A DNA stretch of 57,639 bases from Kiritimatiellia bacterium (GTDB taxonomy: Bacteria > Verrucomicrobiota > Kiritimatiellia > CAIQIC01 > Lenti-01). The stretch covers positions 1 through 57,639 of the forward strand of contig JAFXQI010000036.1 in NCBI GenBank assembly GCA_017527155.1, read 5' to 3'. Numbering within the stretch: the stretch's first letter is position 1; each line of letters begins with the position of its first letter. The position numbers and the translations under genes were made by a program. The notes under the pieces are model-generated. The model did no database searches, had not been told where the DNA came from, and saw nothing but the letters and a program-made list of their open reading frames with translations. Shown here in pieces: positions 1 through 57,639 of the stretch.

Positions 1-1011
1 GATCGAGCGCTTGTCCGCGGTGGCATCGTTCCATTCAACCGTGACGGATGCGACATCGCTGCCGGCCGACTCCGTGATCACGATGCCCTTGGGGCTTCCA
101 GTGTTCAGCTGGATCGACGTGTTGCCACCGGCCGAGTTGCCCGCATACTTCGTTCCGGAGTCGCCCGTGGCGGTCCAGTCCTTGTACTGGGAGCCCGTCA
201 CGCCCGTGGTATCCCGCGTCAGGACATCGCCGGTGACGACCGGGGCCTCGACGACCGTGTACTTGACGCTCGCCGAAAGGGGATCGGCGACGCCGTCGGA
301 CACTTCGACCGACACTTCGTATTCGCCGAGTTCCGTGGAATCGACCGTGTAAACGTTGCCCGCCAGGTCGATGGGGGTGCCGTTCACGCTCCAGGAGTAG
401 GTGACGTCGCCCTGGGCACCTTTCACCGTCGCGGTGATCGACGCGGACTTGCCTTGGAAAACTTCGAAGTCCTCGGCGGGGTCGAGCTTGACGGAGAACA
501 CCGGGGGAGTGCCGCCGGCCCATTCGATTTCGACGCTGTCCAGATAAAGGGCGCCGGATTTGCTCCGCAGACCGATGTATGCGTATTCGCCTTCGATCTC
601 CAGCTCCGTGGTCCCGTCTCCCTTCTTGAGGGAGCCGAGGAGCGTACCTTGGGAGGCGGCGGCATACAAGTCGGTGGCGGCCGTGTAGGCATCGGTGCTC
701 CCGTAAACGGAAACTTCGCGGTCGTCGACAGTCGCGGCATTCCAGGCCAGCGTCACTTTCGAGGCGGTTCCGCCGCTCTCGGTGGTCACGATGCCGCTGT
801 TGCTGTTGTTCGAGCGGAGCTGGATGGCTCCATCGGAAGTTTTACCGGAATTTCCGGCATAAACCGCACCGGAATCCTTCGTGACGCCGCTGAAATCCTT
901 GTAGGTCGAGCTCGTCGCCTCGAAGTCTCCGGCCGTCAGCACATCCGTCGTGGCCCATGCGCTTGCGGCGCACAAGCCTGCCGCCAACAAACCAACCAAC
1001 CATTTTCTCAT
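1..1011 (-). CDS. Secreted repeat/Ig-like domain protein, N-terminal 337 codons (runs off the left edge)
   Basis: The frame is open from ATG at 1011 to base 1, so the C-terminus lies outside the window. The start is preceded by an AAGGGA-type ribosome site, and residues 1-20 form a clear Sec signal peptide (MRKWLVGLLAAGLCAASAWA). Mature sequence: a first all-beta module (about residues 21-160) beginning TTDVLTAGDFEATSS and containing YKDFSG and YAGNSG; an Ig/PKD-like segment (about 165-255) with VTYSWSVNGTPIDL and GEYEVSVEVSDG; then a second copy of the first module (GDVLTRDTTGV, YKDWTATGDSG, KYAGNS). No catalytic motif is visible. It is probably a cell-surface or extracellular protein; the function is unknown. 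A repeat block upstream separates it from the divergent gene at 1664. Confidence 0.75.
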   Translation of the reverse strand, partial: MRKWLVGLLAAGLCAASAWATTDVLTAGDFEATSSTYKDFSGVTKDSGAVYAGNSGKTSDGAIQLRSNNSNSGIVTTESGGTASKVTLAWNAATVDDREVSVYGSTDAYTAATDLYAAASQGTLLGSLKKGDGTTELEIEGEYAYIGLRSKSGALYLDSVEIEWAGGTPPVFSVKLDPAEDFEVFQGKSASITATVKGAQGDVTYSWSVNGTPIDLAGNVYTVDSTELGEYEVSVEVSDGVADPLSASVKYTVVEAPVVTGDVLTRDTTGVTGSQYKDWTATGDSGTKYAGNSAGGNTSIQLNTGSPKGIVITESAGSDVASVTVEWNDATADKRSI

Positions 1012-1195
1012 GATCCGATCCCTTTCCGTTTTGGTTGCGGCGTACCGGCTTGGGGTGTACGGCCCTGGGCCGGAGCCTTCTTTTTCTTTGTATGGCAGGA
1101 AACCACACGGCCGGGGGGAAGGGAATCCGAAAACGGGGAAAGCGGTCAAACGTTTTTCCTGCCCGGGGAGGCGGGCAGGGAGACGGGAGAGGGGG

Positions 1196-1580
1196 AAAAA
1201 CCGCTCACGCAGAGGCGCGGAGAGGGGGAGGCGCAGAGGCTTGGAGGGGAGCTTGGAAGGGGGGTATCTCACGCGGAGGCGCGGAGGCGCGGAGTGGCTT
1301 GGAGAGCGGGAGGAAAGCGGGCTTGGAGAGGGAAAGGAACTCACGCAGAGGCGCGGAGAGGGGGAGGCGCAGAGGCTTGGAGGGGGGCTTGGAAGGGGGG
1401 TATCTCACGCGGAGGCATGGAGGAAAGAAAAGTCCAAAAATCTCTTCTGTTCCCGTCTCCCGTTTTCCCCCTCCGCGCCTCCGCGCCTCCGCGTGAGTCA
1501 TTTTCCCCTCCAAGCCCCCTTCCCTCCCCCCCTCCAAGCCTCTGCGTCTCTGCCTCTCCGCGCCTCTGCATGAGATACTT
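1196..1580. repeat. Clustered GGAGGCGCGGAG repeats in inverted arrangement
   Basis: At least three plus-oriented units (about 1204, 1269 and 1342) carry variants of CACGCRGAGGCGCGGAG followed by GCTTGGAGG, and a minus-oriented block lies at 1471-1575. The 26 bases at 1269-1294 are the exact reverse complement of 1471-1496, so the block could fold into a long hairpin. No gene is visible across 1012-1663. Related units recur near 24285 and 30655. Confidence 0.8.
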
Positions 1581-1663
1581 CCGGGCACGGCGGAAAAGAG
1601 TGGAAAGCGGGAAGAAAGGGGGTATAGTGGGCAGGATTGCGATTTTACAGAGGAGAAAGCGAA

Positions 1664-1966
1664 ATGCCGACATACGAATACGAGTGCAAGAAGTGCGGAT
1701 ACCAGTTCGAGCGGTTCCAGTCCATCACGGCGGAACCGCTCAAGACGTGCCCGAAGTGCCGCGGACGGGTCCACCGGATGCTCACCACCGGCAGCGGGAT
1801 CATCTTCAAGGGGTCCGGCTTCTACGAAACCGACTACAAGCACCAGCACGCGTCCGTCGAACCGTCCTCCCCGGAGAGCAAACCCGCCGAATCGTCCGAA
1901 TCCGCGTCCAAACCGGCCTCGGACGCCGCGCCGAAGCCCGCCAAGGGCAAGAAGAAGGACGCCTAG
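1664..1966 (+). CDS. FmdB-family zinc ribbon protein
   Basis: This 100-residue protein opens with MPTYEYECKKCGYQFE, the hallmark of the FmdB/CxxC_CxxC_SSSS regulatory-protein family. A second CPKC pair near residue 29 completes a zinc ribbon. The middle (GSGIIFKGSGFYETDY) is the usual family core, and the C-terminal 40 residues are a low-complexity Ser/Pro/Ala/Lys tail. ATG 1664 was chosen because the homology begins there and AGGAG sits 8-12 bases upstream; a longer in-frame start at 1637 has no such support. Members are small putative nucleic-acid or regulatory zinc proteins with no settled function. The downstream gene at 2023 is also a zinc-ribbon protein and may be co-transcribed. Confidence 0.88.
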   Translation: MPTYEYECKKCGYQFERFQSITAEPLKTCPKCRGRVHRMLTTGSGIIFKGSGFYETDYKHQHASVEPSSPESKPAESSESASKPASDAAPKPAKGKKKDA

Positions 1967-2022
1967 GCGTCCCCCGTCCCCCGCCCCGCCGTCCCGTCCC
2001 CCACCCCACCCCGGAGGCCCCC

Positions 2023-2730
2023 ATGAGCACCCCCGCCGACAACCCGATGATCCTCGTCTGCAAGAAATGCGGCGAGAAGAACCGCCTTCCGTGCGTCCAC
2101 TGCCGCAAGTGCGGGGCGAAGCTGGACTTCGACGCGGCGGAGGCGACGCTCCAGGAAGCGGCTCGCGGGCGGGGCTCCGCCGGCCGCACGGTGCGGTCGC
2201 TGGTGCTGCTGGCGCTGGTGGCGGTGCTGGCGCTGGCGCTCTGGCCGTCGGGCCTGCCGCGCCGCACGACGGGCGCCCCCGTCGATGCGAAGCGCGCGGA
2301 GATGAAGCGCGACCTGATGGCGGACGCCCTGGAACGGGGGTTCCCGTCGGCGCAGACCTTCACGGAAGCGGAACTCAACGCCTGGCTGGCGAAGCTGCCG
2401 GCGGCGCAGGAAGAACGCGGGGGGATGGCGGCGCAGCTGCTGGACACGGCGGTGGAGTTCGGGGAGAACCGCGCGCAGTGGCTGGTGCTGGTCAAGCGGG
2501 GTCCGTTCCGGATATCGGTGGTGTTCGAGGCGAAGGCGGACGGGGCGCACCTGGTGCCGACCGGCGCCCGCATGGGGCATCTGCCGCTGCCGGGCGCGGT
2601 GGGCCGCCTCTACATCCGCTCGCAGGGGCGCCTGTTCCGGCCTTTCGCGAAGGAAGGCCGCATCCTCGGGCATCTGGAGAGCCTCGTGATCCGCGACGGC
2701 GAAATCGAGCTGCTCACGCGCACGGAGTAG
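2023..2730 (+). CDS. Zinc-ribbon membrane protein of unknown function
   Basis: The protein has 235 residues. Residues 11-33 contain two CxxC pairs (CKKCGEKNRLPC and CRKC), a zinc ribbon. A single transmembrane helix follows at about 57-75 (VLLALVAVLALALW), then a soluble domain of about 155 residues with FTEAELNAWLAKLP and an all-beta C-terminal stretch. The ATG is preceded by CGGAGG. The topology suggests an N-terminal cytoplasmic zinc ribbon anchored to the membrane, with the C-terminal domain outside. The C-terminal part resembles no family I can name. It lies 56 bp after the FmdB-type gene and ends 121 bp before the mevalonate promoter. Confidence 0.72.
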   Translation: MSTPADNPMILVCKKCGEKNRLPCVHCRKCGAKLDFDAAEATLQEAARGRGSAGRTVRSLVLLALVAVLALALWPSGLPRRTTGAPVDAKRAEMKRDLMADALERGFPSAQTFTEAELNAWLAKLPAAQEERGGMAAQLLDTAVEFGENRAQWLVLVKRGPFRISVVFEAKADGAHLVPTGARMGHLPLPGAVGRLYIRSQGRLFRPFAKEGRILGHLESLVIRDGEIELLTRTE

Positions 2731-2851
2731 CGGCATTTTTGCGGCCGGGCCACCAAACAACGGGTGCATCGTTTTCGTACCGCGCTGGAGGCCATTCCCC
2801 GCACATGGGGTCCGCAGCGGCGACCGACGGCCCCTTCCCCAAGTAAAAGGC

Positions 2852-2880
2852 TTTACATCGCGTAAAAACTGCGCTATACG
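2852..2880 (+). promoter_or_regulatory. Sigma70-type promoter of the mevalonate operon
   Basis: TTTACA (2852-2857), a 17-bp spacer and TATACG (2875-2880). The expected start of transcription falls only a few bases before ATG 2890, so the mRNA would be leaderless or nearly so; no Shine-Dalgarno sequence precedes that ATG. Confidence 0.65.
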
Positions 2881-2889
2881 CTTCCCATC

Positions 2890-3906
2890 ATGAAAGCGAT
2901 CGCACCAGGCAAACTCATCCTTTCCGGCGAGCATTCCGTCGTGTACGGGCGGCCCGCCCTCGCGGTGGCCGTCAACCGCAACGCCGAAACCCTCGTCACG
3001 ATGGACGAGGCCAGCGACCGCATCTCCTTCGAACTGCCCGACATCGGACCCGCCCGCGAGTCCTTCACCCTCCGCGCCCTCCGCGATTTCCACGACCGCG
3101 TCGCCCGCAGCTACGCCGAATTCCTCGACGGCCGCCTCTCCATCCGCGACGTCCTGCACAAGCCGGTCGACCTCTTCCAGTACGCCTACATCACCCTCCT
3201 CGACGGCCTCCACCTGAAGATGCGCGGCGGCGTCAACGTCCGCATGCGCTCGAACATCCCGATCGGCTGCGGCATGGGCAGCTCCGCGGCGAGCATCATC
3301 AGCGTCCTGCGCGGCCTCGGCCACTACTACCGCGTCGATTTCCGCCCCGAGTGGTACGCCCGCTACAGCCTCGAAGTCGAGAACATGCAGCACGGCCGCG
3401 CGAGCGGGCTGGACACCTTCGTCTCGCTCCACGGCGGATGCGTGATGTACCGGCAGGGCGAGTTCGGCGAGCTCCCCCTCCCGCGCGTGCCCCTCTACAT
3501 CGTCAACACCGGCCACCCCGCCAGCTCCACCGGCGAAGCCGTGTCCGCGGTCGCCCGCCGCACCGGCGGCGCCTCCGCCCCGGTATGGGACGGCTTCGAG
3601 AACACGACCCTCGCCATGGAGAAGGCCCTCCGCGCGAACGACTTCCCGGCCTTCCGCCGCGCCATGCGCGAGAACCACCGGCTGCTCGACTCCATCGGCG
3701 TCGTCCCCGCGCGCGTCGCCGAATTCATCGCCGAGGCCGAAGCGGCCGGCGCGTCCGCGAAGGTCTGCGGCGCCGGTGCCGTGTCCGGCGATGCCGCCGG
3801 CATGGTCGTCGTCGCCTCCGAGACCTCCCCCGCCGACCTCTGCGCCCGCTACGGCTACGAACTGATGACCGTCCGCCCCGACCCCCTCGGCGCCCGCATC
3901 GTCTGA
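2890..3906 (+). CDS. GHMP kinase, mevalonate kinase-like (mevalonate or phosphomevalonate kinase)
   Basis: This 338-residue GHMP-fold ATP-dependent sugar/isoprenoid kinase begins MKAIAPGKLILSGEHSVVYG, as mevalonate kinases do. The nucleotide-binding motif PIGCGMGSSA is at about 124-133, the putative catalytic Asp at 175 (GRASGLDT), and the C-terminal GHMP motif near CGAGAVSGD. It is the first gene of a three-gene unit with a second GHMP kinase (13-bp gap) and diphosphomevalonate decarboxylase. The pathway needs two phosphorylations, and no ERG8-type phosphomevalonate kinase is visible. One of the two kinases therefore probably acts on mevalonate and the other on 5-phosphomevalonate; the sequence alone does not say which. 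The glycine-rich C-terminal motif is unusual (GAGAVSGD rather than GAGGGG). Confidence 0.85.
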   Translation: MKAIAPGKLILSGEHSVVYGRPALAVAVNRNAETLVTMDEASDRISFELPDIGPARESFTLRALRDFHDRVARSYAEFLDGRLSIRDVLHKPVDLFQYAYITLLDGLHLKMRGGVNVRMRSNIPIGCGMGSSAASIISVLRGLGHYYRVDFRPEWYARYSLEVENMQHGRASGLDTFVSLHGGCVMYRQGEFGELPLPRVPLYIVNTGHPASSTGEAVSAVARRTGGASAPVWDGFENTTLAMEKALRANDFPAFRRAMRENHRLLDSIGVVPARVAEFIAEAEAAGASAKVCGAGAVSGDAAGMVVVASETSPADLCARYGYELMTVRPDPLGARIV

Positions 3907-3919
3907 TTGCCCCGCCGCC

Positions 3920-4882
3920 ATGCCCCTGCTCTCCGCAGAAGCCTCCGCCCCCGGCAACCTGATGCTGATGGGCGAACACGCCGTCCTCCGCGGCCAGCCC
4001 GCCATCGTGTGCGCCATCGACCGCCGCATCACCGCGACCCTCCGTCCCCTGCCCGGCGACGCCATACGCCTCCATTCCGCGCTCGGCGAACACAATACCA
4101 CCCTCTCCGAACTCGCCCCCGACGACACCTTCCGCTTCGTCCTCGCCGCCATCCGCCGCCTGCGCGACCGGCTCCCCGGCGGCTTCGCCCTCGACATCCG
4201 CTCCCGCATGTCCCACCAGATGGGCCTCGGCAGCAGCGCCGCCGTCACCGTGGCCGCCTGCGGCGCCCTCCTCGCCGCGCTGGGCGACACCCCCGATCCC
4301 GCCGCCGTCACCGAAGACGCCATCGCCCTCATCCGCAAGGTCCAGGGCGGCGTCGGGTCCGGCGCCGACGTCGCCGCCAGCGTCCACGGCGGATGCCTCC
4401 GCTACTTCGCCGCCCCGCGCGAGTGCGTCAAGCTCTCCGCCGTGCCCGACCTCACCGTCCTCTACTCCGGCTCCAAGATGCCGACCCCCGAAGTCATCGC
4501 CCTCGTCGAAGAAAAGCGCCGCCTCCACGAAGACATCTACGACGACATCGACGCCCTGATCGGCAAGACCGTCCGGGAAGCCTTCTCCGCCGCCGCCGCC
4601 GGCGACTGGGAAACCATGGGCGAACTCATGAATGTCAACCAGGGCCTCATGGACGCCCTCGGCGTCAACGACGCCACCCTTTCCCGGCTCGTCTACGCCC
4701 TGCGCGACGACCCCCGCATCCTCGGCGCGAAAATATCCGGATCCGGTCTCGGCGACTGCGTCGTCGGCCTCGGCCGCGCCATGCGGAGCGACTGGAACGT
4801 ACCCTCCCTCGGCGTCAAGATCGACCCCGACGGCCTCAAGACCCGCCTCCTCCCCCCCGACGCCGAAGAGGCCGCCCCGTGA
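3920..4882 (+). CDS. GHMP kinase, mevalonate kinase family (second of pair)
   Basis: This 320-residue protein begins SAEASAPGNLMLMGEHAVL. Its glycine-rich ATP loop is MGLGSSAAVTVA (101-112), the probable catalytic Asp is 150 (GSGADVAASVHGG), and the C-terminal motif is KISGSGLGDCVVG. All three GHMP motifs are intact, so it should be active. It follows the first kinase by 13 bp, and its TGA overlaps the GTG start of the decarboxylase gene (GTGA), indicating translational coupling. The KISGSGLGDC motif resembles that of bacterial mevalonate kinases from memory; an alternative is that this is the phosphomevalonate kinase. Confidence 0.85.
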   Translation: MPLLSAEASAPGNLMLMGEHAVLRGQPAIVCAIDRRITATLRPLPGDAIRLHSALGEHNTTLSELAPDDTFRFVLAAIRRLRDRLPGGFALDIRSRMSHQMGLGSSAAVTVAACGALLAALGDTPDPAAVTEDAIALIRKVQGGVGSGADVAASVHGGCLRYFAAPRECVKLSAVPDLTVLYSGSKMPTPEVIALVEEKRRLHEDIYDDIDALIGKTVREAFSAAAAGDWETMGELMNVNQGLMDALGVNDATLSRLVYALRDDPRILGAKISGSGLGDCVVGLGRAMRSDWNVPSLGVKIDPDGLKTRLLPPDAEEAAP

Positions 4883-5880
4883 CCGCCCGCGAAGCCGTCG
4901 AAACCCTCCTCGCCGGACGCCCCCGCACCCCGGCCGTCCCCTTTGCCGAATCGTACGCCCCCGCCAACATCGCCCTGGCCAAATACTGGGGCAAGCGCGA
5001 CGAAGCACTCAACCTCCCCACCGCCTCCTCCCTCTCCATATCCCTCGGCGACCTCGGCTCCCACGTCCGCCTCGCCCCCGCCCCCGAAGGCGCCCCCACC
5101 GACACCATCACACTCAACGGCGCCCCCCTCTCCCCCGATACCCCCTTCGCCCGCCGCGCCAGCGCCTACTTCGACCTCTTCCGCCCGTCCCCCTCCTTCC
5201 GTTTCGACCTCCAAGCCCGCAACACCATTCCCACCGCCGCCGGATTCGCCTCCTCCGCCTCCGGCTTCGCCGCCCTCGCCAAGGCCGCCGACGCCCTCTT
5301 CGGCTGGAACCTCCCCCGACAATCCCTCTCCATCCTCGCCCGCCTCGGCAGCGGCTCTGCCGCCCGCAGCCTCGCCGACGGCTTCGTCGAGTGGCACGCC
5401 GGCGAGCGCTCCGACGGAATGGACTCCTTTGCCACCCCGCTCCCCGACCGGTGGCCCGCCCTGCGCATCGGCGCCTGCGTCCTTTCCTCCGCCGAAAAAC
5501 CCGTCGGCTCCCGCGACGGCATGCGCCGCTCCGTCCGGACCTGCCCCTTCTACTCCTCCTGGCCGGACCTCGTCGCCCGCGACATCGCCACCCTGCACGA
5601 CGCCATCGCCGCCCGCGACATCGCCCTCCTCGGCGCCACCGCCGAATCCAACTGCCTCGCCATGCACTCCCTCATGATGGCGACCCGTCCGCCCATCCTC
5701 TACTTCCTTCCCGAAACCCTGACCGCCATCCGCGCCGTCTGGGCCGCCCGGGCCGACGGCCTCCCCGTCTGGTTCACGATGGACGCCGGCCCCAACCTCA
5801 AACTCCTCTTCGAGTCCTCCTCCGAATCCTCCGTCCGCGCCCTCTTCCCCACCGCCACCATCGTCTCCCCCTTCGCCTGA
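4879..5880 (+). CDS. mvaD: Diphosphomevalonate decarboxylase
   Basis: This 333-residue enzyme catalyses ATP-dependent decarboxylation of mevalonate 5-diphosphate to isopentenyl diphosphate. Family signatures: APANIALAKYWGKRD at about 28-41, LPTASSLSISL directly after, GSGSAARSL with FVEW, and TMDAGPNLK with the catalytic Asp at about 302. GTG 4879 overlaps the previous stop (GTGA) and gives the expected family N-terminus; the frame also runs open far upstream, but that is not this protein. In the substrate loop, Ala stands where most relatives have Asn (LPTNSS). No isopentenyl-diphosphate isomerase, HMG-CoA synthase or HMG-CoA reductase gene is in the window, so the upper pathway lies elsewhere. 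Confidence 0.93.
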   Translation: MTAREAVETLLAGRPRTPAVPFAESYAPANIALAKYWGKRDEALNLPTASSLSISLGDLGSHVRLAPAPEGAPTDTITLNGAPLSPDTPFARRASAYFDLFRPSPSFRFDLQARNTIPTAAGFASSASGFAALAKAADALFGWNLPRQSLSILARLGSGSAARSLADGFVEWHAGERSDGMDSFATPLPDRWPALRIGACVLSSAEKPVGSRDGMRRSVRTCPFYSSWPDLVARDIATLHDAIAARDIALLGATAESNCLAMHSLMMATRPPILYFLPETLTAIRAVWAARADGLPVWFTMDAGPNLKLLFESSSESSVRALFPTATIVSPFA

Positions 5881-5900
5881 TTTTCCCGCCCCCGCCCCTC

Positions 5901-5992
5901 CCCGGCGGCTCGTTGCGCCATATCCTTTGAAAACAGGAAAAAGTCTGATTTTTCCGCTTGTTTTCCCCCAGGTCCCCTCCATGAACGCAATT
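5901..5992 (+). repeat. Interspersed repeat ending at an ATG, copy 1 of a gap-free pair
   Basis: It starts CCCGGCGGCTCGTTGCGCC and contains ACAGGAAAAA and TTTTCCGCTTGTTT, then CCCCTCCATGAAC with ATG at 5981. It aligns without gaps to 6613-6704, exactly 712 bp downstream. No open frame of convincing character follows. The remainder of 5993-6364 holds only the palindrome at 6073. Confidence 0.8.
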
Positions 5993-6072
5993 GTGTTCCA
6001 GAACCATCCGACCGCCGACGGCAGGGGCTCCGTCGTGCACGCAAACAACGCCCTGGGGAGGTGCGAAGCGAC

Positions 6073-6105
6073 CGGGAGGGGCGCGCTTCCGCGCGACCGT
6101 TCGCG
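6073..6105. repeat. Palindromic GCGCGCTTCCGCGCGACC repeat
   Basis: Variant of GGGAGGGTCGCGCTTCCGCGCGACC, a hairpin with a TTCC loop. Closer copies occur at 30788-30818 and 56018-56047, all in intergenic DNA. Confidence 0.7.
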
Positions 6106-6364
6106 GAGGACGCGCAGAAGCGCGTCCCTCCCCCGGGCGATTGCGCGCGATTGCAGTTGGAACAAACGTTGCGAACTGGGAAGGCCCGACTTCCGGGAGG
6201 GCGGACCCTGCCGCCCTGCTGTTGCGTCCCATCCGCCTGCCGGGGGCGTCCTCGCCGTCGTGCCCGCAAAAACCGCCCAGAGGAAGCGAAACGCGCCCTC
6301 TTCCCCACCGCCACCCTCGTCGCCCCCTTCGGCTGGTTTCCACAGCACCGACGCTCCTGGGAGA

Positions 6365-6611
6365 TGTCAGTCAAAGAACGTGGGGTTTCGTTCGTGAAAA
6401 GCCGTGTTGGTAGGGCGGCGAGTCCCCTCGCCGCCGGAAACGGGGACGTGCAAGGGAAGGTCATGGGAGGTGCGGATGCAAGTCGGCCGGAATCCGGGGG
6501 AAATGCGTCCGCACATTTCCGGCCACTCCCTTTGGCATGACGGGCTCCGGCGGGCAGGGACTGCCCGCCCTACCAGCGCCTGGGAAATCGCAAGGTTTTC
6601 GTCTGAGAACG
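6365..6611 (-). mobile_element. MITE-like repeat element, copy A (degenerate)
   Basis: One end carries TGTCAGTCAAAGAACG and the hairpin GGCGGCGAGTCCCCTCGCCGCC; the other carries the hairpin GGCGGGCAGGGACTGCCCGCC and GGGAAATCGCAAGGTTTTCG. The same order, in opposite orientation, occurs twice at the right end of the window. It has no coding capacity and sits between the two copies of the ATG-ending repeat. Confidence 0.7.
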
Positions 6612-6612
6612 C

Positions 6613-6704
6613 CCCGGCGGCTCGTTGCGCCCTATCATTTGGAAACAGGAAAAATCCTGACTTTTCCGCTTGTTTCGCCCATCCTTCCCTCCATGAACAC
6701 GATG
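6613..6704 (+). repeat. Interspersed repeat ending at an ATG, copy 2 of a gap-free pair
   Basis: It has the same 19 leading bases as 5901-5919 and the same CTTTTCCGCTTGTTT core, ending CCCTCCATGAACAC with ATG at 6693. The rest of the gap to glnS (6705-6861) holds only GC-rich sequence and the glnS promoter. Confidence 0.8.
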
Positions 6705-6803
6705 CCGTTTCCGGGCCGCCCGCACGCCGGCGGCGGGGGGAGCCGCCGCCACACAGGCGGCCCCCGTGCGCCGGGCCGGGCCGGATCGGCGGCCCGTTCG
6801 TTC

Positions 6804-6832
6804 TTGACAGAAAGGCGGCGGGGGGGTGAAGT
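6804..6832 (+). promoter_or_regulatory. Putative glnS promoter
   Basis: A perfect TTGACA (6804-6809) with a 17-bp spacer to a weak -10, TGAAGT (6827-6832), 29 bp before ATG 6862. Confidence 0.45.
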
Positions 6833-6861
6833 GGTGAAAACACCATCGGAGAGAGACCGCC

Positions 6862-8535
<1,674 letters not shown>

Positions 8536-8583
8536 GGCGTACAGCTTCCACTTGCCTTGGACATCCCGTCCCTGGCCGCGGAG

Positions 8584-8654
8584 TGGTAGGGCGAGCACTC
8601 CGTGCGAGCCGTTTCCGCCTTCCATGCGGCTCGCTCGGAGAGCTCGCCCCACCG
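8584..8654. repeat. Paired palindromic repeat (GGGCGAGC...CCGTGCGAGCC)
   Basis: The left arm GTAGGGCGAGCACTCCGTGC and the right arm GCTCGGAGAGCTCGCCCCAC are inverted copies of one unit, separated by about 15 bases. The structure could fold into a stable hairpin after glnS and act as a terminator. The same unit occurs at 9858, 10063, 10149 and 30361. Confidence 0.75.
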
Positions 8655-8716
8655 TCCATCGGCTCCATTGTTTCTGAAACTGTTCTATCCATCCACCACC
8701 ACGCCAAAGGAACCCC

Positions 8717-9802
8717 ATGAACACTACACCCTCCACCCCCCGCACCTTCGACTCCATCCTCGTCACCGGCGGCGCCGGCTTCATCGGCAGCAACTTCATC
8801 CGCTGGCTCTTTTCGCAGCCCGGTTTCGCCGGCAAGATCGTCAACTACGACGCCCTCACCTACGCCGGCAACCCCTATTCCCTCGACGACGTCGCCCAAT
8901 CCGTCGGCGAAAGATATGTCTTCGTCAAGGGTGACATCTGCGACGCCGCCAAAGTCGCCGAAACCATCGAGCGCCACGCCATCGACTGCATCATCCACTT
9001 CGCGGCCGAATCCCACGTCGACCGCTCCATCGTGCGACCCGACGACTTCGTCCGCACCAACATCCACGGCACCTACGTCCTCCTGCAGGCCGCGCGCGAG
9101 CACGCCGGGCAGGTCCGCCACTTCCACCACATCTCCACCGACGAAGTCTTCGGCACCCTCGGCGCCACCGGCTTCTTCACCGAAGACACCCCCTACGCCC
9201 CGAACTCCCCCTACTCCGCCTCCAAGGCCTCCTCCGACCACCTCGTGCGCGCCTACCACGAAACCTACGGCCTGCCGACGACCCTCTCCAACTGCTCCAA
9301 CAACTACGGCCCCTACCAATTCCCCGAAAAACTCGTCCCCCTGATGATCCTCAACGCCCTCGAAGGCAAACCCCTGCCCATCTACGGCGACGGGCAGAAC
9401 ATCCGCGACTGGCTGTACGTCACCGACCACTGCTCCGCCATCTGGACCCTGGTCACGCGCGCCCCCCACGGCAGCACCTACAACGTCGGCGGCCGCAACG
9501 AACTGACGAACCTGGCGGTCGTCGGCGAAATCTGCGACCTCGTCGACCGCATGGCCCCGCCGCTCCCCTCCGGCGCCCCCCGGCGCAGCCTGATGACCTT
9601 CGTCAAGGACCGCCCCGGCCACGACCGCCGCTACGCCATCGACTGCACCCGCATCGAGCGCGACCTCGGCTGGAAGCCAGCCGAGACCTGGCAGACCGGC
9701 GCCGCCGCGACGGTCCGCTGGTACCTCGACCACCCCGCCTGGGTCGCCCAGGTCCGCTCCGGCGAATACCAGAACTGGATCGCCACCCACTACCACGCCT
9801 GA
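8717..9802 (+). CDS. rfbB: dTDP-glucose 4,6-dehydratase family (RmlB-type extended SDR)
   Basis: This 361-residue Rossmann-fold enzyme would convert dTDP-glucose to dTDP-4-keto-6-deoxyglucose on the route to deoxysugars such as rhamnose. The NAD-binding motif [10 protein letters not shown] is at 17-26, the TDE triad of 4,6-dehydratases at about 141-143 (ISTDEVFG), and the YxxxK pair at Y166/K170 (YSASK). The C-terminal half has [12 protein letters not shown] and [12 protein letters not shown], typical of RmlB. Length matches the family. The usual partners rmlA, rmlC and rmlD are not nearby, so the exact nucleotide sugar is inferred from the family only. The upstream 180 bp hold the palindromic repeat. 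Confidence 0.9.
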
Positions 9803-10223
9803 GCGCGTTTCCCGGGCGCATTGCCGTCGCAGCACACCGTGGCGCCGCCCGCCCGCTCGGTGGGGCGAGCTCTCCGAGCGAGCCGCCTCGACCCTGGCTT
9901 TTGGGGGACGTCAGACACCGGACTGCGGACTTCCGGGAGGGGGGGGCGAGACGCGTTTGAGGACGCGTTTGTGACCATGTTTTCCTCTGCGAAGCGGGGG
10001 CACTGCAAATCCTTCTCGCGTCACTCGGGAGTCCGAGCGCCTCCAAAAATGCGGAGGGAGGGGGCGGCTCGCTCGGAGAGCTCGCCCCACCACCTTCGGG
10101 GCAACGGCGGCGAAGCCATGGGATGAGGTCGCCGCTTGCGGGGGAGGAGGCGGCTCGCTCGGAGAGCTCGCCCTACCAGCACCAGCGGGCGGGGGGCGTC
10201 CGCTGGGGCTTGCGTGCCGCGGA
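9803..10223. repeat. Intergenic region with three copies of the GCGAGC palindrome
   Basis: Copies of GGTGGGGCGAGCTCTCCGAG and its reverse complement lie at 9858-9887 (plus), 10063-10091 (minus) and 10149-10177 (minus). No gene is visible; the frames here owe their length to GC content. The region separates two genes that converge (rmlB-type and yidC), so the hairpins may serve as terminators. Confidence 0.7.
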
Positions 10224-11996
10224 TCAGGCGGCGGGGGCGGGCTGGATCTGCGGGGGATGGCGGTGGCGCATGATGGCCAGCTGGATGATCATCATGACCT
10301 GGTTCGTCGTCCAGTAGAGGGAGAGGCCCGACGGGAACGAGTAGAACATGAGCGTGAAGATGATCGGCATCATCAGCATCATCTTCTGCTGCTGCGGGTC
10401 GCTGGTCGGGGTCATCCTCTGCTGGAGCCACATGGTGAAGCCCATGAGCAGCGGCAGGATGTTCAGCGCGAAGGGCAGCTTGTCGGCGAACAGGTTCTCC
10501 GGCGTCGAGAGGTCGGAAATCCACAGGAACGACGAGAACCGCAGCTCGATCGCGCCGCGCAGCACGATGAACAGCGCGAAGAAGACCGGAATCTGGATCA
10601 GCATCGGCAGGCAGCCGCCCATCGGGTTGATCTTCTTTTCGCGGTAGAGCTTCATCATCTCCTGCTGCTGGCGGGCGGGATCGGACTTGTACCGCTCGCG
10701 CAGGGCGGTGATTTCGGGCTGGATTTCCTGCATGCGCTGGGTGCTCATCATGGACTTGTGGTTGAGCGGCCAGAAGACGATGCGGATGAGGAAGGTCAGC
10801 AGGATGATCGCCAGCCCGTAGCTGTAGGGCCAGATGTGGTCGTGGAACCAGACCATGATCTTGAGGATCAGGATGCCGATGGGCCGCCAGAAGCCCAGCT
10901 GGAGGATTTCTTCCTGGTGCGGGCCGTTGGCCTTGAGGGAGGCGTAGTCCTTGGGGCCGACGTAGAAGGTCGATTCCTGCGTGAGCGTCTCGCCGGCCGG
11001 CACGGGCTGCGCGGGCAGGGCGATCTCGGCCGCGATGGATTCGATGGGCGTGACGGTGCGCGAGAAGAAGATCATGGAGGAGACGCGCTCGGAGGGACCG
11101 CGGCGGGCGCTGACGGTGCAGCTCTCGGCGAAGGTGGCCGGGGTCAGGATCTGCACGAAGTACTTGTTCTTCGCGGCGGCCCACTCGACGGACTGGGCGG
11201 GGCGGTCGGGCCCCGGCACGGTCTGGCGCTGGACGCCGGGCGCGAGGGACTTGAACCACTTCTCGAACTTGCCGCCCCAGAATTCGACGTCGCTGCCGGA
11301 GAGGGTGTCGACGCCGAGCAGGGGCAGGCGGTCCTGGGTCTCGCCGGGGAGGTTGCCCATCCAGCCGGACTGGAGACGGTAGCCGGAAAGGGAGAGGTCG
11401 TGGCCGGAGGCGTTCTCGAAGCGGTCGGCGATGCGCAGGCGCCCGCCGGCGTCGTCGAGGGCCACTTCGCGCGCCATGCGGAAGCCGTTGGGGAGGTCGC
11501 GGGTGAAGGTCAGCGAGCGCTCGCCGGTGCGGACCACCACGAAGGACGCGCCCGCGGGCAGGCCGTCGGCGGAGGGCGCGGCGGCGGGGCGCTCGGAGAA
11601 GTCGAACGCGACGCACCGGTCGGAGTCCTTGGCCTCGGGGTATTTGAGGATTTCCGCGCGCACGATGCCGGCGCCGCGGGAGGAGAAGGTGACGCGCAGG
11701 TCGGCGTTCTCGAGGGTCTCGGTGGTCTCGGGGACGGCCTCGTCCTCGGGGACCGCGGCCTCGGGTCCGGCAACGGCGGCCGGTTCGGCCCCCGCGGGGG
11801 ATTCCGCTTCCGCGGCGGCTTCCGCGGGCGCGGCCAGCTCGGGGTTGGCGGGCATCTCCGGGGCCTCGACGGACTGGACGGGGGCGGGGCGCTCCTTGGG
11901 CGGGAAGAACTTGGAGACGACCTTGCGGTCGATCGTCGGATAGGCCAGGAAGGCCGCGAGGATCAGGAGGATCGGGATGAGGTCTTTCTTTTTCAT
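10224..11996 (-). CDS. yidC: Membrane protein insertase YidC (Oxa1 family)
   Basis: This 590-residue inner-membrane insertase helps integrate and fold membrane proteins with or after SecYEG. It has an N-terminal anchor helix (MKKKDLIPILLILAAFLAYP) and a linker rich in Ala/Glu/Pro (about 28-85). A large periplasmic beta domain spans about 85-340. The conserved Oxa1 core at about 355-580 includes the groove Arg segment LIRIVFWPLNHKS, GGCLPMLIQIPVFFALF and the final hydrophobic hairpin. The Gram-negative architecture (periplasmic P1 domain) supports a diderm host. ATG 11996 overlaps the yidD stop (ATGA), so translation is coupled. It is slightly longer than E. coli YidC, mainly in the linker. 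Confidence 0.95.
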   Translation of the reverse strand: MKKKDLIPILLILAAFLAYPTIDRKVVSKFFPPKERPAPVQSVEAPEMPANPELAAPAEAAAEAESPAGAEPAAVAGPEAAVPEDEAVPETTETLENADLRVTFSSRGAGIVRAEILKYPEAKDSDRCVAFDFSERPAAAPSADGLPAGASFVVVRTGERSLTFTRDLPNGFRMAREVALDDAGGRLRIADRFENASGHDLSLSGYRLQSGWMGNLPGETQDRLPLLGVDTLSGSDVEFWGGKFEKWFKSLAPGVQRQTVPGPDRPAQSVEWAAAKNKYFVQILTPATFAESCTVSARRGPSERVSSMIFFSRTVTPIESIAAEIALPAQPVPAGETLTQESTFYVGPKDYASLKANGPHQEEILQLGFWRPIGILILKIMVWFHDHIWPYSYGLAIILLTFLIRIVFWPLNHKSMMSTQRMQEIQPEITALRERYKSDPARQQQEMMKLYREKKINPMGGCLPMLIQIPVFFALFIVLRGAIELRFSSFLWISDLSTPENLFADKLPFALNILPLLMGFTMWLQQRMTPTSDPQQQKMMLMMPIIFTLMFYSFPSGLSLYWTTNQVMMIIQLAIMRHRHPPQIQPAPAA

Positions 11997-12289
11997 GGTT
12001 GTGGGGAAATGTCCTTTCGGTCGGATGCGCGCGGCGGGCGGCGGGGCGGCACGGGATCGAAGCCGCCCGGATGCCACGGGTGGCAACGGGCCAGCCTGCG
12101 CAATCCAAGATAAATACCATATATTACACCATGCAGGCGCACGGCTTCCAGCATATAATTCGAGCAGGACGGGGTGAACCGGCAGCAACGGCCGAAAAGC
12201 GGCGAAATCGCGATCTGGTAGCCGCGCACCAGCCAGCAGACCAGGCGGGCGGCCGGGGAGAGTCGCGGGGGCGGGGCGGCGTCCGTCAC
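11993..12289 (-). CDS. yidD: Membrane protein insertion efficiency factor YidD
   Basis: A 98-residue amphipathic membrane-associated protein that assists YidC-dependent insertion. The core CCRFTPSCSNYMLEAVRLHG and RCHPWHPGGFDPVP is diagnostic for the family. GTG 12289 overlaps the rnpA stop (GTGA), and its TGA overlaps the yidC ATG, so the three genes are translationally chained. A longer open frame extends upstream antisense-like through rnpA but lacks homology. The short basic C-terminal tail (RPPRASDRKD) is normal for the family. Confidence 0.93.
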   Translation of the reverse strand: MTDAAPPPRLSPAARLVCWLVRGYQIAISPLFGRCCRFTPSCSNYMLEAVRLHGVIYGIYLGLRRLARCHPWHPGGFDPVPPRRPPRASDRKDISPQP

Positions 12290-12723
12290 GGCGGCGGGGC
12301 GGGCAGCTGGCGTGCCAGCCAGGCGAAATCCCCCACCACGCGCGGCCAGGAGGCGTCGAGGATGGGCCGGCGCGCGACGAGCACGATGTCGGCGCGGAAG
12401 CCGGGCGGCAGGAGGTGGCGGTTCAGGCGGAACACCTCGCGGAGGCGGCGCTTGGCGCGGGCGCGTTCGACCGCGTTGCCGACCTTGCGGCTGGCGACGA
12501 CGCCGAGCCGCGCCGCGGAATCCGGGGCCTCGCGCAGGAACATCACCATGCAACGGGCGCGGCGCGGGGCGGAGGCGGCATAGGCCTCGCGGAACTGGCG
12601 GTCGTGGCGCAGGCGCTGGTCGCGGCGCAGGGTGCGGCACAGGGGGGGGACGCAAACCGCCCGGCCGTCTGGTTCGTCGGTCGGGCGGATGCGGCCGGGG
12701 GTGTCTGGGGAGAGACCCGGCAC
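12286..12723 (-). CDS. rnpA: Ribonuclease P protein component
   Basis: The protein subunit of RNase P, which binds the catalytic RNA and helps process tRNA 5' ends. It has up to 145 residues. The RNR signature region SRKVGNAVERARAKRRLREVF is at about 77-97, and LRRDQRLRHDRQFREAY matches the N-terminal part of the family near residue 31. The start is uncertain: GTG 12723 is the longest option, 14 bp after the rpmH stop. It gives about 30 residues (MPGLSPDTPGRIRP...) with no family match, so a start nearer LCRTLRRD is possible but would need a non-ATG codon. The gene order rpmH-rnpA-yidD-yidC is classic. Confidence 0.9.
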   Translation of the reverse strand: MPGLSPDTPGRIRPTDEPDGRAVCVPPLCRTLRRDQRLRHDRQFREAYAASAPRRARCMVMFLREAPDSAARLGVVASRKVGNAVERARAKRRLREVFRLNRHLLPPGFRADIVLVARRPILDASWPRVVGDFAWLARQLPAPPP

Positions 12724-12737
12724 GTGGATGCGGCGGT

Positions 12738-12884
12738 TTACGTGCGGTCGCCGACGGTCAGGCTCTTGCGGCCCTTGGCGCGGCGGCGGGAAAGGACCTT
12801 GCGGCCGTTGGCGGTGGCCATGCGGGCACGGAACCCGTGCTTGCGGATGCGCTTGATCTTGGAGGGATGGTAGGTGGGCTTCAT
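12738..12884 (-). CDS. rpmH: Large ribosomal subunit protein bL34
   Basis: A 48-residue, highly basic ribosomal protein: [20 protein letters not shown] followed by [20 protein letters not shown]. It is complete and of typical length (44-50 residues). A GAAGGAA ribosome site lies about 5 bases before ATG 12884. It is the first gene of the rpmH-rnpA-yidD-yidC unit, driven by the promoter at 12924-12952. dnaA, often the divergent neighbour of rpmH, is absent; a giant secreted protein gene lies upstream instead. Confidence 0.97.
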
Positions 12885-12923
12885 GGAAAGTTCCTTCTGT
12901 TCCTGTTCAAATGATGTTGTTTC

Positions 12924-12952
12924 ATCCTAGCGCTCCGCCCCCCGCCTGTCAA
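12924..12952 (-). promoter_or_regulatory. Sigma70 promoter of rpmH operon
   Basis: On the minus strand TTGACA (12952-12947), a 17-bp spacer and TAGGAT (12929-12924), about 40 bp before the rpmH ATG. The -35 matches consensus and the spacing is ideal. Confidence 0.8.
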
Positions 12953-13000
12953 GCGGAAGAAAGTGGCAGGGAAAAACGGGGGGGGGATGCCCGGGTCTCC

Positions 13001-13037
13001 AGATATCTAGATGCCTAGGTATCTAGATATCTAGGGC
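13001..13037. repeat. AT-rich AGATATCTAG repeat cluster
   Basis: Two AGATATCTAG palindromes surround GCCTAGGTATCTAG in otherwise GC-rich DNA between the giant gene and rpmH. A similar ACCTAGATATCTAGAAACC stretch lies at 44752-44770, and CCTAGGTGTCT at 49469. Role unknown. Confidence 0.6.
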
Positions 13038-13065
13038 TTGGATGCAAGGGGAGCCGGGGGCGGGG

Positions 13066-16000
13066 TCAGGGGGCGGTTTCGAGGAAGTAGAAGCGGATGG
13101 AGTCGGGGGTGGAGGGGCCGGTGTCGAAGGGGACGGTGAGGGTGGCGGTGGCGCCGGAGCGGGTGCGGGTGGCGGTGTGGGGGACGGTGGCAGCGGGGGC
13201 GTCGTCGAGGAGGGAGGTGCGGGTGCGGATGGTGAGTTTCTGGAGGGCGGCGTCGAGTTCTTCGGGGGTGTCGGCGGTGACGGTGAAGGTCACGGCGCCG
13301 CTGGAAGGATCGTAGGTGAGGCTCGAGGGGACGACGCTCAGCGGGGAGGCGCCGCCCGGCGCGGCCACGGCGCGGCGGACCGCCGCGGTGGAGCCGCCCG
13401 CGACGGCGGCGTCCCAGGTGGCGCCGCCGGCGGTGAAGGTGTAGTCGCCGTCGGGGAGCCAGAGGAAGACGTTTCCGAAGGCGTCGGCGACGATGGAATC
13501 GGTGCCGTAGGATGCGGGGAGGTTGCTGAAGGCGACGGGGGCGTTGGGGGCCAGGTTGGTGATGGCGACGCTGTAGACGGGGGCGCCGGCGGCGTTGGTG
13601 GGGGCGGAGCCGAGGAGGTCGAGGGGGAGGGCGTGGCTGGCCGTGCTGCGGGGGAGTTCGCCGAGGGAGCCGCCGGTGATGGTCAAGGTGCCGTCGGCGC
13701 CGCTGGAGTTCCTGCCGCCGCCGATGGCGTACGGGACGGGGTAGGAGGTGAATTCGCGGAGGAGAACGGTTCCGCCGGAAATCGCGACGTCGCCGCCGGC
13801 GCCGCGTTCGCCGCCGCCGATGCACGCGGCCCCGGCGCCGCGGGCGAGGAGGAGGATGCCGCTTTCGATGGCGACGGTGCCGCAGCCGGTGGTGTTCCAT
13901 CCGCCGATGCCCGCGCCGGTGTAGGCGCCGGAGGCGTCGAGGATGCCGTCGCCGGCGACGGTCAGGGCGGTGCCGGTCGGGACGCCAACGGCCGCGCTGC
14001 CGGAACCGGCCCACAGGGTGTTGCTGCCGGAGAGGAGGAGGGTGGCGGAGACGCCGTCGCCGAGGAGGACGGGGGAGTAGGCGCCCGTGGTGCCGGCGAG
14101 GCGGAGGCAGAGGTTGGAGCAGGTGACGGCGCAGTCGGCGGCGACGCGGACGGAGACGGCGCCGGCGTCGTTGGTGCCGGAGATGACGCAGTCGGCGTTT
14201 ACGGCCAGGTGTTTCGTCCCGGGGTGGTAGCTCCAGCCGGGGCCGGAGAGGCGGCCGACGTCGGTGCCGTCGACGGTGACGCCGCGCGGGGTGTAGGGTT
14301 CGGCGGTGGCGTAGGCGCCGTCGACGCGGACGAGGTATTCGGCGCCGTCGGCGGTGAAGGAGTAGGTGCCGTCGGGCAGCCAGAGATAGATGTTGCCGGA
14401 GGCGTCGGCGTGGATTTCGGAGACGTCGTAGCCGGCGGGGAGGCCTTCGAGGGCGACGGGGGCGTAGGCGCCGAAGCCGCCGGCGGTGACGCGCCAGACG
14501 TCGCGGGTGCCGTCGGTGGCGTGTTCGTTGCCGAAGACGCTGCCGTAGACGGAGCCGCCGCGGATGACGGGGCGGGGGGACATGTAGCCACCGCCGAACG
14601 AGAAGGTGCCGCTTTCGATGGTGGCCTGGGCGCCGCTGCCGCCCCAGATGGCGTAGTCGCCGACGGCCTTCATGTTGTTGAAGCCGATGCCGCGCAGGGT
14701 CGCGCGGGTGCCCGGGTCGAGGACGACGGTGGAGCCGGACGTGATCGCGAGGTTGGAGCAGGTGACGCGGGAGTCGTTGGCGAGGTGGAGGTGGATGCGT
14801 CGGGCGGTGTTGCTGCCGGAGACGGTGCAGGAGCCCTCGACGGCGAGCTCGCCGTTGGTGGCGGTGAAGGTCCAGTTGGCGCCGTGGCGGTACTTGAGGT
14901 CGACGCCGTCGGCGAGGACGCCGACGGGGGCGCCGGCGGGTTCCGCGGTGTCGCCGGCGTCGTGGACGCTGGCGACGTAGGCGGTGCCGCCGACGTCGAG
15001 GTCGTAGAAGCCGTTGGGGAGCCAGAGGACGATCTTGCCGGCGGGGTCGGCGACGATGCCGTCGGTGCCGTAGGAGCCGGGCGAAACGGCGATGGCGACG
15101 GGAGCGCCGGGTTCGAGGCCCTCGACGGTGACGGGCCAGACGGCCTGGCCGACGGTGTTGGAGGGGGCGGGGACGACGGCGTCGCGGTCGACGACGACGG
15201 AGCCGCCGGTGAAGTGGACGAAGCCGCCGGAGTAGGACTGGGCGCCGCGGCCGATGGCGGGGGCGGTTTCGCCCGCGACGGGGAAGATGGTTCCGCCGGA
15301 GAGGGTGATGCGCCCGCAGGTGTTCATGGAGCGTCCGCCGATGGCTGCGCCGTGGTAGCCGCCGGTGGCGGCGAGGGTGCCGGTGCCCGTGACGGTGAGG
15401 GAGGCGTAGAGGGGAACTTCGACGGCGGCGTTGTATTTGCCGCCGCGGAGGGAGTTCTCGCCGTGGAGCCGGAGGGTGGCGGTGGCGTTGGGCCGGACCA
15501 CGAAGGCCGGCAGCTCGGTCTCGGCGCCGACGGCAAGGGTCAGGTTGCTGACGGCGAGGGTGAGGGTGTTGGTGACGGCGACGACGACGCGTCCTTCGGT
15601 GTTGGTGCCGGAGACGACGTGGTCGCCGTTGGAGACGACGAGCCAGCCCGTCATGAAGTCGTAGCTCCAGCCGTCGCCGGAAGCGGCCTGGACGTCGGTG
15701 CCGTCCACGTAGACGCCGGTCGGCAGGTCGAGGCGGGCGGTGGCCGGGGCGTCATCGACGACGGCCCAGAAGGCGGTGCCGTCGACGGTGCCGGTGTAGG
15801 TGCCGTTGGGGAGCCAGAGGACGACGGTTCCGGAGGCGTCGGCGACGATGCCGGAGGTGCCGTAGGCGGCGGGCGCGCCGTCGCGCTCGAAGTCCGCGAA
15901 GGCGACGGTGGCGCCGGGGGCCAGGCCCGCGAAGGTGACGGGCCAGACGGTGACGCCCGCCGCGTCGGTGGCGCCGCCCTGCATCTTGGCGACGTTGGTG

Positions 16001-19000
16001 ACGACGACGGAGCCGCCGGCGATGACGTTGGTGCCGGGGCCGATGGGCGCATAGTCCGGGAAGTAGCCGCTGCCGACGGCGAAGGGCGGCGCGATGGCGG
16101 GGCCGAAGTCGGTGAAGACGACGGTGCCGCCGGTGACGGTGACGTGCGCGGCCGCGCCGAAGCTCCCGCCGCCGATGCCCGCGCTGTCGCCGACGCCCGT
16201 GCCGTCGGGGACCCCGGCCGAGACGGAGACGAGGCCGCCGGAGATTTCCACCGTGCCGCCCGCGCCGCCGGGGACGCTCATCGCCAAATCGCCGCTGCCG
16301 CCGCCGATGCCCGCACCAAAGCGGGAAATGGCGGTGACGGTGCCGCCGGAGATGGCGGCTTCCCCGCCGTCGGCCCTGTGGCCGCCGCCGATGCCCGCGC
16401 CGGACCAGGACCGGGCGGCTACGGTGCCGGAGGCGATTTCGATGCGTCCGGCGGCTTCCTTCTCGTTGCCGCCGATGGCGGCGCCGGCGTTGGCGGCCTC
16501 CGCGAGGAGGGAGCCGTCGCCCGAGATGGTGAGCGAAGTGCCGGCCGGCACGTTGACGGCGGCGTCCATCCCGATGGCGTGGAGCGAGTTGGACCCTTCG
16601 AGCGCCAGCGACGCGGAAACGCCGGGGGCAAGCGCGATGACGGGATGGGACGCGGAGGCGAGGTTCGTGAAGGCGAGGACGAGGTCGCGCGCGGCGAGGG
16701 CCATGTCGTTCGAGACGACGACCCAGACGCGGCCCTCGGTGTTGCTGCCGGCGAGGACGTGGGAGTCGCCGGAGAGGAGGAGCTGCCGGGTTCCCCAGTC
16801 GTAGGTCCAGCCTTCGCCGGAGAGTTCGCTGACGTCGCGGCCGTCGACGAGGACGCCGTAGGGGACGATGCGTTCGGCGGTGGCGTCCGCGCCGTCGACG
16901 TAGGCGCCGTAGGGGACGCCGTCGATTTCGAAGACGTGGGTGCCGTCGGGGAGCCAGAGGTAGATTTGGCCCGCGGCGTCGGCGACGATGCCGTCGGTGT
17001 TGTAGTCCGGGAGGCCCGCGAGGCCGGTGACGGCGGCGTCCGGCGCCAGGCCGGGGACGGTGACGCACCAGACGCGCGCGGTGCCGTTGGAGGGGGCCGG
17101 GGACACGGTGTCGGCCAGGGCGTGGATGCTGCCGCCGGTGAAGAGCGTCGAGCCGCCGTCCACGGCGCGTCCACGGCCGATGTCCGAGGCGTTGTCGCCG
17201 CCTTGGGCCGTCACGGTGCCGCCGGAGATGGCGATGGTGTCCACGATGCCGCCGCTACCGCCGGAGCGGACCTGGCCGCCGCCGATGCCCGCGCCGGACG
17301 AGCCGCCCGTCGCGGTGACGGCGCCGCCGGTGACGGCGATGGAGCCGACGGTTCCGCCGTTGCCGGTGCCGATGCCCGCCGCATTGCTGCCGCCCGTCGC
17401 GGTGACGGTGCCGCCGCCAATGGTGATGGAATCGACCGGGGAGCCATAGCCGCCGCCGATGCCCGCGCCGTCCATGCCGCCGTTCGCGGTGACGGTGCCG
17501 CCGGTGATGGAAATGGTGCCGCCGGCGCCGGCCCCGCTCGCGCCGATGCCCGAGGAGTTGGCGTTGCCGGTGGCGGTCACGGTGCCGCCGGAAATCACGA
17601 TGGTGCCGTTCGTCCCCCCGGAGCCGGCGCCGATGCCCGCGCCGGACGCGCCGCCGACCGCATTGACGGTGCCGCCGGATATGGCGATGGTGCCGCCCGT
17701 TCCCCTGTCGCCGGTGCCGATGCCCGCGGCGTACCGGCCGCCGGTGGCGTCGAGGGCGCCGTCGCCGGAAATCTCCAGCGACGCGCCGGCGGGAACTCCG
17801 ACAGCGGGTAGCCCGTAGCCGCCCAGGAGGGTGTTGCCGCCCGCGAGCGCGAGGGTGGCGGTGACGCCGGGCTCCAGCGCGATGGCGGCCTTGGCGCTTG
17901 CGCCCGAGAGGGTCAGGCCGCCGGCGGTCAGGGTCATGTCCGCCGCGATGGTGGCATTCACGCGGCCCTCGGTGTTGGAGCCGGCGAGCACGGGGGCGCC
18001 GGCGGAGAGGACGAGGTTCGACGATTGCATGTCGTAGGTCCAGCCCAGGCCGATGCCGGCGCAGACGTCCGTGCCGTCCACGGTGACGCCGGTGGGGTTC
18101 GACGGGTCGGTGCGGAAGGCGGTCGCGGGGCCGCCGGCGACGCGGACGGCGTAGTCGAGGGAGTTGGCCTTGAAGGCGTAGTCCCCGTCGGCCACGTAGA
18201 AGAAGTAGCGGCCCTCCGAGTCCGCCGTGGAGACCAGGTTGGTCGTCACGGCCTGGATTTCGAGGGTCACGTCCGCGCCGGGTTCGAGCCCCGGGACGGT
18301 GACGCGGTGGAGGATGTTGGTGTCGGAGGGGTCGGACGGGGGGAGGTCGCCGGGCGGGACGTCGCTGCCGCCGTCGGCCGCGAAGTCGACGTCCTGCTTG
18401 TAGAGCGGCCGGACGGTGGTGTTGGTGTAGGGATAGGGGGTGGTGAAGTACTGCCCGCCGGCCACGACGACGTGCGCCTTGTTCGTGGCGGCCATCCAGA
18501 TGCACACGCGCCCCTGGGAGTCTGCGGCGATGCCGTCGGTGGAGTAGCCGTCGGGAAGCTCGGCGCAGGAGACGGCGACCTCCGCGCCGGGCGTGAAGCC
18601 GCCCATGCGGACGGCGTACAGCAGGTTGCTTTCCGCATCGACGGGGCGCGGCGCGACATGGTTGGCGCCATGGTCCGGGACGACGCTCCCGCCGCGGATG
18701 GAGAAGGCGTATTCGTCGCCCGTCGCGGAGATCGTGCTGTTGGCGCGGATGAGGTCGGAACCGGTGCTCCCGCCGCCCCACGAGGCCTCGACGCTGCCGC
18801 CCGCGATCCGGACGGCCCCGGCCGCGTTCGCTTTCGCCCCGTTGGGGAAGTGGCCGGCGCCGATGCCCGGGGCGTTGGTCCCGCCGATGCCGCGGACGAT
18901 GCCGCCTTCGACGACGATGTTGTCCGCCTTGTCGAGCGGGGCGCTGAGCCCGCCGCCGATGCCGGCCGCCTTCTCGCCGCCTTGCCCGGTGACGGTGCCG

Positions 19001-22000
19001 GACTGGATGCGGATCTTGCCGGGCGGCGCGTTGCCGCCGCGCGAGCCGATGCCCGCCGCGTTCTTGCCGCCGGTGGCCGCGAGCGAGCCCCTGCCGGAGA
19101 TGGTGAGCACGGCGTTGCTCGCCACCTCGACGCCGGCGGCGTACTGGCCGGCCGCCGCGAAGACGTTCGAGCCGGAGATCGCGAGCGAGGCGTCGCGCCC
19201 GAACGCCATCGCCGAGGCGTATCTCGCCGACAGCCCCGTGAGCGTGAGGTTCTTGATGGAGACGGACGAGGCCCCCGAGTCCGCCGGGACGTCGATGCGG
19301 AATTCGCCGTTCGTCGAAAGCCCCTGGATGTCGGCGTTGGCGGAAATCGTCACGACGCCGTTCGATTTCGCGAACGACCAGCCCGTGCCCGAGTTGTCGG
19401 CGTTGGACGCCACCGGCTGGCCGTTGACGACGAGGAAGCCGCGGACCGAGACGGCGCCGCCGTCGTCGATGCCGAACGAGAAGTAGTAGGTGTTGCCGCC
19501 CGCCATCGTGACGCCGGCCACGAACGCCTCGCCGGCGGTCGAGGGCAGCCACGCGCGCAGCGTGCCGTTCGTGTCCGTGCAGAGGTCGGTCGCGCCGTAG
19601 GCGTAGCCCGCGAGCGCGCCGGAGAGGGTGAAGGCCGTCACCTTGTTCGTCGCCTCGCCGATCGCGAAATCAATCGGGAAAACGGCCTTGGAGGCCGTGT
19701 TGCTCGGCGCGGGGGAGATCTTGGCGAGTGGCGAATAAACGGCGCCGCCCGCAATCGTCACGGCCCCGCAGGAATTGTAGGACCCCGTGCTCTTGCCGAT
19801 GGTGCGGAAGGCCGAGGGGGGCACCGTGGCGTTGATGGTTCCGCCGGAGATGGTGATCGTTCCGCAGGCGGCGTAGTCGGCGGAGCCGATGCAGGCCGCA
19901 TACGCCGACCCGCAGGCCGCCGTAATGAAGCCGCCGGAGATTTCGACCGCCACCCCGGAGGCGAACCCGCTGACTCCGGCGTCGCCCGCGCCGATGCCGG
20001 CGCCGTAATCGCCGCCGCCCGTCGCTTTCACCACGCCGCCGGAAATGCGGATCGTGCCGCCCTTGCCGTTGTAGCCGCTGCCGATGCCGGAGGCGCAGCA
20101 GGCGCCGCCGTTGTCGCAGAAGGCCGTGACCGTGCCGCCGCTGATGGAAATGCTCGTGAACGTCGAGCTGTTGCCTCCGCCGATGCCGGCGCCGTACCTC
20201 ACCCCCGTCGCCGTCACGGTGCCGCCCGTGATTTCCACCGTGCCGCCGGAGGAATTTTCGCCAACGCCGATGCCGGGGGCGTAGTAGCCGCCGTGCGCGG
20301 TCACCGTGCCGCCCGTGATCCGCACCGTGCCGCCGATGGCGTTGCGGCCGCTGCCGATGCCGGCGCCGCCGTAGCCGCCCCTCGCATGGACGGTGCCGCC
20401 GGAGATGACGTACGTCCCCATGCCCGCGCCCTGCGAGCCGCCGATGCCCGCCGCGCTTTCCTGGCCGGTCGCCGTGATCGTCCCGCCGGTAATCGTCACC
20501 GTCCCGAAGCCGCTCCCCTTCGCCGCGCCGATGCCGGAGCCGTACTCGCCGCCGTTCGCGACGATCGTGCAGCCGTCGATTGTCAGTTTGCCCGTTCCGC
20601 TCGTCTCGCCGACCATGCCGCCGATGCCCGGCGCGTTCGCGCCGCCGGTCGCCGTCACCGTGCCGTCGCCGTTGATCGTCACCGTGCTGCCCTCGGCCAC
20701 GTAAACCGCCGGATGCCCGGAGCACCCGGTCAGCGTGTTCGTCCCCTTGAACTGCAGCGTCGTCGTCTTGCCGGAGACGCTCTCGAACGGCGGCCGCGCG
20801 ATTGCGATCGACGCGTTCATCGTCAGGTTGCTCATCACCACCGTGCAGTTGGCATTGGCATGGACGCTGAACTCGCCGTAGTTGTCCGCGCCGGTGATGA
20901 CGAACGTTCCCGCCGACGTGAGCGAGAGGCGCCCGTCCGCGCCGTTGTAGCTCCAGCCGGTGCCGGACTTCGACACGCCGCCGACGAGGCCCGTGCCGTT
21001 GATCGAAATGCGGCTCGCCGCCGCTTCGTCCGCCAGCGTCCAGTGCGCATGGAGCGTGAGGTCGCCGATCGTCGTCCATTCCTGGGCCTGCGCCGTGCCG
21101 CTCGCGTCGTAGTACTTCGTGCCGGTGCCGTTCGCGCCCGTGAACCATCCGTGGAACGTCCAGCCGGCGCGCGCCGGCGGAATTGGCGCCGGCGGATACG
21201 CATAGGCGAGGCGCGCAGTGCGCGATTCATTGATGCGCTGCCCGTCCTGGAACGTGACCTGATATTCGATCGCGGAGTGCGTGGTGGCGCTGTTCGCCAT
21301 GTAATACGAGGCGTTCAGCGTCACGTCGGAATCCCTGTAGAGTGAGGTGTTGCCGCCGTTGTTGTTGCCGCCCGATGCGCCGCCGCTGCCGCGATAGCCG
21401 CCGCGATTGTAGGTCGTGTCGCCGTTGTGCGTTGTATCCGGACTGCTGCGCCCGGCGGATTCGCCGTTGTCCTTTCCACCCTCGCCGCCGGCGCCATCGG
21501 GAGTGCTGGGGTTTCCCGTGCCGTAGTTGCCCTTGTAGGTATAGCCGCCGTTGCCGCCCGAACCGCCGCCGCCGCCGCCGCCGCCGACATACCACCACAG
21601 GTTTCCGGCGCCGTAATAGTCGTGGCAGCCTCCGGTATTGCCGCCAGCCGAACCACCGGAGCCGCCGGAGCCGCCCCAGGCCGATACGGTCACTCTGCCA
21701 AGTATATACACCGTTCCCATGGCGTAGCCGGTGCCGCCGTCGCCGCCCGACTTGCCGTTTGTGCCGTCGCGGTCGTAGGAATCGCTTATGGCAGTCTCGA
21801 TCTCGCCCGCATCGTAGGGACGCGCACCGCCGGCGCCGCCGTTGCCGCCGCGTCCGCCGATCGCCGCCGCCGCCCCGCCGCCGCCATCGCCGCCGGCGCC
21901 GCCGTTCCCGGAGTGGGATTTATCCCTCGCCAACGATGAGCCGCTCGCACTGCCGCCGTTCCCGCCGCCCGCGGCGTTGCCGCCCGTCACGTTGAGCGTC

Positions 22001-22392
22001 CCGTCGCCCGTCACGACGAGCGTGCCGCCGGACTGCACCTCGATGGCCGCGCCGGCCCCCGACGTGCCGCTGGCATCGCCGCCCGTGATCGTGAGCGTCT
22101 TGCCGCTGGGGATGTAAATGACCGTCGTCACGCCATTTTCGACCTTGAAGGCGGATCGGGCCAGCATGCCCGTCACCCGGGTGTCGCCCGTGACTTTGTA
22201 GACGGTGTTGTTGTCAAGAGCAACCCCCCCCACCGAAGAGTTGTGGTAGAGGGCCGTGAAATCCTTCACCGTCGTGAACCCCGTGCCGCCCAGCGCCGTC
22301 GCCGCCGCGATGACGCAAAGCGCCGCCCCCAGCGCCGCCTCCGCCGCCAGCGCCGCGACCCGCCGTCCAAACCGATAACCCGTGCAACTCAT
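13066..22392 (-). CDS. Giant secreted beta-helix-type repeat protein (3108 residues)
   Basis: The N-terminus has basic residues followed by a long hydrophobic stretch (VAALAAEAALGAALCVIAAA), a probable Sec signal or anchor. Residues about 105-345 are extremely Gly-rich (GGAGGDGGGG, GGGGGGGGSGG). An InlB/Listeria-Bacteroides-type repeat lies at about 379-450 (VTFQDG to LHAHW, with GWTFHGWFTG). The rest is about eight imperfect modules. Each has short ladders such as ISGGTVTATGG and AAGIGTGNGG, as in Cthe_2159-like or right-handed beta-helix proteins, plus a linker like GIVADASGTVVLWLPNGTY and GTDV...GWTYD. No LPXTG, autotransporter barrel or protease motif is visible. GGAG lies about 10 bases before ATG 22392. 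It is probably an adhesin or carbohydrate-binding surface protein, with release or anchoring unknown. Confidence 0.82.
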   Translation of the reverse strand: MSCTGYRFGRRVAALAAEAALGAALCVIAAATALGGTGFTTVKDFTALYHNSSVGGVALDNNTVYKVTGDTRVTGMLARSAFKVENGVTTVIYIPSGKTLTITGGDASGTSGAGAAIEVQSGGTLVVTGDGTLNVTGGNAAGGGNGGSASGSSLARDKSHSGNGGAGGDGGGGAAAAIGGRGGNGGAGGARPYDAGEIETAISDSYDRDGTNGKSGGDGGTGYAMGTVYILGRVTVSAWGGSGGSGGSAGGNTGGCHDYYGAGNLWWYVGGGGGGGGSGGNGGYTYKGNYGTGNPSTPDGAGGEGGKDNGESAGRSSPDTTHNGDTTYNRGGYRGSGGASGGNNNGGNTSLYRDSDVTLNASYYMANSATTHSAIEYQVTFQDGQRINESRTARLAYAYPPAPIPPARAGWTFHGWFTGANGTGTKYYDASGTAQAQEWTTIGDLTLHAHWTLADEAAASRISINGTGLVGGVSKSGTGWSYNGADGRLSLTSAGTFVITGADNYGEFSVHANANCTVVMSNLTMNASIAIARPPFESVSGKTTTLQFKGTNTLTGCSGHPAVYVAEGSTVTINGDGTVTATGGANAPGIGGMVGETSGTGKLTIDGCTIVANGGEYGSGIGAAKGSGFGTVTITGGTITATGQESAAGIGGSQGAGMGTYVISGGTVHARGGYGGAGIGSGRNAIGGTVRITGGTVTAHGGYYAPGIGVGENSSGGTVEITGGTVTATGVRYGAGIGGGNSSTFTSISISGGTVTAFCDNGGACCASGIGSGYNGKGGTIRISGGVVKATGGGDYGAGIGAGDAGVSGFASGVAVEISGGFITAACGSAYAACIGSADYAACGTITISGGTINATVPPSAFRTIGKSTGSYNSCGAVTIAGGAVYSPLAKISPAPSNTASKAVFPIDFAIGEATNKVTAFTLSGALAGYAYGATDLCTDTNGTLRAWLPSTAGEAFVAGVTMAGGNTYYFSFGIDDGGAVSVRGFLVVNGQPVASNADNSGTGWSFAKSNGVVTISANADIQGLSTNGEFRIDVPADSGASSVSIKNLTLTGLSARYASAMAFGRDASLAISGSNVFAAAGQYAAGVEVASNAVLTISGRGSLAATGGKNAAGIGSRGGNAPPGKIRIQSGTVTGQGGEKAAGIGGGLSAPLDKADNIVVEGGIVRGIGGTNAPGIGAGHFPNGAKANAAGAVRIAGGSVEASWGGGSTGSDLIRANSTISATGDEYAFSIRGGSVVPDHGANHVAPRPVDAESNLLYAVRMGGFTPGAEVAVSCAELPDGYSTDGIAADSQGRVCIWMAATNKAHVVVAGGQYFTTPYPYTNTTVRPLYKQDVDFAADGGSDVPPGDLPPSDPSDTNILHRVTVPGLEPGADVTLEIQAVTTNLVSTADSEGRYFFYVADGDYAFKANSLDYAVRVAGGPATAFRTDPSNPTGVTVDGTDVCAGIGLGWTYDMQSSNLVLSAGAPVLAGSNTEGRVNATIAADMTLTAGGLTLSGASAKAAIALEPGVTATLALAGGNTLLGGYGLPAVGVPAGASLEISGDGALDATGGRYAAGIGTGDRGTGGTIAISGGTVNAVGGASGAGIGAGSGGTNGTIVISGGTVTATGNANSSGIGASGAGAGGTISITGGTVTANGGMDGAGIGGGYGSPVDSITIGGGTVTATGGSNAAGIGTGNGGTVGSIAVTGGAVTATGGSSGAGIGGGQVRSGGSGGIVDTIAISGGTVTAQGGDNASDIGRGRAVDGGSTLFTGGSIHALADTVSPAPSNGTARVWCVTVPGLAPDAAVTGLAGLPDYNTDGIVADAAGQIYLWLPDGTHVFEIDGVPYGAYVDGADATAERIVPYGVLVDGRDVSELSGEGWTYDWGTRQLLLSGDSHVLAGSNTEGRVWVVVSNDMALAARDLVLAFTNLASASHPVIALAPGVSASLALEGSNSLHAIGMDAAVNVPAGTSLTISGDGSLLAEAANAGAAIGGNEKEAAGRIEIASGTVAARSWSGAGIGGGHRADGGEAAISGGTVTAISRFGAGIGGGSGDLAMSVPGGAGGTVEISGGLVSVSAGVPDGTGVGDSAGIGGGSFGAAAHVTVTGGTVVFTDFGPAIAPPFAVGSGYFPDYAPIGPGTNVIAGGSVVVTNVAKMQGGATDAAGVTVWPVTFAGLAPGATVAFADFERDGAPAAYGTSGIVADASGTVVLWLPNGTYTGTVDGTAFWAVVDDAPATARLDLPTGVYVDGTDVQAASGDGWSYDFMTGWLVVSNGDHVVSGTNTEGRVVVAVTNTLTLAVSNLTLAVGAETELPAFVVRPNATATLRLHGENSLRGGKYNAAVEVPLYASLTVTGTGTLAATGGYHGAAIGGRSMNTCGRITLSGGTIFPVAGETAPAIGRGAQSYSGGFVHFTGGSVVVDRDAVVPAPSNTVGQAVWPVTVEGLEPGAPVAIAVSPGSYGTDGIVADPAGKIVLWLPNGFYDLDVGGTAYVASVHDAGDTAEPAGAPVGVLADGVDLKYRHGANWTFTATNGELAVEGSCTVSGSNTARRIHLHLANDSRVTCSNLAITSGSTVVLDPGTRATLRGIGFNNMKAVGDYAIWGGSGAQATIESGTFSFGGGYMSPRPVIRGGSVYGSVFGNEHATDGTRDVWRVTAGGFGAYAPVALEGLPAGYDVSEIHADASGNIYLWLPDGTYSFTADGAEYLVRVDGAYATAEPYTPRGVTVDGTDVGRLSGPGWSYHPGTKHLAVNADCVISGTNDAGAVSVRVAADCAVTCSNLCLRLAGTTGAYSPVLLGDGVSATLLLSGSNTLWAGSGSAAVGVPTGTALTVAGDGILDASGAYTGAGIGGWNTTGCGTVAIESGILLLARGAGAACIGGGERGAGGDVAISGGTVLLREFTSYPVPYAIGGGRNSSGADGTLTITGGSLGELPRSTASHALPLDLLGSAPTNAAGAPVYSVAITNLAPNAPVAFSNLPASYGTDSIVADAFGNVFLWLPDGDYTFTAGGATWDAAVAGGSTAAVRRAVAAPGGASPLSVVPSSLTYDPSSGAVTFTVTADTPEELDAALQKLTIRTRTSLLDDAPAATVPHTATRTRSGATATLTVPFDTGPSTPDSIRFYFLETAP

Positions 22393-22781
22393 CGTCAGTT
22401 ACTCCATGTTCGCCCGCCACTCTACCCCCCTTCGCACGCGCGTGCGAGCTAAAACATAGACAAAACCCGCAAAACCCACCCTCCCCGTCCCCCTCCGTCC
22501 CCTCCGTCCCGTCCGTCCCGCTTGTCCCGCTTGTCCCGTCCCACCCCCCTCCCACACCCCTCCCCCCCCATCCGCCCCGCCGTCCCAAGCAGCCCCCCAC
22601 CTGCCCCCTCCGCCCCGCTCCCTGAAACACTTCCGCGCCACTTCCGGAGGTGCGGCATCCTGCCGCGCCCCTCCCAAATGCGCGGCCGAAGGCCACCCCG
22701 CAAACTCGTCACTCGTCTCTCATCACTCGTCTCTGCGCTTCACTCGTCTCTGCGCGCCCGAAGGCGCGCCCCCGCATCTTG
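22393..22781. repeat. Intergenic region with C-rich GTCCC runs and a TGCGGCATCCTGCCGC hairpin
   Basis: 22490-22550 is a run of GTCCC/GTCCG units (a similar run lies at 27828-27880). 22635-22669 reads GCGCCACTTCCGGAGGTGCG then GCATCCTGCCGCGCC and recurs exactly at 24167-24201. 22700-22750 holds short CACTCGTCTC tandem repeats. No gene is visible. Confidence 0.7.
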
Positions 22782-23057
22782 TCACTTTTCACCTTTCACT
22801 GCGCCCGCAGGGCTGGCGGCGGATGCCCCCTGGGACTCCACTGCGTAATCCCGTGCCAGCTCGGCCGGACTTTCCCACCAGCGCTTGGTGGATTCGATTT
22901 CCAGCTCCCGGTAGGTCGGCGATTCGTAGAACCGCTCCAACGCGACCACCGGCGGAATCTTTTCCCGTTCCGCGATGCGTTCGCAGGTCAGCGCGATCTT
23001 GCCCGGCAGAATCGCCCGGAACGCCTTTTCGCTCCCGAAAAAGTCATTCCCCTGCAT
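22782..23057 (-). CDS. Small DUF3791-like partner protein of the DUF3990 gene
   Basis: A 91-residue protein starting MQGNDFFGSEKAFRAILPGK. The core (about 15-72) is helical, with IALTCERIAEREKIPPVVAL and RFYESPTYRELE, resembling the short third proteins often found beside DUF3990 and DUF3791. The last 16 residues (SAASPAGAVKGEK) run into repeat-like DNA and may be a recent extension. Its start overlaps the 3' end of the DUF3990 gene by 14 bp. By position it may be an antitoxin or accessory subunit; this is inference from gene order. Confidence 0.65.
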   Translation of the reverse strand: MQGNDFFGSEKAFRAILPGKIALTCERIAEREKIPPVVALERFYESPTYRELEIESTKRWWESPAELARDYAVESQGASAASPAGAVKGEK

Positions 23058-23547
23058 GGACGGCCTCGCTTCCCGCGAATTCCAGGAATTCCAGCGCCTT
23101 GGGCGTGTGGAAAAGGAATTGGTCGACCAGACGGTACGTCTTGAGTCTCCGTATCGTTTCCCCGGCATCCAGCTGCCCCGTCTCGAAAAGCGTCAGCGTG
23201 GCGAACACCCGGTCGTTCGCGACCGGACCGGAAACGATGTCGAAGCCATGGTCCGCAAACGGATCGCCGCGGTTGCGCATGACGAATTCGAGCCATGCCC
23301 GGTCCGCTGCGGGGAACACCAGGCACTTCAGTCCCGGGTGTGCGAGAATGTCGTCCGCGATGTCGTAGACGGAAACATACCCGTCCGCGGATTCGCCGCG
23401 TCTCCGCCGGAGCGCCACCCAGCGCCGGGCCTGTTCCAGGCTGGTCGTCGTATGAAAACCCGCGCCGAAGTCCAGCGTCCTGCCGGCGGCCGGCGGACGG
23501 ATTTCGGGCTGCGGAACGGCAACGGGCCCGCCGTGGTACAGCTTCAT
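23044..23547 (-). CDS. DUF3990 protein, putative ADP-ribosyltransferase-like toxin
   Basis: A 167-residue protein beginning MKLYHGGPVAVPQPEIRPP. Characteristic blocks are RTLDFGAGFHTTTSLEQARR (about 23-42), FPAADRAWLEFVMRNRGDPF, DIVSGPVANDRVF and QFLFHTPKALEFLEF near the end. These match DUF3990 (PF13151) as I remember it, a family regarded as distantly related to ADP-ribosyltransferases; the YHG and GFHTTT blocks would form the NAD pocket. ATG 23547 overlaps the stop of the upstream DUF3791 gene (ATGA), so the two are coupled. No signal peptide is present, so it acts in the cytoplasm. Toxin activity is inferred, not shown. Confidence 0.8.
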   Translation of the reverse strand: MKLYHGGPVAVPQPEIRPPAAGRTLDFGAGFHTTTSLEQARRWVALRRRRGESADGYVSVYDIADDILAHPGLKCLVFPAADRAWLEFVMRNRGDPFADHGFDIVSGPVANDRVFATLTLFETGQLDAGETIRRLKTYRLVDQFLFHTPKALEFLEFAGSEAVHAGE

Positions 23548-23759
23548 GCCCCCTCCTGGGCGGCGATGTAGTCGTCGATGGCCGGAAGAATCCATCCGAA
23601 CCCCTGCGTGTGCAACGCCTCGTAATTCCGTTCCAGGTAATCCACCACCCCGAACCGCGTGAACCGTTCCATCGCATCCCGCCCCGAAATGGAACCGCGT
23701 TCCGCGTACATTTCGATGCAAAAGGAAATGAATTCGAGTAGCCTGCCCGTTTCGTTCAT
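23544..23759 (-). CDS. DUF3791 family protein (predicted partner/antitoxin)
   Basis: A 71-residue helical protein: LLEFISFCIEMYAERGSIS, then DAMERFTRFGVVDYLERNYE and ALHTQGFGWILPAIDDYIA. This is the usual DUF3791 pattern (YxxxHxxG-type middle, acidic C-terminus). It is the first gene of a three-gene minus-strand cassette (DUF3791, DUF3990, third small gene) with overlapping stops and starts. A neutralising role for the DUF3990 protein is inferred from the recurrent pairing of these families. Confidence 0.78.
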   Translation of the reverse strand: MNETGRLLEFISFCIEMYAERGSISGRDAMERFTRFGVVDYLERNYEALHTQGFGWILPAIDDYIAAQEGA

Positions 23760-23876
23760 GCTTCCACTCTACCATCCCGTGGCGTTTCCGCACGCCTTTT
23801 CGTGCCAAGCCCCCCTTTCACTCGCAATCCCCCCTGTTCCCCCACTTCCCGCCCGCAGATGGAAGAACTCGCCGGA

Positions 23877-24013
23877 GCCGCGGAGCGCTTGGCGGACAAT
23901 TTGCACAAAAGGACAAAAAGAAAACAAAAGAGTCGGCTGGAGTGCGGGAGGAAGGTCAACATTGAACCCCATGCAACCCGCTCTGCGGCCATGGAAAGGC
24001 GGGAGGGAAGCGG
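23877..24013 (+). repeat. Interspersed repeat R7, copy 1
   Basis: It contains TTGCACAAAAGGACAAAAAG, then CGGCTGGAGTGCGGGAGGAA, GTCAACATTGAA and GGCCATGGAAAGGCGGGAGG. It shares this order with 24305-24436 and, inverted, with 26981-27060. The surrounding stretch 23760-24500 has no gene, only repeats. Confidence 0.8.
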
Positions 24014-24304
24014 CTGCGCCGTCGGGGCGCGGGCGTCCCGCCCGCGTGCTTCCGAAAAGCGGAAACCAAGCGAAAATCCCAATGTTTTCTGTAATCTCAC
24101 ATCCACCCACGCGCCAGGAAGCCCCCCTCGCCTCCGAACGCCCGCGCTGCCCGTCCCCCAGCTTCCGCGCCACTTCCGGAGGTGCGGCATCCTGCCGCGC
24201 CATGGCGGATGTGGGGCGCAAGAATGCCTCACGCAAAGTCCGCCAAGGCCGCCAAGTGTGCGGGAGGGGAGCGGGAAGGAAGAACTCACGCGGAGGCGCG
24301 GAGA
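24014..24304. repeat. Intergenic repeat mosaic upstream of the low-GC island
   Basis: It contains the palindrome GCGGGCGTCCCGCCCGC (about 24028-24044), a minus-oriented stretch related to the ATTTTCGCTTGGTTTCC repeat (24050-24100), the TGCGGCATCCTGCCGC hairpin unit (24167-24201), CACGCAAAGTCCGCCAAGGC (24231-24250) and CTCACGCGGAGGCGCGGAG (24285-24303). The last two types also recur near 30655-30735. Confidence 0.7.
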
Positions 24305-24436
24305 CGCGGAGGGCTTGGAGGACGCTTTTGCACAAAAGGACAAAAAGGGAACGAACGGGACGGCTGGTGTGCGGGAGGAAGGTCAACATTGAAAACCATG
24401 AAAACTGCTCCGCGGAGATGGAAAGGCGGGACGAGG
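24305..24436 (+). repeat. Interspersed repeat R7, copy 2
   Basis: Same unit as 23877-24013, with AACATTGAAAACCATGAAAA well preserved. It ends about 70 bp before the base composition drops into the AT-richer island. Confidence 0.8.
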
Positions 24437-24663
24437 ATGCATACAAACCAAAAGTATGAACCCGCGTTCTTTTTGTCTTGCGGAATATTAACGAATGATA
24501 CATCATCGTGTGTATGAACCGAACACTTTCCAGAACAAAACGCATGGGCTATGCCCTCCCGCAACAGCGCGGGCCACTGACATTGGCTGAACACCATGCA
24601 GCGTGGAATGGCCAACAGGGGGCACATGGGGGCTATTCCCCTCGGTGGAGATACCGCACGTCG

Positions 24664-25419
24664 ATGGATTCAGATTTTCCGCTTTTATTCAAATGGGAGG
24701 ACGGGTATGCTGAATCATGCTTTTCGGAAGCAGGGAAGACTCCCGCCAATAAATCTCTGGATTTTGTGAAAATGAGCAAAGATATTCAATCGAATCCAAA
24801 TGCAACACCTGATGGGGCTTTGCGTTGCATCGATTTGTTTGCTGGTGCGGGCGGCCTTTCCGAAGGTCTTTCCGAAGCTGGATTCCACAGCCTTTTTGCC
24901 GTGGAGGTTGTGCCGACCTATGCCCAAACCTATGAGTTCAACCATCGCGGGGCACAGGTGACAACAGCGGACATACGGACGCTGGACGCCGAGGAAATCC
25001 GCAAGCGACTCGGAATCGAACGGGGGGAACTCGACCTCATCGCGGGTGGTCCTCCATGCCAAGGGTATTCAATCAATGCTCCCGTCAGGAGCGTCCTCGA
25101 CCATCGAAACCATCTGTTCAAGGAATATCTCCGTTTTGTCGATGCGTTCCAACCCCGTTGCATACTTATCGAGAACGTTCCGGGGTTGGTGTCGTTTGAA
25201 AGCGGAAGAACCTTGCACGCCATTCTCGACTCACTTGCCGAACTTGGTTATGGGGCCGACGTGCAGATTTTGGGCGCGGCTTATTACGGAGTTCCGCAAA
25301 TGCGCTGGCGGACCGTCATTATCGGCACACGGGGGAAGGAACTGCCACCCGAGTCTTTCCCGGACCCCATTTGCCACGCCCCCATTGAGCCCAATTTCTT
25401 GTCATCATTAGCGGCCTAG
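24664..25419 (+). CDS. Truncated C5-cytosine DNA methyltransferase (lacks target-recognition half)
   Basis: 251 residues from ATG 24664, which is preceded by GGTGGAG. Motif I DLFAGAGGLSEG is at 57-68, the catalytic motif IV GGPPCQGYS has its Cys at 132, motif VI ENVPG is at 170, and motif VIII QMRWR is near 212. Translation ends at FLSSLAA, soon after motif VIII. The target-recognition domain and motifs IX-X, another 120 or more residues, are therefore missing, and no frame downstream restores them. ATG 24772 is an alternative start that still keeps motif I. Codon use and GC are clearly unlike the flanking genes. It is probably an inactive remnant; a split enzyme with a distant second subunit is possible. 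Confidence 0.8.
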   Translation: MDSDFPLLFKWEDGYAESCFSEAGKTPANKSLDFVKMSKDIQSNPNATPDGALRCIDLFAGAGGLSEGLSEAGFHSLFAVEVVPTYAQTYEFNHRGAQVTTADIRTLDAEEIRKRLGIERGELDLIAGGPPCQGYSINAPVRSVLDHRNHLFKEYLRFVDAFQPRCILIENVPGLVSFESGRTLHAILDSLAELGYGADVQILGAAYYGVPQMRWRTVIIGTRGKELPPESFPDPICHAPIEPNFLSSLAA

Positions 25420-25435
25420 CATTACAAAGGATTCA

Positions 25436-25963
25436 ATGATCAACTATCAGTTTTTTCCGCGGTCCAGAGGCGTCACGCCAGAGATCAAAGCGATTATTGA
25501 TTGTTTTCGGGAAGCTGACGCCAAGAAGCCGCCACAACATCTCGTCTCTAATGCCATGCTGGAACTTGTGCGCCCGTCATTGGAAGCCATTGGCTTCCGT
25601 GTTGAGCGCGGCAAAGGCAAGGAAGACAAAATTGATGTTCCCGTGCTGTTTGGAGAAAACAACGTTATTGACAAGTCTTTTTATGCGGACGCGGTTAGTG
25701 CCGACAACAGAATTGTTGTTGAGGTTGAATCGGGAAGAGCTGTTGATAACAACCAATTCCTCAAGGATATATTCCAGGCTTCAATGATGTTTGAAGTGGA
25801 ATACCTCGTTATTGCTGTGTTGAACGAATATGTCCGAAAAAAACACAAAGGCGAATCTTCTATTCAGCATGATTTTCAAACGATAAAAACTTTTCTTGAA
25901 ACAATGTATGTTTCAACGAGACTGCAACTACCTCTAAAAGGCATTCTCCTTATTGGGTATTGA
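25436..25963 (+). CDS. Putative PD-(D/E)XK-type nuclease, restriction-system-like
   Basis: A 175-residue protein starting 17 bp after the methyltransferase stop, with AAAGGA before ATG 25436. It has an acidic pattern compatible with a PD-(D/E)XK nuclease: KIDVPVLFGENN, DKSFYADAV and IVVEVESGRAVDNNQFLKD, followed by hydrophobic strands FEVEYLVIAVLNEY and LPLKGILLIGY. Proteins of this type occur as stand-alone or restriction-associated genes, but I cannot name the family with certainty. The gene is AT-rich like its neighbours. It sits where the missing half of the methyltransferase would be expected, which suggests insertion or recombination. Confidence 0.55.
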   Translation: MINYQFFPRSRGVTPEIKAIIDCFREADAKKPPQHLVSNAMLELVRPSLEAIGFRVERGKGKEDKIDVPVLFGENNVIDKSFYADAVSADNRIVVEVESGRAVDNNQFLKDIFQASMMFEVEYLVIAVLNEYVRKKHKGESSIQHDFQTIKTFLETMYVSTRLQLPLKGILLIGY

Positions 25964-25987
25964 TAGTTTGTAAGTTGAGGCACACGT

Positions 25988-26227
25988 ATGAAAAATAAAG
26001 TTGCACTTGTGAGCATTGTTGAGAGAGACGCCGCGAATTCTTATGAGTTCACGTCAAAAGTGTTTGCCAATATCGCCAAAGCCGAGCAGTGGGTTGAGTC
26101 TCAAATCACGAAGCTCATTAAACAGTATAAACTTGATCCAGACATCTCGGTCGATGGATGGTTTGTCCAATTGGCTGGGTGGGCTCATACCGTCCAATTC
26201 GACATAGTGGAAACAACCATCTACTGA
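25988..26227 (+). CDS. Small hypothetical protein
   Basis: 79 residues from ATG 25988 (GAGGCAC upstream). Features: KVALVSIVERDAANSYEFTS, a helical middle AKAEQWVESQITKLIKQYKL, and DGWFVQLAGWAHTVQFDIVE at the end. No family is recognised. It is cytoplasmic, with no signal or membrane segment. It lies 24 bp after the putative nuclease gene and shares its low GC, so the two may form one inserted unit. The end overlaps the reading frame of the NotI-like fragment. Confidence 0.5.
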   Translation: MKNKVALVSIVERDAANSYEFTSKVFANIAKAEQWVESQITKLIKQYKLDPDISVDGWFVQLAGWAHTVQFDIVETTIY

Positions 26228-26730
26228 ATCTCAGGGAAGATGGTGCCATAGCCGTTTTCGGGAAGCAGTGGGGCGGTGAATTGCGCCTGCCGCAGCGGGA
26301 GGGCGTGGGGTCGTATTTTGTCGATTGGGTGCTTGTCCTATTGGACGGCCAGGGGCAAATCCGCGAGTTCACGGCGGTGGAAGTCCAGACCGTGGACACG
26401 ACGGGCAACTATCATGCTTCGCGCCAAGCATTGGAAGAGGGGCGCGGAATGGCGAGAAGCACGGTCGGCATCAATTGGGAGAACGTATCCAAGCGAATCA
26501 TTCCCCAACTCATCTACAAGGGACAAGTTTTACAACGCGAAGATTTGTGCAGGGCGGGGTTGTATTTTGTCTGCCCCGATCCCGTTTACGACAGGGTGTT
26601 GCGGAGGCTTGGTGGCACGGAACGGATTCCGGCATTCCCTTCACAACCTGCATCCATTCATTTCGTATCCTACGACTACGATTCAGCCACGACAGTGAAA
26701 AACGGGATAATTACTCCGCTGACGATTTGA
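26158..26730 (+). pseudogene. NotI-like restriction endonuclease, 5'-truncated catalytic fragment
   Basis: The open frame gives 190 residues. From about residue 21 it resembles the catalytic part of NotI-type endonucleases: GGELRLPQ, then FVDWVLVLLDG (D56) and FTAVEVQTVDTTGNY (E75, Q77). This is the D...E-x-Q arrangement known for NotI. NotI itself is about 380 residues with an N-terminal Cys4 iron domain; that half is absent. The first 20 residues (MVCPIGWVGSYRPIR) are read from the overlapping end of the small gene at 25988 and look artificial, so the fragment probably has no native start. Low GC like its neighbours. Its partner may have been the truncated methyltransferase at 24664. Confidence 0.65.
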
Positions 26731-27124
26731 CGAACCCTGTGCACAACAGTATATAAAGTCCAAGAAGCGTTTTCTTCAATGACTCTTCCCGAAGGAAATG
26801 TTTACCAACGTGCCATTGAAAAATCTCTTTATGAGTAAATAAACTTGCCGAGGATGCATTTTCCGCCCTCTTTCCATCCGTTTCCCCTCGGGGGGGGCGC
26901 CCACGCACCCAGTCGCGGCTCGGTTTGGGCGCGCACCTTGGAAAGAGTTGTCCCGAGTTGTCCCGAGTTGTCTCCCCCATCCGCATCCCTCCCGCTTTTC
27001 CATGTCCGCGAAGCGGTTTTCATGGTTTTCAATGCCGCCATCCCTCCCGCACTCCAGCCGCCCATTTTTGGAAAACCCGCCATCCCCCCGCGGGCCAGCG
27101 GATTGCGCGCCCCTTCCTTCGGGG
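26731..27124. repeat. Intergenic region with inverted R7 copy and GTTGTCCCGA tandem
   Basis: 26731-26850 is AT-rich with no gene. 26947-26976 is about three tandem units of GTTGTCCCGA. 26981-27060 is the R7 repeat in minus orientation (GCGGTTTTCATGGTTTTCAA, CCCTCCCGCACTCCAGCCG), facing the copies left of the island. Confidence 0.7.
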
Positions 27125-27523
27125 TCAGGGGCGCGTGCAAAACGGGCGGGCGAGGCGCGGGAATTTGCGGAGCAATTCCTTGTCCTGGGTGTAAAGCGGA
27201 CAGCCCAGGTCGCCGGCCAGCGCCACGAACTGGGCATCGTAGGCGGTGATGCCGTGTTTCCCGCACAGGGCGAACACGGACGCGGGGGAGGGATCGCGTT
27301 CGCCCGCCCGCAGGGCGTCCTCCAGGGGGCCGTACAGGCGTTCGGCCATGCCCGGCGCCAGGCGTCCGGTCCGGGTCAGGGTCGCGAAGATGTTCATGAC
27401 TTCGTACCGCCACAGCCGCGGGACCGCCCAATCGCCGTCCCGGCGGCGGAGACGGAGGGCGGCTTCCGTCGCTTCGCTCTCCAGGACGCAGGAGACGATC
27501 AGGTTGGAATCGGCGACTATCAC
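27125..27523 (-). CDS. PIN-domain toxin, VapC-like ribonuclease
   Basis: A 132-residue PIN-domain protein starting at GTG 27523, which overlaps the antitoxin stop (GTGA). The four acidic positions of the nuclease fold are visible: D5 in VIVADSNLIV, E41 in RYEVMNIF, D in ITAYDAQFVALA and D in LYTQDKELL. VapC toxins cut specific RNAs (often tRNA) when not bound by their antitoxin. Length is typical. It is encoded with the small upstream gene at 27520-27744 in the usual antitoxin-then-toxin order. Confidence 0.85.
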   Translation of the reverse strand: MIVADSNLIVSCVLESEATEAALRLRRRDGDWAVPRLWRYEVMNIFATLTRTGRLAPGMAERLYGPLEDALRAGERDPSPASVFALCGKHGITAYDAQFVALAGDLGCPLYTQDKELLRKFPRLARPFCTRP

Positions 27524-27744
27524 GGGCGGCCCTCTTTCTTCGCCGCATCGATTTCCGCCAGGCGCAGCGGGCTCCCCGCCGGGCGGACGGGGGGAGGGAA
27601 GTCCGGTCGGCTTCCCATGTGCTCCATGCACCAGTCGAAGCAATACAGGGCTTGCTGGGTCATGGATCGGCGGTTTTCCGTTGCCGTCCGCTTGAGCCAG
27701 TCGTGGACGCGTTCGGGGGCGTGGCGGATGAGGATGGCGGGCAT
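27520..27744 (-). CDS. Antitoxin of the VapBC-like pair
   Basis: A 74-residue protein starting MPAILIRHAPERVHDWLKRT, followed by ATENRRSMTQQALYCFDWCM. The short beta strand plus two helices fit a ribbon-helix-helix DNA-binding antitoxin (FitA/Arc-like). The C-terminal part (PLRLAEIDAAKKEGRP) would thread over the toxin active site. The 4-bp overlap with the PIN gene gives coupling and, by analogy, autoregulation of the operon by the complex. Confidence 0.78.
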   Translation of the reverse strand: MPAILIRHAPERVHDWLKRTATENRRSMTQQALYCFDWCMEHMGSRPDFPPPVRPAGSPLRLAEIDAAKKEGRP

Positions 27745-27946
27745 GGCGATATCCTTTTGCTAACTGTTTGATTGCACTCTAGCACCCCGTGGGGAATCCG
27801 CAAGGGAAAAGGAGGGGAGCCGCCCCTCGTCCCGTTCGTCTCGTCCGTCCCGTCCGTCCGGCTCGTCCCGTTCCCCCGCCCTCCAATCCGCCCCCCCGCG
27901 GAGATTCCGCTTGCAGGCGCACGAAAAGAGGGGAAAATATCCGCCG

Positions 27947-28693
27947 ATGAATGCTCCTTTCCAATCGTTTCTCGCCGCGTGCGCGGCGCTTGCCGCGTTC
28001 GCGCTGGCGGGTTGCGGGGGTGCCGCGGACGGCCCGGCCGGCGCCGCGGACGCCCGCGACGACGGTCCCCTGGTGCTCGCCTTCATGCCCGACATCCCGC
28101 CCTACGCCTACCAGGACCGCGGGACGGGCGAACTCCTCGGCATCGACCTGGACATCGTCCGCGCCGCCGCCGCGCGCCTCGGGCGCGAACTCGTAGTCCG
28201 CCAGGTGCCCTTCGCCGGCCTCCTGCCCGCCGTCAAGAGCGGCGCGGCGGATTACGCCGCGGCCGGCATCACCATCACCGACGGGCGCAAGCACGACGCC
28301 GATTTCTCCGACCCCTACGCCGAAGAAGGATGCGCCTTCCTGTACCGCGCGGGGGATCCGCCGCCGACGATGATCACCGCCGAGGGGCTGCGGGTCGGCG
28401 TCGTCGAGTCGATGTCCAGCGACTTCTACCTCACGCGCCACGGCCTCGAAACCTTCCGCTACTCGGAGCTGTCCGAACTCGTGGAGGACCTCGCGTCCGG
28501 CCGCCTCGACGCCGTCTTCTACGACCGGCCCGCGCTCCTCATCGAGGCGGAGGCCGCCGGCGGCGCCTTCGCCGTCACGCCCCTCGAAACCCGCGAACCC
28601 TACGGCATCGCCGTGCGCAAGGGCCGCCCCGACCTGCTCGAAGCCGTCAACGCCGTCATCCGCGAACGCAACGGACGGGAGGCCCCGCGATGA
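27947..28693 (+). CDS. Family 3 solute-binding lipoprotein, probable sensor subunit
   Basis: A 248-residue periplasmic-binding protein of the amino-acid (SBP_bac_3) type. The signal peptide ends in a lipobox LAGC with Cys at 23. The binding-protein fold follows: PLVLAFMPDIPPYAYQDRGT, then GIDLDIVRAAAARLGRE, GAADYAAAGITITDGRKHDA, DFSDPYAEEGCAF, and in lobe 2 VGVVESMSSDFYL and YGIAVRKGRPDLLEA. It is not followed by ABC permease or ATPase genes. Instead its TGA overlaps the ATG of a membrane PP2C phosphatase (ATGA), which suggests it reports ligand binding to that phosphatase. GAGGGGAAAA lies upstream of ATG 27947. Confidence 0.85.
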   Translation: MNAPFQSFLAACAALAAFALAGCGGAADGPAGAADARDDGPLVLAFMPDIPPYAYQDRGTGELLGIDLDIVRAAAARLGRELVVRQVPFAGLLPAVKSGAADYAAAGITITDGRKHDADFSDPYAEEGCAFLYRAGDPPPTMITAEGLRVGVVESMSSDFYLTRHGLETFRYSELSELVEDLASGRLDAVFYDRPALLIEAEAAGGAFAVTPLETREPYGIAVRKGRPDLLEAVNAVIRERNGREAPR

Positions 28694-30330
28694 AGATCGA
28701 CCGCAAACTCGCCTGGCGCCTCGCGTGGGCCGTCGGGGGGGCGTTCCTCGCCTCGCTGGTGCTGACGTGGTTCCTCCACGACCGCCTCACCGAACGCAAT
28801 GCCCAGCGGCTCATCGACATCGCCTTCTCGGACGTCGAGAACGCGATCCGCGAGGCCGTCGACCGCCGTCTCGTCCGCCAGGCCATGCTCTTCCGCGACC
28901 GCCTGCCCGCCCTGCGCGCCGAGGCCGTATGGGCCGACCCGCAGGCCGCTGCCGCCCGCCTGCGCGAAGTCGCCGAGGAACTGCTGGTCGACGAACTCTG
29001 CGTCGCCGGCCCGGACGGCGTCATCACCCACGGCTCCGACCCCCGCGACATCGGATTCGACTTCAAGGCCGCCACCGGACAGGCCGCCGAATTCCTCCCG
29101 CTCCTCGACAGCGAAACCGAAATCGCCCAGCCGATCCTCCCCAACACCCGCGCCGGCGAAATGATCAAATACGTCGGGGTGTGGCTGCCCGGCGGCGGCT
29201 TCGTCCAGACCGGCTGCCGCGAAGGCTCGGTCCGCCGCCTCGCGCGCTCCGCCGTCACCGGCCTCACCCACAACCGCCACGTCAGCGGCAAGGACGGCTA
29301 CATCGTCATCACGACCGCGGGCGGCACCATCATCTCCCACCCCGACGCCGCCTTCGAGAGCGGCCAGTGGCGCGGGCCCGGCCCCGACTGCTACTGGCAG
29401 CGGCGCGAAGTCGAAGGCTTCCCCGTCTACGCCATCGTCCCGCGGCACGCGGCGATCGTCGAGCGGCGCATGCTCGTCGGCACCTCCGCCTTCCTCAACG
29501 CCGCGGCGCTCGTCCTCGCCGCCGCGCTGGCCGGGCTCGTCATCGCCGGCTGGGTCCGCGCCCAGCTGCGCGCCCGCCGCGCCCGGGAGATGGCGATGGC
29601 CGCCGCAATCCAGGGCAACGCCATCCCGCGCGTCTTCCCGCCCTTCCCGGCGGAGAAGCGGATGGACCTCTACGCCCGCATGGACCCCGCGCGCGACATC
29701 GGCGGCGACTTCTACGACTTCTTCTTCTCCGGACAGGACCGCATCGTCTTCCTCGTCGCCGACGTCAGCGGCAAGGGCGTCCCGGCGGCGCTCTTCATGA
29801 TGCGCGCCGAGACCGTCCTCAAAGGCCTTTCCCAGTCCGGGCGCCCCCTCGCCGAAGCCGTCGCCGAAGCGAACAAGGCCCTCTGCGACGGCAACGTCGC
29901 CAACATGTTCGTCACCGTCTGGATCGGCGAACTCGACCTCTCCACGGGGCGCGTCACCTGCGTCAACGCGGGCCACAACCCGCCGGTGCGCCTGCGCGCG
30001 GCGGACGGCACCGCCTCGTACGTCCGCACCCGCCCGGGCCTGCTGCTCGGCGCCATGCCGGGGAGCCGGTACCGCACGGAGACCTTCACCCTGGAGCCCG
30101 GCGACGCCCTCTACCTCTACACCGACGGCGTGACCGAGCAGGCCGACCCCCGCGGCGCCCTTTTCGGCGAAGACCGCCTCCTGGCGACCCTCTCCTCCGG
30201 CGGCTTCCTCTCCCAACCCGAAACCTGCACCGCCGCCGTCCTCTCCGCCATCGAATCCCACGCCGCCGGCGCCGAACAATCCGACGACCGCACCCAGCTC
30301 CTCATCCGCTGGCGCGGCCCCGCCGCCTAG
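28690..30330 (+). CDS. Membrane sensor PP2C/SpoIIE-type serine phosphatase (RsbU-like)
   Basis: A 546-residue protein. Transmembrane helix 1 is at about 11-27. An extracytoplasmic sensor (about 30-265) of Cache type carries LCVAGPDGVITHG and DGYIVITTAGGTIISHP. Helix 2 is at about 268-291, and a cytoplasmic PP2C domain spans about 300-546. Phosphatase motifs: DIGGDFYDFFFSGQDRIVFL, VADVSGKGVPAALFM, CVNAGHNPPVRL, LYLYTDGVTEQ and a final DDRTQLLIRW. The metal-binding aspartates are present. SpoIIE/RsbU phosphatases usually dephosphorylate anti-sigma-factor antagonists in partner-switching cascades; no such partner lies next to it. ATG 28690 overlaps the lipoprotein stop, so they form a two-gene operon. 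Confidence 0.9.
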   Translation: MKIDRKLAWRLAWAVGGAFLASLVLTWFLHDRLTERNAQRLIDIAFSDVENAIREAVDRRLVRQAMLFRDRLPALRAEAVWADPQAAAARLREVAEELLVDELCVAGPDGVITHGSDPRDIGFDFKAATGQAAEFLPLLDSETEIAQPILPNTRAGEMIKYVGVWLPGGGFVQTGCREGSVRRLARSAVTGLTHNRHVSGKDGYIVITTAGGTIISHPDAAFESGQWRGPGPDCYWQRREVEGFPVYAIVPRHAAIVERRMLVGTSAFLNAAALVLAAALAGLVIAGWVRAQLRARRAREMAMAAAIQGNAIPRVFPPFPAEKRMDLYARMDPARDIGGDFYDFFFSGQDRIVFLVADVSGKGVPAALFMMRAETVLKGLSQSGRPLAEAVAEANKALCDGNVANMFVTVWIGELDLSTGRVTCVNAGHNPPVRLRAADGTASYVRTRPGLLLGAMPGSRYRTETFTLEPGDALYLYTDGVTEQADPRGALFGEDRLLATLSSGGFLSQPETCTAAVLSAIESHAAGAEQSDDRTQLLIRWRGPAA

Positions 30331-30360
30331 CTCGCTTCAAGATATTCCGTTTCGGTTGTC

Positions 30361-30430
30361 CTGGTGGGGCGAGCACTCCGTGCGAGCCGTTCCTCCCGTT
30401 CAAGCGCCCCGCTCGGAGAACCCGACCCTG
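30361..30430. repeat. Palindromic GCGAGC repeat pair downstream of the phosphatase gene
   Basis: Left arm TGGGGCGAGCACTCCGTGCG and a decayed right arm GCTCGGAGAACCCGACCCTG. Possible terminator hairpin. Confidence 0.65.
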
Positions 30431-30902
30431 CCGTCCGGAAGAGAAAACAAGAACCGCACCATTTCTTGAACCGCTCTCGCCCCGCCATCCGCACGGCACC
30501 GACCTGCCGGGTGCAATCCGCGCGAGATTATGGAAAAAATTGTCCTTTCCCCTTGTTTTTCGCTTCCAATCCACCCCCATCCCCCAATGAGCGGCCCGCT
30601 GGGAAACCATCCTCTTGCCCCTGCCCCCTCACGGCACTCCCCCTCCAATTCCTCCACATCTCCGCCCCTCCGCGTGCGTTCTTTTCCCCTGCCCCCTTTG
30701 CGGCCTTGGCGGACTTTGCGCGAGTCATTCTTCCGCCCCTCCCTCCGCACCTTCCGCCAGCGGGGTGCTGCCCCCACGCCCCCCCCGGGAGGGTCGCGCT
30801 TCCGCGCGACCTTGTGGCCGGAAAGCCTCCTTGAAGCCGACCGGAATCGGAAACAGCACTCCGGTTGTCCCGGCTCCCTCCTCCACCGCTTCGGAAACCG
30901 GA
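30431..30902. repeat. Intergenic repeat mosaic
   Basis: It holds a member of the ATG-ending repeat family (about 30525-30590, TGGAAAAAATTGTCC and CCCCTTGTTTTT, ATG at 30587) and a CTCCGCGTGCG stretch (30668-30678). GCGGCCTTGGCGGACTTTGC follows (30710-30729), then the palindrome GGGTCGCGCTTCCGCGCGAC (30792-30811). No gene is visible. Confidence 0.7.
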
Positions 30903-32702
30903 TCAATCGGCGCTTCCCTGCCCGGGGACGGCCACAGCATTTCTTGCCCCGCCCCGGATGGCCGACGGCGTCGGGGCCAGGAAGAACAGCCGGCGGCGCC
31001 CGGAGAGGGTCGCGGCGGCGGCTTCGGCGGAGGGGGGCCAGATCTTGTCGCGGTCGCGGCGGGCGGCGGCGAGGACGGTCGTGAAGTCGCCGTCGCGGCC
31101 TTCGAGGATGCGCGCGATGATGGGTTCGGCCAGCTCCTTGATGGGCGCGAGGTTGGCGTCGCAGGGGATGTCGAGCGGCCGGATGACGACCCCCGCGTAG
31201 AACTGGAGGGCGGCGCGGGCGGTTTCATCCAGATGGTAGCCGCCGGTCCGCGAGGTGTCGGCCGGGAGGGCCGCCGCGATGCGGAGCGTTCCCTCGCGCA
31301 TCGACTTGTGCGCGTCGATGGCCTGGAAGGGGACGGCGAAGACGGCCAGCCAGAGGAACGCGTTCGCGAGGAAGAGGCGGACCGCGGGGGCGTTCTCCGC
31401 CGTGGCCGCACGCCGCCGGAGCCAGAGCCAGAGGCCGGCGGACAGGAGCGTCGCGGTGTGGTAGGCGGTCCAGTGGACGAGCGGGCCCCCGGCGTCCGCG
31501 ATGGCCCAGTCCGGCGGCAGGAGCCGCGCGACCGCGGGCAGCAGCAGGAGCACGGCGCCGGCGATGGCGGCCAGCGTCTCCCACACGGCCGTCCACACGC
31601 GGAAGAACCGGTGCATGGCGTGCGGCAGGGCGGAGGCGGCCAGCAGCGCGTAGGCGGGATAGAGGGGGAGGAGGTAGATGCCGCGCTTGGTCGAGGGGAG
31701 CGTCAGCAGCGCCAGCCCGCCGAATCCCCACGCCACCAGGAAGAACCCCGGACTCGTCACCACAGCGCGCCATCCATCCCGCCCCCGGCGCCGCACGGCC
31801 GCCCAACCCCGGCCCAGCGCCAGGACCAGGTGCGGCAGCCAGGGACCGAGCACGATCGGCAGCAGCACGAGGTAGTAGTGCACGCTCCACGGATGGTGGT
31901 GTCCGAGCGCGGTGGCGGCACCGGTGGTGCGGCCGACCTGGTTGTCCCAGAACCACGCGTTCCATGCGGACGGGTCGTCCCGCAGGTAGATCGCCAGCAC
32001 CCACAGACCCGCCAGGCCGATGGCGAGGAGGGCGGCCAGGAGGTGGGACAGAATCCAATTCGTGCGCGCGGACCGCCCGCGCTCCGTCAGGACGGCCTGG
32101 AGGACGAGCGGCGCGGCCGCGGCGGCGATGAGGATCCAGCCGATCGGCCCCTTGGCCAGGAACGCCCCGGCCGCCGCGACGCCGGCGGGGAGGAGCGCCC
32201 AGGGCCGGCCTCGGCGGTAGGCGAGGACCAGGAACGCGGCGGCGGCGGCGACGCAGAAGGCGAGCAGGACGTCGGTCCGCATCCAGTGCATGTCGATCAG
32301 GAACTGCGGCATCGTCGCCAGCACGAGGACCGCCCCGAGCGCGTCCCGGCGGCGGCCGCGCAGGAGCCACGCCATCCACGCGGCCGCCGCAAGCGTGCCC
32401 AGCGCGCACAACGAGACGCTCAGACGCGCCCCCCCCACGTAGCCGAACAGCGGACCGAAAAACCTCCCGCACGCGCCGCAGACCCAGAAGTACAGCGGCG
32501 GCTTCTCGATGAAGATGTCCCCCGCCAGGCGCGGCACCGCCCACTCGCCCGTCTCCCACATCGTCTTGGAGAGGCAGCACACGCGCGGCTCGTCCGCCGT
32601 CCACAGGTCGTGGTCCACGATGCCCGCCAGGCACAGCGCCGCCGCCACCAGCAGGAGCAGCGGCGTGAGGAAGGACAAACGGTTTTTCGCGGCGGAAGTC
32701 AT
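30903..32702 (-). CDS. GT39/ArnT-like membrane glycosyltransferase
   Basis: A 599-residue integral membrane protein with about 11-12 hydrophobic helices. The first extracytoplasmic loop has the lipid-linked-sugar transferase signature LWTADEPRVCCLSKTMWETG, then IFIEKPPLYFW, typical of ArnT and dolichyl-phosphate-mannose mannosyltransferase relatives. The acidic DE pair is intact. A shorter GT39-like gene lies at 47551. The acceptor (lipid A, protein or surface polymer) cannot be told from sequence. ATG 32702 is preferred since the membrane protein begins soon after; ATG 32735 would add 11 residues, and neither has a strong ribosome site. Confidence 0.82.
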   Translation of the reverse strand: MTSAAKNRLSFLTPLLLLVAAALCLAGIVDHDLWTADEPRVCCLSKTMWETGEWAVPRLAGDIFIEKPPLYFWVCGACGRFFGPLFGYVGGARLSVSLCALGTLAAAAWMAWLLRGRRRDALGAVLVLATMPQFLIDMHWMRTDVLLAFCVAAAAAFLVLAYRRGRPWALLPAGVAAAGAFLAKGPIGWILIAAAAAPLVLQAVLTERGRSARTNWILSHLLAALLAIGLAGLWVLAIYLRDDPSAWNAWFWDNQVGRTTGAATALGHHHPWSVHYYLVLLPIVLGPWLPHLVLALGRGWAAVRRRGRDGWRAVVTSPGFFLVAWGFGGLALLTLPSTKRGIYLLPLYPAYALLAASALPHAMHRFFRVWTAVWETLAAIAGAVLLLLPAVARLLPPDWAIADAGGPLVHWTAYHTATLLSAGLWLWLRRRAATAENAPAVRLFLANAFLWLAVFAVPFQAIDAHKSMREGTLRIAAALPADTSRTGGYHLDETARAALQFYAGVVIRPLDIPCDANLAPIKELAEPIIARILEGRDGDFTTVLAAARRDRDKIWPPSAEAAAATLSGRRRLFFLAPTPSAIRGGARNAVAVPGQGSAD

Positions 32703-32807
32703 GGTGCAGGCATGATAGCGGGAAGCGGAGGGCATGGCAAGGGGGGGGCCGCGGACCCGCCGGTTCCGGGGGGGGGAGGGGGGGGGCCACGCCCGACGGG
32801 GGGGATG

Positions 32808-32885
32808 CGTTCATGGGCGCTTGGATGGGTGATTTCCTGGTTATTTTCTCGGGTTTTCCTTGATATCGCGGATGGTTGGGCGCAC
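32808..32885 (-). repeat. ATG-ending interspersed repeat, minus-strand copy
   Basis: On the minus strand CGCGATATCAAGGAAAACCC, GAGAAAATAACC, and then ATGAACGC with ATG at 32814. It lies in the gap between the secreted nuclease gene and the glycosyltransferase gene; no convincing protein follows the ATG. Confidence 0.75.
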
Positions 32886-32975
32886 CGTGGTTCCCTTCCT
32901 GGCGGACGGGTTTTTGCCCGTCCGGAGAAGACCACGGGGAGGGGGTCGGACGGGAGGAAACGGGGGGGGCGCGCC

Positions 32976-35900
32976 TTACTCGATCGGCTCCAGCAGCACG
33001 CGGATGGAGGCGAACCACGTTTCGGGGCGCACAACCCACTGGCCGAAGGACATGCCTTCGATGCCGGGACTGGTGTCGCCTTCCACCGGGGCGGCGAAGA
33101 GGTTGGTTCCACTCAGGAGCTGGTAGCCGCGGTTGGTGCTCACGGGCGTGAACGAGACATCCATGTCCCAGTCGTCGTCGCCGCCGGCCGGGGTCCAGGC
33201 CACGGTGATGCGGAAGCGGTCCTCCGCGTCGGTGGGGTCGGTGTCGCAGATGTATTCGTCCCAGTTGGAGACGCCGTCGCCGTCGACGTCGTCGGTGGCG
33301 GCGGTGGCGGCGGGGAGGGCGGCGGCAGCAGCGGCGCCCACCTTGGCCTCCAGCCACGCGGCGTAGGCTTCCGGCGTTCCCGGCTCCGGGCCGGGTTCGG
33401 GTTCCTCGGCAAGGGTGGTCACCGAGGCCGCGGCGGACCACGGGCCGGTCACGGTCCCGGCCGTCGCGCGGACGCGGAAGTGGTACGTCGTCTCCGCGAC
33501 CAGCCCGGTTACGGCGCAGGAGGTGCCCTCCACCGGGCGCGCGTCGTAGCCGTCCACGGGGACGGTCTCGTTTCCGCCCTCTTCCCCGGCAGAGATTTCG
33601 GTTGCCGACACCTCCTCCAGGAAAAACCGCTGCTTGCTGGCCGTCGCGTTGCTCCAGCAAACCGTCACGGGGCCCGCGACGTTCTCGAAATCGTTGGTGA
33701 AAACGGCACTGTCGGAGGAGAGGGCGTTCGATTGCGATTCGCACCCGGCCACGCCCACCCACAGCACGACATTGGCATCCCCCGACCACGACCGAGCCCG
33801 CGTCACCACGCGCACCGTCCCCGTCGCCCCTGTTTCCGCAGACTGGACCCACCCCAGCGCGCTGCTCGCGCCCACGCGGATTTCGTTCGTCCCGCCATAC
33901 GCCTTCAGGCAACTCCATCCCTCGATGAATCCGTTGGTCAACGCTGTGTTCCCGTTGCCGTTGATGTCCGCGAAATCGGTGCCGAACAGCACCGTCTCGT
34001 TCGTCACCGCGGTGCTCCCGCCTTCCGTCTCGGTCCACACCGACAGCTCGTAGCCCGTGGCGCCGTCCACCGCGCTCCAGGCGGCGGTGAAGTCCGTGGC
34101 GTTGGTGGTCGAGGCCCACACGGCGGCGGGGGCATCCAGAACCAGCTCCGTCACGGCGAACGTGCGCACGACGTCGGGCGCGGGTTTCCATTCGGCATCG
34201 CCGGGCTGGCTGGCGGTCACGGTGACGGTGCCCTCGCCGGTGCACGTCAGCACCGCGCCGGAGAGCGTCGCGGGACCGCTCACGGCGTACTCCACTGCGA
34301 GGCCGCTGCTGGCCGTCGCCGCCAGCGTCACCGTCGCCCCGACCGTCTGGTCGGCAATCGCGGGGAACGTGATGGTCTGCTCCTGCCGGGTATCCGTGCC
34401 CGCGAGCGTCGTCGCCCGCACGGACTCGCTCCAGGGGCCGACGGCGGTCCCGAGGGTGGTCGCTTCGCCGCGCACCTGGATGTCGTAGCCGGTACCGGCC
34501 TCCAGCCCCGTCGCGGTCCATGTCGTCGCGGTGGTCGTCCCCTCGGCGACCGTGCCGCCGCCGCGCCAGATGGTCACGCCATCCACGTAGCGCGCGGCGT
34601 TGCCTTCCGCCCGGGCGTCGGCGAGCCGCACGCGCACGGTCTGGCCGGCCCAGGCCGAGAGGTCGATTTCGCCGGACTTCGCGGAGGCGGTCGCGTCGGT
34701 CACGCTCCCCGCCGCCGTCCACGTCACGCCGCCGTCGGTGCTGACCTGCGCTTCCAGCGCCCACGCGGTGTTGTTGCCCGAGCGCTTGTACCGGAACGTC
34801 ACCGCCGCCGGATTCTCCACGTCCGCCCCGTACGCGAGCCACGCGCCGTTGGTCGAGAGCGCGAGGCCCCATTCCCCGTCCATCGCGGCGTTCGTCGCGA
34901 CCGACGTCCCCGCCGCCGGCACGCTCCACCCGGCATCCACGGCGCCGTCCTCGAAGCTGGCCGTTGCGGCTTCGGTCCGCGCCGTCTCGCACACGCGCAC
35001 GCGGTAGCCGTCCGCGTAGTCCACCGCGTTCCACGACACCGTGAACCCGTCCGCCGTCTCGCCCGCCACCGTCACCCCCGTCACCTGCCGCAGCGAGAGC
35101 GCGGTCGGGTCGCTCCCGTCGAGGTACTCCTGCCAGTTCGGCACGCCGTCGTCGTTCCAGTCTTCGAGTTCCGCGGCATCCCAGTCCCCGCTCGTCACGG
35201 AAGTCTCGTTCGTCCCGTACTCCTCCAGCCACCACACCGGCGTCCCCAGCGCCGCCGTGTCCGCCGCGAACACAACCGCGAGCGTCGCGTTGTTCGTCAC
35301 CGCCGGGCACGTGTAGTTGCACCCGCCCGACGAGTTCGTGGCAAAGGGCTGGGCCGTTCCGTTCCAGGAGAGGCTCCCGATGTGCCAATGCCCGGCCACG
35401 TCCGGCGCCACATAAAACGCCTTCGTCAGCCCGTTCGTCACGTCCACCGAACACGCCGACGCGTTTCCGTTGACCCACCCCGTCCCCTCCACCGTGACGT
35501 TCACGGTCCACGTGATGGCTTCCTCCTGGAAATTGTCGGGATCGAACACCGCCCGCACCCACGTCGGGTGGTCGATGAACGGATTGCGGTTGTACTGGTA
35601 CGTCGTGTAGATCAGCTCGTTGCGCCGCCGCTCGAAGTCGTCGGGCGGGTCGAGTTCGTTCCACGCGATCAGCGTCGAGAGCTTGCCGAGCTGGTTGCCG
35701 TCGGTGCTGGTGCCGATGCTGTCCACGGCCTCCAGATCGACCTTGCCGTTGTACTTGTTCTCATAGCGCACGTCCATGTAGAGCACCGCGCGCGCCACGT
35801 CGCCCTTCGCCGCGTCCGGCGGCTCCCACGCCGTGCTCGTGTACCAGCAGCCGTTCTTCTCCGTGACCCCGCTGACGTTCTGCCGGTTGTCGAAGTCCTT

Positions 35901-37685
35901 GTCGCCGCGCGTGCTGTTCATCGTGCTGTCGCAGGCCCGGATGTGGTGGAGGTCGCTGTACGCCGGCCCGCTCTCGTCGATGCCGTGCGACTGCGCCCAG
36001 AGGTGCTCCTTGTTGAACGACGTGATGCCGCTTTGCAGGTAGATGCACCGCACCGCGCTGCTGCTGCCGTTCGTCGAGTGGCGGTCCGTCACCTGCAAAA
36101 TGTCGTCGAGCTTGCTCCCGTACGAGTTCGTCTTCACGCCCGTGTTGAGGATGCGGCACAGCGTGTCCTTGAGGTCGTCGCCCGTCTTCAGCACGCCGTT
36201 CTTGTAGCAGCTCGCGTAGTAGCTTGCGTTCGCGTCGTCGTCGTCCACGATCGTCACCGTGCACGCCGCGACGTCCCCCAGCGACGCCCCGCCCGTCACG
36301 TTGCCCAGCGTCACCGAGAACGACTTGTTGTCCTCCGCCGCCGTGTCGTCGAGCAGCGCCACCTGGAACGACGCGCGGGTCTGCCCGTCCGCGAACGCCA
36401 GCGCCCCGCCGCCCGCGACGTACTCGCTCCCGGCGGCCGCCGTCCCGTCCGCCGTCGCCCACGCCACCGTCACCGCGCCCGCCGCGCCGCCCGTGCGCTC
36501 CACCGTCAGCGTCACCGACCCCGCGCTTTCCCGCACGTGCACCCCGTCGCTGTCGAACGCCAGCGTGCCCGGCCCCTCCGGCACCACCGTGATGGCCACC
36601 GTCCGGTTCGTCGTCCCGTCCTTGTCCGCCGCCGAGAACACCACGTTCCACGTCCCCGTCGTTTGCGGCGTCCAGATGAAATACCCCGTGGCGCTCCCCG
36701 TCCCGTCCTTGGCCTCCCACGTGTCCTCCGTCACCGGTTCCCCGCTCGCCGACAGCGTGATGGCGTCCCCGTCGTAGTCCGTCGCCGTCACCTCGATCTC
36801 GCATTCCTGCCCCGCGAACACCTCCACCGCCTCCACGTCCGGGTCCAAGTCCAGCACCGGTGGCCGCGGCTCCTGCGGCACCGTGCCGCCTGCCGCCGTG
36901 TACAGCGCCACGTCGTCCAGATAGAACCGCTTCCTCCCCGCGTCGTTCGCCCACTTGAACATCACCGTCCCGCTCGCCGGCACGTCCACGCTGAAGACCT
37001 GCGCCGCCGCCGGGATGTCAGTGGACGAATACGAGGCCAGATCGATCCAGTTGGCGCCTCCGTCCACGCTCCGTTGCAACGTCACCGCCGCCCCGCTGTC
37101 GTACCGCCACATCGAAAACTCCAGCCGCCCTGCCTCCCCGTCCAGCGTCCCGTCCGGCGAGGTCACGTACCCGCCCCCGTTGCTGCTCCCCACCCTCACG
37201 TTGTTGGTGATGTTGTAGCACTTCTCCCCCGTCCAGCCGTTGTAGTCGATGACCGTGCTGCTCCCCGACGTCATCCCCGCGAAATCCTCGCTCCACACCA
37301 CCGACTCCCCCTCGCCCGCCGCCCGCGCCGCGCGCGCCGGTTCCGCGACCCGGAACCGTATCGTCCCGCGCACCTCCCCGTCCGTCCCGTCGCACCACCC
37401 GACGGCCCGCAGCCAGTATTCCCCCGGCTCCGCGGTGTCGATCACCCACGTCCCGTTCCGCCGCCCCTCCGCATGCCCCGGCGCATTCCCCTCCCAACGC
37501 GAAATCCCGTACCCGCCGCCGTCCTCCATCCGCGCCGCCACCGACGCCTCCGCCCCCCTCTCCACCGTGAACCCTCCCGCCCGGTCGAACGCCACCCTCG
37601 CCCGCAGTCCCTCCGCCGCGCCCGCCAAGGTTCCGGCCGCGAATGCCGCCGCCGCCAGCCAACACGCCCAACTGTTCGTCTTCAT
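32976..37685 (-). CDS. Large secreted multidomain endonuclease I (EndA/Bsn-type)
   Basis: A 1569-residue protein with signal peptide MKTNSWACWLAAAAFAAGTL. Order of domains: a jelly-roll/adhesin-like segment (about 145-275); an Ig/cadherin-like segment (about 285-375); a Calx-beta repeat (about 375-485, ending VTIVDDDD); and an endonuclease I domain (about 490-735). The nuclease domain has the HNH-like core NKEHLWAQSHG (from 558) and SDLHHIRACDSTMNSTRGDK. Bacterial repeat and several fibronectin III-like domains follow. A thrombospondin-3-type Ca site (DDVDGDGVSNWDEY, about 1467) comes next, then a short beta C-terminus. It would digest extracellular DNA/RNA for nutrients or biofilm turnover. 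GGAAGGAC lies before ATG 37685. An upstream ATG at 37736 would spoil the signal peptide. Confidence 0.88.
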   Translation of the reverse strand: MKTNSWACWLAAAAFAAGTLAGAAEGLRARVAFDRAGGFTVERGAEASVAARMEDGGGYGISRWEGNAPGHAEGRRNGTWVIDTAEPGEYWLRAVGWCDGTDGEVRGTIRFRVAEPARAARAAGEGESVVWSEDFAGMTSGSSTVIDYNGWTGEKCYNITNNVRVGSSNGGGYVTSPDGTLDGEAGRLEFSMWRYDSGAAVTLQRSVDGGANWIDLASYSSTDIPAAAQVFSVDVPASGTVMFKWANDAGRKRFYLDDVALYTAAGGTVPQEPRPPVLDLDPDVEAVEVFAGQECEIEVTATDYDGDAITLSASGEPVTEDTWEAKDGTGSATGYFIWTPQTTGTWNVVFSAADKDGTTNRTVAITVVPEGPGTLAFDSDGVHVRESAGSVTLTVERTGGAAGAVTVAWATADGTAAAGSEYVAGGGALAFADGQTRASFQVALLDDTAAEDNKSFSVTLGNVTGGASLGDVAACTVTIVDDDDANASYYASCYKNGVLKTGDDLKDTLCRILNTGVKTNSYGSKLDDILQVTDRHSTNGSSSAVRCIYLQSGITSFNKEHLWAQSHGIDESGPAYSDLHHIRACDSTMNSTRGDKDFDNRQNVSGVTEKNGCWYTSTAWEPPDAAKGDVARAVLYMDVRYENKYNGKVDLEAVDSIGTSTDGNQLGKLSTLIAWNELDPPDDFERRRNELIYTTYQYNRNPFIDHPTWVRAVFDPDNFQEEAITWTVNVTVEGTGWVNGNASACSVDVTNGLTKAFYVAPDVAGHWHIGSLSWNGTAQPFATNSSGGCNYTCPAVTNNATLAVVFAADTAALGTPVWWLEEYGTNETSVTSGDWDAAELEDWNDDGVPNWQEYLDGSDPTALSLRQVTGVTVAGETADGFTVSWNAVDYADGYRVRVCETARTEAATASFEDGAVDAGWSVPAAGTSVATNAAMDGEWGLALSTNGAWLAYGADVENPAAVTFRYKRSGNNTAWALEAQVSTDGGVTWTAAGSVTDATASAKSGEIDLSAWAGQTVRVRLADARAEGNAARYVDGVTIWRGGGTVAEGTTTATTWTATGLEAGTGYDIQVRGEATTLGTAVGPWSESVRATTLAGTDTRQEQTITFPAIADQTVGATVTLAATASSGLAVEYAVSGPATLSGAVLTCTGEGTVTVTASQPGDAEWKPAPDVVRTFAVTELVLDAPAAVWASTTNATDFTAAWSAVDGATGYELSVWTETEGGSTAVTNETVLFGTDFADINGNGNTALTNGFIEGWSCLKAYGGTNEIRVGASSALGWVQSAETGATGTVRVVTRARSWSGDANVVLWVGVAGCESQSNALSSDSAVFTNDFENVAGPVTVCWSNATASKQRFFLEEVSATEISAGEEGGNETVPVDGYDARPVEGTSCAVTGLVAETTYHFRVRATAGTVTGPWSAAASVTTLAEEPEPGPEPGTPEAYAAWLEAKVGAAAAAALPAATAATDDVDGDGVSNWDEYICDTDPTDAEDRFRITVAWTPAGGDDDWDMDVSFTPVSTNRGYQLLSGTNLFAAPVEGDTSPGIEGMSFGQWVVRPETWFASIRVLLEPIE

Positions 37686-37865
37686 CGGATGTCCTTCCGC
37701 TTCCTGTGTTCCCGGACGGCCCGTCACCGGCCCCATCCGCTTTCACCAGTGTACCCGTTCCGCCCGTCCCCTCCAAACCTTCTTCGCCCCCTTCCAGGTA
37801 AAACGTTTTCCCGTCCTCCCCCGTCCCCTTCCATCCATCCCCTCCCCATCCCCTCCGCCACCTCG

Positions 37866-37932
37866 TCCGGACAATTTGCGATAACAAGGAATTCTCTTGC
37901 TTTTTCCCCCGCATTCCTCCATCATCCTCCCC
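37866..37932 (+). repeat. ATG-ending interspersed repeat supplying the 37933 start
   Basis: TTTGCGATAACAAGGAATTC, CTTGCTTTTTCCCCCGCATT, then CATCCTCCCC and the ATG at 37933. It is inverted relative to the copy inside the same gene at 38692-38735. Confidence 0.75.
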
Positions 37933-38907
37933 ATGAAACAACCCCCCATCTTCCCTCCCGGCTACCTCAACGCCCTTGCCCGCGACTGTTTCGGCCCCAC
38001 CGGCAGCCACGCCCCCACGGCCATCCTCCTCCAGGCCGTCGGGTCTCTCGCGCTCTTCACCGGCGCGCTCGCCGCCCACCTCGCGTGGTACGGCGGCAAA
38101 CGCATCCTCTCCCGCCTCCGCCGCCACGTCGCCCCCCCCGAGCCACCGCCGCCCGCCGCTCCCCAAGCCCCCCTCACCCTCCGCGGCAAACCCGCTCCCG
38201 ATGACATCGAAGAGGCCTGGGACCTCGACCCGCGCACCCTCTGCGGCCGCCTCCGCATCGGCTCGCGCCTGGCGGACCTGGAGCCGACGCTCGATTCCCG
38301 TTTCGTCTTCAAGAAGGCCCGCAACGGCTCCCGCCGCATCTGCGCCCGCCAGCCGGGCCTCAAGGGCTGGATGCGCAAGCACGTCCCGTCCGTCAAGTAC
38401 TCCACGGCCATGCACTACAAGAAGCTGGCGACCCGCCTCCGCCAACTCATCGGGCTGGACGCGCGGCTTTCCCTGGAATGGCTCCTCCCCGACAACGAAG
38501 AGGAGATTCCGGCCCTGTCCACCGCCGACCGCCAGGCCGCCGACGCCGCGAGGGCCAAACTGTCCCGGCTCCTCGCCGACAACCCGAAGGTGACCCGCCT
38601 GGTGCGCGCGGTGGAGCAGAAGCTCGGCATCATGCGCATGGTCACGATCCGGCACATCCAGCCACCGCGTCCCGGACGGAACCACCGGCGGGAAACGGGG
38701 AAAAATCCAAGGAATTCCTTGATATCGCGAGTGGTTCTGGGAGAACATGCCGTGGGAGGGAGCGGGGAACGCGAGAGGGCGTTCTGGGATGCCATCCGGA
38801 AGGTGCTGGGAGAGGACTCGGGGGACCTGGAGACACGGCGGTTGCAATCGGACATCCGGGAATGGCTGAACGCACCGCTGGAAGCACGCCGGAACCGGCG
38901 GCGATAG
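37933..38907 (+). CDS. Hypothetical membrane-anchored protein carrying an internal repeat copy
   Basis: 324 residues, no recognised family. One hydrophobic segment at about 24-48 (APTAILLQAVGSLALFTGAL) is followed by a Pro-rich linker (PPEPPPPAAPQAP). A basic region follows: DLDPRTLCGRLRIGSRLADL, GSRRICARQPGLKGWMRKHV, then a helical part YKKLATRLRQLIGLDARLSL. Residues about 253-268 (ETGKNPRNSLISRVV) are encoded by a minus-oriented copy of the interspersed repeat that also sits just before the start codon. The gene may therefore have been built or extended by repeat insertion; the natural C-terminus may originally have been near 250. No Shine-Dalgarno sequence precedes ATG 37933. Confidence 0.6.
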   Translation: MKQPPIFPPGYLNALARDCFGPTGSHAPTAILLQAVGSLALFTGALAAHLAWYGGKRILSRLRRHVAPPEPPPPAAPQAPLTLRGKPAPDDIEEAWDLDPRTLCGRLRIGSRLADLEPTLDSRFVFKKARNGSRRICARQPGLKGWMRKHVPSVKYSTAMHYKKLATRLRQLIGLDARLSLEWLLPDNEEEIPALSTADRQAADAARAKLSRLLADNPKVTRLVRAVEQKLGIMRMVTIRHIQPPRPGRNHRRETGKNPRNSLISRVVLGEHAVGGSGERERAFWDAIRKVLGEDSGDLETRRLQSDIREWLNAPLEARRNRRR

Positions 38908-38994
38908 CGGAACCCGTCCAGGCGGGGGGGGCGGACAACGCGCCGACTCCGGCCGGCCCCCTTCGTTTCCTTTTTGCATGCGTCCATTCCGGGC

Positions 38995-39023
38995 TTGCCG
39001 CGGAGCGATTCCGCGGCTATGCT
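38995..39023 (+). promoter_or_regulatory. Promoter of the MBL/beta-CASP gene
   Basis: TTGCCG (38995-39000), a 17-bp spacer and TATGCT (39018-39023), 24 bp before ATG 39048, which has GGAAGGAG as ribosome site. Confidence 0.6.
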
Positions 39024-39047
39024 CGCGGGCATGGAAGGAGCGTGCGC

Positions 39048-40448
39048 ATGAAATGGAGTTTTCTCGGCGGAGCCAGCGAAGTCACCGGATCCAAACACCT
39101 GCTCGACGTGGGGATGGCGCGCATCCTCTTCGACTGCGGCCTCTACCAGGGCCCGCGCCAGATGGCGGAAAAGCTCAACCGCAACCTCGGGTTCCCCGCG
39201 GCCACCGTCGATGCCGCCGTCGTCTCGCACGCGCACATCGACCACTGCGGCGCCCTGCCGCTCCTCGTCAAGGAAGGCTACCAGGGTCCCATCCACTGCA
39301 CCTCCGCGACCGCCGACCTCCTCCCCGTCATGCTCCGCGACGCCGCGAACATCCAGGAAGCCGACGCCGCCTACCTGAACCAGAAGACCAACCGCAAGGG
39401 CCTCCCCCAGGTCATCCCCCTCTACACGACCGCCGACGCCGAAGCCACCTTCCGCCTCATCCGCCCCCACCCCTACGACACCTCCATCGAGCTGCCGGGC
39501 GGCGTCAAGCTCCTCCACCTCGAAGCCGGCCACATCCTCGGCGCCGCCATCGCCAAGATCAAGATCCCCCGCCACGGCCGCGACCCGCTGAAAATCGGCT
39601 ACGCCGTCGATCTCGGCCGCCGCCACCTCCCCCTCCTGCGCGACCCCGCCGAGCTGACCGGCGTCGACGTCCTCATCCTCGAAAGCACCTACGGCGACCG
39701 CCTCCACGATGCCGCCCGCAACGCCCGCGAAGACCTCCGCCAGGTCGTCACCCGCATCCTCGGCCGCGGCGGCAAGGTCATGATCCCGACCTTCGCCCTC
39801 GAACGCGCCCAGGAAATCATCTACCACCTTGCCTCCCTCTTCGCGTCGGGCGATCTCCCGCGCGTGCCGGTGTACCTCGACAGCCCGATGGCGAACGCCG
39901 TCTCGCAGATTTTCGAGAAGAACCAGGACATCCTCGACCACGAATACTACGAACTGCGCGAACGCACCGGCGACTCCCCCGTCACGCCGCGCTGGCTCCG
40001 CTTCGCCGAGACCGTCGCCGACTCCAAGGCCATCACCTCCTCGACGGAACCCTCGATCGTCCTCGCGGCCGCCGGGATGTGCGAACACGGCCGCATCCTC
40101 CACCACCTCAAGCACGGCATCGACAACCCGGCCAACGGCGTCATCCTCGTCGGCTACCAGGCCGTCAACACCCTCGGCCGCCGCCTCCAGAACGGGGAAA
40201 AGAAGGTGAAGATCTTCGGCGACGACTTCCAGGTGGCCGCCGAGATCACCACCCTGAACGCCTTCTCCGCCCACGCCGACCGGCTGGAACTCTTCCGCTG
40301 CGTCTACGACGCCCGCCCGAAGAAGCTCATCCTGGTCCACGGCGAACAGGAGCCCCGCGAACGCCTGGCCAAGCTCGTCCGCGACCGCCTCCGCATCCCG
40401 GTGGACCTCCCCGCCAACGGCGACTCCACCGACTTCTCCGACCTGTAG
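39048..40448 (+). CDS. MBL-fold beta-CASP metallohydrolase (YSH1/CPSF73-like RNA hydrolase)
   Basis: A 466-residue protein. The metallo-beta-lactamase Zn motif HAHIDH is at 61-66, with further metal ligands in LEAGHILGA and YAVDLGRR. The beta-CASP cap carries LDSPMANAV, LAAAGMCEHGRILHHLKHG and the final NAFSAHADRLELF plus LVHGEQEPRERL. Family members are exo/endoribonucleases. In the third MBL motif the usual SGDLG is replaced by AVDLG, which keeps the Asp. Length is normal (450-470). It starts a co-directional series with the ComF fusion gene 42 bp downstream. Confidence 0.9.
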   Translation: MKWSFLGGASEVTGSKHLLDVGMARILFDCGLYQGPRQMAEKLNRNLGFPAATVDAAVVSHAHIDHCGALPLLVKEGYQGPIHCTSATADLLPVMLRDAANIQEADAAYLNQKTNRKGLPQVIPLYTTADAEATFRLIRPHPYDTSIELPGGVKLLHLEAGHILGAAIAKIKIPRHGRDPLKIGYAVDLGRRHLPLLRDPAELTGVDVLILESTYGDRLHDAARNAREDLRQVVTRILGRGGKVMIPTFALERAQEIIYHLASLFASGDLPRVPVYLDSPMANAVSQIFEKNQDILDHEYYELRERTGDSPVTPRWLRFAETVADSKAITSSTEPSIVLAAAGMCEHGRILHHLKHGIDNPANGVILVGYQAVNTLGRRLQNGEKKVKIFGDDFQVAAEITTLNAFSAHADRLELFRCVYDARPKKLILVHGEQEPRERLAKLVRDRLRIPVDLPANGDSTDFSDL

Positions 40449-40454
40449 CGGCGC

Positions 40455-40484
40455 TTGCGGGACGGCCCCGGGCCGGGGTATAGT
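40455..40484 (+). promoter_or_regulatory. Putative leaderless promoter of the DUF4230-ComF gene
   Basis: TTGCGG (40455-40460), an 18-bp spacer and TATAGT (40479-40484), only 6 bp before ATG 40491. The predicted transcription start coincides with the start codon; no ribosome site is present. Confidence 0.5.
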
Positions 40485-40490
40485 GGCGTC

Positions 40491-41933
40491 ATGCAACAGA
40501 TATTGACCAACATCGTGTGGGGCCTGCTGTGTGCGGGGCTGCTGGCGCTGGCGTGGAAACTCTGGCGGCGCGGCGGCGCGGCCGGACGCCGCGGCGGCTC
40601 CATGGAGGTGAAGACCACCGCCGCCATCGAAGAACTCCGCAGCATCGGCGTGCTCTCGGTGTTCAAGGCGGTGACCAAGGAAATCGTCACCGCCCGCGAC
40701 CACTCCCTCGGCAACCTCGGCAAGCGCTACCTCGAATGGCTCGTCACGTCGCGCAAGATGGCGATGATCTTCGAGTTCGACATCGACTTCCGCTACGACC
40801 TGCGCGACCCCGCCTTCGCCGTCTCCGAGACCGCCCCCGGCCGCTACCGCATCGCGATGCCTCCCTGCGCCTACGCGGTGAACGTCCGCAACATCACCTT
40901 CTACGACGAACAGGACGAGAAGCTCCTGCCCATCATCCTCCCCGACGTGGTGAACAAGCTGCTGCCGGGCGGCTTCCGCGAGGAAGACCGGAACCGCCTC
41001 ATGGACGAAGCCCGCTCCCAGGCGGAAGGGCTGGCGGAAGGCCTGGCGCGGCGGCTGGGCGGCGAAGTCCGCACCTCGGCGCGCCAGACGCTGGAGATGC
41101 TGGCGCGGGGCTTTGGCGCGCAGTCGGTGGAGGTGGAGTTCCCGGAAGGGGAGCCGCGCCGTGCCGCGACCGAGGGCGCCGCCCCCTCCCCCGCCCCCTA
41201 CCGCATGAAGCGCTCGATCAATCCCTTCCGCACCCTCGCGGACCTGCTCTATCCGCGTCCCTGCGCGGGCTGCGGCCGGCCGGTGCACGGACCGGAGGCG
41301 GCGCTCTGTCCGGACTGCCAGATGCGGGTGCCGGTCGTCTCGCTCCCCTACTGCTCGGTCTGCGGCGACCCCGTCGCGGGCGACGTCCCCGGCCCCTACG
41401 TCTGCACCTGGTGCCGCAAGACGGCGCCCGCCTTCGCCTGGGCCCGCTCCGCCGTCCGCTACGCCGGCCCCGTCCGCCCCTGCATCCGCAACCTCAAGTA
41501 CCGCGCCGGATTCTGGGCCCTTCCCGAGATCGAGCGCTGGCTCGCGGCCCTCTGGCCGACCTGCCCCGACGACCGCGCCGACGCCGACGCCATCATCCCG
41601 GTCCCCCTCCACTGGACCCGCCGCATCCGGCGCACCTACAACCAGGCGACCCTCATCGCCCGCGTCCTTTCCCGCCTCTCCGGCATCCCGGTACGCCCCT
41701 TCTGGCTCTGGCGCCTCCGCCGTACCGGCACGCAAACGCATTTGACAGCCGCCCAGCGCGCCCGTAATGTTGCCGGCGTGTTCGGGGTGCCCTCCCGCCG
41801 CGCCGTCCGCGGCCGCCGGATCCTCCTGGTGGACGACGTGATGACCACGGGCGCCACCCTGGATGCCTGCGCCCGCGCCCTCCGGAACGCCGGCGCCGCC
41901 GCCGTCATGGCCGTCACCGTGGCCCGCGGCTGA
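40491..41933 (+). CDS. DUF4230-ComF fusion protein
   Basis: 480 residues in one uninterrupted frame. The N-terminal part (1-235) has a membrane helix at 9-22 followed by a DUF4230 domain (FDIDFRYDLRDPAF, YRIAMPPCAYAVNVRNITFY). The C-terminal part (from about 239, MKRSINPFRTLADLLYPRPC) is a complete ComF protein. It has a double zinc ribbon (CAGC, CPDC, CSVC, CTWC) and a type I phosphoribosyltransferase with IIPVPLHWTRRIRRTYNQA and RRILLVDDVMTTGAT. ComF proteins are linked to DNA uptake and recombination. In most bacteria these are separate proteins. ATG 41205 could serve as an internal start for ComF alone, but no ribosome site is evident. Confidence 0.85.
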   Translation: MQQILTNIVWGLLCAGLLALAWKLWRRGGAAGRRGGSMEVKTTAAIEELRSIGVLSVFKAVTKEIVTARDHSLGNLGKRYLEWLVTSRKMAMIFEFDIDFRYDLRDPAFAVSETAPGRYRIAMPPCAYAVNVRNITFYDEQDEKLLPIILPDVVNKLLPGGFREEDRNRLMDEARSQAEGLAEGLARRLGGEVRTSARQTLEMLARGFGAQSVEVEFPEGEPRRAATEGAAPSPAPYRMKRSINPFRTLADLLYPRPCAGCGRPVHGPEAALCPDCQMRVPVVSLPYCSVCGDPVAGDVPGPYVCTWCRKTAPAFAWARSAVRYAGPVRPCIRNLKYRAGFWALPEIERWLAALWPTCPDDRADADAIIPVPLHWTRRIRRTYNQATLIARVLSRLSGIPVRPFWLWRLRRTGTQTHLTAAQRARNVAGVFGVPSRRAVRGRRILLVDDVMTTGATLDACARALRNAGAAAVMAVTVARG

Positions 41934-42003
41934 AACCCGCCGGAAACCCGACCATCCGAACCCCGAACATCCGAAATCCCCCCCTTTCCAAAGGACCCAC
42001 CCC

Positions 42004-42879
42004 ATGCCCCTCTTCCTCAAACGTTCCAACGGCCTCGGCAAATCCCGCCGTCGCGACATGCCCGACGGCCTGTGGCTCAAGTGCCCCGAATGCAACGAAA
42101 TGCTCTACTCCGAAGAGCTCGACAAAGCCCTCCGCGTCTGCCCCCTGTGCAACTACCACTTCCCCCTCGACCGCGCCGACCGCATCGCCATGCTGGCCGA
42201 CGACGGCACCTTCGAGGAATGGGACCGCGACCTGCTGGCCCTCGACTTCCTGGGCTTCATCGGCCCCGCCCCCTACCAGGACAAGCTCGAAGACAACCGC
42301 CGCAAGACCGGCCAGCCCGACGCCGTCACCTGCGGCCGCGCCCGCCTCGACGGGCGCCCCCTCGCCCTGGGCGTCATGGACTTCAACTTCCTCGGCGCGA
42401 GCATGGGCTCCGTCGTCGGCGAAAAGATCACGCGCCTGATCGAGCGCGCGACCGCCGCGGCCCTGCCCCTGGTGATCGTCTGCGCCTCCGGCGGCGCCCG
42501 CATGTACGAAGGCCTCCTCAGCCTCATGCAGATGGCCAAGACCTCCGGCGCCCTGGCCCGCCACGCCGACGCCGGCCTCCCGTACATCTCCGTCCTGACC
42601 CACCCCACCACGGCCGGCGTCATGGCGAGCTTCGCGACCCTCGGCGACGTCATCCTGGCCGAACCCGGCGCCCTCATCGGCTTCGCCGGCGCGCGCGTCA
42701 TCAAGGAAACCATCCAGCAGGACCTCCCCGCCGGCTTCCAGCGCCCCGACTTCCTGCTCAAGCACGGCCTCCTCGACCAGATCGTCCCCCGCCGCGACCT
42801 CAAGGCCCGCCTCGCCCTCCTCCTCGACTACCTCATGCCCGCCCCCGCCGCCCCGGCCCCCGCCGCCGCCCCGGTCTGA
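42004..42879 (+). CDS. accD: Acetyl-CoA carboxylase carboxyltransferase subunit beta
   Basis: A 291-residue subunit of acetyl-CoA carboxylase that, with AccA, transfers the carboxyl group from biotin to acetyl-CoA for fatty acid synthesis. The N-terminal zinc ribbon has CPEC at 27-30 and CPLC near 49-52. The crotonase-like core has [36 protein letters not shown] and [15 protein letters not shown], and the C-terminal part has [15 protein letters not shown] lies upstream of ATG 42004. accD directly before folC is a common gene order; accA is not in the window. Confidence 0.96.
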
Positions 42880-42965
42880 GCCCCGGCACCGTCGCCCCCC
42901 ATCCCCTCCCCCGGCGAACAACCGCCTTCCGAACAACCGAACTCCCGTTCCATTCCTTTTTCTCC

Positions 42966-44294
42966 ATGAGCCAACTCGCCTCCATCCTCAACGCCAAACT
43001 CACCTACCTCTACGGCCGCACCGGCGGCCGCGGCATCCGCCTCGGACTCGACACCACCCTCGCGCTCGTGCGCGAACTCGGCGTCGCCCTGGACCGCCTG
43101 CCCTGCATCCACGTCGCCGGGACCAACGGCAAAGGCAGCGTCTGCGCGATGCTCGAGAGCGTCCTGCGCACCGCGGGCCTGCGCACCGGCCTCTACACCA
43201 GCCCCCACCTCATCCGCTTCAACGAGCGCATCCGCGTCGACGGCGCCCCGATCCCCGACGAAGACCTCTCCCGCCTGCTCGGCGAAGTCGAAGCCGCCGA
43301 CGCCCGCCAATCCGCCTCCGGCGCCCCCGGCGCCCGGCCCGGGACCTTCTTCGAGCTGACCACCGCCGTCGCCTTGAAATGGTTCCAGGAACAGAACGTC
43401 CAGATCGCCGTCCTCGAGACCGGCCTCGGCGGCCGCCTCGACTCCACCAACATCGTCACCCCGCTCCTCTCCGTCATCACCGAAATCGGCATCGAGCACA
43501 CCGACTACCTCGGCACCACCCTCCCCGAGATCGCCGCCGAAAAAGCCGGAATCATAAAACCCTCGCGCCCCGTCGTCACCGGCCTCCAGCGCCCCGAAGC
43601 CATGGCCGTCATCGAGGCCCGCGCCAGCGAAACCCGCTCCCCCCTCTGGCGCGCCGCCGACCACGTATCCATCCGCCGCACCAAACTCGACCCCGACGGC
43701 CAGACCCTCTCCGTATCCACCGCCTCCGGCGACGCCTGGCCGCCCTTCCGGCTGCCCCTGCTCGGCGACTGGCAGCTCGACAACTGCGCCATCGCCCTGA
43801 CGGCCCTGCAGTGCCTCGAAGACATCCTCGGCCAGCCCCTGCCCGGCCCCGCCGTTCGCGCCGGACTCACCCTCGTCCGCTGGCCCGGACGCTGCCAGAT
43901 CCTCTCCCGCGATCCCCTCGTCCTGCTCGACTCCGCGCACAACCCCGACGCCGCCGCCGCCCTTGCCGGCTTCCTCGGCAAATTCCGCTCCGGCCGCCCC
44001 GTGGCCCTCCTCTGCGGCATGCTCTCCGACAAAGACGCCCCGGGCTTCTTCCGCCGCATGAAACCCGTCGTCGACGCCTGCCTCCTGGTCCCCCTCGACA
44101 CCCCGCGCAACATGCCCATGGACAAACTCAAGGCCGCGGCCGAAACCGCCGGCATCCCCGCCGCCGAAGGCACCCTCCCCGACGGCCTCCAGCGCGGCAT
44201 CGCCTGGGCCAAAAAGCGCGACGGCATCCTCCTCTGCGCCGGCTCCCTCCTCCTCTCCTCCGTCGTCCTCAACGAACTCAACGTCCCCGTCTGA
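42966..44294 (+). CDS. folC: Dihydrofolate synthase/folylpolyglutamate synthase
   Basis: A 442-residue Mur-ligase-type enzyme that adds glutamate to dihydropteroate and extends the polyglutamate tail of folates. The P-loop GTNGKGS is at 52-58, then [12 protein letters not shown]. The central domain has [14 protein letters not shown] and GIEHTDYLG with the carbamylated-lysine segment EKAGIIKP, and the C-terminal ligand domain has [18 protein letters not shown]. Length is normal. It follows accD by 86 bp and precedes the YjbQ-type gene by 14 bp. ATG 42966 has no clear ribosome site, so coupling to upstream translation or a weak site is likely. Confidence 0.95.
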
Positions 44295-44308
44295 CCGAAA
44301 GGCCCCCC

Positions 44309-44728
<420 letters not shown>

Positions 44729-44800
44729 GCCCCCCTGAAGCCCCCCCTGGACACCTAGATATCTAGAAACCTGGAAACCCAGCCCCCTCCCAGCCCCCCC

Positions 44801-45232
44801 ATGCCCCTCCCCCCCCCCATCGAAATCGTCGTCCGCGGCGTCTGCATCTCCAACGCCCGCCTCCTTGTCTGCCGCAACGTCGCCCGCGGCAACGTCTACC
44901 TCCCCGGCGGCCACGTCGAGTGGGGCGAGACCTCCCCCGCGGCCCTTTCCCGCGAATGGCGCGAAGAGCTCGGCTGCGACTGCACCCCCGGCCGATTCCT
45001 CGGCATCCTCGAACAGCGCTACGGCGACACCTGCGAACTCGGCCTCTACTTCCTCTGCACCTCCCCCACCCTCGAAGCCACGGCCCCCACCCCGCCCCCC
45101 TCCTCCGAACCCCACATCGCCTTCGACTGGCTCCCCCTCGCCGACCTCCCGACCTCCCCCCTCCTCCCCGCCCCCCTCCGCACCCTCCTCCACCCCCTCC
45201 CCTCCATCCCCTTCCACGCCACCGCCCCCTGA
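44801..45232 (+). CDS. NUDIX hydrolase
   Basis: A 143-residue protein with a perfect Nudix box, GX5EX7REUXEEXGU, from G37 to C59 (GGHVEWGETS then REWREELGC). Members hydrolyse nucleoside diphosphate derivatives; the substrate here is unknown. The C-terminal 25 residues are Pro/Leu-rich (LLPAPLRTLLHPLPSIP), probably reflecting extreme GC drift. ATG 44801 follows a 72-bp gap that carries the ACCTAGATATCTAG repeat (44752-44770); no ribosome site is obvious. Confidence 0.88.
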   Translation: MPLPPPIEIVVRGVCISNARLLVCRNVARGNVYLPGGHVEWGETSPAALSREWREELGCDCTPGRFLGILEQRYGDTCELGLYFLCTSPTLEATAPTPPPSSEPHIAFDWLPLADLPTSPLLPAPLRTLLHPLPSIPFHATAP

Positions 45233-45570
45233 CCCGCCCTCGGCGCCCCTCCCCCCCTCTCCTTCCCTCCCCCCTGCCCCCCCTTTCCGGCGCCACTGGA
45301 ACCCACTCGCGATATCAAGGAAAACACAAGCAATTCCGCCCATTTTCCACCAATCCAAACGCCATGAGAAGGTTTCCCTTCTTCCGGCCGCTTTCCCCCG
45401 TTTCCCTCCTTTCTCCCCGGCCCAGCGGAACATCCCGGCGCTCCCCGGTGAAAGGGGCAAAAAAATGCGAGTCCGCACTCGGAAAAGGCTTTGCAAGCGC
45501 GCGCGCGCGGCGTAAAGTCGGCGACAGCAGAAAGAAACGCGGGCGATGAACGCCCAACGGAGGTACAGAC
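45233..45570. repeat. Intergenic region: ATG-ending repeat and kinase-gene promoter
   Basis: 45305-45366 is a copy of the repeat (CGCGATATCAAGGAAAACAC, CCGCCCATTTTCCACC, ATG at 45364). Downstream lies TTGCAA (45491-45496), a 16-bp spacer of alternating GC, and TAAAGT (45513-45518), a probable promoter for the gene at 45571. Nothing else is seen. Confidence 0.65.
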
Positions 45571-46911
45571 ATGAGCAGCCACATCACGCAAATCGTCAAG
45601 CGCAACGGCACGGTCGTCCCCTACGACCGCGGGCGCATCGCCACCGCCATCTTCAAGGCCGCCAGCGCCGTCGGCGGCTCCAACTACGACGAAGCCGACC
45701 GCCTCGCCGTCCTCGTCGAGGAGAAGCTCGCCGCCCAGTACGGCCCCGGCTCCACCCCCTCCGTCGAGGAGATCCAGGACATCGTCGAGGAGACCCTCAT
45801 CCACGCCGGCCACGCCACCACCGCCCGCGCCTACATCCGCTACCGCCAGGAACGCGCCATGGCCCGCACCCAGCGCGCCTACAAGTTCGAGGCCACCGAC
45901 AACATCCCCTACAAGAAGATCTACGAAGTCCTCCGCTGGAACATGGACCACGGCTGCGAGACCGTCGAGGGCATCAACAAGATCATCGCCGACGGCCGCT
46001 TCCCCGAGCTCGTCGACGCCTGCGAGGACCGCTACGACAAGGAGGTCAAGGCCGGCGCCCAGCTGATCATCGACCGGCTGCCCGAGGTCCGCATGGTCAT
46101 CATCGCGGGTCCCAGCTCCTCCAGCAAGACCACCACCACCATCAAGGTCAGCGAAAAGCTCGCCGAGGCCGGCATGGAATTCAAGGCCATCAACCTCGAC
46201 CACTACTTCTTCAACCTCGAGCAGCATCCCAAGGACGAGTTCGGCGACTACGACTACGAGACCCCCTACGCCCTCGACCTCAAGCTCATCGACGAACACA
46301 TCGCCGCCCTCCTCGAAGGCAAGACCATCAAGACCCCGCACTACGACTTCAAGACCGGCCAGCGCGAACTCAACGTCCACGAACTCAGCCTCGCGCCGAA
46401 CCAGATCCTGCTGCTGGACTCCCTGCACGGCCTCTTCGGGGAGATGACCAAGTCCACGCCGGACTCCAAGAAATTCAAGCTCTACATCGAGACGCTCGGC
46501 CAGGTGCAGAACAAGGAAGGCATGTTCATGCGCTGGGCGGACAACCGCCTGCTGCGCCGCATGATCCGCGACAGCTGGCACCGGAACCTCCAGCCCGAGC
46601 AGACGCTCACCCACTGGCACTACGTCCGCCGGAGCGAACTGCGGAACATCATCCCGTTCATCGGCACGGTGGACTACCTGGTGAACAGCGCGGTCCCGTT
46701 CGAGCTGCCGGTGCTCAAGGCGCGGCTCTTCAAGTACTTCCCGCCGGCGATCGAGAAGTTCAGGGAAGACCCGAAGCGCCAGGACGCCTACGTCCGCGCC
46801 AAGCGCGTCTACGACACCCTCAAGGACCTCACCCCCATGGAAGACGACAGCGCCATCGGCCCCAAGTCCCTCATCCGCGAATTCATCGGCGGCAGCGAAT
46901 ACGAGTACTGA
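45571..46911 (+). CDS. ATP-cone/uridine kinase-like nucleoside kinase
   Basis: A 446-residue protein. Residues 1-95 are an ATP-cone regulatory domain (TQIVKRNGTVVPYDRGRIAT and IHAGHATTARAYIRYRQERA), as in ribonucleotide reductases. The rest is a phosphoribulokinase/uridine-kinase-type P-loop enzyme with GPSSSSKTTTT from 180, AINLDHYFFNLEQHP and LDSLHGLFGEM. The combination predicts an ATP-phosphotransferase (nucleoside kinase) whose activity senses nucleotide levels through the ATP cone. Substrate not determinable from sequence. GGAGG precedes ATG 45571 by about 9 bases. Confidence 0.88.
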   Translation: MSSHITQIVKRNGTVVPYDRGRIATAIFKAASAVGGSNYDEADRLAVLVEEKLAAQYGPGSTPSVEEIQDIVEETLIHAGHATTARAYIRYRQERAMARTQRAYKFEATDNIPYKKIYEVLRWNMDHGCETVEGINKIIADGRFPELVDACEDRYDKEVKAGAQLIIDRLPEVRMVIIAGPSSSSKTTTTIKVSEKLAEAGMEFKAINLDHYFFNLEQHPKDEFGDYDYETPYALDLKLIDEHIAALLEGKTIKTPHYDFKTGQRELNVHELSLAPNQILLLDSLHGLFGEMTKSTPDSKKFKLYIETLGQVQNKEGMFMRWADNRLLRRMIRDSWHRNLQPEQTLTHWHYVRRSELRNIIPFIGTVDYLVNSAVPFELPVLKARLFKYFPPAIEKFREDPKRQDAYVRAKRVYDTLKDLTPMEDDSAIGPKSLIREFIGGSEYEY

Positions 46912-46928
46912 CCGCTCCCGGAAAATAG

Positions 46929-46958
46929 GGAAACAAAAAGAACAAAGGGATGACAAAA
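46929..46958 (+). repeat. Left inverted repeat flanking the GxxExxY gene
   Basis: GGAAACAAAAAGAACAAA (46929-46946) followed by GGGATGACAAAA. The 18-base core recurs as its exact complement at 47508-47525, and GGATGACAAA at 47479-47488, on the other side of the gene. Confidence 0.8.
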
Positions 46959-47046
46959 TTTTTGGACAAAAGAGCGCTTCGCGCCTTCCAAAATCCTGTC
47001 CTCTGCGGGCTTTTTGTTTCCCTGTGAGGGGACTTGGAGGTCCGGG

Positions 47047-47472
47047 ATGGTCGATTTGGAGTGCTTGAAGGCTCATGTGTTCGACGTGGTGGGGGCGCTC
47101 CGTGCCGTGAGGGACGAACTCGGACCGGGTCTGAACGAGTACTGCTACCAGGAAGGTTTCGCCATCGAACTGGAACGGATGGGTATCCCGTTCGAGAGGG
47201 AAAGGACCTTCCATCCCACCTACAAGGGCGTCGCCATGTCCGCGGCCTACCGTCTCGACTTTCTCTGCAAAGGGGACATCGTCGTCGAATGCAAGGCCGT
47301 GCCCGAACTGAATGCGACCCTCCGCGCGCAACTCTTCAACTACATGCGGCTCTTGAAAACCCCTTGTGGAATCATCGTCAATTTCTACCCGAAGTTCTAC
47401 AAGCTCGAACGCTATTTCTTCGACTCCGAAACCCGGGAACTGCTGACGGTGGAAGGCAATCCCATGTGGTAA
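47047..47472 (+). CDS. GxxExxY family protein (predicted PD-(D/E)XK-like)
   Basis: A 141-residue protein with the name-giving motif GPGLNEYCYQEGFAIEL (about 27-43). It also has ERERTFHPTYKGVAM, LDFLCKGDIVVECKAV (a D...ExK pattern of the PD-(D/E)XK nuclease fold) and LNATLRAQLFNYMRLL. The family is widespread in environmental Bacteroidetes and PVC genomes and its function is unknown. ATG 47047 has GGAGG 7 bases upstream. It lies between the ATP-cone kinase gene and the second GT39 gene, flanked on both sides by inverted copies of an A-rich repeat, as if inserted as a unit. Confidence 0.85.
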   Translation: MVDLECLKAHVFDVVGALRAVRDELGPGLNEYCYQEGFAIELERMGIPFERERTFHPTYKGVAMSAAYRLDFLCKGDIVVECKAVPELNATLRAQLFNYMRLLKTPCGIIVNFYPKFYKLERYFFDSETRELLTVEGNPMW

Positions 47473-47478
47473 GGGTGA

Positions 47479-47525
47479 TTTGTCATCCTTGTAAATTTGT
47501 TTCTTGTTTTGTTCTTTTTGTTTCC
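47479..47525 (-). repeat. Right inverted repeat flanking the GxxExxY gene
   Basis: Contains TTTGTCATCC (47479-47488) and TTTGTTCTTTTTGTTTCC (47508-47525), complements of the left arm. The frame of the next gene is open through it, but its real start is probably just beyond. Confidence 0.8.
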
Positions 47526-47550
47526 TGAAAAACGCAAACGGAAAACGACT

Positions 47551-49224
47551 GTGACAGCGAATGGAAAATCGAAGTGGTGGAAACCCGCCCTCGCCGGGTG
47601 GCTGGTGGCGCTGCCTTTGTGCGTCTTTTGTCTGTTCAACCACGACGTGTGGAGGCCGGCGGAGGCGCGCGAGGCGGCCATCGCGCGCGAGATGATCGAG
47701 GGCGGCGACTGGACCGCCACGCACCTCAACGGCGACATCTTCCTCGAAAAGCCCCCCCTCTACACCTGGACCCTCGCCGCCTCCTTCAAGGCCTTCGGCT
47801 ACAAGGACTGGGCCGCCCGCATGCCCGTGCTCCTCTTCACCCTGGCGACCCTCGCGCTGCTCCCCGCCCTCGCCCGCCGCAAGCTCGGACCGTGGGGCAT
47901 GGGCGCGGCCGTCCCCATCCTCGCCTCGATGGCACTCTTCATCGAAGTCAACCACGGCGCGATGATCGACAACGGCATGATGTTCTTCACGACCCTCGCC
48001 ATGCTCGCCTTCGACCGCATGGACGAAGCCGCCGACGGAAAGCGCCGCGCCTTCGCCGCCTGGTCCGCCCTCTTCTGGGCCGCCTGCGGCGGCGCCTTCC
48101 TGTGCAAAGGGGGAATCGGCCTCCTGCTGATCGGCTCCGGCGCCGCCATCTACGTCCTCGCGCGCCGCCGCTGGAAACTCGTCTTCTCCTGGCACTGGCT
48201 CGTGGGCGCCGCGATGCTGGCGCTCGTCGTCGGCCCGTGGCTCTGGGCCCTCTGGAACAAGGGCGGCGCCGAATCCTACCGCATCTTCTTCATCAAGAAC
48301 CACTGGCAGCGCTTCACCGGCACCGAAGGCCCGACCGCGCCCTGGCACTACTACATTCCGCAGGTCCTCGCCGCCTGCGCCCCGTGGACCCTCCTCGCGC
48401 CCTTCGGCGTGGCCGAACTCGTCCGCCGCTCCCGCTCCGGCGACACCGCCGCCCGCCGCGGCGGCCTCCTGTGGCTCTGCTGGGCCGTCGGCATGTTCCT
48501 CCTCCTGAGCATCTCCAGCGGCAAGGACAACCAGTACCTGCTCCCCATGCTCCCGCCCGTCGCCCTCGCCTGCGCCGCCTGGGTCGACCGCTACGCCCGC
48601 GACGGCGAAGCGCCCGCCCGCGCCGGACGCATCTGCTTCGGCCTGATCGCCGCCTTCTGGTGCCTCGCCGCGATGGCGGCCCCGTGGGTGCCCGCGTTCA
48701 CGATGAAGGAGTGGTCCCTGGCCCTCGACGCCGGCGGGTTCATCGTCGGCGCCGGCTTCACCGCCGCCCTCCTCCAGAAGACCGTCGAAGGCGACCGCCG
48801 CGGCATCCTCTGGGCGTTCGCCGGGGTGCTCGTCTGGTGCGGCTTCGGCCTCAACTGGCTCGAAGGCCCGCTCAACCAGTCCAAATCCAGCGTCCCGCTC
48901 GTCGAGATGCTCCGCGCGAACCTCCCCGAAGGCGCCGAACTCGTCGGCTGGGGCCTCAACGAGAACTCCGAAGGCGCGCTCATCTTCTACGGCTACAAGC
49001 CCGGCCGCGCCTTCGGCAACCCCGTCGAACTCGTCGAGCGCGCCCGCGCCGGCGACAACCTGGCCCTGCTCGTCTGCGCCGGCCGCGACGCGAAAACCTT
49101 CCCCGAATGGATGCACGGCAACCCCGATTGGCGTCCCCTCCGCATCAAGCGCATCAACAAGCGCTTCTACGCCCTCCTCCGCCCCGTCGTCCCGGCCCCC
49201 GACGCCGGCGTCCCGTCCCCCTGA
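47551..49224 (+). CDS. GT39/ArnT-like membrane glycosyltransferase, second copy
   Basis: 557 residues from GTG 47551, with about 11 hydrophobic helices. The signature loop AREAAIAREMIEGGDWTATH and IFLEKPPLYTW matches ArnT/dolichyl-P-mannose-type transferases. However, the acidic pair that reads DE in the protein at 30903 is AE here (WRPAEAR), so the first catalytic acid is missing. The start is uncertain: the frame runs open upstream to 47497 through the inverted repeat, giving MFLVLFFLFPEKRKR, which is probably spurious; GGAAAA before GTG 47551 is a weak ribosome site. Surface glycan or lipid modification is likely, the exact substrate unknown. Confidence 0.78.
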   Translation: MTANGKSKWWKPALAGWLVALPLCVFCLFNHDVWRPAEAREAAIAREMIEGGDWTATHLNGDIFLEKPPLYTWTLAASFKAFGYKDWAARMPVLLFTLATLALLPALARRKLGPWGMGAAVPILASMALFIEVNHGAMIDNGMMFFTTLAMLAFDRMDEAADGKRRAFAAWSALFWAACGGAFLCKGGIGLLLIGSGAAIYVLARRRWKLVFSWHWLVGAAMLALVVGPWLWALWNKGGAESYRIFFIKNHWQRFTGTEGPTAPWHYYIPQVLAACAPWTLLAPFGVAELVRRSRSGDTAARRGGLLWLCWAVGMFLLLSISSGKDNQYLLPMLPPVALACAAWVDRYARDGEAPARAGRICFGLIAAFWCLAAMAAPWVPAFTMKEWSLALDAGGFIVGAGFTAALLQKTVEGDRRGILWAFAGVLVWCGFGLNWLEGPLNQSKSSVPLVEMLRANLPEGAELVGWGLNENSEGALIFYGYKPGRAFGNPVELVERARAGDNLALLVCAGRDAKTFPEWMHGNPDWRPLRIKRINKRFYALLRPVVPAPDAGVPSP

Positions 49225-49275
49225 CAGCCTCCCCCGCGTCCCCTTCCCCCGCCCGCCTGTTCCTCCCTGCCTTCA

Positions 49276-49345
49276 CGTTTGCAATTACGGGAAACATACC
49301 GAAAACCCAAGCATTTTTCCCCATTCTCCCCTCCATGAAAAATCG
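49276..49345 (+). repeat. ATG-ending interspersed repeat copy
   Basis: GCAATTACGGGAAACATACC, CCAAGCATTTTTCCCCATTC, then CTCCATGAAAAATC with ATG at 49335. No credible protein follows. Confidence 0.7.
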
Positions 49346-49417
49346 CCCGCGTTCCGACCGCAAACCGGGGTTGCCCCCACCACGCCCCGCCGCCTACCGT
49401 CCTCCTCTCGCTCCCTC

Positions 49418-49446
49418 TTGGAATCGGCGGGAAATCGTGCTAGCTT
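49418..49446 (+). promoter_or_regulatory. Putative pepF promoter
   Basis: TTGGAA (49418-49423), a 17-bp spacer and TAGCTT (49441-49446), 49 bp before ATG 49496. Confidence 0.5.
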
Positions 49447-49495
49447 CCCCCTGCCGTAAGTGTTTTGCCTAGGTGTCTTGCCAAAGGAGCCCCCC

Positions 49496-51295
49496 ATGAC
49501 CCAACCCGCCCCCATCCCCGCCCGCCGCGACATCCCCGCCGACCGCACGTGGGACCTCGCCCCCCTCTACGCCACCGACGCCGCGTGGGAGGCCGACTTC
49601 GCGCGCCTCGGCGACCTCCTCGCGCCGGTCCTCGCGCTACAGGGCAAGCTCGACGGCGCACCCGCCGTCGCGGCGCTCTTCGCGGCCGAGGAAGCCCTCG
49701 ACCGCACCCTCGAAAAGCTCTACACCTACGCCCACCTCTCCCACGACACCGACACCGCCGAGCCCGCCGCCCAGGCCCGCGAAGCCCGCATCCGCGCCCG
49801 CTACGCCGAACTCGCCGCCGCCTGCGCCTGGATCACCCCCGAACTCCTCTCGCATCCCGCCGGCGACATCGCCGCCTGGCAGGACGATCCCGCCCTCGCG
49901 CCGCACCGCCGCCGCCTCGAAAAACTCCTCCGCAACAAGCCCCACGTCCTCTCCGGGCCCGAAGAGACCCTCCTCGCGCGCGCCTCCGAAGTCCTCTCCG
50001 CCTCGTCCGAAACCTACGACATCATGGCCAACGCCGACCTGGCCTTCCCCGACGTCGCCGGCTCCGACCCCGCCGCCGCGCCGCTGCCCCTGACCGAGGG
50101 CACCTACCGCACCTACCTCGAATCCCCGGACCGCACCCTCCGCCGCAACGCCTTCGAGACGCTCCTCGGCACCTACGGCAAATGGAAGAACACCTTCGCC
50201 TCGACCCTTGCCCACACCGTCAAGGAGCACGTCTTCGAGGCCGCCGCCCGCCACTACCCGACCGCGCGCGAAGCCGCCCTCTTCGACGACCAGGTGCCGA
50301 CCGCCGTCTACGACGCCCTCATCGCGTCCGCCCGCGCCGCCCTGCCCGCCTTCGGCCGCTACCTCTCCCTCCGCGCCCGCGCCCTGCACCTCGACGACCT
50401 CGACTTCTGCGACCTCTACACCCCCCTCGTCCCGGCCGTCTCCCCGACCGTCCCGCCCGACACCGCCGCCGGATGGGTCCTCGACGCCACCGCGCCGCTG
50501 GGCCCCGACTACGCGGCCATCCTGAAGACCGCCTTCGCCTCCCGCTGGATCGACTGGTTCGAGAACACCGGCAAGCAGTCCGGCGCCTACTCCTCCGGCT
50601 GCTACGACAGCGCGCCCTACCTCCTGCTCAACCACCACGACCGCCTCGACGACGCCTTCACCCTCGCCCACGAACTCGGCCATTCCGCCCACACCTGGCT
50701 CTCCAACCATTCCCAGCCCTACGCCACCGCGTCGTATCCCATCTTCATCGCCGAGATCGCCTCCACCGTCAACGAACTCCTCCTCTCGCACCACCTCCTG
50801 GCCAAGGAACCCGCCGGCAGCCCGCTCCACACCCATCTCCTCGCGCACCTGTGCGACTCCTTCAAGGGGACCGTCTTCCGGCAGACCATGTTCGCCGAGT
50901 TCGAGCGCGACATCCACGCCGCCGAGGAAGCCGGGACGCCCCTCACCGCCGACTGGCTCTGCACCGCCTACACCGACCTCAACCGCGCCTACTACCCCGG
51001 CCTGGAGCTTTCGCCGGCCATCGCCTGCGAATGGTGCCGCATCCCGCACTTCTACTACGACTTCTACGTCTACAAATACGCCACCAGCTTCTGCGCCGCG
51101 CTCGTCTTCTCCCGCCGCATTCTGGCCGGAACCGGCACCGACGCCTACCTCGCCCTCCTCCGCTCCGGCGGCTCCCGTCCGCCGCTCGAAGCCGTGGCCG
51201 CGGCCGGCGTCGACCTCTCCTCCCCCGCCGTCTTCGCCGAAGCCTTCGCCGAATTCTCCAGCCTCCTCGACCAACTCGAAGCCGCCCTGGCTTGA
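49496..51295 (+). CDS. pepF: Oligoendopeptidase F (M3 family metallopeptidase)
   Basis: A 599-residue zinc peptidase that cleaves short peptides in the cytoplasm. The metal motif AHELGHSAH carries HELGH at 392-396, with the third ligand in FIAEIASTVNE. PepF-type flanks are present: KQSGAYSSGCYDSAPYLLLN before it and FPDVAGSDPAAAPLPLTEGT in the N-terminal domain. Length is the family norm. AAAGGAG lies about 6 bases before ATG 49496; the open frame also extends 12 codons upstream without homology. No signal peptide. Confidence 0.95.
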   Translation: MTQPAPIPARRDIPADRTWDLAPLYATDAAWEADFARLGDLLAPVLALQGKLDGAPAVAALFAAEEALDRTLEKLYTYAHLSHDTDTAEPAAQAREARIRARYAELAAACAWITPELLSHPAGDIAAWQDDPALAPHRRRLEKLLRNKPHVLSGPEETLLARASEVLSASSETYDIMANADLAFPDVAGSDPAAAPLPLTEGTYRTYLESPDRTLRRNAFETLLGTYGKWKNTFASTLAHTVKEHVFEAAARHYPTAREAALFDDQVPTAVYDALIASARAALPAFGRYLSLRARALHLDDLDFCDLYTPLVPAVSPTVPPDTAAGWVLDATAPLGPDYAAILKTAFASRWIDWFENTGKQSGAYSSGCYDSAPYLLLNHHDRLDDAFTLAHELGHSAHTWLSNHSQPYATASYPIFIAEIASTVNELLLSHHLLAKEPAGSPLHTHLLAHLCDSFKGTVFRQTMFAEFERDIHAAEEAGTPLTADWLCTAYTDLNRAYYPGLELSPAIACEWCRIPHFYYDFYVYKYATSFCAALVFSRRILAGTGTDAYLALLRSGGSRPPLEAVAAAGVDLSSPAVFAEAFAEFSSLLDQLEAALA

Positions 51296-51297
51296 GG

Positions 51298-51353
51298 GCG
51301 TTGGATCGTTGGATCGTAGGATCGTTGGATCGTTGAATCGTTGGATCGTTCCG
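51298..51353 (+). repeat. Short tandem repeat (TTGGATCGT units)
   Basis: About six imperfect 8-10-bp units of GTTGGATCGT between pepF and the exonuclease gene, followed by CTTTTCACTTTTC repeats just before ATG 51388. Confidence 0.85.
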
Positions 51354-51387
51354 CCGCTCTCTTTTCACTTTTCTCTTTTCACTTTTC

Positions 51388-51954
51388 ATGCGCATCACCG
51401 TTCTCGACTTCGAAACCACCGGCTCCGTCCGCGGGCATCCCGACGTCCCGTGGCAGATCGGCCTCGTCGAACTGGCGGACGGCCGCGTCACGGGCGCCTG
51501 CCGCGAAGACCTCCTGCACGTTCCCGCGGGCCGCCCCTTCAACCCCTACGCGCCGGGACGCCACGACGCCCTCCGCGACCGACTCGACGCCGCCCCCGAG
51601 CCCGCCGTCCTCTGGCCTGCCTGGAGCCCGTGGCTCCTGAACCGCCCCCTGGCCGCCCACAACGCCTCCACCGAAAAAAAGATCCTGCAACACCTGGCCC
51701 CCCTCCACCGCTTCGGCCCCTGGCTCGACACCCTGGTCCTCGCCCGCCACCTCCTCCCGACGGCCACCGACCACACCCTCTCCGCCGCCTGCACCGCCCT
51801 GGGCCTCCTCGACCGCCTGGCCGCCCTCTGCCCCGGCCGCACCTGGCACGACGCCCTCTTCGACGCCTTCGCCTCCGCCCTCCTCCTCGAACACGCCCTC
51901 TCCACGCCCCCCTTCGACACCCTGCCCCTCCCCGTCCTCGCCTCGCTCCGCTGA
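51388..51954 (+). CDS. DEDDh 3'-5' exonuclease family protein
   Basis: A 188-residue protein with Exo I motif VLDFETTG (6-13), Exo II-like PLAAHNASTEKKIL near 87-100, and Exo III-like HDALFDAFASALLLEH with the catalytic His and Asp. This matches the DnaQ/epsilon and RNase T-type exonuclease domain. It is a stand-alone domain with no polymerase or helicase fusion. It may act in DNA repair or nucleic-acid trimming. The ATG follows pyrimidine-rich repeat DNA with no Shine-Dalgarno sequence, so the start rests on the position of the DFETTG motif. Confidence 0.85.
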   Translation: MRITVLDFETTGSVRGHPDVPWQIGLVELADGRVTGACREDLLHVPAGRPFNPYAPGRHDALRDRLDAAPEPAVLWPAWSPWLLNRPLAAHNASTEKKILQHLAPLHRFGPWLDTLVLARHLLPTATDHTLSAACTALGLLDRLAALCPGRTWHDALFDAFASALLLEHALSTPPFDTLPLPVLASLR

Positions 51955-52075
51955 GGATTCTTCCCCTCCTGCCGACAGCAATCGACGGCAATCGAATGCA
52001 ATCGATGGCCGTCGAATCCCCCGCCCCATCGCATTTTCCCCGCCCCCGACTTTTTTCCGCCGGCCGCATAAGATT

Positions 52076-52105
52076 TTGCCGTTTGCGTGCAATATCGTGT
52101 AGAGT
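52076..52105 (+). promoter_or_regulatory. Putative promoter of the Trx-LRR/kinase operon
   Basis: TTGCCG (52076-52081), an 18-bp spacer and TAGAGT (52100-52105), 65 bp before ATG 52171. Confidence 0.5.
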
Positions 52106-52170
52106 GGCGGAGTGCAATCCGGCAGGTGGCCGGAGGCGGTCCCGCCCTCCGCCAACGAAAGGACCCATCC

Positions 52171-54183
52171 ATGAATGCCCCCATCCCCGCAACCAGCAAA
52201 CGCCGGTTTCCGGCCCTTCTTCTCGCGGCGCTCCTCGCGGCGGCGGCCGCGGCCGTCCCGGCGCTCACGGCCCGGGCGGAGGACGCGCCCGCGCTCGTCA
52301 ACGGCGCGCGGGTCGACGGCGCGGAGCCCGGCGAATGGACCCACGACTGGGACGCCGCCACCGCCGCCGCGGAACGGACCGGGCGGCCGCTCTTCGTGCT
52401 CTTCACCGGAAGCGACTGGTGCCCCTGGTGCAAGATTCTCGACCGGCAGGTCTTTTCCACGGACGAATGGTCCGCGTGGGCGCGGGAAAACGTCTACCCC
52501 GTGCGCGTCGATTTCCCGAGCAACGCCTCCCTCGTGCCGGAAAAGCACCGCGCGCGGAACCGCGAACTCCAGCGCCGCTACGGCATCGGCGGCTACCCGA
52601 CCTGCCTCCTGCTCGATCCGGCCACCCTCTCGCCAATCGGGCGCTTCGGCGCCTCGCGGGACGTGACGGCCGCGGACTTCGTCCGGCGCGTCGCCGCCGC
52701 CATCCGCGGCGCGCCGGATGCCGCCCCCGCCCCCGCGCCGGCCCCGGCGGCACCCAAGCCCCCCGCGCCCAAACCCGCACCCGCCGCCCCCGCCGCCGCC
52801 CCGGAATTCGACATCCGCAACGGCGTCCTGGAGCGCATGACGGCGAACGACGCCGTGGAGGTGACCGTCCCGGAAGGCGTCCACACCGTCTGCCTGGACG
52901 CGCTCGTCCAGTCGGGCGTGAAACGCATATCGATCCCCGAAGGCGTCGAAACGCTCTCCCGCAAGTCCGGCGGCTACCGCCCCGGCGTCCCCCTGGAACG
53001 GGTATCGCTCCCGGCCTCGCTCGAATCGATCCGGCCGACCGCCTTCGACGGGCACTGGCGCCACCTCCACCGCATCGACATCGCCGAGGGCTCCCCGTAC
53101 CGCATGGAGGACGGCTGCCTGATCGACTCGCGGAGCGGCTCCGTCGTGTTCGCCCTGCCCGGACGCCCGACCGTGCGGGTGCCCGCCTCGGCGACGGCCA
53201 TCGGCGACTGGGCCTTCAACGCGAACGACGCCGTCAAGATCGCCATCCCCGAAGGCGTGGTGGCCATCGGCCGGGGCGCCTTCGACGATTGCCGCAGTCT
53301 GGAACGCATCTCCATCCCCGCCTCCGTCGAGGCCATCGGCGACAACGCGTTCGCCAACTGCGGCAAGCTGGCGAACATCGAAATCGCGCCCGGCAACCCC
53401 CGCTTCGCGGTGCGCGACGGCCTGCTCGTCGATCGGGAGATGGGCCTCCTCCTGCGCGCGTTCGGCCCGCTGGTCCGCGTCGTGGTGCCGGACGACGTGC
53501 GGGCCATCGGGGAAAGCGCGTTCTCCTTCCAGAAGACCCTCGTGTCGGTGACCGTCCCCCCGACCGTCTCCCGCATCGGCGACAAGGCCTTCTCCTACTG
53601 CACCAACCTGGAGGAACTGCACCTGCCGGAGCGGCTCGACGCCTGCGGCGAACATTTCATCATGGGCTGCGAAAGCCTCCGGGAAATCCGCCTCCCGGCG
53701 TGCCTGGAGCGCCTCTCGGGCATGTTCTCCATCGGCGGCTGTTCGAGCCTGCGGGAGCTGGCCCTCCCAGAAGGCCTGCGGACCATCGACGCCTACGGCC
53801 TCGGCGCGGTCTGCGAATGCACCGCCCTCGAACGCATCGTCCTGCCCGCCAGCCTGGAGCGCATCGCGAGCGGCCGGGCGTTCATGAAGAACCCCGCGCT
53901 CCGGGCCTTCGAGGTCCACCCCGGCAACCCCGCCTTCCGCAGCGAGGACGGCGTCCTCTTCAGCCGCGACATGACCCGCCTCGTCCGCTGCCCCGAAGCC
54001 AAGTCCGGCGCCTACGCCATCCCGGACACCGTCACCCGCATCGACGACTCCGCCTTCGCCGGTTGCCGCCGCCTGGAGAGCATCCACGTCCCCGACGGCG
54101 TGGAATCCGCCGGCCGCGGCGCCTTCGAGGACTGCCCCGCCCGCCTTTCCCGGCCCGTCCCCGAAGCCCCGTCCGCCCGCTAG
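52171..54183 (+). CDS. Secreted thioredoxin-fold plus BspA-type LRR protein
   Basis: A 670-residue protein. The signal peptide has a hydrophobic core LLLAALLAAAAAAVPAL with cleavage near ARA-ED (about 36). A thioredoxin-like domain (about 50-185) carries GSDWCPWCKIL with CPWC at 84-87 and the cis-Pro region GGYPTCLLLDP, giving a predicted redox site. A Pro/Ala linker follows (about 195-215). LRR_5 (BspA/TpLRR) repeats fill 225-660, e.g. RISIPEGVETL, IGDNAFANCGKLANIEI and ITRIDDSAFAGCRRLESIHV-like units. GAAAGGAC precedes ATG 52171. The kinase gene 15 bp downstream has the same LRR type in its C-terminal part, so the two products probably share a ligand or a location outside the membrane. Confidence 0.88.
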   Translation: MNAPIPATSKRRFPALLLAALLAAAAAAVPALTARAEDAPALVNGARVDGAEPGEWTHDWDAATAAAERTGRPLFVLFTGSDWCPWCKILDRQVFSTDEWSAWARENVYPVRVDFPSNASLVPEKHRARNRELQRRYGIGGYPTCLLLDPATLSPIGRFGASRDVTAADFVRRVAAAIRGAPDAAPAPAPAPAAPKPPAPKPAPAAPAAAPEFDIRNGVLERMTANDAVEVTVPEGVHTVCLDALVQSGVKRISIPEGVETLSRKSGGYRPGVPLERVSLPASLESIRPTAFDGHWRHLHRIDIAEGSPYRMEDGCLIDSRSGSVVFALPGRPTVRVPASATAIGDWAFNANDAVKIAIPEGVVAIGRGAFDDCRSLERISIPASVEAIGDNAFANCGKLANIEIAPGNPRFAVRDGLLVDREMGLLLRAFGPLVRVVVPDDVRAIGESAFSFQKTLVSVTVPPTVSRIGDKAFSYCTNLEELHLPERLDACGEHFIMGCESLREIRLPACLERLSGMFSIGGCSSLRELALPEGLRTIDAYGLGAVCECTALERIVLPASLERIASGRAFMKNPALRAFEVHPGNPAFRSEDGVLFSRDMTRLVRCPEAKSGAYAIPDTVTRIDDSAFAGCRRLESIHVPDGVESAGRGAFEDCPARLSRPVPEAPSAR

Positions 54184-54198
54184 CCCGAGGAGCCCGCC

Positions 54199-55956
54199 AT
54201 CGCCCCCGCCCCCGACAGCACCTATCTCGACGGCTGGTTCGCCCGCCACCGCACCGCCGGCCGCTCCGCGCGGCGGCTTGCCGACGGCGCCCGCTTCGCC
54301 GGCCTCGACGTGCTCGCGTTCCTCGGGCGCGGCGGCAGCGGCGAAGTCTACCGCGCCCGCCCCCCCGGCGGCGGGCCCGCCGTCGCCCTCAAGGTCCTCC
54401 GCCACGACCGCGCCGACCTGGCCGCGCGGATGCGGCGCGAAGCCGGAATCCTCGCCGCCCATCCCCATCCGGCCCTGCCGCGCCTGCTCTCCGCCGGCGA
54501 GGAGGGCGGCGTGCCCTATCTCGTCCTCGAAGAGCTGGCCCCGCGCGACCTCCCCTCCCGCGACCGCGACGTCGCCGCCTTCCTGCTCGCCCTCTGCGGC
54601 GGGGTGGAACACCTCCACCGGCTGGGATTCGTCCACCGCGACATCAAGCCTTCGAACATCCTCTGCCGCGCCGACGGCTCGCCCGTCCTGATCGACCTCG
54701 GCCTCGTCAAGGACCTCGCGGAGGAAGAAGAACCCGCCCCCGATCCGGACGGCGGCGCCCTCTCCGCGGTCACGGGCGGCGCCGTCGGCGTCGGCACGCC
54801 GGGCTACTCCGCCCCCGAGCAGTTCGCCGGCGGCAGGATCACCCCCTCCGCGGACGTCTACGCCCTCGGCGTCCTCGCCGACGAATGCTTCGCCCACCGC
54901 CCGCCCCGCTGCTGGCGCGCCCTGCTGCGGCGGGCGACGAGCGCCCTCGGCGCCGAACGCCCGGACTCCGCCGCCGCCTTCGCCCGGGCCATCCGCCGGC
55001 GGCACTGGCCCGGCAAGCCCGCCCTCCTCGCGGCCCTGGCGGCCACGGCCGCGGCCACGGCCGCCGCCCTCGCCCTCCGCGCCCCGCCCGTGCCCGGGAA
55101 CGTCCCCTGGACGCTCTCCTTCCCGGCGGGCATCGAAGACGCCCACTGGAACGCCACCATGACCGACGGCAACTGGTTCCTCGCCGCCTGCGCCGCGGAG
55201 GGCACCCTCTGCGTCAAACCCGACTATTCCCACGGCAACGGCGTCCTGGACCTCGCCAAGCCCATCCGCGACGGCGACGGCCGCCCGTGGACCCTGACCG
55301 CCGTGGGCCTGCCGCCACTGGATGGCGGCAACCCCGAATTCCCGCGCACGGACCGCCTGCGGCTTGCCGGCGAAGTCTCCGCCATCCGCCTGCCGGACAC
55401 CCTGGTCGAATTGGGGGCCGGGGCGCTCATGAACTGCGGCACCCTGCGCGAAATCGACCTCCCCGACTCCCTCCGCCGAATCGGCCCGTGGGCGTTTTCG
55501 GGGTGCCGCTCCCTGCGGCGGCTCTCGATTCCGGCGGGCGTGGAAGACGTTTCCGACGACCGCACCTTCCTCGAATGCGAATCCCTGGAAGCCATCGACA
55601 CCGCCCCCGGCAACCCGGCCTACCGCTCCGACGGCGGCGTCCTGCTTTCGGCGGACGGCACCCGCCTCGTCGCCTACCCACCCGGGCGCTCGGCGGAAAG
55701 CTACGCCATCCCCGAAGGCGTGGAAGCAATCCCCGGCCACCTGTTCGCGCGGTGCCTCCACCTCAAGTCCGTGTCCGTCCCCGCCACCGTGCGGGAAATC
55801 GGCCCCCACGCCTTCGCGGGCTGCCGCTCCCTCGCCACCGTCACCGGCGACCCCGCCGCCCGCGTCCGCCTCCTCGGCAATCCCTTCCTCCACACCGCCG
55901 TCCGCCAGTTGCCGTGGAACGCGCACGCGCAGAGACGGGCGACGAGCGACGAGTGA
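54199..55956 (+). CDS. Ser/Thr protein kinase with transmembrane helix and extracytoplasmic LRR_5 domain; apparent ATC start
   Basis: 585 residues if translation starts at ATC 54199. Kinase motifs: Gly loop LGRGGSGEVYRA (about 41-52), VALKVLRHD with the ATP Lys, HRDIKPSNIL, DLG (LIDLGLVKD) in place of DFG, and GTPGYSAPEQFAG. A transmembrane helix lies at about 274-294 (LLAALAATAAATAAALAL), then LRR_5 repeats (LPDTLVELGAGALMNCGTLR, IGPHAFAGCRSLATV). No ATG or GTG gives a full kinase domain: the first GTG (54310) starts only three residues before the Gly loop and loses strand 1. Codon ATC 54199 has a perfect GAGGAG exactly 6 bp upstream and gives APAPDSTYLDGWFARHR, so it is the likely start. 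The gene begins 15 bp after the Trx-LRR gene. Confidence 0.82.
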   Translation: MAPAPDSTYLDGWFARHRTAGRSARRLADGARFAGLDVLAFLGRGGSGEVYRARPPGGGPAVALKVLRHDRADLAARMRREAGILAAHPHPALPRLLSAGEEGGVPYLVLEELAPRDLPSRDRDVAAFLLALCGGVEHLHRLGFVHRDIKPSNILCRADGSPVLIDLGLVKDLAEEEEPAPDPDGGALSAVTGGAVGVGTPGYSAPEQFAGGRITPSADVYALGVLADECFAHRPPRCWRALLRRATSALGAERPDSAAAFARAIRRRHWPGKPALLAALAATAAATAAALALRAPPVPGNVPWTLSFPAGIEDAHWNATMTDGNWFLAACAAEGTLCVKPDYSHGNGVLDLAKPIRDGDGRPWTLTAVGLPPLDGGNPEFPRTDRLRLAGEVSAIRLPDTLVELGAGALMNCGTLREIDLPDSLRRIGPWAFSGCRSLRRLSIPAGVEDVSDDRTFLECESLEAIDTAPGNPAYRSDGGVLLSADGTRLVAYPPGRSAESYAIPEGVEAIPGHLFARCLHLKSVSVPATVREIGPHAFAGCRSLATVTGDPAARVRLLGNPFLHTAVRQLPWNAHAQRRATSDE

Positions 55957-56286
55957 CGGGATATCGTGCCGCCACCTTTTCCAACGCGGACGCTCAGAAT
56001 CGCCTCCCTCCCCGCGGGGGAGGGTCGCGCTTCCGCGCGACCTTGTGGGTGGAAACCGGCCGGGAAGCTGCAGAAAACCTTACCTCGCTCCAGTGGAAGC
56101 ACCTCACGGAATCTTTCCGATTCCTGTCCGGGCCACCGGGAAAGAGGTTGGAGCGTGTTTTCGGAGCGTGGACACCCCTCCGGCAAACTCGACCTCCAAA
56201 ACCCTCCGGGCCTCCTTTCTCCGTTCCCTCCGTGTTTCGCGCCGCGAGCCCGTTTTTCGCAGGCCGCCCAGTCAACCCGTCGCTCG
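55957..56286. repeat. Gap between convergent genes with GGGTCGCGCTTCCGCGCGACC hairpin
   Basis: 56018-56047 is a close copy of the palindrome at 30788-30818 (both continue CTTGTGG). It lies between the kinase gene and the opposite-strand sigma gene and may terminate both. Nothing else is recognised in the stretch. Confidence 0.7.
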
Positions 56287-56901
56287 TCACGGCTCCGCCG
56301 ACGCGAGCGCGGCGACGATCTTCCGCATGCGCCCGAGCAGGCGGTTCTTGATCTGGTCGACCGCGTTGCGTTCCATCCCGAAGGCCTCCGCGACGGCGGC
56401 GGGGCTTTCCCCCGCCACGGCGCAGCGCCGGAAGACCTCCCGGGTCCGTTCCTGGAGGGCGGGATCAGCGAGCACCTGGCGCAGGGCGATGTCGCATACC
56501 GCGTCGCGCCATTCGCCCGGGTCCGGCCCGGAAGCGTCCGCCGTCGCGGGGGTGGCGGAGGGGATGGAGAGGGCGTAGTCGCCGTCGGCGGCCCGGGACC
56601 GGGCGCGGCGGGCGAGCGCGCGGAGGGCGCGGTTGCGGAGGATGCCGGTCAGGTAGTTGTGGAAGGACCCGAGCTCCCCGGGGTCGTACCGGTAGTCCGG
56701 CAGCTTCTCCACCAGGACCAGCAGCGTCTCCTGGACGAGGTCGTCGGCCTCCCCCGCGAGGGTCGGAAAGCCGCGCGCGAGGTAGGCCCGCATCATGGGA
56801 CGGTAGCGGTTGGCGAAATCGGCCCACCGCAAACTCTGCCGGTCCGCCGCGATGTCCCGCAGCAGCCGTTCCGAAGTGGTTGGCGCCTCTTTCGTCTTCA
56901 T
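56287..56901 (-). CDS. ECF-like sigma-70 family RNA polymerase sigma factor
   Basis: A 204-residue protein. Region 2 (about 22-95) has FANRYRPMMRAYLARGFP, EADDLVQETLLVLVEKLPDY and FHNYLTGILRNRALRALARR; region 4 (about 155-200) has TREVFRRCAVAGESPAAVAE, MERNAVDQIKNRLLGRMRKI. Regions 1 and 3 are absent, as in ECF sigmas. ATG 56901 gives MKTKEAPTTSERLLRD; the frame runs open to the right edge, but upstream sequence is repeat DNA without homology. No anti-sigma gene is adjacent on either side. The convergent Trx-LRR/kinase operon is the nearest possible regulatory partner. Confidence 0.88.
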   Translation of the reverse strand: MKTKEAPTTSERLLRDIAADRQSLRWADFANRYRPMMRAYLARGFPTLAGEADDLVQETLLVLVEKLPDYRYDPGELGSFHNYLTGILRNRALRALARRARSRAADGDYALSIPSATPATADASGPDPGEWRDAVCDIALRQVLADPALQERTREVFRRCAVAGESPAAVAEAFGMERNAVDQIKNRLLGRMRKIVAALASAEP

Positions 56902-57038
56902 CGCCCCCGATGGTGCCAAAACCCGCCGCGGAAGTAAACCCGCTTCCCCGCCCCCACCCCGGGTGCAGGAGAGGCACATCACCGGTTCGCCCATGGTTTC
57001 CGCACCGGCAATCGGACCAATCGGAGTTTCTCTATCTT

Positions 57039-57296
57039 GCAATGGAGTTGTCAGGTGAAAACCTTGCGATTTCCCATGTGCAAGGATGGGTAGGGCGGGC
57101 AGTCCCTGCCCGCCGGTGTCCGTCATGCCGAAGGACGTCGCCGGAAATGTGCGGACGCACGTTTCCCCAAGTCCCGGCTGAATGGCATCCGCATCTCCCA
57201 TGACATTCCCTTGCACGTCCCGGCATCCGGCGGCGAAGGGACTCGCCGCCCTACCCGGCTTCGCACGGGCGAAAACACAAGGTTTTGCCTGATGGC
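57039..57296 (+). mobile_element. MITE-like element, copy B
   Basis: Left end TTGTCAGGTGAAAACCTTGC with TAGGGCGGGCAGTCCCTGCC; interior GTCCGTCATGCCGAAGGACG; right end CGGCGGCGAAGGGACTCGCC then TACCCGGCTTCGCACGGGCG and AAAACACAAGG. The two ends are long imperfect inverted repeats of each other. No coding capacity. Confidence 0.75.
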
Positions 57297-57365
57297 TTGC
57301 CGCGACCTGGACGCCCATGGTTTCCGCATCGGCAATCGGACCAATCGGAGTTTCTCTATCTTGCA

Positions 57366-57626
57366 ATGGAGTGGTCAGGTGAAAACCTTGCGATTCCCCA
57401 TGTGCAAGGATGGGTAGGGCGGGCAGTCCCTGCCCGCCGGTGTCCGTCATGCCGAAGGACGTCGCCGGAAATGTGCGGATGCATGTTTCCCATTCGTTTC
57501 GGCCGAGTTGCATCCGCACATCCAACGTCATCCGATGGTACGTCCCGGCATCCGGCGGCGAAGGGACTCGCCGCCCTACCCGGCTTTGCACGAACGAAAA
57601 CACAAGTTCTTCGACTGACAACTCCA
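57366..57626 (+). mobile_element. MITE-like element, copy C
   Basis: Same structure as copy B but with the best-preserved right end (TTCTTCGACTGACAACTCCA), which mirrors the left end GGAGTGGTCAGGTGAAAACC. The middle differs from copy B between about 57480 and 57540, so the two copies have diverged or recombined. Confidence 0.75.
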
Positions 57627-57639
57627 ATGGTATATCCAA

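Follow-up and report, generated by a model that had tools for sequence, protein, structure and literature searches.

Within a 57,639-nucleotide stretch of DNA from a Kiritimatiellia bacterium (the window, meaning the whole stretch analysed), a two-gene cassette (25436–26227) occupies the place of the missing interior of a restriction-modification (RM) system. It lies between the remains of a C5 methyltransferase (MTase) gene and those of a NotI-like restriction endonuclease (REase) gene. The first cassette gene, nuc, encodes a predicted nuclease whose homologues recur in broken RM loci of other bacteria, and the second is a small partner gene. The tentatively preferred explanation, which is quite possible but falls short of probable, is that the cassette is a horizontally spread unit that has been fixed repeatedly by replacing the interiors of C5-MTase RM systems and that is incompatible with GGCC-type methylation. 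These results go beyond the preliminary description of the locus in that the partner gene is exchangeable and the targets are mostly GGCC-type C5 systems.

Structure of the Window Locus

The MTase fragment, nuc, the 79-aa partner gene and the REase fragment all lie on the + strand at 24.8–26.84 kb (Table 1). The MTase fragment matches the Pfam DNA_methylase profile (PF00145, E 2.7e-48) only at positions 2–165 of 324 and carries motifs I–VIII, the target-recognition half and motifs IX–X being absent. Its homology to the intact 397–404-aa MTases of two related loci (L076 and L077) runs from ~24817 to ~25335, whereas the ORF extends to 25419. The NotI-like fragment matches PF12183 (E 1.4e-6, profile 97–189 of 238) and the PADLOC REase_II profile (107–229 of 301). 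Alignment with L076 and L077 places the beginning of REase homology at ~26228, at about residue 100 of the intact relatives; the ATG at 26158, the listed start of the REase ORF, falls within the small gene. In addition, an in-frame TGA (26728–26730), a lesion absent from the preliminary description, removes the REase C terminus. Past this codon the frame runs to 26838 (RTLCTTVYKVQEAF...), matching the uninterrupted homologue at locus L039 (CTTVYKVQEAF...KKCLYG). With MTase and REase both truncated, the locus is not a functional type II RM system.

Table 1. Features of the broken RM locus and its cassette (window coordinates).
Feature	Position	Strand	Basis
C5 MTase 5′ fragment	24817..25419 (homology start ~24817; ORF 24508–25419)	+	PF00145 profile 2–165 of 324; L076/L077 alignment
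Left junction	25398..25435	.	MTase fragment closes ...SSLAA-stop, 16 bp 5′ of nuc
nuc, 175 aa, BamHI-fold predicted nuclease without cognate MTase	25436..25963	+	Catalytic D85, E96, E98
Small partner gene, 79 aa, family G	25988..26227	+	Model and family clustering
NotI-like REase 3′ fragment	26228..26730	+	PF12183 profile 97–189 of 238; L076/L077 alignment
REase frame remainder beyond in-frame TGA	26731..26838	+	Sequence versus uninterrupted L039 homologue

Full-length relatives of the REase fragment were found in a search of 388 genomes of the phylum. A complete MTase gene (404 aa at L076 in genome G119; 397 aa at L077 in G066) is followed there by an overlapping, complete NotI-like REase gene. 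The similarity of the intact enzyme to NotI itself is remote (E 2e-5), and a GCGGCCGC specificity is therefore a guess. In intact HaeIII-, NgoPII- and NotI-type pairs alike (L151, L153, L158, L076, L077), the MTase and REase genes are adjacent and nuc is absent. The preliminary description had proposed an ancestral MTase/NotI-like pair whose middle was replaced by a two-gene unit, and the insert-free pairs of relatives bear this out. The MTase does end after motif VIII, the REase lacks its first ~100 residues and retains its NotI-like match in profile searches, two AT-rich genes lie between the breaks, and none of the homologues has all four genes at full length.

The low-GC island noted earlier is likewise present. 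GC content is 67–70% in the flanks, 57% in the MTase fragment, 55% in the REase fragment, 43% in nuc and 44% in the small gene, and these steps indicate two layers of composition, that is, an AT-rich insert within an RM locus already AT-richer than its flanks. Given the intact insert-free pairs and the 62 homologous loci described below, many of them similarly wrecked, the pattern in the window is not due to chance. A chimeric assembly is ruled out by like architecture in isolate genomes (Flavobacterium filum, Pedobacter psychrophilus, Halpernia humi and Kordia).

A host repeat, present in 25 copies in the genome, flanks the RM island at 23949–24004 (+), 24376–24439 (+) and 26990–27034 (−); its orientation is opposite on the two sides, and it is a possible trace of the arrival of the RM locus itself. 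A DUF3990 gene (23044–23808, −) and a PIN-domain/FitA-like antitoxin pair (27125–27744, −) lie one on each side of the island.

The nuc Nuclease and Its Partner Genes

The AlphaFold2 model of nuc (pLDDT 91.8) matches BglII (Z 11.8), OkrAI (11.4), BstYI (11.2) and BamHI (10.9) over 131–148 residues, the whole domain length, the next, unrelated match having a Z of 6.5. D85, E96 and E98, which form a D...E-x-E active site like that of these enzymes, are invariant in an alignment of 46 nuc homologues. By fold, nuc belongs with the BamHI-like PD-(D/E)XK restriction endonuclease superfamily and probably works like its members, and it is presumably a sequence-specific endonuclease. However, nuc is ~30 residues shorter than the four enzymes and has no sequence relative among the solved structures of the PDB, and searches of Pfam, NCBIfam, PADLOC and PHROG with nuc gave nothing above chance level. 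The dN/dS of nuc is ~0.02–0.06. Unlike BamHI-type enzymes, the nuc proteins of the cassette clade are accompanied by a small partner protein in place of a cognate MTase.

The window partner begins 24 bp after nuc and belongs to a family (G) whose sole other member found, at L039, is 36% identical. Its model (pLDDT 90.3) has a β-β-α-α-β-β order; the best fold match in the PDB (Z 5.8) is not above background, and no further copies were found in viral contigs. Across nuc loci, the slot adjoining nuc, upstream or downstream, is filled by at least seven partner families (A at 25 loci, B at 9, C at 5, D at 3, E at 2, F at 2, and G at the window and L039) and by singletons, among which hhalign detected homology only of C with L042. 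The partner is 60–97 aa long (127 aa in one case) at ~45 loci and overlaps nuc by a few bases at most of them; ~40 of the 45 are acidic (pI 4–5), and the family A partner evolves faster than nuc. This layout, with a small, adjacent and usually overlapping partner, is that of type II toxin–antitoxin systems. The earlier suggestion of a two-gene unit that enters restriction loci is supported in that nuc homologues do recur in other broken RM loci, but nuc has no constant companion, the second slot being held by families without recognizable sequence relation. No transposase or terminal repeats that would account for the suggested hopping were found.

Association of nuc with Broken RM Systems

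A single scan of 84,980 species genomes yielded the 62 nuc loci, and 69 were examined together with further copies; many are in metagenome-assembled genomes (MAGs). MTase or REase genes lie beside nuc at 33 of the 69 loci, always co-oriented with it, and about half of the loci have no RM trace, in some cases because the contig ends. The RM references were taken from intact nuc-free HaeIII-type (L151) and NotI-type (L076, L077) pairs (threshold E < 1e-4), and some others (rumen MTase, NgoPII REase) derive from nuc loci themselves; the nuc-free references alone recover 25 of the RM-associated loci. At 31 of the 33, either the RM genes are disrupted or there is no MTase, and the two loci with intact MTases (L110, L150) both belong to a divergent branch of nuc. 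In the main, cassette clade, no intact MTase lies beside nuc, the MTase having been lost in every RM-associated member. REase matches lie within 1.5 kb of nuc at 22 loci, and the 620 kb of flanking sequence beyond contain no such match; for Vsr genes, the corresponding counts are 13 and one. Among 296 Flavobacteriales genomes, three carry a HaeIII REase and two carry nuc. Literature searches yielded no apparent description of a solitary REase inside RM genes.

The cassette resides in RM systems of the HaeIII, NgoPII and NotI types; whereas intact systems of these types lack it, the MTase and mostly also the REase are broken at nuc loci. The broken systems are mostly of the HaeIII or NgoPII type, named from the families of the REases, which are GGCC enzymes; others are NotI-like. 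The MTase of L016 matches M.HaeIII through the target-recognition domain. All 10 HaeIII-type MTases in 41 nuc-containing genomes are broken copies, and other C5 MTases are common in these genomes.

Hosts of nuc linked to RM ruins belong to Bacteroidota, Acidobacteriota, Pseudomonadota, Verrucomicrobiota and Planctomycetota. In the sample of the window's own phylum, nuc is present in one of 388 genomes, that of the window itself. Phage or plasmid origin was rejected (50,697 phage records contained no match, plasmids a single partial one and IMG/VR two divergent ones), as was a multi-copy mobile element, most of 39 genomes having just one copy of nuc. A Y1/RAYT gene adjoins nuc only at L035–L037, and the cassette is therefore not classed as an insertion sequence or transposon; at these three acidobacterial loci, the REP-type Y1 (IS200-like) transposase gene lies at +573 from nuc, with REP-like sequence between them. 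The nuc proteins of a Caenarcaniphilales MAG (L023) and a Cytophagales MAG (L024) are near-identical, reflecting either recent cross-phylum transfer or bin contamination.

In the divergent branch, nuc at L110 (genome G628) lies between an intact C5 MTase gene and MzaB, overlapping each by a few bases, with Vsr upstream, and on two IMG/VR contigs divergent nuc genes lie close to intact C5 MTases. These contexts suggest an older role of nuc as the REase partner of C5 MTases. The L110 operon is of the type of the Mza defence systems (PADLOC MzaB); in contrast, the cassette clade has no Mza genes alongside.

The RM fragments abut the cassette within ~25 bp, and both M–R and R–M gene orders are found. 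In MTase (M) and REase (R) residue numbers, the breakpoints are M71/R5 (L010), M137/R47 (L018), M171/M219 (L027), M246/R181 (L028), M256/R3 (L033), M78/R289 (L035), M189/R216 (L040), R126/M74 (L016), M118/R281 (L062), ~M180/R183 (window) and M117/R255 (L039), the MTase being broken at every one of these loci. The REase ORF is full length only at L025, L027 and L030, and that of L010 lacks its first few codons. At L027 and L030 (Pedobacter psychrophilus), the full HaeIII REase ORF downstream of the broken HaeIII MTase is under purifying selection. One common target site is improbable, because the deleted intervals do not overlap (L027, M171–M219; L033, M256–R3). Some junctions are nevertheless shared by diverged lineages (left, L027/L030/L063; right, L025/L027/L030 and L010/L033). 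The cassettes of L027, L030 and L063 are equally diverged despite their common left junction, which reflects either a preferred site, homologous recombination that spreads cassettes with their junctions, or halves that still function.

Truncated MTases end in ...AA-stop (LAA, NAA, IAA) at the left edges of the window, L027, L030, L033, L040 and L063; these ends resemble an ssrA-like degradation tag and may be due to chance or shared descent. A Flavo-1 RNA (RF01705) directly follows nuc at the right edge of the cassette at L018, L027 and L030 and, by eye, at L010 and L033; L030 has another copy elsewhere.

On the nuc tree, the RM type changes at least 7–8 times and the partner family at least 10 times, and invasion is therefore recurrent. 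For example, the HaeIII-type locus L033, with partner A, is sister to the NgoPII-type locus L034, with partner C, and a single clade of the window and L039, both NotI-type loci, is rejected (p-AU 0.0003). The MTase and REase fragments have dN/dS values of ~0.02–0.1 with synonymous sites near saturation, and the MTase fragment of L025 is 99% identical to that of the intact pair L153 (pS 0.48). The simplest reading would be that each RM system worked until lately; the left junction common to L027, L030 and L063 and the MTase C half, which evolves faster than in intact pairs, count against this.

Possible Origins of the Cassette

In the preferred explanation, nuc would be an active nuclease, incompatible with any functional MTase of the GGCC type; the simplest reason would be that it cuts the methylated site in the manner of a Type IV enzyme. 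The only survivors would then be recombinants in which the insertion itself took out the MTase and either deleted or uncoupled the REase. The small partner would inhibit or license nuc, keeping the nuclease in check, and the retained 5′ RM fragment would supply promoter and translation. The host has a GGCC observed/expected ratio of 0.73 (3044 sites in 300 kb), and relatives free of nuc matches have ratios of 0.77–0.82; GGCC avoidance as the mark of an active GGCC cutter was rejected, the host avoiding GGCC no more than its relatives do. With about one GGCC per 100 bp and no special avoidance, nuc is probably not a free cutter of unmethylated GGCC. It is probably not a general m5C cutter either, since nuc-containing genomes have many other C5 MTases, and the ten HaeIII-type ones are all broken. 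The Type IV reading is consistent with both the broken MTases and the abundant host GGCC sites.

Methyl-dependent nucleases that are incompatible with MTases include McrBC and PcaRCII (PMC2614495, PMC8989522). The cassette would share with these systems the logic that nuclease and methyltransferase cannot coexist. However, it has a BamHI fold, its methyl-dependence is a proposal, and the conflict would be resolved by replacement of the RM locus, whereas that of McrBC and PcaRCII is resolved by cell death or promoter silencing (PMC2614495, PMC8989522). Against the preferred explanation stand the roughly half of the 69 loci that lack an RM trace and the full-length HaeIII REase ORFs of L025, L027 and L030, which should be lethal without methylation unless silent. 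Nor does it account for the identical junction of L027, L030 and L063. The absence of an intact HaeIII-type MTase beside nuc is weak evidence, as such MTases are rare anyway (~1%). NotI-like systems, moreover, need not recognize GGCC, nor need the rumen-group MTase. A stronger form, which we consider doubtful, is that the cassette preys on RM loci in a gene-drive-like manner, nuc attacking cells with a GGCC MTase so that the survivors are those with a replaced locus, under interchangeable control proteins.

It is unlikely that nuc is a restriction enzyme turned toxin that cuts unmethylated sites, with the acidic partner as an antidote in place of the MTase and RM loci as suitable landing places, where a promoter is supplied and loss is tolerated. 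The small, mostly acidic partner that adjoins nuc, and its faster evolution and many families, as in toxin–inhibitor pairs, are accounted for as well by this as by incompatibility, but the frequent GGCC-type targets and the always-broken MTase are left without explanation. Homing-like spread, in which nuc would cleave uninterrupted RM loci and homology in the flanking MTase and REase genes would let the cassette be copied in, replacing the middle, is distinctly improbable. It would fit the junctions shared by diverged lineages, the co-orientation with RM genes, and RM flanks that were under purifying selection until lately. However, the non-overlapping deleted intervals speak against a shared cut site, the targets belong to several RM families, and nuc is rare (2/296 genomes). 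Furthermore, a homing endonuclease keeps its host gene functional through an intron or intein, whereas the host MTase here is truncated and partly missing.

Ordinary decay, with nuc and the small gene as old members of RM operons whose adjacent M and R genes have rotted, is very improbable. The intact C5 MTase/MzaB operon of L110 and the two IMG/VR contigs described above are in its favour, but the five intact pairs have M–R adjacency without nuc, the fragments abut the cassette closely in both gene orders, and the nuc phylogeny disagrees with RM type. Least probable is that the cassette of the L027/L030 subgroup lies between the halves of a working split MTase, as an added component of a living RM system. 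At both loci the N (~176 aa) and C (~140 aa) halves remain open and the REase is complete, each of them with low dN/dS; the split falls between motif VIII and the target-recognition domain; and a search of genome G408 with the MTase N half found no other C5 MTase that could protect against the intact HaeIII REase ORF. However, the two halves together fall 47 residues short, the C half evolves more rapidly than its counterpart in intact pairs, and neither the window nor most of the other loci could have such an arrangement.

The nuc family is absent from the Pfam, NCBIfam, PADLOC and PHROG libraries searched, and its association with the remnants of a single functional class of RM system is far stronger than chance would give; nuc itself is predicted to be a new, small restriction enzyme that comes with its own natural protein partners. 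The idea of an epigenetic conflict becomes testable with two genes and M.HaeIII. If the incompatibility with GGCC-type methylation is true, these loci would clearly document, at the genome level, how defence systems compete for one another's loci and take them over.

Follow-up and report, generated by a model that had tools for sequence, protein, structure and literature searches.

An exported thioredoxin-like protein, an LRR membrane kinase and a convergent ECF sigma factor form a conserved three-gene set in Kiritimatiellia

The window analysed here, the whole 57,639-nucleotide stretch of contig JAFXQI010000036.1 from a Kiritimatiellia bacterium, contains two adjacent forward-strand genes that converge with a third on the reverse strand. 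The first (52171..54183, forward strand), assigned from Pfam/NCBIfam profiles, its sequence and an ortholog (67%) in genome G015, encodes a secreted protein of 670 residues with a hydrophobic N-terminus (KD19 2.25). Residues 55–150 (52333..52620, forward strand) form a Thioredoxin_7 or DsbH-like domain with the active site SDWCPWC. The match to Thioredoxin_7 (PF13899, E = 7.6e-14) scores 52.0 bits against a cut-off of 27 and CPWC supplies the CxxC motif, placing the domain in this fold family. Its nearest solved relative is 2ju5 (E = 1.9e-15), which we take to be chlamydial DsbH; the score against the NCBIfam DsbH equivalog NF043050 is 80.8, below the cut-off of 190. A BspA-type LRR_5 region (E = 4.4e-50) occupies approximately 52888..54165 on the same strand.

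The second gene (54199..55956, forward strand) begins 15 nt past the stop of the first and encodes a transmembrane Ser/Thr kinase, identified by profiles and homologue alignment. No in-frame ATG is found at its beginning and the start is probably ATC at 54199, which is preceded by GAGGAG and aligns with ATG, GTG and GTG starts in homologues; starting at GTG 54310 would remove part of the N-lobe. The kinase domain match (54313..54906, forward strand; Pkinase E = 6.9e-29) retains the HRD and DLG motifs, and the Hanks catalytic residues K65, E81, H146-R147-D148, N153 and D166-x-G168 are invariant in the three kinases aligned. A single hydrophobic, transmembrane segment at residues 275–293 (55021..55077; KD19 2.06 at residue 275) separates it from an extracytoplasmic domain made of a cap and LRR_5 repeats (55093..55953; E = 2.5e-21), both on the forward strand. 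The C-lobe is short, the Pfam match ending at position 196 of 263. From APE to R[YP], 46 of 48 linked kinases have 47 residues, among them four that the regular expression read as 45 through a shift of two; the remaining kinases are one with 54 and one truncated at a contig end. The kinases at loci L060 and L059 have 76. The kinase has no segment joining helix F to helix H.

The third gene (56287..56901, reverse strand), recognised from profiles and from orthologs in relatives, encodes an ECF-type sigma factor of 204 residues. It has the ECF composition of sigma regions 2 and 4 and nothing else: TIGR02937 matches residues 27–194 with 63.0 bits (cut-off 42.9), while Sigma70_r2 scores above its cut-off and the region 4 models below theirs (17.5 against 25.7). 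Orthologs are found in G001 (99%), G015 (72%), G284 (72%) and G282 (69%). No anti-sigma gene was recognised in the gene listings around the loci, the window ending 738 bp past the sigma start, and an Rfam scan of the window gave 0 matches. The sequence-only reading had described the three products as a secreted LRR protein with a CPWC thioredoxin domain, a kinase with an LRR ectodomain and an ECF-like sigma factor, a description that the profiles, the active-site sequence and the hydrophobic segments bear out.

Its refuting case, a sigma or thioredoxin gene not kept beside the kinase in related genomes, is not what we observe. A class-wide search located the LRR-kinase in 5 of 345 genomes, with the same convergent ECF sigma behind it in all five and a secreted thioredoxin gene 4–15 bp in front of it in four. 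The full arrangement is present in the window, in G284 (L140) and in G282 (L141) and, divided between the ends of two contigs, in G015 (L053, L054). The fifth genome, G001, has the kinase and the sigma (99%) on a contig that starts inside the kinase, and the thioredoxin gene was not found anywhere in it. All four LRR-kinase loci for which DNA upstream is available have a thioredoxin gene; none of the other 52 in a list of 56 loci with a kinase of this family does. Among the contig-scan matches listed, most were unrelated kinases and only L199, on the contig of G284, matched over the LRR. The exported thioredoxin protein, the LRR membrane kinase and the ECF sigma factor are, then, a conserved three-gene set.

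Paralogous loci bear on the relation between sigma and kinase. At 63 strong sigma loci, mainly the best of more than 150 sigma matches, a kinase of this family lies directly downstream on the same strand in 49, with a gap of −13 to 113 nt and often overlapping; in five the two are convergent. The sigma tree matches the kinase tree (r = 0.68, with 0 of 5000 permutations as high), a signal confounded by shared genome descent, and in each tree the four LRR-type pairs group as a single clade. From the adjacency at paralogous loci and the agreement of the trees, we conclude that the sigma and the kinase belong together and are predicted partners. It might instead be argued that the sigma is not the kinase's target, that the two merely sit side by side and that the kinase acts on other proteins, as would suit a sigma that is convergent rather than co-transcribed with the kinase here and whose region 2.2 is intact. 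The paralogous sigmas directly in front of paralogous kinases, the grouping of the convergent pairs as mutual nearest relatives in the two trees and the retention of the convergent arrangement in five genomes make this very unlikely.

ECF sigmas linked to kinases are already established as a type in PMC8999054, which lists ECF43 (EcfP/PknT, EcfK/PknS) and also ECF59, 61, 62, 217 and 283 as STPK-regulated groups and describes such groups as still in need of characterisation. The module resembles these in that an ECF sigma gene adjoins that of a transmembrane Hanks-type kinase, the ectodomains vary (FGE-like, TPR, beta-helix and LRR in the wider family) and no anti-sigma gene is seen. It differs in a kinase missing the F–H segment, in a sigma convergent with the thioredoxin–kinase operon and in its LRR_5 ectodomain. 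EcfP and EcfK are described as STPK-linked sigmas activated by phosphorylation (PMC8999054, PMC13147305). ECF43 sigmas have uncharged residues, including a Thr that is phosphorylated, in place of the acidic region 2.2 motif, whereas here that motif is intact: it reads EADD in the window, with D or E at these positions in 45–49 of 49 sigmas. An EcfP-type switch, in which phosphorylation restores the missing charge, therefore cannot apply, and with an acidic region 2.2 phosphorylation may not be needed. Near the N-terminus of the sigma, Thr9-Ser10 is near-invariant.

Upstream of the thioredoxin gene, 73 nt before its ATG, lies a promoter-like motif shared with relatives, TAAGA-N16-CAATATCG (52069..52097, forward strand). 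The consensus, TAAGA-N16-[CG]AATATCG, is found 72–80 nt before every resolved thioredoxin gene (the window, L053, L140 and L141). The window site is the only exact match in the 3.2-Mb genome and the only one in the window at up to two mismatches, where 0.26 would be expected by chance. The module genomes contain eight exact matches in four of the five, of which seven lie on contigs that carry the module, compared with 35 in 30 of 340 other genomes of the class, three of these in one genome (Fisher p = 3.7e-4). This is a roughly 16-fold higher number per genome, to be read with the motif having been derived from five sites before the search, so that only three matches are new and one of those is a near-copy of a site used. 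We regard the motif as the putative promoter of this sigma. A TAGAAT-like hexamer follows most of the sites, and with the 35 matches elsewhere this would fit a motif that belongs to another regulator or is a housekeeping promoter, without autoregulation; against this reading, which we consider unlikely, stand the excess in module genomes, the seven of eight on module contigs and the fixed distance to the thioredoxin start. The shared motif stands before the thioredoxin gene, which the sigma may transcribe as in a SigR–RsrA-type loop, but not before the window's sigma gene.

Both proteins contain LRR_5 repeats, as the sequence-only reading stated, of the same family as the BspA-type surface proteins 4gt6 and 4fs7; here, by comparison, one copy is the kinase's putative sensor domain and one is fused to the thioredoxin domain. 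The sharing is weak evidence of pairing and we rejected it as a sign of such: the genome has 76 LRR_5 matches, and the kinase LRR is closer to an LRR protein on another contig, C112 (45%, 4.9e-34), than to the adjacent thioredoxin protein (42%, 9.1e-25). The further proposal had been that the thioredoxin protein bridges, oxidises or reduces the kinase LRR through LRR–LRR contact and a dedicated disulfide. LRR_5 repeats are indeed part of the thioredoxin protein in three cases (window, G015 and G282), and the G282 protein ends in a domain similar to the ectodomain of the kinase itself, scoring 205 bits against the kinase profile. In G284, however, the gene encodes a thioredoxin–linker–thioredoxin protein with no LRR_5 match, and we rejected bridging as a conserved principle. 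The only conserved cysteines of the kinase ectodomain are five at LRR-consensus (ladder) positions; cysteines 331 and 338, outside the consensus, are not conserved in relatives, which dismisses a regulatory disulfide between them. On these two grounds neither bridging nor a dedicated disulfide switch is supported and we consider the proposal quite improbable.

The ladder cysteines are common to the LRR_5 proteins of this genome and present in every LRR protein examined, and so are not special to a sensor. They would accord with a different scheme in which the kinase–sigma pair works through ligand binding by the LRR, the ligands being host or neighbour surface proteins, and the thioredoxin protein is a passive, co-transcribed catalyst of LRR folding with no signalling role. 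Among the ectodomain types, only the LRR-kinases have the thioredoxin gene beside them, and the neighbouring secreted proteins of G282 and G015 carry LRR_5 and Laminin_G_3 domains, as this scheme might predict. A general LRR folding catalyst would, however, be expected beyond this locus, and against the 76 LRR_5 matches the genome has only two thioredoxin matches to this domain, including a weak one. We hold the scheme to be somewhat unlikely.

The explanation that we favour, at a little short of an even chance as a whole, is an ECF sigma under kinase control that drives transcription of the operon of its sensor, together with a DsbH-like thioredoxin acting on a cysteine-rich LRR sensor. The module is probably a sensor of the state of the cell envelope that activates its own operon. 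The LRR ectodomain would sense that state and the cytoplasmic kinase domain would then change how active the convergent sigma is, with phosphorylation the likeliest means. Transcription of the thioredoxin–kinase operon by the sigma from the shared motif would give positive autoregulation, and in relatives the sigma would also transcribe a few neighbouring secreted-protein genes. The exported thioredoxin domain would be a DsbH-like thiol oxidoreductase that keeps cysteine-rich LRR proteins, the kinase ectodomain included, in their reduced, folded form or restores them to it. A DsbD_TM match in the same genome (E = 2.7e-35) is a possible electron source. Chlamydial DsbH, for its part, is described as a thioredoxin-like periplasmic reductase (PMC5193440), from which the module's domain differs in its score and its fusion to an LRR. 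By this action the thioredoxin may close a feedback loop, whose sign we infer, outside the cytoplasm.

A close parallel is the SigR–RsrA–thioredoxin feedback loop of Streptomyces (PMC3961337), as described there: in both, an ECF sigma is coupled to a thioredoxin by which the sensor may be reset. In Streptomyces a cytoplasmic zinc anti-sigma senses disulfide stress, whereas here a membrane kinase takes the place of the redox-sensitive anti-sigma, the thioredoxin is exported and redox sensing is only suggested. A stronger form, which we hold to be doubtful, is an extracytoplasmic thiol-redox homeostat: the Hanks kinase replaces the redox anti-sigma, the stacked ladder cysteines sense, the co-transcribed exported thioredoxin resets them, and the intact-motif sigma is phosphorylated elsewhere, for example at Thr9-Ser10, by a kinase family without helix G. 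On that reading the wider family of kinases with swappable ectodomains would be a large set of unstudied kinase–sigma receptors.

The arrangement had been put forward as new. Related kinase–sigma pairs are already known, at least from the account in PMC8999054, so what is new is the composition and arrangement of thioredoxin protein, LRR-kinase and sigma rather than the principle; our literature searches found nothing on a thioredoxin with an LRR-kinase and a convergent ECF sigma. If the favoured explanation is right, the module would be an envelope counterpart of the SigR–thioredoxin loop and a compact test system, with three genes, a candidate promoter and a clear ortholog set, for asking what controls kinase-linked ECF sigmas whose acidic core-binding motif is intact. 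Should the redox part prove wrong, the survey still reveals, in a bacterial class that has been little studied, a large family of receptors that each pair one kinase with one sigma and whose outer domains are interchangeable.

The contig (C79, 57,639 bp) is one of the 114 contigs of a 3.2-Mb draft genome. It encodes a secreted thioredoxin (Trx)–LRR protein (52171–54183, + strand; Thioredoxin_7, 7.6e-14; LRR_5, 4.4e-50), a Ser/Thr kinase with a single hydrophobic segment and an LRR_5 ectodomain (54199–55956, +; Pkinase, 6.9e-29; LRR_5, 2.5e-21) and, convergent with the kinase, an ECF-type sigma factor (56287–56901, −; TIGR02937, 2.5e-17); the domain scores of all three are well beyond chance. 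There is no ATG at the expected beginning of the kinase gene. ATC at 54199–54201 aligns exactly with the ATG, GTG and GTG starts of three homologues and GAGGAG sits six bases ahead of it, which points to this ATC as the likely start codon, unless it is a sequencing error; the GTC start of sigR, with its IF3 repression, offers a comparison (PMC5472188). A dispersed repeat of ~295 bp (copies 80–91% identical) occurs shortly beyond the sigma start, at 56988–57281 and 57312–57606, and again around 6.4 kb, at 6360–6613. Elsewhere in the window, the GC content falls to 0.48–0.57 at 24000–27000, against ~0.70 around it, possibly marking an acquired segment, and a giant ORF (13066–22392, −; ~3107 residues) that matches Beta_helix_3 and contains internal repeats possibly encodes a surface protein.

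Within the family of the window genome (f1, 17 genomes), two genomes have clear kinase orthologues: in G001 the match starts at residue 222 (98% identity), and in G015 it is split between two contig ends (82% and 60%). When a profile made from three LRR-kinases was run over 345 genomes of the class, the matches listed that cover both kinase and LRR came only from the window genome, G001, G015 and two genomes of another family (G282 and G284, f27); one module contig of G284 (L199) is the public record CAMVRE010000030.1, from an uncultured Verrucomicrobia bacterium, and a placement in the Kiritimatiellae is no more than a guess. A sigma factor of the same clade is convergent with the kinase in all five genomes (identity to that of the window 99% in G001, 72% in G015 and G284, and 69% in G282), and a Trx gene lies 4–15 nt upstream of the kinase in all four with DNA ahead of it (window, G015, G284 and G282). 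The sequence-only reading had suggested that the three genes might form one module, an idea that loss of the sigma or Trx-LRR gene beside the kinase in relatives would have overturned; sigma and Trx genes are kept beside the kinase wherever this can be seen, and the module is real and conserved. The G001 contig starts within the kinase, and a search of the whole assembly found no module-type Trx gene. Exonuclease-gene DNA lies ~8 kb from the kinase end in this genome (L049:9203–9583) and in the window the exonuclease gene precedes the Trx gene, so that either the upstream gene order differs in G001 or its contig is misassembled.

Paralogous sigma–kinase pairs are present in the window genome and its relatives. 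The loci compared were sampled from part of the sigma matches, mainly from the tops of the lists, and 63 have a strong sigma match. A kinase of the module family is directly downstream on the same strand in 49 of the 63 (gap −13 to 113 nt), and two have a kinase upstream on the same strand; five are convergent, including a G015 locus (L054) whose contig carries the C-terminal part of the kinase only, and at seven no kinase match was found, a contig end accounting for at least one. For 49 sigma–kinase pairs, the two distance matrices correlate with r = 0.68 (none of 5000 permutations reached this value, the highest being 0.22), a value inflated in part by the shared descent of the genomes. The four LRR-type pairs group together in the sigma tree and in the kinase tree alike (clade support 0.96 and 1.0). 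We have little doubt that kinase and sigma are partners. The sigma family is greatly expanded in genomes of family f26, with up to 10 matches per genome.

The catalytic residues of the kinase are intact. Between APE and the R[YP] of the last helix, 46 of 48 sigma-linked kinases have a spacing of 47 residues, and two other kinases of the window genome have one of 76; the sigma-linked kinases (54313–55092 in the window, and relatives) are thus shorter by ~29 residues, at what we take to be the position of helix G in a standard kinase. Among 34 ectodomains scanned, eight match FGE-sulfatase, three LRR_5 (window, L140 of G284 and L141 of G282) and two TPR, and the remainder give no match or single families. 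Region 2.2 of the window sigma reads EADDLVQET, its three acidic positions being D or E in 45, 48 and 49 of 49 sigmas. Ahead of region 2, Thr9 is invariant (49/49) and Ser10 almost so (47/49); that these might be the phosphosite of the sigma is only a guess.

The architecture of the Trx protein is variable: Trx-LRR in the window, Trx-LRR-linker-Trx-Laminin_G_3 in G015, Trx-linker-LRR in G282, where the LRR is similar to the kinase ectodomain itself (205 bits), and Trx-linker-Trx in G284, where the LRR_5 match is absent. The constant element is the Trx domain (SDWC[GP]WC), and not the LRR. G282 additionally encodes a 1220-residue LRR_5/Laminin_G_3 protein ahead of the Trx gene. Trx matches were restricted to LRR-type loci, in a search whose model came from three close sequences and which distant Trx domains elsewhere may have escaped. 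The best solved relative of the domain is 2ju5, which we take to be chlamydial DsbH. DsbH is described as helping to maintain a reducing periplasm (PMC5193440). The Trx is probably a functional part of the module.

Five of the seven cysteines in the window kinase ectodomain are kept in all five sequences covering them and occupy the cysteine position of the LRR consensus, [FLIVM]xxCxx[LVI]; the remaining two lack conservation. The same cysteine ladder occurs in four other LRR proteins of the window genome. No special disulfide is therefore visible in the kinase ectodomain, either in the window or in the relatives covering these cysteines. Ladder cysteines exposed to an oxidising envelope are a plausible substrate of a dedicated reductase, and the window genome also yields a match of the DsbD type (E = 2.7e-35). 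Redox feedback in the module is conceivable, and we regard it as rather doubtful.

A motif, TAAGA-N16-[CG]AATATCG, is found 72–80 nt upstream of the Trx start codon in all four resolved genomes, and G015 has one further copy on the opposite strand, upstream of sigma. The pattern derived from these five sites gave nine exact matches in 30 chosen genomes: eight in module genomes, of which four out of five have the pattern, and one in the 25 others (backward control pattern, two). The enrichment (Poisson 7.7e-8, Fisher 3.7e-4) is partly circular in both tests, since the pattern was read off the five sites before the search and only three of the eight matches are independent of its definition: ~80 nt before the LRR/Laminin_G_3 gene in G282, 37 nt ahead of a lipoprotein-like gene that is divergent in G284, and on contig C4 of G015, where the sequence duplicates an already used site. 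The 345 class genomes contain 43 matches, spread over 34 genomes; 35 of the matches fall in genomes without the module, 30 out of 340 of which carry the pattern. The control pattern has 21 matches in the 345 genomes. With moderate confidence, we take the motif to be the promoter of the module sigma. Related secreted or lipoprotein-like genes (VQNHASD...) lie near the module in G284 (L140:3303–4373, −) and G015 (L054:2470–3918, −); one such gene in G284 has the motif 37 nt upstream.

No paper on the combination of Trx, LRR-kinase and ECF sigma was found in the open-licence literature searched. Kinase-linked ECF sigmas are already known (PMC8999054, PMC13147305, PMC8103513). The module sigma differs from ECF43, a kinase-linked group with an altered region 2.2, in that region, and the module is distinguished from the known kinase-linked ECF sigmas by its short kinase C-lobe, convergent sigma and Trx partner. 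Its logic is similar to that of SigR–RsrA–thioredoxin, the Streptomyces redox loop (PMC3961337). The module belongs to the kinase-linked ECF sigma kind, of which it is a variant form.
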